From positions 1 through 33,062 of the IMG/VR virus record IMGVR_UViG_3300032331_003484: 33,062 bases of DNA. One strand, given 5' to 3'. Below the pieces are notes generated by a model. It made no database searches. It saw only the letters and a list, made by a program, of their open reading frames with translations, and was not told the origin of the DNA. How positions within the stretch are numbered: position 1 is the stretch's first letter; every line of letters starts with the position of its first letter. Below, piece after piece: positions 1-33,062 of this stretch. The position numbers and the translations under genes are program-made. Source of the DNA: a virus.

Positions 1-2742
1 CAAGGTATTTACTACTCTCATTCTGGAGAGGATAAAGGAACATGTTATTTAAGGGATGATAAGAAAGGTTGGTCATCCTTTAAATACTACCCTACAGTCT
101 ATAAATTAGATCGTGATGGTGAATATCAAACATTATTTGGTGACAGTTGTTCACCAATAACAGGTAAATTTGATTGGAATGATCCTACAATTCTAGAAAA
201 AGATATCCAGAAAGAATTAGCAATATTAAGAGATTTATATTATAAGGACGATTCAGCTCCTACATCTCATAATACCATTTACCTTGATATTGAGATTGAA
301 ATTTTAGGTACCCTTACATCTCAGTCTATTAGAGATGCCAACGCTAAAATTACCTCCATAGCCTTAATTGATATTACTACTGGTAAGAAATATTGTCTAA
401 TATTAGATGATAAACAAACAATAGAACATGTAAATAAGGATAATAAGGAAATTATACCATGTCTGACAGAAAAAGATTTACTAAGTAAATTTTTAGATTT
501 ATGGATTACTTTAGATCCAACAATTGTTGTAGGATATAATAGTGATTTCTTTGATATACCTTATTTATATTTTCGTATTAAAAAAGTATTAGGTGATGAC
601 TTAGTTTTATATTTATCTCCAATTAAAAAGATAAATGACAGTCCTTATTCACCACAATCTCCAATCACTTTAGGTGGTGTTAACAGTTTAGATTACATGA
701 TGTTAGTTAAAAAATACATTATGAAAGAAGAACCATCTTACAAATTAGGAGATATAGGCTTAAAATACGTTAAATTAGGTAAAATAGAATATAACGGATC
801 ACTAGATAAATTATTCAGAGAAGATCCAGACAAATTCATTGAGTATAATTTACGTGACGTTGAAATCATTGAGGCGTTAGAGAATAAATTACAATTTATT
901 AAATTAACTGTCTTGATATGTCATTTATGTCATGTTCCCTATGAATCGATTTATTATAACACTGTGTTAAATGAGGGTGCTATATTAACTTATCTTAAAA
1001 GAAAAGGAATAGTATCACCTAATAAACCTACCACAACTAATAAATCTATTAAAGAACTTAATATAGGTGATGAAGTACAACATCAACGAGGTACTCCAAC
1101 TATTGAAGGTACAATTACTTATGTAGATGATAAATCTGGAAAATGTCAGATAAGAACTAAATCTAATATTTTAAAAGAACGTAGTTTAAAATCAGTAAGA
1201 AAAAAAGATTCATATGCTGGTGGGTATCTTTTAGAACCAACACCAGGTTTATATTCATATGTTAGTGATGCTGACTTTACCAGTCTATATCCAAGTATTA
1301 TTAAATCCCTAAACTTAGGTATTGAGACATTAATGGGGAGAATAATTACTAAAGATAACTATGAACAATATAACTCATTAGAGCAATTAAAACAATTAGA
1401 ACCAGACACTATTTTAAACATTGAGAAGTTAAGTAATAAAACATATTCTTTAAAAGAATGTCAAATCAAAGTTAAAGACTTAATTGAAATTATAGAAGAA
1501 AATAACTGGTCTATTTCAGCTAGTGGAGCATTTTATAGAAACGATATTAAAAGTATATCATGTGAAGTGTTAGAGGATTGGTTCAAACAAAGAGAACACT
1601 ATCGTGAACTCAAGAAAAAAGCAGGTAAAAAAGAAGATTGGGAAAATTATAAATTATATGACCTATATCAACTTGCCTTTAAGATCTTACAAAACGCATT
1701 GTATGGTACTTATGCCATTAATGGTTGGAGATATACAGACGGATATAAAATATGTTCATCATCTATTACTAACAGTGGTCAAAGATTAACTAAAGAGAGT
1801 ATCATATTCATAAATGACAAATTAGAAAACATTATAAATAATGGTAGAAAAGAATTTGTAATAGCATCAGATACTGATTCTGCATATATTGAATTAAAAG
1901 ATCTACTTAATTTAAAATATCCTGATGTCACAGATGAAGAAGAAAAAATTAGTAAATTAATTGAATTATCTCAAGAACTCATTACTGAAGCTAATCAAAA
2001 TCTAGACAACATATCTAAGAAAGTATTTAATATCCAGAGCAAACATTACTTTGAATTAAAACAAGAGGTAATTGTAAAGAAAGCTTATTGGTCAGGTAAG
2101 CGTAGATACGCTATGTGGATTGTAAATAAAGAAGGTGTTCCTATCCCTTCAGATCATAAAGATGCTCTAGATATGAAAGGTTTAGATATTATGAAATCTA
2201 ATTTCCCACCATTGTTTAGAGATTTTGGAGAAGAATTAATTAAGAAAATATTATTTAATATTCCTAAATCAGATGTTGATAAATACATACTTGACTTTAG
2301 AAAATCACTTGATGTAATATCTTGGAAAAAATTACTTAAACCAACTGGATTAAAAAAATTAGATGAATACATCTCACAAAAACCAACAACTGGAGAAATA
2401 TTTTCTAAATTGGCTTTAAAATGTCCGACTAATACTAAAGGTGCTATATACACAAACGATTTGATAAGGTTTAAAAAACAAACTAAACAATATGATACGT
2501 TTCAAGTAGGAGATAAAATGTATTTAGCTTATTTAAAAGAAAACCCATATCGTATAGAAGTATTAGGACTAAATGGGTACAATGACTCTCCTGATGTCTT
2601 AGAATTTATAGAAAAATATATTGACAGAAATCAAATGTTTGATTCAGTTATAAAAAATAAAATTATGAATTTATATGAAGATTTAGGGTGGGGAGCAGTT
2701 GTGTTCAACGAAAACATAAATAAATTCTTTAAATTTAATTAA
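1..2742 (+). CDS. 43: Family B DNA polymerase (T4 gp43-like), 5' end missing
   Basis: Replicative DNA polymerase with 3'-5' proofreading. The frame is open from base 1 with no stop, so the gene starts upstream of the window; 913 residues are visible (T4 gp43 has 898). Counting from base 1, Exo I is DIEIE at 96-100, Exo II NSDFFD at 180-185 and Exo III YNLRD at 282-286. Motif A is DFTSLYPS with D425, motif B is KxxxNxxYG at 561-569, motif C is DTDS at 624-627 and the KKAY motif is at 693-696. By comparison with T4 only about 15 N-terminal residues should be missing. An extra segment of roughly 50-60 residues (about 351-402) sits between Exo III and motif A and looks like a small beta-barrel. 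The sliding clamp follows after a promoter-like gap. Identification is very secure. Confidence 0.97.
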   Translation, partial: QGIYYSHSGEDKGTCYLRDDKKGWSSFKYYPTVYKLDRDGEYQTLFGDSCSPITGKFDWNDPTILEKDIQKELAILRDLYYKDDSAPTSHNTIYLDIEIEILGTLTSQSIRDANAKITSIALIDITTGKKYCLILDDKQTIEHVNKDNKEIIPCLTEKDLLSKFLDLWITLDPTIVVGYNSDFFDIPYLYFRIKKVLGDDLVLYLSPIKKINDSPYSPQSPITLGGVNSLDYMMLVKKYIMKEEPSYKLGDIGLKYVKLGKIEYNGSLDKLFREDPDKFIEYNLRDVEIIEALENKLQFIKLTVLICHLCHVPYESIYYNTVLNEGAILTYLKRKGIVSPNKPTTTNKSIKELNIGDEVQHQRGTPTIEGTITYVDDKSGKCQIRTKSNILKERSLKSVRKKDSYAGGYLLEPTPGLYSYVSDADFTSLYPSIIKSLNLGIETLMGRIITKDNYEQYNSLEQLKQLEPDTILNIEKLSNKTYSLKECQIKVKDLIEIIEENNWSISASGAFYRNDIKSISCEVLEDWFKQREHYRELKKKAGKKEDWENYKLYDLYQLAFKILQNALYGTYAINGWRYTDGYKICSSSITNSGQRLTKESIIFINDKLENIINNGRKEFVIASDTDSAYIELKDLLNLKYPDVTDEEEKISKLIELSQELITEANQNLDNISKKVFNIQSKHYFELKQEVIVKKAYWSGKRRYAMWIVNKEGVPIPSDHKDALDMKGLDIMKSNFPPLFRDFGEELIKKILFNIPKSDVDKYILDFRKSLDVISWKKLLKPTGLKKLDEYISQKPTTGEIFSKLALKCPTNTKGAIYTNDLIRFKKQTKQYDTFQVGDKMYLAYLKENPYRIEVLGLNGYNDSPDVLEFIEKYIDRNQMFDSVIKNKIMNLYEDLGWGAVVFNENINKFFKFN

Positions 2743-2747
2743 AAAAG

Positions 2748-2779
2748 TTTGGTAATATAAACAATATTTACTATATTCA
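2748..2779 (+). promoter_or_regulatory. Bacteroidota-type promoter before the sliding clamp gene
   Basis: TTTG at 2748-2751, a 20-base spacer, then TATATTCA at 2772-2779. This fits the Bacteroidota pattern TTTG / TAnnTTTG (-33/-7). The clamp start codon lies only 6 bases past the -7 box, so transcription could begin at or very near the ATG. Inferred from motif and spacing only. Confidence 0.55.
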
Positions 2780-2784
2780 ATAAT

Positions 2785-3531
2785 ATGATACAAAAATTAG
2801 AATTAACATCAGCAATATCCAAGTATTATCTAAATGGTATGAATGAATCAGTCATATGGGATATTAAAGATAATACATTAAACATTAAATTTTCATCTCC
2901 ATCTAAAGAGATGTTAGGTAATGTTTCATTTCATAATTTCCCTTTAGAAGATTCTAAAATAGGTATAAGTAATACAACACAGTTAAATAAACTGATAAAT
3001 ATTACTAATAACTCATTAGATGTAAAGTATATTAAACACAACAATACACCTTACAAATTAATCATCGCTGATAATAATTTCACGCTTAATTATACTTTAG
3101 CTGACTTAATAATCATACCAAAACCAGGTGAGGTAGTTAATGATATTAATTTTAATATTAAAGCTACAATAGATAGTGATAGTATACACTCCATTGTTAA
3201 AGCTAAAACAGCAGTAAATGAAAGTGAAATAGTAATAATCAAACCATCTCTTAATGATGATGGTGATTATATGATTGAACTAGAGTTTGGTGGAAATGTA
3301 GAACATGCAAATAAAGTCTCATTCTTTATACCTAATGTTGAAACAATAAATACACCAGAAAACTTTAAAATACAATACAATTCAGATATAATTAAAGAAA
3401 TAATGTATTGTAATAAAGATATGCATAGTGGTGAAATGTATATTAATTTAGATGGGATAATGAAGTTAGAATTTTCAAACGAAGAAAAAACATTAACTAG
3501 TACTTATTACCTAATCGCCAAAGACTCCTAA
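2785..3531 (+). CDS. 45: DNA polymerase sliding clamp (T4 gp45-like)
   Basis: Processivity clamp that encircles DNA and tethers gp43; in T4 it also supports late transcription. The protein has 248 residues (T4 gp45 has 228). Sequence identity is low, but it alternates short beta strands across two similar halves. It also ends in an extended strand (TYYLIAKDS) resembling the C-terminal strand of T4 gp45 (NYVVALEADS). It lies directly after the polymerase and near both clamp-loader subunits, which is strong context. The start is the first ATG after the promoter-like element; the leader would be extremely short. Confidence 0.85.
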   Translation: MIQKLELTSAISKYYLNGMNESVIWDIKDNTLNIKFSSPSKEMLGNVSFHNFPLEDSKIGISNTTQLNKLINITNNSLDVKYIKHNNTPYKLIIADNNFTLNYTLADLIIIPKPGEVVNDINFNIKATIDSDSIHSIVKAKTAVNESEIVIIKPSLNDDGDYMIELEFGGNVEHANKVSFFIPNVETINTPENFKIQYNSDIIKEIMYCNKDMHSGEMYINLDGIMKLEFSNEEKTLTSTYYLIAKDS

Positions 3532-3572
3532 ACAACATATTTATATAAAACAAGTTATTTAAAATAAAAATT

Positions 3573-3860
3573 ATGATAAAAGCAACATTCAATGCAATCA
3601 TTGTAAAACCGTTCAGTGAAGAAGAAACAACGTATGGAAACATTATAGTCCCCGATTTAGGAAAAGAGCGAAACCTTAGTGGTACAATTGTATCAGTAGG
3701 TCCAGGCCAACTTTCTTACACAGGAGAATTACTCCCAACACAACTTAAAGTAGGACAAAAAGTTATTTTACCTCAAATGGGCCCTGTTAAAGTAGAGCAT
3801 GAGGGAGAAGAATATTATGTGTGTGTTGAAAACACAGTATTAGCTATTATTGAAGATTAA
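3573..3860 (+). CDS. groES: GroES-type co-chaperonin
   Basis: Co-chaperonin lid that caps GroEL. At 95 residues it has bacterial GroES length rather than the longer T4 gp31 type. Visible features are the N-terminal strand with IIVKPF, a mobile loop ending in GNIIVPD (the hydrophobic tripeptide that docks on GroEL), the segment VGPGQL, and the C-terminal strand VLAIIED. Start context is AAAATAAAAATT-ATG. groEL follows 11 bases downstream, so the two are almost certainly co-transcribed. Probable role: folding of phage structural proteins with the encoded GroEL. Confidence 0.93.
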   Translation: MIKATFNAIIVKPFSEEETTYGNIIVPDLGKERNLSGTIVSVGPGQLSYTGELLPTQLKVGQKVILPQMGPVKVEHEGEEYYVCVENTVLAIIED

Positions 3861-3871
3861 AAATTAAAATT

Positions 3872-5488
3872 ATGAGCAAAGTTATAGAATTTGGGCCAGA
3901 GGCCAGGAAAAAATTATTTGACGGTATTGAAAAATTATCTAATGCTGTTACCGCGACATTAGGACCTAATGGTCGAAATGTAGTTATCGCTAGACCAGGT
4001 GAATATCCATCAAGTACAAAGGATGGAGTTACAGTAGCTAAATCTATTTCACTTGAAGATCCAATTGAAGAATTAGGAGTACAAATGGTTAAACAAGCCG
4101 CTATTAAAACAGCTGACATTGCTGGTGATGGTACAACTACTTCTACTTTATTAGCATCTGAAATGATTAGACAAGGTTTAAATCAATTAAACAATGGAGC
4201 TAACGCAGTTGAAATTAAACGTGGTATTGACAAAGCTGTAAAGGAAGTAATTGATTTTATTAAAACTGAAATCAAAGAAAATATTTCATCTGAAGATCAA
4301 CTTAAACAAATCGCTTCAATCTCAGCAAACAATGATATTGAAATCGGTGAATTAATCGCGACAGCGATGCAAAAAGTAGGTCGTGAAGGTGTAGTACATA
4401 TTGAAGAAAGCAAATCAGGTGAAACATATCTTGAAACTGTAGAAGGAATGCAATTTGACAGAGGTTACAAATCACCATATTTTGTTACTGATAATAATTC
4501 AATGACAAGTACCTTAAACGATTCATTAATTCTTATTGTAGATAAAAAAATCAATCAAGTAAAAGAACTTTTACCTATATTGGAAAATGTATCATCTCAA
4601 AATAAATCATTACTTGTTATAGCTGAAGATATTGACGGAGAAGCATTAGCTACACTTGTTGTTAATAAAGCTAGAAACATTCTAAAAGTATGTGCTGTTA
4701 AAGCACCAGATTTTGGAGATAGAAGAAAACTTATTCTTGAAGACATCGCTATATTAACTGGAGGTCAAGTTGTCAGCAGTGAAAAAGGAATGAAATTAGA
4801 AAAATTCAATACTGACTGGTTCGGAAAAGCAAGAGTAGTTACTATTCAGAAAGAAACTACAACAATTGTTGATGGTAAAGGTGATGAAGAAGCTATAAAT
4901 AGAAGAATTGAAGAATTACAAATTCAAATTGAAAACTCTAAAAGTTTATTTGAACAAGAAAAACTTCAAGAGCGTTTAGCTAAATTTATTGGTGGTGTAG
5001 CTATTGTTCATGTAGGTGGAAATACTGAAACTGAAATGAAAGAAAAGAAAGATAGAGTAGATGATGCTTTACATGCCACTAAAGCCGCTATTGAAGAAGG
5101 TATTGTACCTGGAGGTGGTATTACTTTGTTACATGCTCGAAAAGGAATTAATTTTAAAGATAACATAGGAGCCAAAATTGTTTGGGAAGCATGTTCATCA
5201 CCATTTAAGAAAATTCTGTCAAATGCTGGTTATGAACAAGAAGATATTTATATATCACTTAACTCAGTAAATAATGGTAATTATTGGCACGGATGGAATT
5301 TAAAACAAGAAGGTTTAGATGACATGAAAGAAGCCGGAATCATTGATCCATTTAAAGTAACACGTTGTGCTCTTGAAAATGCTGCATCAGTAGCAGGTGT
5401 TGTTTTATTAACAGAAGCAACTATTGTTGATAAACCTGAAGAAAAGAAATCTAATGAAGGGTTTGGAGATATGGGAGGAATGTATTAA
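3872..5488 (+). CDS. groEL: GroEL-type chaperonin, full length
   Basis: ATP-driven chaperonin subunit of 538 residues (E. coli GroEL 548). ATP-site motifs are intact: ATLGPNGRN at 28-36, D51 in KDGVTVA, GDGTTT at 85-90 and D398 in DDALHAT, followed by GGG. Apical residues that bind substrate and GroES in E. coli align at the same numbers: Y199, Y203, F204, L234, L237, L259, V263, V264. The C-terminus ends MGGMY, lacking the long GGM tail. The segment matching the E. coli inter-ring contact (after the conserved N-x-G near residue 456) differs, with acidic residues where E. coli has S463/V464. A single-ring form is therefore possible but unproven. It sits between replication genes, next to its own groES. 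Confidence 0.97.
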
Positions 5489-5497
5489 ATTTAAGGT

Positions 5498-5734
5498 ATG
5501 AAAGAAAAATATGTACAAATAGCTGAAAGACAAGTAGGCAAAGGTGATACATGGAAGTTATTAAGTGATGGGAAGATATATTCTTCCCTCACTATAACCT
5601 TAGACATGTATTTTAATGTAATTCAAAGGCATGTTAAATTTATGCTAGATCCATTTGGTGGTAAATTATATGTTATAGATGAAGAAACAGTAGAACCACC
5701 ACCATTAAAGTATAACATTTACGGAGATCATTAA
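5498..5734 (+). CDS. Small hypothetical protein (78 aa)
   Basis: Not recognised. A 78-residue soluble protein, 9 bases after groEL and 19 before the clamp-loader gene. It is strand-rich with a proline run near the C-terminus (VEPPPLKYN). No membrane segment, metal cluster or nucleotide-binding motif is visible. The start ATG follows TTTAAGGT, one of the few upstream sequences here with any purine-rich GG element. Placement suggests expression with the replication and chaperonin block; function unknown. Confidence 0.7.
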   Translation: MKEKYVQIAERQVGKGDTWKLLSDGKIYSSLTITLDMYFNVIQRHVKFMLDPFGGKLYVIDEETVEPPPLKYNIYGDH

Positions 5735-5753
5735 AACAAAAAAAATAAAAGTT

Positions 5754-6689
5754 ATGAAACAACATACAATTTTGAACGAAAAATGGAGACCTGATACTTT
5801 AGAAGGCTATATTTGCTCAGACGGAAATAAAGATAAATTTCAAGAATTTATAAATAATCAAGATATACCTCATATCTTATTAGCTGGAAGACCAGGTTCA
5901 GGTAAAACAACCTTAGCTAAAATATTAGCAAATAATATTAATTGTGATTATTTATTTCTTAATGCTGTTGATGAACGAAGTATAGATGTTATGAGAGATA
6001 AAGTTGGATCATTCGCTTCAGCTGGATCATTTAAACCTCTTAAAATAGTAATACTGGATGAAGCAACTCATATTCTTCAAGCATCACAAGTAATGTTACT
6101 TAATATGATGGAAACGTATAGTATAAATACTCGTTTCATCTTAACAGGTAACTACCCAGAACGTTTAATTGAACCACTTCGTAGCAGATGTCAAGAATTT
6201 GATTTAGAACCACCATCTAAAAAGGTTATAGCCAAACATGTAGACAATATATTAAATATTGAAGACATTAAACACACACCTGAAGATGTTGTTAGTATAA
6301 TTAAAAAATTCTATCCTGATTTTAGACGTATAATCAATGCATGTCAAAAATATACTGTCAATAATGAAATTAAATTAGATAGTTCTATAACCGTATCTGA
6401 TGACTATAAGAATCAAATATTAGAAGTGCTTAAAAACCCGAAATCAACTGCATTCAATACAGTACGCCAAATACTAGCAGATGCTGATTTAAGTGATTAT
6501 ACCGACCTTTATAGATTTTTATACGACAATATAGATGAATACACTAAAAATAATGTTGGAGAAATAATTATCTTAATCGAAGAATACAGATACCATTCTG
6601 TTGTAAGAATTGATCAGGAAATTTGTTTCTGCGCTTTAATTAGTAAAATTATATCTATTCTTTTATTCAAAACAATTAAAATAAATTAA
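5754..6689 (+). CDS. 44: Clamp loader large subunit (T4 gp44-like AAA+ ATPase)
   Basis: ATPase subunit of the sliding-clamp loader, which opens gp45 and places it at primer-template junctions. At 311 residues it is close to T4 gp44 (319). It begins with the typical EKWRPDTL segment. Walker A is GRPGSGKT at 45-52, Walker B IVILDE at 98-103, sensor 1 is in LTGN around 130-133, and the clamp-loader SRC motif is at 144-146 (LRSRCQ). C-terminal helical domain follows. gp62 is encoded two genes downstream. The start context is A-rich (AAAATAAAAGTT-ATG). Confidence 0.95.
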   Translation: MKQHTILNEKWRPDTLEGYICSDGNKDKFQEFINNQDIPHILLAGRPGSGKTTLAKILANNINCDYLFLNAVDERSIDVMRDKVGSFASAGSFKPLKIVILDEATHILQASQVMLLNMMETYSINTRFILTGNYPERLIEPLRSRCQEFDLEPPSKKVIAKHVDNILNIEDIKHTPEDVVSIIKKFYPDFRRIINACQKYTVNNEIKLDSSITVSDDYKNQILEVLKNPKSTAFNTVRQILADADLSDYTDLYRFLYDNIDEYTKNNVGEIIILIEEYRYHSVVRIDQEICFCALISKIISILLFKTIKIN

Positions 6690-6696
6690 AAATAAA

Positions 6697-6942
6697 ATGG
6701 AAAACCAAAAACAAATGAAGCTGAACATTGATTTAAAATCAGCAGAAACAATTTATTCATCTAATGGTAATTGCATATTCGCAGAAGGTGTGATATTGAA
6801 GAAAATTTCTAAATTTGTATCTGGAACATCAGAAGATGCTATAGTACCTATACCTGTATTTTATGATATAGAAAGTGGAGCTATTTTAACTGAGTTATTA
6901 CCTAAAGAATTAAGAGAAGAGTTTGAAAACAAAGAACAATAA
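6697..6942 (+). CDS. Small hypothetical protein between gp44 and gp62 (81 aa)
   Basis: Not recognised. It lies between the two clamp-loader subunit genes, and its last 20 bases overlap the gp62-like gene, so translation is probably coupled. Predicted as a small mixed alpha/beta protein ending in a charged helix (LLPKELREEFENKEQ); no membrane segment or cysteine motif. It does not resemble T4 RegA, which is encoded near this position in T4 but is longer. Start: ATG after an A-rich TAAAAATAAA. Confidence 0.7.
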   Translation: MENQKQMKLNIDLKSAETIYSSNGNCIFAEGVILKKISKFVSGTSEDAIVPIPVFYDIESGAILTELLPKELREEFENKEQ

Positions 6943-7366
6943 TTTTACATTATTTGACTGGTTAAAAGAAATTACTCTAAATAAACATAAATGGAGCTCA
7001 TTCAGTGAAGACGATAAAGCTTCATTTAATGTTTATATGATAAATCGTTACTTATCAATGAGTCAAGAATACATTGACATAGTTAACTATGTTCAAACAA
7101 TCCCCTATACTGAAAAAGAAAAAGTATATAAAATATACTGTAGCATAATACCTAAGAGAAGTGTTTGGTTAAAATATACCAAATCAAACAAAAAATCTAA
7201 TCCAGATGTTTTATTACAGTACGTAGCAAAAGAATATACTATTTCGCTTGGAGAAGCAAAAGAATATATTTACTTTCTAGGTAAAGAAGGTATTACAGAT
7301 ATTTTAACCAGACATGGTGTAGATGAAAAAGAACAGAAAAAACTTTTAAAAGATTTAATTATATGA
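6923..7366 (+). CDS. 62: Clamp loader small subunit (T4 gp62-like)
   Basis: Non-ATPase subunit that completes the gp44/gp62 clamp loader. The 147-residue protein shares the short gp62 layout: an N-terminal LFDWLKEI helix, a NRYLSM segment (T4-like phages have N-R-x-L-S here), a basic KRSVWLKY segment, and a C-terminal helical part with GEAKEYIYFLGKEG. It is shorter than T4 gp62 (187). The start appears to be TTG at 6923, inside the preceding gene, because the conserved LFDWL segment comes well before the first in-frame ATG (about 7038). Its end overlaps the next gene by 4 bases (ATGA). Confidence 0.75.
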   Translation: MKTKNNNFTLFDWLKEITLNKHKWSSFSEDDKASFNVYMINRYLSMSQEYIDIVNYVQTIPYTEKEKVYKIYCSIIPKRSVWLKYTKSNKKSNPDVLLQYVAKEYTISLGEAKEYIYFLGKEGITDILTRHGVDEKEQKKLLKDLII

Positions 7367-7737
7367 CAAAAAATAGTGAACTATATCCTGATTTTGGGAA
7401 AAATATTGTAAATGAGTTTGAAACTAATTATCCTCAATTATCTAATGAATTCAGACAAATTCAACAAGAACAATACAGATTATTTGCTTCCAAAATGATG
7501 GATTATGGTATACAAAATATAGCTTTAGGCTCAACATTAGAAAACGAAGAAGATGTTAAATTTTCTATAACTGGTATTTGGTTACGATGTAACGATAAAA
7601 TCAATCGTTTAAAAAACTTAATTAAACGTGATGGACAAAATTATGTTAAAGGTGAATCAATGATTGATAGTTTTATTGACTTATCTAATTACGGAATAAT
7701 AGCAATGATGGTTTTACGAAACAAATGGAAAAAATAA
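7363..7737 (+). CDS. DUF1599 / nucleotide modification associated domain 1-like protein
   Basis: A 124-residue protein whose central and C-terminal parts match what I know of the DUF1599 family: KMMDYG near 40, then WLRCNDKINRLKNL and KGESMIDSFIDLSNYGIIAM. The family is found in phages and was named for association with nucleotide-modification genes; its biochemical role is not established. It overlaps the gp62-like gene by 4 bases (ATGA), so it is translationally coupled to the replisome block. Family call is from memory of the motif pattern and is fairly confident; a role in modified nucleotide metabolism is inference. Confidence 0.7.
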   Translation: MTKNSELYPDFGKNIVNEFETNYPQLSNEFRQIQQEQYRLFASKMMDYGIQNIALGSTLENEEDVKFSITGIWLRCNDKINRLKNLIKRDGQNYVKGESMIDSFIDLSNYGIIAMMVLRNKWKK

Positions 7738-7740
7738 ATT

Positions 7741-8703
7741 TTGAAAAAACAAATACCAAAAATAATAAAGGAAATTCAGAAACATAGCTTTCCAGAATTA
7801 GATAAGAATATTATAAAAACAATATCTTATAGTCAGATGTCTATGTTTATGTCTTGTCCTAAAAAATGGGAGTTACAATATAAAGAAGAAAATTATAGTT
7901 TTAAACCATCAATTCATGCTACTTTTGGAACAGCGTTACATGAAACCTTACAAAATTATATTACTGTATTTTATGAAGAAAGTGGAGCTGAAGCTGATAG
8001 AATTGATATAGAATCTTACTTTCAAGATAGATTAAGTGAAGTTTATAAAAGCGGATATGAATCAAATCAAAAAGTTCATTTTAGTACTCCTGAAGAACTA
8101 AGAGAGTTTTATGATGATGGTTTAGAAATTATAAAATTCTTTAAAAAAAAGAAAGGAGGATATTTCGATAAAAAAGGATGGCATTTGGTTGGGTGTGAAA
8201 TACCAATTCAATTACCACCCCACCCTGACTATAAAAATATAATATATAAAGGTTATCTTGACTTAGTGTTATATCATGAACCAACAAATACTTTTAAGAT
8301 TATAGATATCAAAACAAGTACTCGAGGATGGAATGATAAAAATAAAAAAGATGAAATCAAGCAATTCCAATTAATATTATATAAACAATACTTTAGTCAG
8401 ATATTTAATGTTCCTGTAGATAATGTTGAAATAGAATTCTTTATTGTAAAAAGAAAAATATGGGAGAAATCAGAATATCCTCAAAGTCGTATTCAAACAT
8501 TTTCACCATTAAGTGGAAAGATTAAATCAGGTAAAGCATCAAAAGCGGTTTATGACTTTATTGACAAAGCATTTGAATCAAATGGAACGTACAAAGATAT
8601 AACTCATGAAATGAATCCGAGTAAAGATAATTGCATGTATTGTTTTTTTGCTGATAAACCTGACTTATGTTCAAAAGGTCAAGAAATTTTAAAAAAAGAT
8701 TAA
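7741..8703 (+). CDS. PD-(D/E)XK nuclease with likely Fe-S cluster (RecB/Cas4-like)
   Basis: Predicted exonuclease, 320 residues. Motifs in order: SYSQMSMFMSCPKKW near the N-terminus, GTALHE at 63-68 (the conserved His), GYLDLV with D174, DIKTS with D189 and K191, and Q210 in the helix after it. Four cysteines, C39 and C298-x2-C301-x8-C310, follow the one-plus-three pattern of Cas4/AddB-type 4Fe-4S nucleases. The apparent start is TTG at 7741 in an A-rich context; no ATG occurs before the conserved SYSQM segment. It lies after replication genes, fitting a role in phage recombination or DNA processing. No helicase domain is attached. Confidence 0.85.
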   Translation: MKKQIPKIIKEIQKHSFPELDKNIIKTISYSQMSMFMSCPKKWELQYKEENYSFKPSIHATFGTALHETLQNYITVFYEESGAEADRIDIESYFQDRLSEVYKSGYESNQKVHFSTPEELREFYDDGLEIIKFFKKKKGGYFDKKGWHLVGCEIPIQLPPHPDYKNIIYKGYLDLVLYHEPTNTFKIIDIKTSTRGWNDKNKKDEIKQFQLILYKQYFSQIFNVPVDNVEIEFFIVKRKIWEKSEYPQSRIQTFSPLSGKIKSGKASKAVYDFIDKAFESNGTYKDITHEMNPSKDNCMYCFFADKPDLCSKGQEILKKD

Positions 8704-8752
8704 TTTTTCATATCTCTGCATATATTTATATATAACAATCAAAATAAAATAT

Positions 8753-8947
8753 ATGAAAAACGTACAAGTTCTTACAAGTGTTAAAGTTAATAGCGCAATA
8801 TGGGATGAATTTAGAATATCATGTGTTAAATACAAATTCTCACTGCAGAAATTAGCAGATAGAGCAATGCATTTATACTTAACAGATCCTGAATTTAGAA
8901 AAAAAGTCCATAGTCATACTAATATTGACATCGAAACAAAAGATTAA
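8753..8947 (+). CDS. Ribbon-helix-helix (CopG/Arc-like) DNA-binding protein
   Basis: A 64-residue protein with a short N-terminal strand (VQVLTSVKVN) followed by two helices (AIWDEFRISCVKY and SLQKLADRAMHLYL). This is the ribbon-helix-helix arrangement of small dimeric repressors. It stands alone in a roughly 50-base gap containing TATATTTA-like sequence but no clear TTTG at the right distance. It precedes the glycosyltransferase block and could regulate neighbouring phage promoters (inference). The fold call rests on length and pattern. Confidence 0.65.
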   Translation: MKNVQVLTSVKVNSAIWDEFRISCVKYKFSLQKLADRAMHLYLTDPEFRKKVHSHTNIDIETKD

Positions 8948-8968
8948 TTAAATTAAAAAACAAGTTAT

Positions 8969-10402
8969 ATGAATTCAGAATTTAAATATTTACCTCTTGA
9001 TAAGAGGAAAAAAATCATGCTCGTAACAGACGACATACGTGTCCATAGTGGAGTAGCAACAGTTGGGAGAGAGATTGTTATACATACTGCCCAACATTTT
9101 AATTGGGTTGTAGTTGGAGGATCTATAAAACACCCAGATAGTGGTAAACGATTTGACTTATCTCAAGATACTAATGGTATATCAAATTTAACAGACTCAT
9201 CAGTTATTTTATATCCAGTTGATGGATATGGTACTCAAGAATTAATTAGACATTTAATTGAACTTGAAAAACCAGATGCAATAATGTTAATTACTGATCC
9301 TCGTTATTTCACTCATATTTTCCAAATGGAAAGTGAAATAAGAAAAAAAATACCTATCACATACTTAAACATTTGGGATGACTACCCAGCTCCATTATAT
9401 AATAAAGCATATTATGAAGCTTGTGATTTATTAATGGGTATTTCAAAACAAACAGTTAATATTAACAAATTAGTATTAGGTGATAAAGCTAATAATAAAA
9501 TTATAAAATATGTACCTCATGGTTTAAATCATGAAATAATGAAACCATTTGATTATAACGATCCTGAATTAGTTAAATTTAGAAAAAATTTATTTGGAAA
9601 TAAAGAATATGATTTTGTATTATTCTTTAACTCTAGAAATATTAGAAGAAAACAAATTCCGGATGCTATGTTAGCATATCGTTTATTCATAGAACAATTA
9701 CCTATTGAAAAAGCTAAAAAATGTGCTTTTGTATTACATACAGAAATTGTAAGTGAACATGGTACTGATTTAGAAGCTGTTAGAGAATTATTTCTTGAAG
9801 GTGAACAATATAATGTTTATTTCTCTACAAATAGATATAATACTCATGAAATGAATTTATTATATAACTGTAGTGATGCTCAAATATTATTAACATCAAA
9901 TGAAGGATGGGGATTAAGTTTAACTGAAGCTATATTAGCTGGTCGTCCAATTATCGCTAATGTAACAGGTGGAATGCAAGATCAAATGCGTTTTTCTAAA
10001 AACAATAAATGGGTTGATTTTGATGCTGATTTCCCTTCTAATCATAATGGCACTATAAAAGAGTGTGGAGAATGGGCGTTTCCAGTATTTCCAACTAACC
10101 GTTCACTTGTTGGTTCACCAGTTACTCCGTATATTTGGGATGACAGATGTACATCAGAAGATGCTGCTGAACAAATTATGAATGTTTATAATTTAGGAAG
10201 AGAAGAATTAAGACGTAGAGGATTAAAAGGTAGAGAATGGGCAATAAGTAAAGAAGCTGGATTTACAGGTGAATATCAAGGTGAAAGAGTAATAGAAGCT
10301 TTTGATGAATTATTTGAAACTTGGAAACCAAGAGAAAAATATGAATTGATAAATTGCAATGAAGTAAAACCAAACTCTATAAACCATAAATTAATATATT
10401 AA
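8969..10402 (+). CDS. GT-B glycosyltransferase (GT4-like)
   Basis: Predicted cytoplasmic glycosyltransferase of 477 residues. The N-terminal Rossmann half has MLVTDD and SGVATVGRE at about 17-35. The C-terminal donor-binding half has FFNSRNIRRKQIPDAMLAY at 219-237 and the diagnostic NEGWGLSLTEAILAGRPII at 311-329, where the E-x7-E motif contacts the nucleotide sugar. No membrane segment is visible. A second GT-B gene follows 14 bases later. Donor and acceptor cannot be read from sequence. Confidence 0.88.
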   Translation: MNSEFKYLPLDKRKKIMLVTDDIRVHSGVATVGREIVIHTAQHFNWVVVGGSIKHPDSGKRFDLSQDTNGISNLTDSSVILYPVDGYGTQELIRHLIELEKPDAIMLITDPRYFTHIFQMESEIRKKIPITYLNIWDDYPAPLYNKAYYEACDLLMGISKQTVNINKLVLGDKANNKIIKYVPHGLNHEIMKPFDYNDPELVKFRKNLFGNKEYDFVLFFNSRNIRRKQIPDAMLAYRLFIEQLPIEKAKKCAFVLHTEIVSEHGTDLEAVRELFLEGEQYNVYFSTNRYNTHEMNLLYNCSDAQILLTSNEGWGLSLTEAILAGRPIIANVTGGMQDQMRFSKNNKWVDFDADFPSNHNGTIKECGEWAFPVFPTNRSLVGSPVTPYIWDDRCTSEDAAEQIMNVYNLGREELRRRGLKGREWAISKEAGFTGEYQGERVIEAFDELFETWKPREKYELINCNEVKPNSINHKLIY

Positions 10403-10416
10403 AATAAAAAAATTAT

Positions 10417-11718
10417 ATGAATAAACCGTTATTTATAATTAGTAGTTGTTATGATACATACAGTGGATATGGAGCTAGAAGTCGTGATTTGATAAAAGCT
10501 ATTATTGAAACTGATAAATATGATGTTAAATTATTATCTCAAAGATGGGGAAATACACCTTGGGGATTCTGTAAAGACAACTCAGAATGGGAATTTTTAT
10601 TAAGTCATAATTTACCTAATAATCAATTACCTAAGCAACCTGAAATATGGATGCAAATTACAATCCCATCTGAATTTCAACCTGTAGGAAAATACAATAT
10701 TGGTGTAACAGCAGGTATTGAAACAACCGTATGTGCTCCTGATTGGATTGAAGGATTAAATAGAATGGATTTGAATTTAGTTTCATCTAATCATTCGAAA
10801 AAAGTATTTGAAGAAAGTAAATTTGAAAGACGTAATCAACAAACAAATCAAGTAGAAGGAATGATACAACTTCAAAAACCAATTGAAGTGTTATTTGAAG
10901 GAGCTAATTTAGATGTTTATAATGTTATAAACCAAAATCAAATTACAAACATCGAACTTGATTCAATTAAAGAAAGTTTCGCTTATCTTTTCGTAGGACA
11001 TTGGGTTCAAGGCGACTTAGGTGAAGACCGCAAAAACGTCGGCTTATTGATTAAGGCGTTTTATGAGATATTTAAAAATAAAAAGACAAAACCAGCTCTT
11101 ATTTTAAAAACATCAATGGTTGGATCATCATATATGGATAGAGAAGAAATTCTTAAACGTATTAAAATGATTAAAAAAACAGTTAACTCAAAAGACTTAC
11201 CAAACATATATCTTTTACATGGTGAATTCACAGATTCAGAAATGAATGAATTATATAATCATTCTAAAGTAAAAGCTATGATTAATCTAACTAGAGGTGA
11301 AGGATTTGGTCGCCCATTACTTGAATTTAGTTTAGTTAAAAAACCAATGATTACTACTAATTGGAGCGGACATACAGATTTCTTAAAATCAGAATTTACA
11401 ACTATGTTACCTGGTCAAATGACTAATGTTCATCCAAGTGCTGCTAATCAGTGGTTATTACAAGAAAGTCAATGGTTATCAGTAGATCAAGGTCAAGTAG
11501 GTCATTACATGAAAGATGTGTTTGAAAACTATAAAAACTATACTGAAAACGCTAAACGTCAAGCATATTATAGTAAAACAGAATTTAGTTGGGATAAAAT
11601 GAAAGATAAATTAGATGAATATTTAACTAAATCAATTCCCGAGTTCCCAAAACAAATTCAACTTAAACTTCCTCAACTTAAAAAAATCGAGTTACCTAAA
11701 CTTAAAAAAATAAATTAA
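10417..11718 (+). CDS. GT-B glycosyltransferase (GT4-like), second copy
   Basis: A 433-residue predicted glycosyltransferase. The N-terminal half starts with IISSCYDTYSGYGARSRD. The GT4-type donor-site motif is GEGFGRPLLEFSLVKKP at 294-310, followed by NWSGHTDFL. The C-terminus is an odd lysine/leucine/proline repeat (LKLPQLKKIELPKLKKIN) that looks like a tail rather than part of the fold. The last bases of the gene and the start of the next lie inside a 30-bp sequence repeated perfectly at the end of the following gene. Substrate unknown. Confidence 0.87.
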   Translation: MNKPLFIISSCYDTYSGYGARSRDLIKAIIETDKYDVKLLSQRWGNTPWGFCKDNSEWEFLLSHNLPNNQLPKQPEIWMQITIPSEFQPVGKYNIGVTAGIETTVCAPDWIEGLNRMDLNLVSSNHSKKVFEESKFERRNQQTNQVEGMIQLQKPIEVLFEGANLDVYNVINQNQITNIELDSIKESFAYLFVGHWVQGDLGEDRKNVGLLIKAFYEIFKNKKTKPALILKTSMVGSSYMDREEILKRIKMIKKTVNSKDLPNIYLLHGEFTDSEMNELYNHSKVKAMINLTRGEGFGRPLLEFSLVKKPMITTNWSGHTDFLKSEFTTMLPGQMTNVHPSAANQWLLQESQWLSVDQGQVGHYMKDVFENYKNYTENAKRQAYYSKTEFSWDKMKDKLDEYLTKSIPEFPKQIQLKLPQLKKIELPKLKKIN

Positions 11719-11732
11719 AATAAAATGGATAA
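11703..11732 (+). repeat. 30-bp direct repeat, left copy
   Basis: Covers the last codons and stop of the second GT-B gene and the ATGGATAA start of the next gene. It is identical to 12258-12287. The sequence is A-rich, so some similarity is expected, but 30 exact matches at equivalent gene junctions is notable. The two copies are 555 bases apart and bracket the 182-aa gene. Confidence 0.85.
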
Positions 11733-12273
11733 ACAATTTAATGAAGAAAAACTCATTGAAATATTATTTCATGAAGATGTAAAAATACTAAAAAATAAAG
11801 GATTACAAGAATATTATTCTTTAGCTAATACCTTACTCACTGAATTTTTAAATCCTGAATTAAGTTATAATTATGAAAAAATTGTAAGAGATAGTGGGGA
11901 ATTAATGTTTAAAATAAAATATGAAAATGATCCTTATTTTATTATAACATTAAAGAAAGGTGGGATAAATGAAAATCATTATTGGATTTTAGATTTTTAT
12001 TTTCCTGAGAAAGAAGATGGATTTGCTAAACAAGAAGGATTAAAAGGTGAAAATTATTTAGACACTGTTTCTAAAATATTTAAAGATGAAATATTACCTT
12101 TTATAGAAAAAAATCAATATCCTATATTATATTTCAAAGCATATTCTAATGATAGTTATGGAAATTTAAGGATGAAGGTTTTCACTAAAATAGTAGATAA
12201 ATTTATAAATAAAAACACATTTGATGTAGAAAAAAGATCAAATGAATTTGTAATAACTAAAAAAATAAATTAA
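11725..12273 (+). CDS. Hypothetical protein (182 aa), flanked by direct repeats
   Basis: Not recognised. An acidic and lysine-rich soluble protein with a likely beta-sheet core (ELMFKIKYENDPYFIITLKK, then YWILDFYFPE) and a C-terminal part PILYFKAYSND...KVFTKIVDKFI. That strand followed by a long helix faintly resembles the end of acyltransferase-like phage proteins, too weakly to name. It uses ATG in the context AAAATAAAATGG and ends KKIN, like its upstream neighbour. A perfect 30-bp repeat at both its boundaries means recombination could remove it cleanly, so it may be an optional cassette. Confidence 0.75.
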   Translation: MDKQFNEEKLIEILFHEDVKILKNKGLQEYYSLANTLLTEFLNPELSYNYEKIVRDSGELMFKIKYENDPYFIITLKKGGINENHYWILDFYFPEKEDGFAKQEGLKGENYLDTVSKIFKDEILPFIEKNQYPILYFKAYSNDSYGNLRMKVFTKIVDKFINKNTFDVEKRSNEFVITKKIN

Positions 12274-12287
12274 AATAAAATGGATAA
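12258..12287 (+). repeat. 30-bp direct repeat, right copy
   Basis: Identical to 11703-11732. Covers the final codons and stop of the 182-aa gene and the ATGGATAA start of the zinc-ribbon gene. A related but imperfect version occurs at the gp44/81-aa gene junction near 6680-6700. Confidence 0.85.
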
Positions 12288-12753
12288 TTTAATAATATGC
12301 AAAAGGTGCGACTCAGACGCATGTATGGAAACTGAACCATATAGTGGTATAAAATCATATCACTGTATGGGGTGTGGTTTTACCACAACAACTTTAATGA
12401 AAGAAGGTGAAGCGTTCTTAGAAGAACAAAAAGAAATTTTACCTGAATTGTATAAAGACTTAATGTTTACAGACGATGAAGGAAAAATTTGGATGCCTTC
12501 ATCTGTAAATTCACCTGAACAAGGAATGATATTTGCTAATGGTACAGGAGCAGATTTGTGGAAATGGTCAGCTGTAAAAGCAGTACCTGTATTAGAAGAA
12601 GAAAAAGAAAAATACCCAATAAAATCAAAACCAGGAGAATATTATAAATTCCGAATGGATATGGATACAATACAACATTTCGAAGAAGGTGATTATATGG
12701 ATGCACTAAGTCACATAGGTATCCTTCCTCAGGAAGAAAGTTTGGAAGATTAA
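12280..12753 (+). CDS. Zinc-ribbon protein (157 aa), function unknown
   Basis: The N-terminus has two CxxC knuckles, C7/C10 and C29/C32 (with an extra C15), giving a small zinc ribbon. The remainder is acidic with a conserved-looking WMPSSVNSPEQGMIF segment and a C-terminal acidic tail. I recognise this as a phage-conserved architecture but know no established function. It follows the preceding gene by 6 bases. The likely -33 box for the next promoter lies inside its last codons. Confidence 0.75.
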   Translation: MDNLIICKRCDSDACMETEPYSGIKSYHCMGCGFTTTTLMKEGEAFLEEQKEILPELYKDLMFTDDEGKIWMPSSVNSPEQGMIFANGTGADLWKWSAVKAVPVLEEEKEKYPIKSKPGEYYKFRMDMDTIQHFEEGDYMDALSHIGILPQEESLED

Positions 12754-12772
12754 AAATAAGGTATTATATTTG
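12741..12772 (+). promoter_or_regulatory. Bacteroidota-type promoter before the 85-aa gene and GT2 gene
   Basis: TTTG at 12741-12744, a 20-base spacer, then TATATTTG at 12765-12772. This -7 box matches TAnnTTTG perfectly and is the best example in the window. The next start codon is 12787. The element probably drives the glycan island from 12787 onward (inference). Confidence 0.65.
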
Positions 12773-12786
12773 GAGTAAATAATAAT

Positions 12787-13044
12787 ATGATAGAAAGACA
12801 CCAATACATTGAAATGATTAAAACGGGTAATTTTGACATGAATATATTTTATGAATACTACTCCGAGTTTAATAAGAATGAGCTATTTAAGTTTCCAATC
12901 AATGAATTTAATATGTTATTTAATAATTATATTAATATCATTGGAGTTAATGGTGCCATTAGTACAATTCGAAATTATTATGATAATAAATTCAATATTA
13001 TCACTTTGTCAGATAAAGAAGGAAAATTAATAAATGTTTTTTAA
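12787..13044 (+). CDS. Small hypothetical protein (85 aa)
   Basis: Not recognised. An 85-residue protein rich in Asn, Ile, Tyr and Phe, largely helical by eye (IEMIKTGNFDMNIFYEYYSEF). No cysteine motif or membrane segment. First gene after a good promoter-like element and followed by a glycosyltransferase start 2 bases after its stop, so it is probably the first gene of that transcript. Confidence 0.65.
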   Translation: MIERHQYIEMIKTGNFDMNIFYEYYSEFNKNELFKFPINEFNMLFNNYINIIGVNGAISTIRNYYDNKFNIITLSDKEGKLINVF

Positions 13045-13046
13045 AT

Positions 13047-13679
13047 ATGAAAATAAGTTACGGAATAACAGTTAAAGATGAAATAGTAGAAATTCAACAT
13101 TTGTTAACTTTTCTTTTAAAGAATAAGAGACAACAAGATGAAATCGTTATATTATTTGATAGCATAAATGGTTCTTCATCAGTTGAAGAATATTTACGAG
13201 CAAACTCAATAAATGATGATTGTGGGTTTAAATGGTATCCATATCCGTTTAATGGTCACTTTGCTGATTTAAAAAATTATTTAAGTAGTTGGTGTACTGG
13301 TGATTATATATTCCAAATAGATGCGGATGAGTTACCGAATGAAACGTTAATTGAGATGTTGCCGGATCTTTTAAGTCGAAACACTAATTGCGAAGTATTG
13401 TTAGTTCCTAGAGTCAATACAGTAGATGGATTAACTCAAGATCATATACAACAATGGGGTTGGTCGGTTAATGAGTCTGGATGGGTAAATTGGCCAGACT
13501 ACCAATGGAGAATTTATAAAAATAGTAAAGATATTAAATGGATGAATAAAGTTCATGAAAAATTGCATGGATTTAAAACTTGGAGTCTAATACCTGAAAT
13601 GGAAAAATTAGCACTTTATCATCATAAAACTATTAAGCGACAAGAAAAACAAAATAATTTTTACAACACATTATGCTGA
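13047..13679 (+). CDS. GT-A glycosyltransferase (GT2-like)
   Basis: Predicted glycosyltransferase of 210 residues. It has the N-terminal GT-A strand ISYGITVKDE, then QDEIVILFDS. The metal-binding DxD region is IFQIDADELP near 93-102, and the acceptor part ends YHHKTIKRQEKQNNFYNT. Immediately past the stop, a +1 frame continues for about 21 codons (HYADFYEVIFSEYQVG...) to a TAA abutting the next ATG. The annotated end may thus be a frameshifted one (see findings). Confidence 0.85.
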   Translation: MKISYGITVKDEIVEIQHLLTFLLKNKRQQDEIVILFDSINGSSSVEEYLRANSINDDCGFKWYPYPFNGHFADLKNYLSSWCTGDYIFQIDADELPNETLIEMLPDLLSRNTNCEVLLVPRVNTVDGLTQDHIQQWGWSVNESGWVNWPDYQWRIYKNSKDIKWMNKVHEKLHGFKTWSLIPEMEKLALYHHKTIKRQEKQNNFYNTLC

Positions 13680-13734
13680 TTTTTATGAAGTAATATTTAG
13701 TGAATATCAAGTTGGATTATTAAAAAAGAAATAA

Positions 13735-14673
13735 ATGAAAAAAATACTAATCACAGGAGGAGCAGGTTACTTAGGCTCAGTATTAACAGAGGTATTACTT
13801 AATAAAGGATACCAAGTAACAGTTTTAGATAACTTAACATACAAACAAACATCAGTAGCTCCATTTACTTATCATCCTAATTTCGATTTTATATTAGGTG
13901 ATGTAACTAATGAATTACTACTAAAATCATTAGTAGAAAAACATGATGTAATAATCCCATTAGCAGCAATTGTAGGAATGCCAGCTTGTGAAGCTAATCC
14001 TGAATTAACAGTTAAAGTTAATTATCTACAAGTAAAAAATATTACTAAATGGATTACTAAAGATCAAATGTTATTAGTTCCAAATACTAATAGTCAATAC
14101 GGTTCATCATCAGAAATAATAACGGAAGATAGTCTATTTAAACCACTATCATTATATGCTCAAACAAAATGCGACGCTGAAAAGGCAGTGCTAGAATCAG
14201 GTAATGGTATAACTTTACGATTAGCAACTGTATTTGGTATGTCATATAGAATGCGAATGGATTTATTAGTTAATGACTTTGTTTACAAATCAATAGTAGA
14301 TAAATATCTAGTATTATTTGAATCACATTTTATTCGTAATTACATTCATGTAAGAGATGTAGCGAATGTTTTCTTATTCATGATTGAAAATTATAATAAA
14401 TGTAATAATAATGCGTTTAATGTTGGTTTATCATCAGCCAATTGCACTAAACTAGAATTAACTCAAATTATCCAAAAATATATTCCTGATTTAGTAATTG
14501 TTCAAAATGAATTTAAAAAAGATTTTGATCAAAGAAATTATAGAGTTTCTAATAAAAAGTTGGAATCTCAAGGATGGTTACCTATATTCTCGTTAGAAGA
14601 TGGTATTCAAGAATTAATTAAAGGATATCAATTAATTAACAAATTTAAAAATAAAGATTTTACAAACTTATGA
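13735..14673 (+). CDS. NAD-dependent epimerase/dehydratase (extended SDR)
   Basis: Sugar-nucleotide modifying enzyme of 312 residues. The Rossmann motif GGAGYLG is at 8-14, the acidic NAD ribose binder is D32, and the segment PLAAIVGMPACEANPELT (76-92) is typical of epimerases in polysaccharide clusters. The active site is NSQYG followed by Y141-x3-K145. The motif does not look like the TDE triad of 4,6-dehydratases, so epimerase or oxidoreductase activity on an NDP-sugar is more likely. The stop overlaps the radical SAM start by 4 bases (ATGA). Confidence 0.88.
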   Translation: MKKILITGGAGYLGSVLTEVLLNKGYQVTVLDNLTYKQTSVAPFTYHPNFDFILGDVTNELLLKSLVEKHDVIIPLAAIVGMPACEANPELTVKVNYLQVKNITKWITKDQMLLVPNTNSQYGSSSEIITEDSLFKPLSLYAQTKCDAEKAVLESGNGITLRLATVFGMSYRMRMDLLVNDFVYKSIVDKYLVLFESHFIRNYIHVRDVANVFLFMIENYNKCNNNAFNVGLSSANCTKLELTQIIQKYIPDLVIVQNEFKKDFDQRNYRVSNKKLESQGWLPIFSLEDGIQELIKGYQLINKFKNKDFTNL

Positions 14674-16202
14674 TAGACGTATTATTTATATCACCAGGAA
14701 ATTCTAATGGTATTTATCAAGATTTAGCAAATAAATATGCTGCTATTGAACCACCAACTTGGGCTTTACTTTTAGCTCAATCGTGTAGATCAGTAGGATA
14801 TACAGTGTCACTTATTGATGTTAATGCTGAACAATTAAATAAAGAAATTGTAGCTGAACGAATTAAAAATATTAACCCTCGTCTAATATGCTTTGTAGTT
14901 TATGGACAAAATGTAAATTCAGGCACAGTGAATATGAGTGGAGCTATTTACTTATCTAATTATCTTAAAGATATAGGTGTAAATATTCCTATTAGTTATA
15001 TTGGTTCATATGTGCAAGCCGTTCCTGTTAAAGCATTAAAAGAAGAACCATCTATTGATTTTGCATTTACTAATGAAGGAGTATATGCTTTAAGAAACAT
15101 ATTAGCTGAAAAAACAATTGATACTAATAATTTAGATCATATTAAAGGAATTGTTTGGAAAAAAAATGGAATCCCTAAGATTAACCCAGCAGAAAGAGTA
15201 GTACCTAATGAATTAATGGATGTTGACCTTCCAGGATATGCTTGGGATTTACTTCCAATGAAAGAAAAACCACTTGATTTATATAGAGCTCCTATGTGGC
15301 ATGCTGAATATGATCAAAATAAAAGATCACCATATGCCGCTATTCAAACATCATTAGGATGCCAGTTTGGGTGTGATTTCTGTATGATTAATATATTAAA
15401 TAGAAATGATGAAGAAGAAATAGGAGTAGCTGGAAATTATAGTAATATGCGCTATTGGTCACCAGAATTTATTATTAAAGAATTTGATAAATTGGTTGAA
15501 TTAGGAGTTCATACTATTAAGATTACAGATGAAATGTTTCTATTAAATAGAAAATATTATGTTCCTCTTTGTGAAATGTTAAGAGACAGAGGATATGGTA
15601 AGTTTCTTAGAATGTGGGCTTATTCAAGAGTAGATACTGTTAGACGTCCTGACTTACTTTCATTAGTTAGAGAAGCAGGTATTAAATGGTTAGCTCTAGG
15701 AATTGAAAGTGGAGATAAATCCGTTCGTTTGGAAGTGTCTAAAGGTAAATTTGAAGATGTTGATATTGATAAAGTAATTGAACAAGTACATGCCGCTGAC
15801 ATTGAAGTAATGGCAAATTACATCTTTGGACTACCAGGAGATACTAAAGAAAGTATGCAAAAAACTTTGGAATTGTCTAAAGAATTATGTACATTCGGAT
15901 GGAATGCATATGCGGCAATGGCCTTACCTGGAAGTAAGTTATATAAAGACGCTGTATTAAATGGTATCCAATTACCTGATACTTATGAAGGATATTCATT
16001 TCATGGATATGATACATTACCACTTCCAACAGAAACTTTATCCCCGGCTGAAGTATTGGAATTTAGAGATAAAGCTTTTGATGAATATCACTCATATCCT
16101 TTATTTTTAGAAAAAGTAAAAAATAAATTTGGGCAAATAGCCGTTGATAATATATTAGAAATGTTAAAAATAAAAATAAAAAGAAAAATATGTATACAGT
16201 AA
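14670..16202 (+). CDS. Radical SAM protein with N-terminal B12-binding-like domain
   Basis: 510-residue radical SAM enzyme. The N-terminal 170 residues resemble the cobalamin-binding-like domain of B12/radical-SAM proteins, but I see no DxHxxG motif, so cobalamin binding is doubtful. The core begins YAAIQTSLGCQFGCDFCMI with the cluster-binding C231-x3-C235-x2-C238. It continues with KITDEMF, LALGIESGD (SAM-contacting strand) and ANYIFGLPGDT. This generates 5'-deoxyadenosyl radicals and releases 5'-deoxyadenosine and methionine. Substrate is unknown; neighbours suggest sugar or glycan chemistry. Overlaps genes on both sides. Confidence 0.88.
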   Translation: MIDVLFISPGNSNGIYQDLANKYAAIEPPTWALLLAQSCRSVGYTVSLIDVNAEQLNKEIVAERIKNINPRLICFVVYGQNVNSGTVNMSGAIYLSNYLKDIGVNIPISYIGSYVQAVPVKALKEEPSIDFAFTNEGVYALRNILAEKTIDTNNLDHIKGIVWKKNGIPKINPAERVVPNELMDVDLPGYAWDLLPMKEKPLDLYRAPMWHAEYDQNKRSPYAAIQTSLGCQFGCDFCMINILNRNDEEEIGVAGNYSNMRYWSPEFIIKEFDKLVELGVHTIKITDEMFLLNRKYYVPLCEMLRDRGYGKFLRMWAYSRVDTVRRPDLLSLVREAGIKWLALGIESGDKSVRLEVSKGKFEDVDIDKVIEQVHAADIEVMANYIFGLPGDTKESMQKTLELSKELCTFGWNAYAAMALPGSKLYKDAVLNGIQLPDTYEGYSFHGYDTLPLPTETLSPAEVLEFRDKAFDEYHSYPLFLEKVKNKFGQIAVDNILEMLKIKIKRKICIQ

Positions 16203-16885
16203 TTTTTTCCTCTAGAATGAAAGATAATCCTGATTTTGGATTACCTAATTTACTAAATTCATTTATAAAAAATACCACAGTAGATGAAAGACAAAATAGT
16301 GAATTTCTAATTAAATTTGATGAAGATGATAATATTGAAGATATTAAAAGTATATTAGATTTATATTGGAATTTAAATATAAAACCTTTCTTTTGGGAAA
16401 GACTAGGAGGAAGAAGTTCTTTACATGAGGTACAAACTTATCTATATAAATATAAAAATCCAAATTGTACTTGGATACAAGTAATAGCAGATGATTTTAT
16501 TTATACTAGACCCGGATTTGTAACAGAAATATTAAATATTCCTGATAATTATAATTATATAGGAACAGAAGCTTTTGTTTCTCCAAAAACCCAAGGTACG
16601 GCCCCTTGTTTTTCTAGAAAACTTATGGATGCTTGTTGTGGAGATTTTGGTCCTCAACCAAATTCAGATGGATTTGCTACTGGATTAAATGAAATAATGA
16701 ATCAAAAATATAATATTAATTTAGGATTAGATATTGAACCTTATTATTATAGAGTTAGTTGTAATACTAGTGAAAATTGGGATAGTTCTTTTAATAAAAT
16801 GACTAAAGATGGTTTGGATATAATATATAGTCTAATGTCTAAAAACATATATTTAAATATATTAAATGATAAAAATTATGACTAA
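16190..16885 (+). CDS. Glycosyltransferase-like protein (GT-A type)
   Basis: 231 residues, starting VIFSSRM, with an acidic strand end FLIKFDEDDN around 40-50 and a second WIQVIADDFIYTRPGF that resembles the metal/donor site of GT-A enzymes. The C-terminal part has DFGPQPNSDGFATGLNEIM. It overlaps the radical SAM gene by 13 bases and the following kinase-like gene by 8. Fold assignment is by pattern; donor and acceptor are unknown. Confidence 0.6.
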   Translation: MYTVIFSSRMKDNPDFGLPNLLNSFIKNTTVDERQNSEFLIKFDEDDNIEDIKSILDLYWNLNIKPFFWERLGGRSSLHEVQTYLYKYKNPNCTWIQVIADDFIYTRPGFVTEILNIPDNYNYIGTEAFVSPKTQGTAPCFSRKLMDACCGDFGPQPNSDGFATGLNEIMNQKYNINLGLDIEPYYYRVSCNTSENWDSSFNKMTKDGLDIIYSLMSKNIYLNILNDKNYD

Positions 16886-17846
16886 TATAACAAAATTAAA
16901 AGGTGGTTCTCTTTCTAATACATATTTAATAGAAGAAAATTTAAAAAAATATGTAAGAAAAGAAGTATCTATTTCTAAAAATAGAGAATATGGTTTTAGA
17001 AGATGGTATTCACAATTAAAAAAACTACAAAGATATTCTATATATTTTCCTGGGTTATTCCCAAATATATTAAAATACGGTATTAAAGAAGATTATGCTT
17101 ATTTTGATATGGAATATATAGAAAATTCTATTAATGCTCATGAATATCTTTTAAATGAAACTGATGAAAGTAAAATACAAAGTTTCTTTAATGAACTTAT
17201 TACAAAAATGAATTTATTACATAATATAAAAATATACTCTTGTAAAGAATCTATAGATTTATATATACGTGAAGAAGTTGAACAATCTTTAAAAGCATGT
17301 AATAATAAAATATTTTTAAAATTTATCTCAAACAATAAAATAAAATTTAATAAAGAAGAAGTTTATTCTCTTTTATATAATTTAGAAAAATATAAGATTT
17401 TACTTAATACTAGCTATAACGAAGAATATGAAACCTATTCACACGGTAATTTAACATTAGAAAATATGTTATATATTCCGAATGAAAATAGAATAGTTTT
17501 TATAGACCCTTATGAAGAGAATATAATAGATTCAAAGCTAGCAGATTACTCTCAGCTATTACAATCCTCAAATTCAAAATATGAAATTATAAATAATTTA
17601 AACTGTATTATTAATAATAATGAAGTTTTATTTGATTTACCTACTTATAAAGGTATTGAATATTTTAATCAATTATTGGAAGCTTTTTTAAAACAAGACT
17701 TAAATAATCAATCATACATGGTCGTCAAACTATTAGAAATATCACAGTTTATAAGAATGCTGCCTTTCAAACAAGATATAGATCCAAATAAAATGATAGT
17801 TTTTTATGGGTTAGCATCTAAATTATTTAACGATATAAATAATTAA
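16878..17846 (+). CDS. APH/choline-kinase-fold phosphotransferase-like protein
   Basis: 322 residues from the ATG at 16878, chosen because it has the AAAAATT-ATG context; an in-frame ATG at 16866 would add 4 residues. Kinase-fold signs: KGGSLSNTYLI (Gly-rich loop), YVRKEVS (ATP lysine K28), SHGNLTLENML at 188-198 and VFIDPYEEN with D210. The usual catalytic Asp of the H-G-D loop is Asn191 here, so activity may be altered or lost. It lies directly before the sugar-phosphate cyclase gene, and could phosphorylate a cyclitol or sugar (inference). The region is strikingly AT-rich compared with the cyclase gene. Confidence 0.65.
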   Translation: MTNITKLKGGSLSNTYLIEENLKKYVRKEVSISKNREYGFRRWYSQLKKLQRYSIYFPGLFPNILKYGIKEDYAYFDMEYIENSINAHEYLLNETDESKIQSFFNELITKMNLLHNIKIYSCKESIDLYIREEVEQSLKACNNKIFLKFISNNKIKFNKEEVYSLLYNLEKYKILLNTSYNEEYETYSHGNLTLENMLYIPNENRIVFIDPYEENIIDSKLADYSQLLQSSNSKYEIINNLNCIINNNEVLFDLPTYKGIEYFNQLLEAFLKQDLNNQSYMVVKLLEISQFIRMLPFKQDIDPNKMIVFYGLASKLFNDINN

Positions 17847-17847
17847 A

Positions 17848-18969
17848 ATGAATTGGAATATTGAAACATCTTTATCTATAAAATATGAAATAAAAAATTC
17901 ATCTGATATATTATCAACAAATAATAAAGATTTATTAAATTATATTTCAAAAAGAGTATTAGTTGTTATAGACGAGGAAGTTAATAAATTATACTATAAT
18001 AAAATTAATTCTTTTTTTAAATATAATAATATTGAAACTCGTATTGTACTTTTAAAAGGTACAGAAATAGAAAAAAATTTAGATAATTTACTTTTACTTT
18101 TAGAAGAAATAGAAAATTTTGGAGTAGATAGAAAAAACGAACCTATTGTTAGTATAGGAGGAGGAGTTATTTTAGATATAGTTGGATTAGCTGCGACTCT
18201 ATATCGTCGTGGAGTTCCCTATATTAGAATACCTACAACATTATTAGGTATTGTAGATGTAAGTGTAGCGGCAAAAACCGGTATAAATTTCTTAACAAGA
18301 AGAAATAGATTAGGATCCTATTATCCTCCAATAGTGTGTTTTTTAGATAAAACATTCCTTCAAACTCTAGATCATAAAGAAATAAGTTCAGGAATGGGTG
18401 AGATTTTAAAGATGGCTGTAATTAAGGATTACTCGTTATTTTCGATAATAGAACAACACTCAAAAAAACTATTCCAAACAAAATTTAACTCAGAGTATGC
18501 TGACGAAGTAATAGATAAATCAGTACAGGGAATGATTGAAGAATTACAAGATAATCTGTGGGAGAAGAACTTAGAAAGATGTGTTGATTATGGACATTCC
18601 TTTAGTCCGATTATTGAAATGAAATCTTTAGTAGACCCTAATATACCCGAATTATTACATGGCCAAGCAGTAACCTTAGATGTTATATTCTCAGCAATCT
18701 TGTCCTATAATAGGAATTATCTAAGTTTAGAAGATGTAAAAAGAATAATAAACACAGCAAAAGATATGAATTTACCAGTATATCATATTTCCTTTACTGA
18801 TCCCTTGCTGTTATATGAATCCTTACAAGACACAACAAAGCATAGAAACGGTAATCAGAATCTACCAATACCTATAGAAATTGGAAAATATACCTTTATT
18901 AATAATGTTACGTATGAAGAGATTTCTGAGATTGCTAGAATTTATAAAGAACTTACTTATGAAAAATAA
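17848..18969 (+). CDS. Sugar-phosphate cyclase, 2-epi-5-epi-valiolone synthase-like
   Basis: NAD- and metal-dependent cyclase of the dehydroquinate synthase superfamily, 373 residues. The NAD-binding segment is GGGVILDIVG at 104-113 and the core is IPTTLLGIVDVSVAAKTGINF. Metal ligands E185, H250 and H271 are in place. Two signatures favour a sedoheptulose-7-phosphate cyclase over dehydroquinate synthase: RNRLGSYYPP (152-161), and DYGHSFSP at 247-254 where dehydroquinate synthases have GHTFGH. No other shikimate-pathway gene is nearby; instead it overlaps an SDR and is near a nucleotidyltransferase. Superfamily is secure; the exact product needs an assay or a tree. Confidence 0.82.
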   Translation: MNWNIETSLSIKYEIKNSSDILSTNNKDLLNYISKRVLVVIDEEVNKLYYNKINSFFKYNNIETRIVLLKGTEIEKNLDNLLLLLEEIENFGVDRKNEPIVSIGGGVILDIVGLAATLYRRGVPYIRIPTTLLGIVDVSVAAKTGINFLTRRNRLGSYYPPIVCFLDKTFLQTLDHKEISSGMGEILKMAVIKDYSLFSIIEQHSKKLFQTKFNSEYADEVIDKSVQGMIEELQDNLWEKNLERCVDYGHSFSPIIEMKSLVDPNIPELLHGQAVTLDVIFSAILSYNRNYLSLEDVKRIINTAKDMNLPVYHISFTDPLLLYESLQDTTKHRNGNQNLPIPIEIGKYTFINNVTYEEISEIARIYKELTYEK

Positions 18970-19642
18970 AACTATAGTTATTACAGGAGTTACGGGTGGT
19001 GTTGGTAAAGTTGTCGCTAAGATGTTTATAGATAGAAAATGGAATGTAATAGGTCTTAGTCGAAACAGTCAATCGCTAATAGATATAGACAGTATATTTG
19101 GTAAACCAAATTTTAAAGCCATAGATATTGATATGAGTAATCAATACTCAGTTATTGATGCTTTTGATAGAATTGAGCAGATTGATGTATTAATAAATAA
19201 CGCAGCCACCTTTATTACAAAGCCTTTTGTAGAGTCTACACCAGAGGATATAAATAGAATTATAGATATAAACTTAAAAGGTTATATGTTTTGTACTTTA
19301 AACGCTATTAAGAAAATTAAAAAAGGAAGGATCATAAATATATGTTCAGTCTCTGGATTACATGGAATTAAAAATCAAGCTATATATAGCTCTTCTAAGT
19401 TTGGAGTTGCAGGATTTACAGAAGCAGTTGCTCAAGAGCTAATTAATAATATTTTATTCACAACCATATACCCAGGTGGGATTAATACCCCTTTATGGAA
19501 TACTAATAATCCATATAATGGAAATATAAAAGAACTACTAAACCCTAAAGACATAGCAAATACAATAAAATATATAGTTGAACTTCCAGATAACGTTATT
19601 GTAAAAGATATTACAATATTTCCTAAAAACGAATGGCACTAA
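18959..19642 (+). CDS. Classical short-chain dehydrogenase/reductase
   Basis: NAD(P)-dependent oxidoreductase of 227 residues. TGVTGGVG (9-16) is the cofactor glycine motif, NNAA (80-83) the structural motif, S130 in ICSVSG, and Y143-x3-K147 the catalytic pair. The ATG at 18959, overlapping the cyclase gene by 11 bases, places the glycine motif at the usual distance; an upstream in-frame ATG at 18881 lies deep inside the cyclase gene and is unlikely. Tight overlap implies it acts on the cyclase product or a close derivative (inference). Confidence 0.88.
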   Translation: MKNKTIVITGVTGGVGKVVAKMFIDRKWNVIGLSRNSQSLIDIDSIFGKPNFKAIDIDMSNQYSVIDAFDRIEQIDVLINNAATFITKPFVESTPEDINRIIDINLKGYMFCTLNAIKKIKKGRIINICSVSGLHGIKNQAIYSSSKFGVAGFTEAVAQELINNILFTTIYPGGINTPLWNTNNPYNGNIKELLNPKDIANTIKYIVELPDNVIVKDITIFPKNEWH

Positions 19643-19655
19643 AAAGTAATAAATT

Positions 19656-20363
19656 ATGAATTTAATATTAACAATGGCGGGTAAATATAGTAGGTTTACT
19701 AAAGAGGGATATAAAATCCCAAAATATTTATTACCTTGGGGAAATCATACTATTCTTTCAGAAATTTTAAAAAATTTTACAAAAGAATATCAATTTAAAA
19801 ATATTTACTTAATAGTTAATGAAAATGATAAAAACTTTTTTCCTCATTTAAATAAAATACAAGAATATTATAATATATCAAAAAATAATTTAGTAATTAT
19901 TTCTGATACAAAAGGTCAGGCTGAAACGGCTAATATTGGTATTTCTAAAATAGAATTGGTATCTAAAGTAGAAGGTCCTATCTTATTTCATAATATTGAT
20001 ACAATATTATATAATAGGAATTTTAAAAATATAGAAACATCTTTATTAAAAAATGATGGTTTTATTGATTTATTTAAAGCTAATAACCATGAATATAGTT
20101 ATGTACTATTAAATAATAATTATATTAAAGAAATATCAGAAAAAATATTAATATCTAATTTAGCAACATCAGGAATGTATGGGTTTTCATCAATTGATAT
20201 ATTTAAAAAATATTATAGTAATAATAATTTTATAAGTGAAATATATAAAGGTATGATAAAAGATAAACTAAATATAATAACAGATACTATATATGCTGAA
20301 AATGAAACTTTAGTATTAGGTACTCCTTTTGAATATTTTAATTTAACTAATTTAAATTTATAA
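19656..20363 (+). CDS. Sugar-phosphate nucleotidyltransferase-like protein
   Basis: 235 residues with the nucleotidyltransferase N-terminus LILTMAGKYSRFTKEGYKIPKYLLPW, which corresponds to the L-x-A-G-x-G-x-R...PK signature. The internal HNIDTIL fits the metal-binding Asp strand. It would activate a sugar- or cyclitol-1-phosphate to an NDP form. It follows the SDR by 13 bases. The tail of the domain is short compared with RmlA-like enzymes (about 290), suggesting a minimal MobA/IspD-size enzyme. Base composition is notably more AT-rich than that of the preceding two genes. Confidence 0.78.
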   Translation: MNLILTMAGKYSRFTKEGYKIPKYLLPWGNHTILSEILKNFTKEYQFKNIYLIVNENDKNFFPHLNKIQEYYNISKNNLVIISDTKGQAETANIGISKIELVSKVEGPILFHNIDTILYNRNFKNIETSLLKNDGFIDLFKANNHEYSYVLLNNNYIKEISEKILISNLATSGMYGFSSIDIFKKYYSNNNFISEIYKGMIKDKLNIITDTIYAENETLVLGTPFEYFNLTNLNL

Positions 20364-20364
20364 A

Positions 20365-21474
20365 ATGATATTATTATATAATATTTATTTAGATAAAGGA
20401 ATAAGAAATCCTGGAGTATACTATAGAGGAAATTACAATAACTATAGTAATATAGATATTTTTAAATATACTTTAGCTAGTGTAGTTGATATATATCCCT
20501 GGAGTAAAGTTATTATAAATGTTGTCTTACATCCCGAGTTTGAAAATGAAAAAATAAACTTATTTGAATATATAACAGATCTTTTTCAAAAACATAATTT
20601 AATTTTAAATAATTATAGATGTGAAAGACAAGATGATTGGAAAAAATTATATGATTTATTAGATAATGATTTAATATATTTTTGCTGTAACCATGATCAT
20701 GTTTTTATAGATAGTAATATAGATAATTTTAAAAAAACAGTAGAAGAATTTAAAATTAAATTATCAAATAGAGAAGCTTCTCTTTATTTTAGTCATTGGC
20801 CTGAGGTTAATAATGTTTTTCTTAATCAAGAACCCTTTTATAATTATTTTACATCTAATGGAGATTGTATTTTAGAAGAAAATTTTGCTCATACAATAAG
20901 TAATTGTTTTGATAGTGCTCAAATTATAACTAAAAATTTATATTATAAATGGTGGTTTACAGGAGATTTTAATTATCTTTTTCTTCCAAGGCCAGATTAT
21001 TTTAATGCTTTTTTACCAAATCCAATTCAAAAACTTCAAGCCGTTCCTTATAAAGAATATTTTAGACATTTTGATGGATATGCTCATTTACATAGTGATG
21101 AAAATAATAAAAAACAATCTTCAAATATATGTCCTCCTTTATTTATTCCTTCTGGTTTTTTTGAAGATAATATAAAATTGAAAATAGGATATAATGATAA
21201 TGATCAAAATTATGTAAATATCAATTTATCTAAAGAAAATTATACCGTTATAGATAATGATGGCACTGATATGAAATGTTATTTAGATGAAATTCCTTAC
21301 TTTTGGAAAAAAAGAATATCTAAGATAGATAAAAATTTTTCTTACGATGAACGTAAATATAGTAATAATAGAAATAATTCTATAATTTCTCCTTTAACTT
21401 GTGGGTTATTTCATAGAAGTTTTTCTAATAATTCCGTATTAAATAATATTAAAAAAAATTATAACATAAATTAA
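20365..21474 (+). CDS. Putative glycosyltransferase-like protein (369 aa)
   Basis: Not firmly recognised. It starts one base after the nucleotidyltransferase stop. The N-terminal 130 residues look like a GT-A half: ILLYNIYLDKG, SKVIINVVLH, and LIYFCCNHDHVFID where the HDH could replace DxD. The middle is aromatic-rich (YYKWWFTGDFNYLF) and the C-terminus is basic and Asn-rich. No membrane segment. The location among sugar-nucleotide genes supports a transferase role, but this is inference. Confidence 0.5.
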   Translation: MILLYNIYLDKGIRNPGVYYRGNYNNYSNIDIFKYTLASVVDIYPWSKVIINVVLHPEFENEKINLFEYITDLFQKHNLILNNYRCERQDDWKKLYDLLDNDLIYFCCNHDHVFIDSNIDNFKKTVEEFKIKLSNREASLYFSHWPEVNNVFLNQEPFYNYFTSNGDCILEENFAHTISNCFDSAQIITKNLYYKWWFTGDFNYLFLPRPDYFNAFLPNPIQKLQAVPYKEYFRHFDGYAHLHSDENNKKQSSNICPPLFIPSGFFEDNIKLKIGYNDNDQNYVNINLSKENYTVIDNDGTDMKCYLDEIPYFWKKRISKIDKNFSYDERKYSNNRNNSIISPLTCGLFHRSFSNNSVLNNIKKNYNIN

Positions 21475-21493
21475 CAATTAAAAACAAAAAATA

Positions 21494-22066
21494 ATGGCAT
21501 TAACAAACACTTATGGGAAGTATGCATTAGATGATACTTTCTTAAAATCAAAATTTCATGAAATAATCAATCAGTACGGAATTACTACGGTAATTGAAAC
21601 AGGAATTCATGAAGGAAGATCTACTTTAGAATTATCTTATATGGTAGATAAAGTTATAGGAATTGAAATTTTACAAGAAGCAGTAGATGTTACTAAACAA
21701 CGATTAGATGAATATGGCCGTACTAATGTAGATTTGTATGTAGGAAATTCTCCTATTATTTTAAATCAAATTATGTCCACTTTAGAAGCAGATAAATGTA
21801 TTTTTTTCTTAGATGCCCATTGGGAAAATTATTGGCCTATTAATGATGAAATTAAAACAATTACTAAAAATAAAGGAATTATTGTAGTACATGATTTTGT
21901 TGTTCCTGGTCATCCTGAATTAGGATTTGATTCTTATCATAATCAACCATTTACATACGAATTCATCCAACAATCATTAACAGAATGGAGTTCTACTCAT
22001 AGAGTAGAATATAATTCTCAAGCTAATGGTAGTTGTAGAGGAGTTGGATTTATATATAGTAATTAA
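21494..22066 (+). CDS. Class I SAM-dependent methyltransferase-like protein
   Basis: 190 residues with a Rossmann methyltransferase pattern. TVIETGIHEGRST near 31-43 is the SAM motif I (ExGxxxGxST). VIGIEI is the acidic strand 2, and CIFFLDAHW is the motif following strand 4. VVHDFVVPG then resembles FkbM/cephalosporin-hydroxylase-like methyltransferases. Probably O-methylates a sugar or related small molecule in the island; it would yield S-adenosylhomocysteine, a substrate for the nucleosidase encoded at 28054. Confidence 0.7.
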   Translation: MALTNTYGKYALDDTFLKSKFHEIINQYGITTVIETGIHEGRSTLELSYMVDKVIGIEILQEAVDVTKQRLDEYGRTNVDLYVGNSPIILNQIMSTLEADKCIFFLDAHWENYWPINDEIKTITKNKGIIVVHDFVVPGHPELGFDSYHNQPFTYEFIQQSLTEWSSTHRVEYNSQANGSCRGVGFIYSN

Positions 22067-22076
22067 AATTTTAAAC

Positions 22077-22931
22077 ATGAACACCCCAGAATTAAAAATT
22101 TCTTCTTTAATACCTAATATTAACATTCATACTTATTTAGATTCAAATATTAGAAAAAATACAACTTTAGAAATTAATAAAATAGTAAATACTTGTATTT
22201 CTCCTGTAGAAAATATTCATAAAATTGAAGATGAAATAAAATTAAAAACAGAAGGATATATAACATTTGATAATTTTTTATCTCAAAAAGAAGTTGAAGA
22301 AATAAAAAACACATTAATTGAACAGGAAGGATATAATACCCATGTTCCTAAATATAGTGATCAAGTTTTAAGAAAACTAACTCCTGATTATGGATTTAAT
22401 ACTTTAAGTTATCCACCAACTTCTTTGTTAAATATGCCAATAATCTTAAATAAAATAGTTGATCCTTATATATTATCTTTATCTCAAGCTTATTTAGGAT
22501 GTTTTCCAACATTATACTCATTAAATTCATGGTGGCATATATATAAAGGACAAATATACGGAACTCAAAATAATCATAGAGATCATGATGATTTTAGATT
22601 TTTAGCATTATTTATTTATTTAACTGATGTAGATGAAACAACAGGTCCTCATGTTTTCTATCCCGGAACTCAAGATGGTTCTGAATCTGATAAATCAATT
22701 GTTATAACAGGTAAAGCAGGTACAGCGATTTTAGCAGATACCTTTGCTATACATCGTGGTCAACCTTTACAACAAGGATCAAGATTAGTATGTTGGTGGA
22801 GATATGGACTAAATATCAATGCTATGCATTATCATGATGGTAATGATAATTTTAAATCATCTAAAGAAAATATATTTTCTAATATACCTAATACTCTTCA
22901 TAATGAATACTTATTTAGAGCTTTTTATTAA
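22077..22931 (+). CDS. Phytanoyl-CoA dioxygenase-like (2-oxoglutarate/Fe(II)) enzyme
   Basis: 284 residues from ATG 22077; an in-frame ATG at 22026 lies inside the methyltransferase gene and adds a non-conserved leader. PhyH-type features: YITFDNFLSQKEVEEIK near 61-77, NNHRDHDDF with H167-x-D169 as iron ligands, FIYLTDVDETTGPHVFYPGT, the distal ligand H226 in FAIHRGQP, and R236 for 2-oxoglutarate. Predicted to hydroxylate or otherwise oxidise a sugar or glycan intermediate. Phage members of this family are common in glycan clusters; substrate unknown. Confidence 0.82.
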   Translation: MNTPELKISSLIPNINIHTYLDSNIRKNTTLEINKIVNTCISPVENIHKIEDEIKLKTEGYITFDNFLSQKEVEEIKNTLIEQEGYNTHVPKYSDQVLRKLTPDYGFNTLSYPPTSLLNMPIILNKIVDPYILSLSQAYLGCFPTLYSLNSWWHIYKGQIYGTQNNHRDHDDFRFLALFIYLTDVDETTGPHVFYPGTQDGSESDKSIVITGKAGTAILADTFAIHRGQPLQQGSRLVCWWRYGLNINAMHYHDGNDNFKSSKENIFSNIPNTLHNEYLFRAFY

Positions 22932-22934
22932 AAA

Positions 22935-22966
22935 TTTGGAAAATTAAACTTTTTTAATTATATTAT
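22935..22966 (+). promoter_or_regulatory. Bacteroidota-type promoter inside the glycan island
   Basis: TTTG at 22935-22938, a 20-base spacer, then TATATTAT at 22959-22966. The first ATG of the next gene is 6 bases past the -7 box, the same geometry as before the sliding clamp. Motif-based only; the -7 box departs from consensus in its last two bases. Confidence 0.45.
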
Positions 22967-22971
22967 ATATT

Positions 22972-23019
22972 ATGGATAAAGAAAAATTAGTTACAATGAA
23001 TAAAGAAAAATTAGTTACA
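22972..23019 (+). repeat. Two tandem 24-bp copies carrying two start codons
   Basis: 22972-22995 and 22996-23019 differ at one position and each encodes M-(D/N)-KEKLVT. The duplication gives the glycosyltransferase gene two equivalent in-frame start codons. Confidence 0.9.
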
Positions 23020-23805
23020 ATTATATTCCCATCACGAGGAAGATATGATTTAGTTAAAAAATTATTATTATCAATAGAAGAAAAAACTTATAATAAAGAT
23101 TGGATTGAAGTTATTTCTATTTGTGATCATGATGATAAAGAAACACTGAATTTATTTCATGAGATGTCTTCTCAAATCACATATGATTTTAAATTCATAA
23201 GTAGAAAACAAAAAGAAGAATTAGATTTACCTAATGATTATTATGACTTAGGTTTAAAATTAGCTTCTGATTCTTATTTTACTTGGATATTAGGAAATGA
23301 TTGTGAAGTAAGTATAGATAATTGGGATGATAATTTACATCAAGCTTTGTCTCACTCCTACTCAGAAATTTTTCCTGAAATAGAAGAAAATAAAAGATAT
23401 TTTTATTTCAAAATAAATGACGATACCCATTGGAATGAAAAAGGAGAAATATTAAATCCATATGGTGATGAAAGTTGTTGTTTTCCTATACTTTCTTCTA
23501 ATTATTGTAAAGATTTAGGTGAATTTTATCCTAAAGAAATACCAACATGGGGTGGAGATACATGTTTATTTAATTTTGTAAAAAATTCAAATAAATTTGA
23601 TATTATAGATGCTATTGAAATTATAGGAATTAAACATTATAGCATGCATAACAAAAGGATGGAACAAGATGAAATTTCTAAAAAAGTACAAGATAAACAT
23701 ATTCGAAATAGAGTACATAATACAGATGGATCATCTTATGACCCATGGATGGTAAATTTTAAAACAATAATAGATAAAAGAAAAAAATTTTTATGGAAAC
23801 CTTAA
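22972..23805 (+). CDS. GT-A glycosyltransferase (GT2-like)
   Basis: 277 residues from the first ATG, or 269 from ATG 22996 in the second repeat copy. After the duplicated MxKEKLVT comes a GT2-type N-terminus, IIFPSRGRYDLVKKLLLSIEE, then WIEVISICDHDD and a donor-site segment FTWILGNDCEV. The acceptor side has PTWGGDTCLFNF and a C-terminal WMVNFKTIIDKRKKF. The upstream promoter-like box is so close to the first ATG that the second start may be the one used. It overlaps the next gene by 13 bases. Confidence 0.78.
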   Translation: MDKEKLVTMNKEKLVTIIFPSRGRYDLVKKLLLSIEEKTYNKDWIEVISICDHDDKETLNLFHEMSSQITYDFKFISRKQKEELDLPNDYYDLGLKLASDSYFTWILGNDCEVSIDNWDDNLHQALSHSYSEIFPEIEENKRYFYFKINDDTHWNEKGEILNPYGDESCCFPILSSNYCKDLGEFYPKEIPTWGGDTCLFNFVKNSNKFDIIDAIEIIGIKHYSMHNKRMEQDEISKKVQDKHIRNRVHNTDGSSYDPWMVNFKTIIDKRKKFLWKP

Positions 23806-24398
23806 AAAAAGAACAATTAATATCATTTGAAGAAGATATAGCAGACTGTTTTAATAATGCTATGATTAAAGCTCCAGTTCATTTATATTATGGAAATGAA
23901 GACCAAATGATTAATATATTTAAACAAGTACAACCAGAAGACTGGATATTTTGTACCTGGAGATCTCATTATCAGTGTTTGCTTAAAGGTGTACCACCCG
24001 AACAAGTTAAACAAGATATTTTAGATGGCAAATCAATTACTCTATGTTATCCTGAATATAATATTTATTCATCTGCTATAGTAACAGGTAATATTCCTAT
24101 TGCAACTGGTGTAGCGTTAGATATTAAACGTAAGGGAGGTACTAATCATATTTGGTGTTTTGTAGGTGATATGACATCTGAAACAGGTACTTTTTTTGAG
24201 AATTGGAAATACGCTGTTAATTTTGATTTACCCATCACATATGTTATTGAAGATAATGGAAAATCAGTTTGTACAGAAACAAAAAAGACATGGAATGTAG
24301 ATGAATTATTTTTTGCTAAAGAAACAAGAAAAATAATTTACTATCAATACGAAACAAAATACCCACATGCTGGGGCAGGTAAACGAATTCAATTTTAA
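23793..24398 (+). CDS. Thiamine-diphosphate enzyme, E1-alpha-like (short)
   Basis: 201 residues resembling the first two-thirds of 2-oxoacid dehydrogenase E1-alpha. HLYYGNEDQMINIFKQV matches the E1-alpha HLSIGQEA region, then DWIFCTWRSHYQCLLKGV and a thiamine-diphosphate/Mg motif starting GDMTSETG and ending IEDNG (usual form GDG...NN). It stops soon after this motif, whereas E1-alpha proteins usually run to 320-400 residues. The partner beta-like gene starts 4 bases downstream. Likely performs a two-carbon or acyl transfer or decarboxylation in sugar synthesis; no E2/E3 is encoded here. Confidence 0.75.
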   Translation: METLKKEQLISFEEDIADCFNNAMIKAPVHLYYGNEDQMINIFKQVQPEDWIFCTWRSHYQCLLKGVPPEQVKQDILDGKSITLCYPEYNIYSSAIVTGNIPIATGVALDIKRKGGTNHIWCFVGDMTSETGTFFENWKYAVNFDLPITYVIEDNGKSVCTETKKTWNVDELFFAKETRKIIYYQYETKYPHAGAGKRIQF

Positions 24399-24402
24399 AA
24401 AT

Positions 24403-24939
24403 ATGAAATACTTTGACGAATTAAAACGATCAATGGACTGGTTAAATGAAAAATCAGACACATTATTCTTAGGACAAGCAGTAGAATATGCTGGTACAGC
24501 AATGACTAATACTCTTAAAGATGTAAATAAAAATAAATTGCTGGAAATGCCTGTAAATGAAGACATGCAAATGGGTATGACTATAGGAATGGCATTAAAT
24601 GGTACTATACCTATTTCAATATATCCAAGATGGAATTTTTTACTATTAGCAGCTAATCAAGTAATTAATCATTTAGATAAAATTAAAATTATGTCTGATG
24701 GTGGATATACACCTAAAGTAATTATTAGAACGTCTATTGGAGCTCAACGCCCTCTTCATCCACAACATCAACATATAGCTGATTTCACATCAGGATTTAA
24801 GGCAATGTGCGACTGGGTTGATATTATTAGGTTAGATGAACCTCATCAAATATTTGAATCATTTAAATACGCTTACGAAAGAACAGATAATCGCCCTACT
24901 ATTTTAGTAGAATGGGGTGATTATTATGGAGAAAAATAA
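24403..24939 (+). CDS. Thiamine-diphosphate enzyme, E1-beta/transketolase pyrimidine domain only
   Basis: 178 residues from ATG 24403 (AAAAAT-ATG context); an in-frame ATG at 24367 lies inside the alpha gene and is unlikely. It matches the pyrimidine-binding domain of E1-beta: LGQAVEYAGTAM, LEMPVNEDMQMGMTIGMAL (containing the Glu that activates thiamine diphosphate), ISIYPRWNFLLLAANQ and HPQHQHIADF. The C-terminal transketolase domain present in typical E1-beta (about 330 residues) is absent. With the upstream gene it forms a minimal two-subunit enzyme. Confidence 0.78.
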   Translation: MKYFDELKRSMDWLNEKSDTLFLGQAVEYAGTAMTNTLKDVNKNKLLEMPVNEDMQMGMTIGMALNGTIPISIYPRWNFLLLAANQVINHLDKIKIMSDGGYTPKVIIRTSIGAQRPLHPQHQHIADFTSGFKAMCDWVDIIRLDEPHQIFESFKYAYERTDNRPTILVEWGDYYGEK

Positions 24940-24948
24940 ATATAAATT

Positions 24949-25908
24949 ATGATTACAGTAAAAGCCCCCTTTAGAATATCATTATTTGGTGGATCAACAG
25001 ATTATAAAGGATTTTATGAAAAATATGGATCTTTTATGATAGGTACTCCTATTAATAAATATTGTTATATATCAATGAGAAATAGACCTAAAATATTATC
25101 TAATCAATATCTATGTACTTATTCTAAATATGAATTAGTTGACTCAATAAATGATTTTAAAAATCCATTAATTAGAGAAACACTAAAATATCATGATATA
25201 GATAGACCTATAGAATTATCCTCAACATCTGATATTCCTTCTAGAACAGGATTAGGAGGATCTTCTTCATATTGTATAGCATTATCTTATTTAATAAAAA
25301 AAATCAAAGAAGAAAACATTAATAAAAAAGATATTATTGACTCTGCTATTAAAATTGAAAGAGAAATTTTAAAGGAAAGTGGAGGCATCCAGGATCAAAT
25401 ATGGCCATTTGCTAAAGGATTTTCATCTATTGAAATAAAGAAAGATGGAAGTTATTATATTAAACCTCTCCCAATTACAGAAGAATTTGAACAGACTTTA
25501 CAAGATTCGATGGTTCTAATTTATACTGAAGCACAAAGAGATAATAATATTATAGCTAAGTCTCATGAGGATGATATTAATAATAAATATCAAATACTAG
25601 AAACTGCTAAACAATCATATAAATTATTTGAGTGTGAAGATTTAAAAGGTATTGGAGAATTAGTATATGAAAGTTGGTTAAGCAAAGAAAAGATCTCACC
25701 TTATATATCAAATGGTAAGATAAAAGTTATCATTGATGATGTAATAAATATGGGAGCTTATGGAGCTAAATTATTAGGTAGTGGTGGATGTGGATTCGTA
25801 TTAGCAATATGTAACCCAATAGTTAAAAAGAATATAATAGAAAAATATAAAGAAAGTGTATTAGATTTTAAAATTGATAAAACAGGAGTAACAACGATAT
25901 ATGAATAA
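24949..25908 (+). CDS. hddA: GHMP kinase, D-glycero-D-manno-heptose 7-phosphate kinase-like
   Basis: 319 residues. The N-terminus KAPFRISLFGGSTDYKGFYE is characteristic of HddA-type sugar kinases. The ATP loop DIPSRTGLGGSSS is at 95-107, and the C-terminal GHMP motif KLLGSGGCGFVLA at 274-286. HddA phosphorylates the anomeric position of heptose 7-phosphate in GDP-heptose synthesis. A gmhA-like gene at 29549 supports a heptose pathway, although fucose- or other sugar-1-kinase activity is possible. First gene of a chain of overlapping genes reaching 28605. Confidence 0.82.
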   Translation: MITVKAPFRISLFGGSTDYKGFYEKYGSFMIGTPINKYCYISMRNRPKILSNQYLCTYSKYELVDSINDFKNPLIRETLKYHDIDRPIELSSTSDIPSRTGLGGSSSYCIALSYLIKKIKEENINKKDIIDSAIKIEREILKESGGIQDQIWPFAKGFSSIEIKKDGSYYIKPLPITEEFEQTLQDSMVLIYTEAQRDNNIIAKSHEDDINNKYQILETAKQSYKLFECEDLKGIGELVYESWLSKEKISPYISNGKIKVIIDDVINMGAYGAKLLGSGGCGFVLAICNPIVKKNIIEKYKESVLDFKIDKTGVTTIYE

Positions 25909-27076
25909 ATTTTATTTACCTTTAATGAGTGATAATATCGATAAGGAAGATATTCAATCACTAATCGACTTTTTAAGTCAAGACCAAATTCCAAAATTAA
26001 CAAATGGGCCTAAAGTGGTTGAATTTGAAAATGCATGGGGACAATGGCTAGGAACAAAATATAACCTAATGCTAAACTCAGGAGCATCAGCTAATGAATT
26101 AACTATGTTAGCTTTAAATTACATTCACGGAGATGGAGAAATTATAGTCCCACCATTAACATGGATATCCGATATATCATCAGTTATATTTAGTGGTTTT
26201 AAACCAGTATTCTGTGATATCAATTTAAAGAATTTTTCATTTGATATTGAAAAATTAAAACAAGTTATAACTCCAAAAACTAAAGCAATATTCTTAACTC
26301 ACGTATTAGGTATTAATGCATTATCTGATGAACTAATTCAATTATGTAAAGATAAAGATATATTATTAATTGAAGATGTTTGTGAATCTCATGGTACTAC
26401 ATTTAAAGGACAAAAAGTAGGTTCAATTGGATTTGCTTCTAACTTTAGTTTTTATTTTGCTCACCATATGTCAACAATTGAAGGTGGAATGATTTGCACT
26501 AATGATGAACATTTTTATCAAGTTTGTAGAGCATTACGTTCACATGGTATGACTAGGGAAATAACAGATGAAAAATTTAAACAAAATATTATCGATGAAA
26601 ACCCGGATCTAAATAAAGATTTTATATTCCTACACCCAGCACATAATTTTAGAAGTACTGAATTAAATGCCGTTATTGGTTTATCTCAAATTAAAAAATT
26701 AGATTTAAATAATATTCATAGGATAAATAATTTTAAATATTTTATGGAGCGTTTAGATTCTAATAAGTACCATACTGACATTGAAATGGAAGGTCAATGT
26801 AATTATGCTTTTATAGTAGTATTAAAAGAAGGTTCATTTGAATTAAGAGATAGGATAGAATCAATATTAAAAGAAAAGGGTATTGAATTTAGAAGAGGAT
26901 TATCAGGTGGAGGAAATCAATTACGTCAACCTTATTTTAAGAAAAATTATAATATTAATTTAGATGAATTTAAAAATACCGACCATATTCATCATTTTAG
27001 TTGGTATGTGGGTAATTACCCGGTATTAGAACAAGAAAAAATTGATGTATTAATTAAAACATTAAATGATATATGA
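25901..27076 (+). CDS. DegT/AHBA-family PLP enzyme, ColD-like sugar 3-dehydratase
   Basis: 391 residues with the sugar aminotransferase fold: GASANELTMLAL, PPLTWISDISSVIFSGFKPVF, and D159 in LIEDVCESHGT. The position of the Schiff-base lysine reads SFYFAHHMSTIEGG, with H188 where aminotransferases have Lys. That replacement, and its numbering, match ColD (GDP-4-keto-6-deoxymannose 3-dehydratase, H188); RfbH/E1 enzymes share it but carry an Fe-S cluster and are longer. So a C3 deoxygenating dehydratase is favoured over an aminotransferase. It overlaps the HddA-like gene by 8 bases and the cupin gene by 4. Confidence 0.85.
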   Translation: MNKFYLPLMSDNIDKEDIQSLIDFLSQDQIPKLTNGPKVVEFENAWGQWLGTKYNLMLNSGASANELTMLALNYIHGDGEIIVPPLTWISDISSVIFSGFKPVFCDINLKNFSFDIEKLKQVITPKTKAIFLTHVLGINALSDELIQLCKDKDILLIEDVCESHGTTFKGQKVGSIGFASNFSFYFAHHMSTIEGGMICTNDEHFYQVCRALRSHGMTREITDEKFKQNIIDENPDLNKDFIFLHPAHNFRSTELNAVIGLSQIKKLDLNNIHRINNFKYFMERLDSNKYHTDIEMEGQCNYAFIVVLKEGSFELRDRIESILKEKGIEFRRGLSGGGNQLRQPYFKKNYNINLDEFKNTDHIHHFSWYVGNYPVLEQEKIDVLIKTLNDI

Positions 27077-27564
27077 TATTTAACGAAGTAAAAATATTTC
27101 AACCTTCATCATTTGAGGATTATAGAGGAGAATTATATACTTTATTTAATCAAGATGAACATAAATTAATTTTTAATCATGATAAAGTAGCAGTATCTAG
27201 ACAACACGTTTTGAGAGGATTACACGGTGATGACAAAGCATGGAAATTAATTACATGTTTAGGTGGTGAGATTTATTTAGTAGTGGTAGATAATAGGCCT
27301 GAGTCTCTTAACTATTTAAAATGGGATTCAATTATATTAACATCAAATAATAAAAAACAAGTTTTAATCCCTCCTATGTTTGCTAATGGACATTTAGTTC
27401 TAAGCCAAGAAGCGACGTTTTTCTATAAATGGTCATATCCAGGAAAATACCCAGATGTAAAAGATCAATTTAGTTTAAATTGGAATGATCCTAAAATTAA
27501 TATTTATTGGCCTATTTCTAATCCAATTTTATCCACACGTGATTTAAATTCAAAACTTTTATGA
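27073..27564 (+). CDS. RmlC-like cupin (NDP-4-keto sugar 3,5-epimerase family)
   Basis: 163 residues. Key segments: DYRGELYTLF, RQHVLRGLHGD with the catalytic His, KLITCLGGEIYLVVVDNRPES, IPPMFANGHLVLS and FFYKWSYPG (conserved Tyr). Together these are the RmlC/dTDP-4-dehydrorhamnose 3,5-epimerase pattern. It is shorter than RmlC (about 180). Next to the PLP dehydratase it probably epimerises the deoxygenated 4-keto sugar. It overlaps genes on both sides by 4 bases (ATGA). Confidence 0.85.
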   Translation: MIFNEVKIFQPSSFEDYRGELYTLFNQDEHKLIFNHDKVAVSRQHVLRGLHGDDKAWKLITCLGGEIYLVVVDNRPESLNYLKWDSIILTSNNKKQVLIPPMFANGHLVLSQEATFFYKWSYPGKYPDVKDQFSLNWNDPKINIYWPISNPILSTRDLNSKLL

Positions 27565-28061
27565 TACTAAATGTAAAAAACTATATTAAAGATAAATACA
27601 TCACTGATGTAATTGATTTTCCAACTAAAGGCGTTATATTTAGAGATATTTCTCCTTTACTTAAATCTCCGTATTTTCCAAGACTTATTAAAGAAATGTC
27701 TTTACACGTACCTTTACCTGATTATTGGGTAGGAATTGACTCAAGAGGATTTATATTTGCTTCAGCTTTATCAGTCCAAACAGATAAAGGAATGATAATG
27801 TGTCGAAAAAAAGGAAAATTACCACCACCTGTTGTTAATGAAACATATTCTTTGGAATATGGAGAGGATACATTAGAAATCCATCCTGGAGTAGGGAAGG
27901 TAGTTATTGTTGATGATGTATATGCTACTGGTGGAACTATGGAAGCTGTTGAAAAATTATGTGAAAAAGCAGGTTATACTGTTGTAGGTAAATTAGTTTT
28001 AATTGATTTAAAATATTTACATGGATCGACAGATGTTAAAAGTTTAATACAATATGAATAG
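27561..28061 (+). CDS. apt: Adenine phosphoribosyltransferase
   Basis: Type I phosphoribosyltransferase of 166 residues converting adenine plus PRPP to AMP. DFPTKGVIFRDISPLL (19-34) and GIDSRGFIFASAL (58-70) are APRT-specific. CRKKGKLPPP (81-90) and the flexible-loop ETYSLEYGEDTLEIH follow, and the PRPP motif is VVIVDDVYATGGT at 114-126. It overlaps the cupin gene by 4 bases and the nucleosidase gene by 8. The pairing with an adenine-releasing nucleosidase gives a coherent salvage unit. Confidence 0.92.
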   Translation: MILNVKNYIKDKYITDVIDFPTKGVIFRDISPLLKSPYFPRLIKEMSLHVPLPDYWVGIDSRGFIFASALSVQTDKGMIMCRKKGKLPPPVVNETYSLEYGEDTLEIHPGVGKVVIVDDVYATGGTMEAVEKLCEKAGYTVVGKLVLIDLKYLHGSTDVKSLIQYE

Positions 28062-28605
28062 AGTGTTTATAGTAGCAGTTCCTGATGAAGTAGAAATGCA
28101 AGGTGAAATATTAGGATATCCTGTTATATTTAGTGGAGTTGGAAAAGTAAATGCGACCATAGCCGCTTGTAAAGCATTTAATCAAGGATATAATGAAATT
28201 ATCAATGTTGGTTCTTGTGGTTCATTATTATTACCTGTAGGAGAAATAGTTAAAGTAGGTAAAGTATTCCAAGATATAGACGCCACTCCATTAACAGATT
28301 ATGGTAAAACACCATTTGAAGATGATGCGAGTGAAATAATTTTAAATCCTTTATACTTTACAAGTTGCTTTACAACAGATTATTTTTATGACCATAACCA
28401 AATAAATAAATATTCAGAAAATTATTTGGAAATGATAAATAAATGTAATATATTTGATATGGAATGTTTTGCAATTGCTAAAGTATGTAAACGTTTTAAT
28501 ATTAAATTTACCTCATATAAATGGGTATCAGATAGTGGTGATGGTGGTAATTGGAAAGAAAATTGCAAAATTGGATTTGAAAAAGTAAAAAATATATTAT
28601 GTTAA
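28054..28605 (+). CDS. MTA/SAH nucleosidase-like protein (MTAN family)
   Basis: 183 residues of the purine nucleosidase/phosphorylase superfamily. VPDEVEM at 9-15 holds the acidic residue matching E12 of E. coli MTAN. FSGVGKVNATIAA (26-38) and INVGSCGSL (50-58) form the binding core, FDMECFAIAKVC has the ribose-binding M136-E137, and VSDSGD has the general acid D160. It would hydrolyse methylthioadenosine, SAH or 5'-deoxyadenosine to adenine. It is shorter than E. coli MTAN (232), so substrate range is uncertain. It overlaps apt by 8 bases. Confidence 0.8.
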   Translation: MNRVFIVAVPDEVEMQGEILGYPVIFSGVGKVNATIAACKAFNQGYNEIINVGSCGSLLLPVGEIVKVGKVFQDIDATPLTDYGKTPFEDDASEIILNPLYFTSCFTTDYFYDHNQINKYSENYLEMINKCNIFDMECFAIAKVCKRFNIKFTSYKWVSDSGDGGNWKENCKIGFEKVKNILC

Positions 28606-28648
28606 AATCATTAGAAATAAATTTACAAATAAATATAATTAAAAAATA

Positions 28649-29524
28649 ATGAAAACATCAGTAATAACATTTAGTAGAAATGATGGATATAAAGAAAAAG
28701 AAAGAATCGCCATACATTTAAATACTTTATTAGACACTTTTGATGAAGTAAATTATGTAGATTGGAACTCTCCCACTCATAGTTTATTATATGATGTAAT
28801 GGATTTAATTCCTAAAACAGGACGAATTAAACATTTTATTATCCCTCCATCTGTTCATCAGATGTATGCTGATAATATACCTAATTTACCTAAATGTTTT
28901 GGGCCTATTTCATTTAATTTAGCTTTAAGAAGAACAGATGCTGATTGGGTTGTATCTACTACAACAGATAATATTCCCCCTAATAAAGAAGAATTACATA
29001 ATATTATTGATAATAGTGATAAAGGTACATTTTATACTATCAGTAGAAGAGAAATAGAATATTTAGAGGTATTAAAGAATATCAATAATCTCCAAGAATA
29101 TAGAGAATATTTAAAACAAATAACTAAACCTAGACATTACCCCGCTAAAGTAACTCCTAGTGATGAATATAGTTTGATTAATTGTTGTGGTGATTTTCAA
29201 TTAGCACCTCGTAAAATATGGTGGGATGTTAAAGGATATGAAGAAAATATGTTTTATAATTGTTTTATAGATACAAATGTACAGAAAAAAGCAGTTTTAA
29301 ATGGGTATAAGATAAAAGCATTATTTGATACTCCTATATATCATATGTCCCATAAAAATATACTCCCACAGGGAGGTAATACTGAAGATGTCCATGAAGT
29401 GGCAAAAAACACACCACCTCCAGTTTATAACGATCCTTGGAAATGGATAGAATATTTTACTGAATCACAAAACAATGATAATTGGGGATTAGCTGATACT
29501 GAAATTGAATACGAAATGATTTAG
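28649..29524 (+). CDS. GT-A glycosyltransferase-like protein (291 aa)
   Basis: Begins SVITFSRNDGY and has EVNYVDWNSP, then FNLALRRTDADWVVSTTTDNIPP (about 88-112), a GT2-like arrangement with an acidic donor-site region. The C-terminal half includes CCGDFQLAPRKIWWDVKGYEE, which resembles the acceptor-binding part of GT2 enzymes. The gene ends EYEMI-TAG, and its last bases form the left copy of the 19-bp repeat bracketing gmhA-hddC'. Substrate unknown. Confidence 0.65.
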   Translation: MKTSVITFSRNDGYKEKERIAIHLNTLLDTFDEVNYVDWNSPTHSLLYDVMDLIPKTGRIKHFIIPPSVHQMYADNIPNLPKCFGPISFNLALRRTDADWVVSTTTDNIPPNKEELHNIIDNSDKGTFYTISRREIEYLEVLKNINNLQEYREYLKQITKPRHYPAKVTPSDEYSLINCCGDFQLAPRKIWWDVKGYEENMFYNCFIDTNVQKKAVLNGYKIKALFDTPIYHMSHKNILPQGGNTEDVHEVAKNTPPPVYNDPWKWIEYFTESQNNDNWGLADTEIEYEMI

Positions 29525-29532
29525 TATATTTA
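29514..29532 (+). repeat. 19-bp direct repeat, left copy
   Basis: AAATGATTTAGTATATTTA, identical to 30214-30232 and exactly 700 bases from it. It covers the end of the glycosyltransferase gene and a TATATTTA -7-like box. Flanks the gmhA plus truncated hddC segment. Confidence 0.9.
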
Positions 29533-29548
29533 CACGCAAGATATTTTT

Positions 29549-30121
29549 ATGATAGAAAAAATTAAATCAATAATTCAAGCTTCAATAGATACCAAACAAT
29601 TATTATTGGCTAATGAAGATCGGATTCATACCATAAAAGAATGCAGTCTTGCTATCACCGATACATTTAAAAATGGCAATAAAGTTTTATTTTGTGGAAA
29701 TGGAGGTAGTGCCGCCGATGCGCAACATTTAGCAGCTGAGTTTAGTGGTCGATTTTATAAAGACAGAGATGCTTTACCTGCAGAAGCATTACATTGCAAT
29801 ACATCCTATTTAACAGCCGTTGCTAATGATTATAGTTATGATGTAATTTATTCAAGAATGATAAAAGGTATTGGTCGTAAGGGTGATGTAATTGTTGGAT
29901 TATCAACCAGTGGAAATTCAAAAAATATTATTGAGGCTTTTAAAATGGCAAAATTAAAAGGCATGATAACTGTTGGTTTTACTGGAGAAACCGGTGGTGA
30001 AATGAAAAATTACAGTGATTATTTAATCAATGTACCGAGTAACGATACGCCTCGTATTCAAGAATCGCACATCATGGTTGGACACATTATTTGTGAAATG
30101 GTTGAGCACTTATATTTTTAA
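29549..30121 (+). CDS. gmhA: Sedoheptulose 7-phosphate isomerase
   Basis: SIS-domain isomerase of 190 residues making D-glycero-D-manno-heptose 7-phosphate. The motif CGNGGSAADAQHLAAEFSGR (49-68) includes S54, H60 and the catalytic E64. GLSTSGNSKN (117-126) binds phosphate, and TPRIQESHIMVGH (167-179) supplies the second catalytic region. Length matches bacterial GmhA. The gene looks less AT-biased than its neighbours and is followed directly by an hddC start fragment, an order seen in bacterial heptose operons. It was probably acquired from a bacterium as part of such an operon (inference). Confidence 0.95.
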   Translation: MIEKIKSIIQASIDTKQLLLANEDRIHTIKECSLAITDTFKNGNKVLFCGNGGSAADAQHLAAEFSGRFYKDRDALPAEALHCNTSYLTAVANDYSYDVIYSRMIKGIGRKGDVIVGLSTSGNSKNIIEAFKMAKLKGMITVGFTGETGGEMKNYSDYLINVPSNDTPRIQESHIMVGHIICEMVEHLYF

Positions 30122-30123
30122 GA

Positions 30124-30219
30124 ATGCAGTTAGATTGTATTGTTTTAGCAGGTGGTTTAGGCACTCGTTTACAGAGTGTAGTATCAGAAAAACCAAAATG
30201 TTTGGGAATACCAAAATGA
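30124..30219 (+). pseudogene. hddC: Truncated hddC remnant (heptose-1-P guanylyltransferase N-terminus)
   Basis: Thirty-one codons from ATG 30124 to TGA 30217-30219, encoding the nucleotidyltransferase signature LDCIVLAGGLGTRLQSVVSE followed by KPKCLGIPK. This is the first part of HddC-type enzymes, whose full length is over 220 residues; all the rest is missing. It begins 2 bases after the gmhA stop. The break coincides with the right copy of the 19-bp repeat. The TTTG of the next promoter lies within it. The short peptide may be translated but cannot form the enzyme. Confidence 0.85.
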
Positions 30220-30232
30220 TTTAGTATATTTA
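30201..30232 (+). promoter_or_regulatory. Bacteroidota-type promoter at the hddC' junction
   Basis: TTTG at 30201-30204 (inside the hddC remnant), a 20-base spacer, then TATATTTA at 30225-30232 (inside the 19-bp repeat). The next ATG is 30247, the same 15-base distance seen at 12772-12787. Built from two joined sequences. Confidence 0.55.
30214..30232 (+). repeat. 19-bp direct repeat, right copy
   Basis: Identical to 29514-29532. It contains the -7-like TATATTTA box of the promoter for the 60-aa membrane peptide gene and marks the breakpoint of the hddC remnant. Confidence 0.9.
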
Positions 30233-30246
30233 AACAAATAAAAATT

Positions 30247-30429
30247 ATGAAAGAAATACTTAAAGAAACTATTGGATTTATCATATTTACAGGATTTTGT
30301 ATTTATGGAATTTACTTACTAGATAATAATACTGCTATTATCCACTCAGACAAACCATTAACCCCAACAATAGAATTAAAAATAAAAGATAATAAAGTAG
30401 ATACAATATATGTTTACAGACTAAAATAA
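30247..30429 (+). CDS. Small single-span membrane protein (60 aa)
   Basis: Not recognised. One hydrophobic segment (TIGFIIFTGFCIYGIYLL, about 8-25) follows a short charged N-terminus; the remainder is a hydrophilic, strand-rich C-terminal part. There is no signal-peptidase or lipobox motif. It is the only clear membrane protein in the window. Start context AAATAAAAATT-ATG. First gene behind the promoter at 30201-30232. Confidence 0.65.
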   Translation: MKEILKETIGFIIFTGFCIYGIYLLDNNTAIIHSDKPLTPTIELKIKDNKVDTIYVYRLK

Positions 30430-30434
30430 AAATT

Positions 30435-30593
30435 ATGTTATACGGATTTTATAGTAAATCAGACCCAAACCAAGAAATAATTAATCGTTTGATTAATACA
30501 TCACGATTAAACGCAGCTGAACACTTCGCAGCTAAAAAACAATTAGATTTAAAATCATTTTTAAAAATATATGGAGTTAAAAAATTAAGATAA
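30435..30593 (+). CDS. Small conserved phage protein (52 aa)
   Basis: A 52-residue gene starting at ATG 30435 (AAAATAAAAATT-ATG) and ending at TAA 30591-30593, which shares its last A with the next start. The sequence contains YGFYSKSDPNQE near the N-terminus, RLNAAEHFAAKKQLDLKSF in the middle and LKIYGV near the end. It resembles short unnamed proteins I recall from marine T4-like phages. Function unknown. The strong start context and coupling to the next gene support translation. Confidence 0.75.
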   Translation: MLYGFYSKSDPNQEIINRLINTSRLNAAEHFAAKKQLDLKSFLKIYGVKKLR

Positions 30594-30982
30594 TGGATAT
30601 AAAAAATTTTGGCCAACGTCTTAAATTAGAAGAATCTAAGACATCGAGAGTAAAAAAAGAGAAAGAAGTATTTATTGAGACTGTAACATTGTTAGAACAT
30701 TGCCTTCAACGCTCAGATATTTTGTATAAAGACTTTAACATTGATATTTATTCGTATGAAGAATATTTCATTAAAATAATTGAGAATTTATTTTTACTTA
30801 AATATGGTGAAGTAGTAACTGAGATAATGATTTGGTATTTATATGATAGGGTTGACGAAAATGGAAAAGTATACCCTTTAATATATGAAGAAGAAGAAAA
30901 ACCATCAATCGAAATAAAAATTAAAAACCCAATAGATCTATGGAAGTTTATAGATAAATTATTAAAACGAAATTATGAGTGA
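30593..30982 (+). CDS. Hypothetical protein (129 aa)
   Basis: Not assigned a function. Mostly helical: a basic N-terminus, then ETVTLLEHCLQRSDILYKDF and an aromatic FIKIIENLFLLKYGEVVTEIMIWYLYDR segment. A phage-conserved protein by its overall look. Its start overlaps the previous stop (TAATG) and its end overlaps the next gene by 8 bases, so it belongs to a translationally coupled run of small genes. Confidence 0.7.
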   Translation: MDIKNFGQRLKLEESKTSRVKKEKEVFIETVTLLEHCLQRSDILYKDFNIDIYSYEEYFIKIIENLFLLKYGEVVTEIMIWYLYDRVDENGKVYPLIYEEEEKPSIEIKIKNPIDLWKFIDKLLKRNYE

Positions 30983-31232
30983 GTTAATTAAATATTGTAA
31001 ATGTGGAGTACAAATTCCCGAAGCTAGATTAAAAATTTTACCTAATACACATACGTGTGTCAATTGTTCTGATGTACAGACTAAAAAACCAGTTATAGTA
31101 CAACGTGGAAAAGGTGATCATACTTATACTGAAACTGTAGTTTTAGACCATGAGGAATATGTTAAGTATGTTGAAGAAGAAAATAAATTTAAAAAACGTA
31201 TGTCATCAGGATTAGATATTCCTAATATGTAA
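30975..31232 (+). CDS. Small C4 zinc-finger protein (DksA/TraR-like finger)
   Basis: 85 residues. The N-terminal segment YCKCGVQIPEARLKILPNT (7-25) with C8/C10 and then C28-x2-C31 resembles the DksA/TraR finger (CxxCG-x-I-x4-RL...P...CxxC), with one residue fewer between the first two cysteines. The rest is a charged helix (LDHEEYVKYVEEENKFKKR). It could bind RNA polymerase or nucleic acid (inference). It overlaps the previous gene by 8 bases. Confidence 0.68.
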   Translation: MSELIKYCKCGVQIPEARLKILPNTHTCVNCSDVQTKKPVIVQRGKGDHTYTETVVLDHEEYVKYVEEENKFKKRMSSGLDIPNM

Positions 31233-31235
31233 ATT

Positions 31236-31901
31236 ATGCCTAAACCTCGCCCACTAAGTAAGCAAGATATATTGGCTGCTATGAGTCAAACGAAATCAAA
31301 TCGTAGCGCTGCCAGATATATCAATTGTAGTTATATTCATTATAAGAAATGGGCTAAATTTTATGAGGCTACTGATGAAAATTATTCCAATCTATTTGAC
31401 CAACATAAAAATCAGGCTGGTAAAGGAATACCTAAATTCTTAAGTAATACACCTTGGGGGAGAAAAGAACCATGTATACAAAAAATCATAGATGGAACTG
31501 AAGACCCATCACCGTTTAATCCTCAGAAAATTAAACATAGGATGATTCAACAAGGTTATTTAAAAGAAGAATGTAGTACCTGTGGTTTTCATGAACGTAG
31601 ATTGATGGACTATAAAATGCCTCTTATATTACATTTTAAAGACAATAACAAGAAACATTGGGAACCAAGTAACATTCAGTTATTATGCTACAATTGTTAT
31701 TTTCTTTACCATAAAAATGTATTTGATGAGAAACAAATAGAAAAAATGGAAGATCATTTACCAACAAGAGAAAATTTACCAACTTGGGAGGTAGATGATT
31801 ATACTCAAAAACGTCTTGAAGAATTAGGGTTATATGATATTAAAGTAGAAAATGACCCATATGATTTAGTGTCTAGAAATAAAGAACGCAAATCTGAATA
31901 A
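31236..31901 (+). CDS. HNH-like nuclease-fold protein with N-terminal HTH-like segment
   Basis: 221 residues. The N-terminal RSAARYINCSYIHYKKWAKFY (23-43) looks like a helix-turn-helix. The zinc-bound HNH-like core has C113-x2-C116, then LHFKDNNKKHWEPSNIQLLC (132-151) and C154. The residue after the last Cys pair is Tyr155, where active HNH enzymes have His (LCPNCH), so catalytic activity is uncertain. It is compact with neighbours rather than inserted in a gene, so it is not an obvious homing endonuclease. Confidence 0.7.
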   Translation: MPKPRPLSKQDILAAMSQTKSNRSAARYINCSYIHYKKWAKFYEATDENYSNLFDQHKNQAGKGIPKFLSNTPWGRKEPCIQKIIDGTEDPSPFNPQKIKHRMIQQGYLKEECSTCGFHERRLMDYKMPLILHFKDNNKKHWEPSNIQLLCYNCYFLYHKNVFDEKQIEKMEDHLPTRENLPTWEVDDYTQKRLEELGLYDIKVENDPYDLVSRNKERKSE

Positions 31902-31923
31902 TTTGCAAATATTTATCAGTGAC

Positions 31924-32082
31924 ATGAAGAAGACTAAAAAACATCAGGAAATAATAAGGGATTATGAATCTCAAAAAGCAAAACATTTAGAAAAAATAGC
32001 TAGTAAAATACTAAATAATGATGAAAAGTTTTCTAAATTAAAAGAAAAAGAAACAAGTTTAAAATTTTTAAAATTATTCTAA
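31924..32082 (+). CDS. Small lysine-rich coiled-coil-like protein (52 aa)
   Basis: A 52-residue gene from ATG 31924 to TAA 32080-32082, followed one base later by the next ATG. Strongly charged and helical (KAKHLEKIASKILNNDEKF, then LKEKETSLKF), with about one quarter lysine. Not recognised. Fits neatly between neighbours with no other feature to explain the stretch, which supports it being real. Confidence 0.6.
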   Translation: MKKTKKHQEIIRDYESQKAKHLEKIASKILNNDEKFSKLKEKETSLKFLKLF

Positions 32083-32083
32083 A

Positions 32084-32413
32084 ATGGCTCTAGAACTAAA
32101 TGTAAATAATATTGAGGAATTTCAAACTATGATAGATAATAAAGATTTTAGGATTTCTGAGTCAATAATTAAAACTATATTAAATAATGTAAATACTAAG
32201 AAAAAACATGTTCATATAATTTCAATAAATGTTTTAGAAAATAATACTACATTGGACTTGACTTTAGAGAAGAAATTTTTTATTGAAACTTTAGAGGAAA
32301 ATTTGAAATTTTTCATTGAACAAGAAAGATACGAAGATTGTCAGAATATAGTAAATGCAATCAATCAATTAAAAAGTAATAATACTCCAACAAGTAAGAA
32401 AAAAACTAAATAA
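32084..32413 (+). CDS. Hypothetical protein with UVR-like C-terminal helix pair (109 aa)
   Basis: Not recognised as a named family. The C-terminal part FIETLEENLKFFIEQERYED followed by CQNIVNAINQLK has the spacing of the UVR helical hairpin (L-x3-L...E-x-YE-x-A...I-x-x-L) found in UvrB/UvrC and ClpC-type proteins; the match is by eye. The tail is basic (SKKKTK). It precedes the ligase promoter region. Confidence 0.6.
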   Translation: MALELNVNNIEEFQTMIDNKDFRISESIIKTILNNVNTKKKHVHIISINVLENNTTLDLTLEKKFFIETLEENLKFFIEQERYEDCQNIVNAINQLKSNNTPTSKKKTK

Positions 32414-32414
32414 G

Positions 32415-32446
32415 TTTGGTTTATCTAAATATTATTCGTACATTTA
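32415..32446 (+). promoter_or_regulatory. Bacteroidota-type promoter before the DNA ligase gene
   Basis: TTTG at 32415-32418, a 20-base spacer, then TACATTTA at 32439-32446. The ligase ATG is at 32467. The -7 box overlaps the right arm of a perfect inverted repeat, so the promoter may be controlled. Confidence 0.55.
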
Positions 32447-32452
32447 GATAAA
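32420..32452. repeat. Perfect 11-bp inverted repeat overlapping the ligase promoter
   Basis: TTTATCTAAAT at 32420-32430 and its exact reverse complement ATTTAGATAAA at 32442-32452, separated by 11 bases. It spans the spacer and -7 box, consistent with an operator; a weak AU hairpin in RNA is an alternative. No U-run follows on the + strand, so it is not a typical terminator. Confidence 0.75.
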
Positions 32453-32466
32453 TAAGAATAAAGGTT

Positions 32467-33062
32467 ATGAAATTATCGAAACTTTACTCAAGGTCCACTA
32501 CTGGAAAGGTATGTACTTGGGAAATTGAAATTAATCAAAACAAATACAGAACAATTAGTGGATTTGATGGAATGAAACTAACTACATCTGAATGGACAAC
32601 ATGTGATGCTAAATCTTACTGTACAGCAGAAGAACAAGCACTTAAAGAAGCAACAGCCATACATCGTAAGAAAATGGAGACGGGTTCATTTGAAGATATT
32701 AATCAAATTGATAATAAAGTATTCTTTGAACCAATGCTCGCTAAAGATTATACTAAAGAAAAAGTAAACTACCCTGTTTATTCTCAGCCTAAGTTAGATG
32801 GTATTCGTTGTATTGTTAGAGTAGATGGAATGTGGTCTCGTACTGGTAAGAAAATAATATCAGCACCTCATATATTTGAATCAATGAAATATTTATTTGA
32901 AGTTGATCCTAATTTAATTTTTGATGGGGAATTATATGCTGATAAATTTGCAAACGATTTTAATGCCATTTGTTCATTAGTTAAGAAAACAAAACCAACA
33001 GAACATGACTTATTAGAATCAGCTAAAGCGATTCAATATCACATTTATGACTTACCTTCACA
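32467..33062 (+). CDS. 30: ATP-dependent DNA ligase (T4 gp30-like), 3' end missing
   Basis: Nick-sealing ligase; 198 codons are visible and the frame is open to the window edge. The adenylation motif I is SQPKLDGIR with K109 as the AMP-binding lysine; PMLA at 89-92 precedes it as in other ATP ligases, and motif III is IFDGELYAD. The N-terminal 80 residues (TWEIEINQNKYRTISG...) resemble a small WGR-like domain. The start ATG follows TAAGGTT. In context it is the second end of the phage replication gene set. Confidence 0.92.
   Translation, partial: MKLSKLYSRSTTGKVCTWEIEINQNKYRTISGFDGMKLTTSEWTTCDAKSYCTAEEQALKEATAIHRKKMETGSFEDINQIDNKVFFEPMLAKDYTKEKVNYPVYSQPKLDGIRCIVRVDGMWSRTGKKIISAPHIFESMKYLFEVDPNLIFDGELYADKFANDFNAICSLVKKTKPTEHDLLESAKAIQYHIYDLPS

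Follow-up and report, generated by a model that had tools for sequence, protein, structure and literature searches.

What does it mean when two successive gene junctions of a phage carry the same 30 nucleotides? The question arises in a 33,062-bp virus record, IMG/VR IMGVR_UViG_3300032331_003484, the whole of which we analysed and refer to as the window. Here TAAAAAAATAAATTAAAATAAAATGGATAA is present as an exact direct duplicate, at 11703-11732 and 12258-12287, with a spacing of 555 bp. In each copy the upstream gene ends, with its final codons and stop, and after a gap of 6 nt the downstream gene starts with ATGGATAA. The gene between the copies, U182, and the features around it are as follows.

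About 6676-6699, + strand: near-copy of the joint, at the junction of a clamp-loader gene and an 81-aa gene (2 edits in 24 nt)
10417-11718, + strand: GT2, a 433-aa glycosyltransferase upstream of the slot (Pfam Glycos_transf_1 above cut-off; PHROG 2170)
11703-11732, + strand: left joint, copy 1 of the 30-nt repeat, with the GT2 end, stop, gap and U182 start (exact repeat; differs in G001 and L006)
11723-11732, + strand: AAATGGATAA, 10 nt, in the left joint (common also to the left and right joints of G001)
11725-12273, + strand: U182, an optional 182-aa gene of no known family (tentatively, a GNAT-like fold in residues 48-182)
12258-12287, + strand: right joint, copy 2, with the U182 end, stop, gap and ZNR157 start (identical in G001)
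12278-12287, + strand: AAATGGATAA, 10 nt, in the right joint
12280-12753, + strand: ZNR157, a 157-aa zinc-ribbon-like protein downstream of the slot (CxxC...CxxC by eye; Pfam zinc-ribbon-type matches sub-threshold only)

The repeat lies far beyond chance

The 44 gene junctions of the window form 946 pairs, and the next-longest string common to two junctions is 16 nt. Under a position-specific model, an identical 30-nt pair is expected 2.6e-11 times per pair and 2.4e-8 times across all pairs. In 300 simulated A-rich junction sets the best pair still had 6 mismatches in 30, against the 0 observed. Even for A-rich gene starts, the 30-bp repeat far exceeds chance expectation. The initial annotation had noticed the 30-base identity and proposed comparison with a composition-matched model, and both the duplicate and its excess are borne out.

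Across 1,312,399 bp of related-phage loci, a control set whose loci partly overlap and from which the immuto locus L121 was left out, there are 8 distinct exact repeats of at least 20 nt within 6 kb. In only two of them, the window pair and a tandem-paralogue pair in L026, do both copies lie at start codons and enclose a single gene. The L026 genes (L026:196-667) adjoin one another and are exactly alike over 33 nt, beginning one base before their start codons. Elsewhere in the window, an exact 22-nt repeat with a spacing of 24 nt (22976-23021) lies within the gene starting at 22972.

U182 is an optional gene in a variable slot

The window comes from a phage of Flavobacterium-like bacteria, in which U182 is an accessory gene. 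The nearest annotated relative in the region searched is the 160-kb Flavobacterium phage immuto, with 67.5% nucleotide identity in GT2 and the same gene order. Immuto (Immutovirus immuto, vB_FspM_immuto_2-6A, MW353175) keeps the block of GT1, GT2, a hypothetical gene and a family 2 glycosyltransferase in the order of the window. Unlike the window, it is without U182, and GT2 directly adjoins the next gene.

We gathered further loci by scans with U182, GT2 (the best 80 of 595 confirmed matches) and ZNR157, and counted 99 with both flanks present that were non-redundant by flank sequence; L004 (which matches L003), L006 (whose contig ends inside U182) and L089 (in which GT2 is broken) were left out. 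Inserts longer than 150 bp at the GT2/ZNR157 junction were present in 13 of the 99 loci (5 with U182, 8 with other contents), and 86 had none; U182 carriers are over-represented in this set, so these counts are not population frequencies. The five carriers are the window, the sister genome G001 (locus L002), L003, L020 and L123. Among the 86 insert-free loci, ATGGATAA serves as both GT2 stop and ZNR157 start in 46, the genes overlap in another way in 16, and they are adjacent or up to 62 nt apart in 24. A U182 homologue (59% amino acid identity) also occupies the preceding junction, GT1/GT2, in one of 96 loci (L005). In the excluded L089, a 78-nt sequence is repeated 77 nt downstream within GT2 (L089:5575-5729); the alignment stops at residue 344, with an in-frame stop after it.

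In all, 7 IMG/VR records besides the window were found to carry U182. It is present in 4 of the 20 records searched whole and absent from 5 records of 147-163 kb that were searched whole. Homologues were found neither in annotated phages nor among 99 pattern matches in genome_contigs. U182 is an optional module in a variable slot, formed by a stop/start joint between two conserved genes. This is what the initial annotation had anticipated in suggesting that the gene could be gained or lost cleanly, and the relatives it proposed to look for, lacking the gene and with a single copy of the junction, exist (L090 and L091).

The left joint of the window is probably derived

G001 is 97% identical to the window over the first 13.7 kb, with the same U182 and right joint. 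Its left joint is CTTAAAAAAATAGAATCAAATGGATAAACAATTT, which shares TAAAAAAATA and AAATGGATAA, 10 nt each, with the right joint; at the left start codon, AAATGGATAA is the part that matches. The empty relatives L090 and L091 have a joint identical to this left joint over 26 nt, and in an exact-match scan of viral_contigs the 26-nt string occurred in no records other than those of G001, L090 and L091. By eye, G001 minus U182 between its AAATGGATAA copies gives the exact L090 joint. The left joint of L006, whose right joint lies beyond the contig end, is CTTAAAAAAATAGATTAGAATCAAATGGATAAACAATTT. Relative to G001, with which it has GAATCAAATGG in common, it carries an insertion of 5 nt already similar to the right joint, a point against overwriting of the left joint in the window. 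The encoded C-terminus of GT2 differs accordingly by genome, being ...KKIN in the window, ...KKIESNG in G001 and ...KKID in L006, each followed by the stop. Because the left joint of G001 is that of the empty relatives, and because L006 shares GAATCAAATGG with G001, the G001/L090 form is probably the older one and the left copy in the window derived.

The window differs from L006 between 11520 and 11964 only at 11713, 11718 and 11722, and each of the three differences makes the left joint match the right. The probability that random substitutions land on those 3 of 30 sites is 1/4060 before allowing for the base, but the clustering of the three changes by itself is not significant (P = 0.067). 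Among the U182 carriers compared, the 30-bp identity appears specific to the window: in L003, L020 and L123 both joints lack the 30-bp form.

The explanation that we favour, with fair rather than strong confidence and from the comparison of three genomes, is that U182 is optional and exchanged, that the left joint was overwritten by the right joint, and that the 30-bp repeat is the resulting scar. Gain and loss of U182 would proceed by recombination between short homologies such as AAATGGATAA, perhaps assisted by homing-endonuclease-like genes, which use the same slots in relatives. In the lineage of the window, the left joint would then have been replaced by right-joint sequence, in a tract ending within TAAAAAAATA and AAATGGATAA, both already common to the joints of G001. 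Several routes would yield this same product: gene conversion, template switching, tandem amplification with later collapse, or loss and subsequent re-gain. G001 has 10 nt of homology at the ends of U182 and the window 30 nt; the working homology is likely the roughly 10 nt of AAATGGATAA, and the 30-bp identity a later by-product of the overwriting. An A-rich stretch before the ATG suits Flavobacterium translation starts, so the copied sequence would be tolerated. The repeat is predicted now to ease loss or tandem amplification of U182.

In L003, L020 and L123 the right joint is without ATGGATAA, which speaks against this explanation. The argument for overwriting is also weakened because the matching empties, L090 and L091, are not the nearest to the window in GT2, their amino acid identity being 73% where GT2 aligns and 87% in ZNR157. 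The nearest are L008 (90%), with a 62-nt gap, and L009 (86%), in which the genes are directly adjacent without overlap. Neither has a G001-type joint, which lends weight to an ancestral duplication, whereby U182 brought a copy of its target joint with it on insertion, and joint divergence in G001 and L006 came later; a perfect repeat is also what a fresh insertion should leave. However, independent decay would not restore in G001 the 26 nt of L090 and L091, nor the GAATCAAATGG that L006 shares, and the three more distant carriers have the 30-bp form at neither joint. We consider this origin unlikely.

Convergence could also bring the joints together, both having drifted alike under a preference of Bacteroidota initiation for A near the start codon. 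All three changes of the window relative to L006 are to A, a gapped near-copy stands at 6676-6699, and adenine at -3 favours initiation in Flavobacterium johnsoniae (PMC6847099). Set against this, the simulated A-rich sets never came closer than 6 mismatches in 30, and the 25-nt core of the repeat occurs in a single viral_contigs record (IMG/VR) besides the window's own, where it is the right joint of G001. Independent drift to the same 30 nt seems to us an improbable account. A metagenome assembler might instead have put the right joint in place of the left, the source being an IMG/VR record. Yet apart from the joint the locus runs collinear with G001 and L006, both reading frames are open, and the two short copies are separated by 555 bp; such an artefact is very improbable, and overwriting in the phage itself is the reading that we retain.

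The joint is probably not a general recombination module

The initial annotation had proposed that the shared 30-mer acts as a modular recombination joint. This part of it is not supported: in the two closest carriers of the gene, G001 and L006, the left joint differs from that of the window, and other indels share strings barely above background. Across 39 clusters of 132 gene-scale indels in relatives, the shared joint string averaged 7.4 nt against 6.9 nt for 3000 random gene-start pairs (p = 0.012; the survey used an 80% flank threshold, and the U182 event of the window was not the case scored). Because this difference is so small, short homology is only weakly favoured as a general cause. 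Isolated longer strings were seen in L062 (13 nt, away from gene starts) and in L082 (12 nt, AAAATGAAACTA). The latter is a second shared start-codon joint, common to the start of a 669-bp insert (L082:2512-3182) and the start of the downstream gene.

The third junction, at 6676-6699, bears on the same idea. The annotated near-copy around 6680-6700 is real when gaps are allowed (2 edits in 24 nt, a score reached by 0 of 400 simulated sets in a test picked post hoc), but it is weaker than the repeat itself, as the in-register match has 8 mismatches in 30 and lies within chance. Its sequence is the same in G001 and different in the L009 record. A regular-expression scan for near-copies in G003, G008 and G004 gave 0 matches with a query that also misses the known near-copy of the window.

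PeSL are reportedly promoter/stem-loop cassettes of T4-type phages. The U182 joint resembles them in being a repeated junction sequence next to exchangeable genes, and differs in having no stem-loop and no excess of promoter-like sites. The idea that phages shuffle genes with the 30-mer as a conserved cassette of this kind, for recombination or regulation, draws on its exact placement on two gene junctions, on the similar third one, and on a promoter-like site (12248-12276, one of five in 11500-12500) that extends into the right joint. The 30-mer was nevertheless not seen at other indels or at the U182 of other phages, and we hold a conserved cassette to be highly improbable. A promoter/terminator cassette was rejected, there being no stable hairpin (z -0.04 and 1.13) and 5 promoter-like sites against 7.4 in shuffled sequence; the sole terminator-like site, 12337-12370, is inside ZNR157. 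PeSL identity was likewise rejected for want of a stem-loop and of any promoter-like excess in the repeated unit, even though the 12248-12276 site reaches the right joint.

For the mosaicism of lambdoid phages, a boundary-sequence model stands opposite random illegitimate recombination. U182 is like the former in its exchange at gene boundaries and in the short common boundary AAATGGATAA. The 39 indel clusters, in contrast, share strings barely longer than those of random starts and are nearer to the random-recombination view.

U182 moves between phage lineages

U182 of the window has 85.2, 87.8 and 87.6% nucleotide identity to that of L003, L020 and L123, whereas GT1, GT2, ZNR157 and nx210 have 57-76% to the same loci. 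Because U182 is 85-88% identical between phages whose flanks are so much more diverged, the comparison indicates that it has been exchanged between phage lineages. Slow evolution does not simply account for the excess, because in L005, where U182 lies between GT1 and GT2, its conservation does not exceed that of its neighbours (70% against 66-72%).

A larger replacement may lie further along the window. Over 16.5 kb (13675-30187) there is no same-strand blastn match of at least 80 nt to G001, while both sides are 97-98% identical. Several genes of this stretch are of sugar and glycan type (an epimerase, a DegT aminotransferase, a dTDP-sugar isomerase, SIS and a GHMP kinase), and it looks like a swapped glycan cassette. 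Two pieces within it, 13716-16190 and 23805-28620, match G003 at 95-97% identity, compared with 72-89% for neighbouring matches; at that place G003 lacks the 7.6 kb that separate them. These identities point to a recent transfer of cassette pieces between phage lineages.

The U182 protein and other contents of the slots

U182 has no credible family match in Pfam, PHROGs or NCBIfam; we discarded the NCBIfam match to VanL (E 0.0026), which scored 17 bits where the cut-off is 750. It matched no PDB sequence, and profile comparison with the insert protein of L010 gave no match. Up to E = 1, Pfam and PHROGs contain no GIY-YIG, HNH or NUMOD match to it, and we rejected U182 as a free-standing homing endonuclease. 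No GNAT sequence family was matched in Pfam or NCBIfam, again up to E = 1, with five members scanned. The AlphaFold model has a mean pLDDT of 73, with residues 1-25 poor, and gave no confident Foldseek match (best E 0.14). Among the 50 VIA-align matches listed, nearly all are acetyltransferases, at Z 6.8-7.8 and mostly with 97-127 residues aligned; below Z 8, VIA-align warns, similarity may mean merely a common arrangement. We treat the GNAT-like fold as a tentative lead from the model.

The same slots hold other genes, of which 9 insert proteins were compared with Pfam. The L101 insert passes the curated cut-off for Acb1 and the L052 insert narrowly misses it; L060 and L115 have homologues of these (blastp). 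These Acb1-like (anti-CBASS) genes occur at both the GT1/GT2 and the GT2/ZNR157 junctions, as U182 does. The L026 insert between GT1 and GT2 encodes a 243-aa protein with a weak, sub-threshold RNA 2'-phosphotransferase (Tpt1/KptA) match. Endonuclease-type matches (GIY-YIG, HNH, NUMOD1, NUMOD3) were found in the inserts of L052, L060, L089, L101 and L108, the L109 protein being the same as that of L108; only L101 (NUMOD1, NUMOD3) and L089 (NUMOD3) exceed curated cut-offs.

In L101 and L052, an Acb1-like gene adjoins an endonuclease-like gene. Thus, homing with co-conversion is a plausible vehicle for U182, since endonuclease-like genes lie beside Acb1-like genes in the same slots. The insert-ORF survey found no endonuclease-like gene beside U182 in any U182 insert; its script skips ORFs that cross insert edges and printed none for L003 at GT1/GT2, L073, L084, L101 at ZNR157/nx210, and L120. 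A counter-defence role for U182 is a guess from location. That U182 is a counter-defence protein of GNAT-like fold, in a slot worked by homing endonucleases with ATGGATAA as the exchange joint and the repeat as a recent trace of amplification and collapse under host defence, is as a whole unlikely.

Discussion

The U182 insert ends at gene boundaries, and relatives retain a single intact joint, as short-homology exchange would leave them. Comparable events are known from experiment. In T4, dmd-tifA is amplified, and large deletions occur, between short homologies, which measured 2-10 bp in earlier work that the study cites (PMC9391042). Segmental amplification in T6 is driven by the homing endonuclease SegB, is likely to take place between microhomologies, and needs UvsX and UvsY (PMC13096335). 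Like U182, T4 dmd-tifA under ToxIN selection (eLife 2022, PMC9391042) and T6 tRNA-Tyr/segB (Nat Commun 2026, PMC13096335) are gene-sized segments bounded by short homology. Phage recombination duplicates or removes these T4 and T6 segments; anti-defence and other accessory genes take part, as does a homing endonuclease in the case of T6. U182 differs in being known from comparison of natural sequences alone, with no tandem copies observed and no known function. Events of this kind are known from T4; the family of U182 and its slot are new instances.

If the guess of a counter-defence role is right, the slot is a place to seek more such genes. The locus offers a natural case, at single-base resolution and with filled, intermediate and empty relatives, of one phage gene being gained and lost with its neighbours unharmed. 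It also suggests that exchange can produce a perfect repeat at gene junctions instead of being caused by one.
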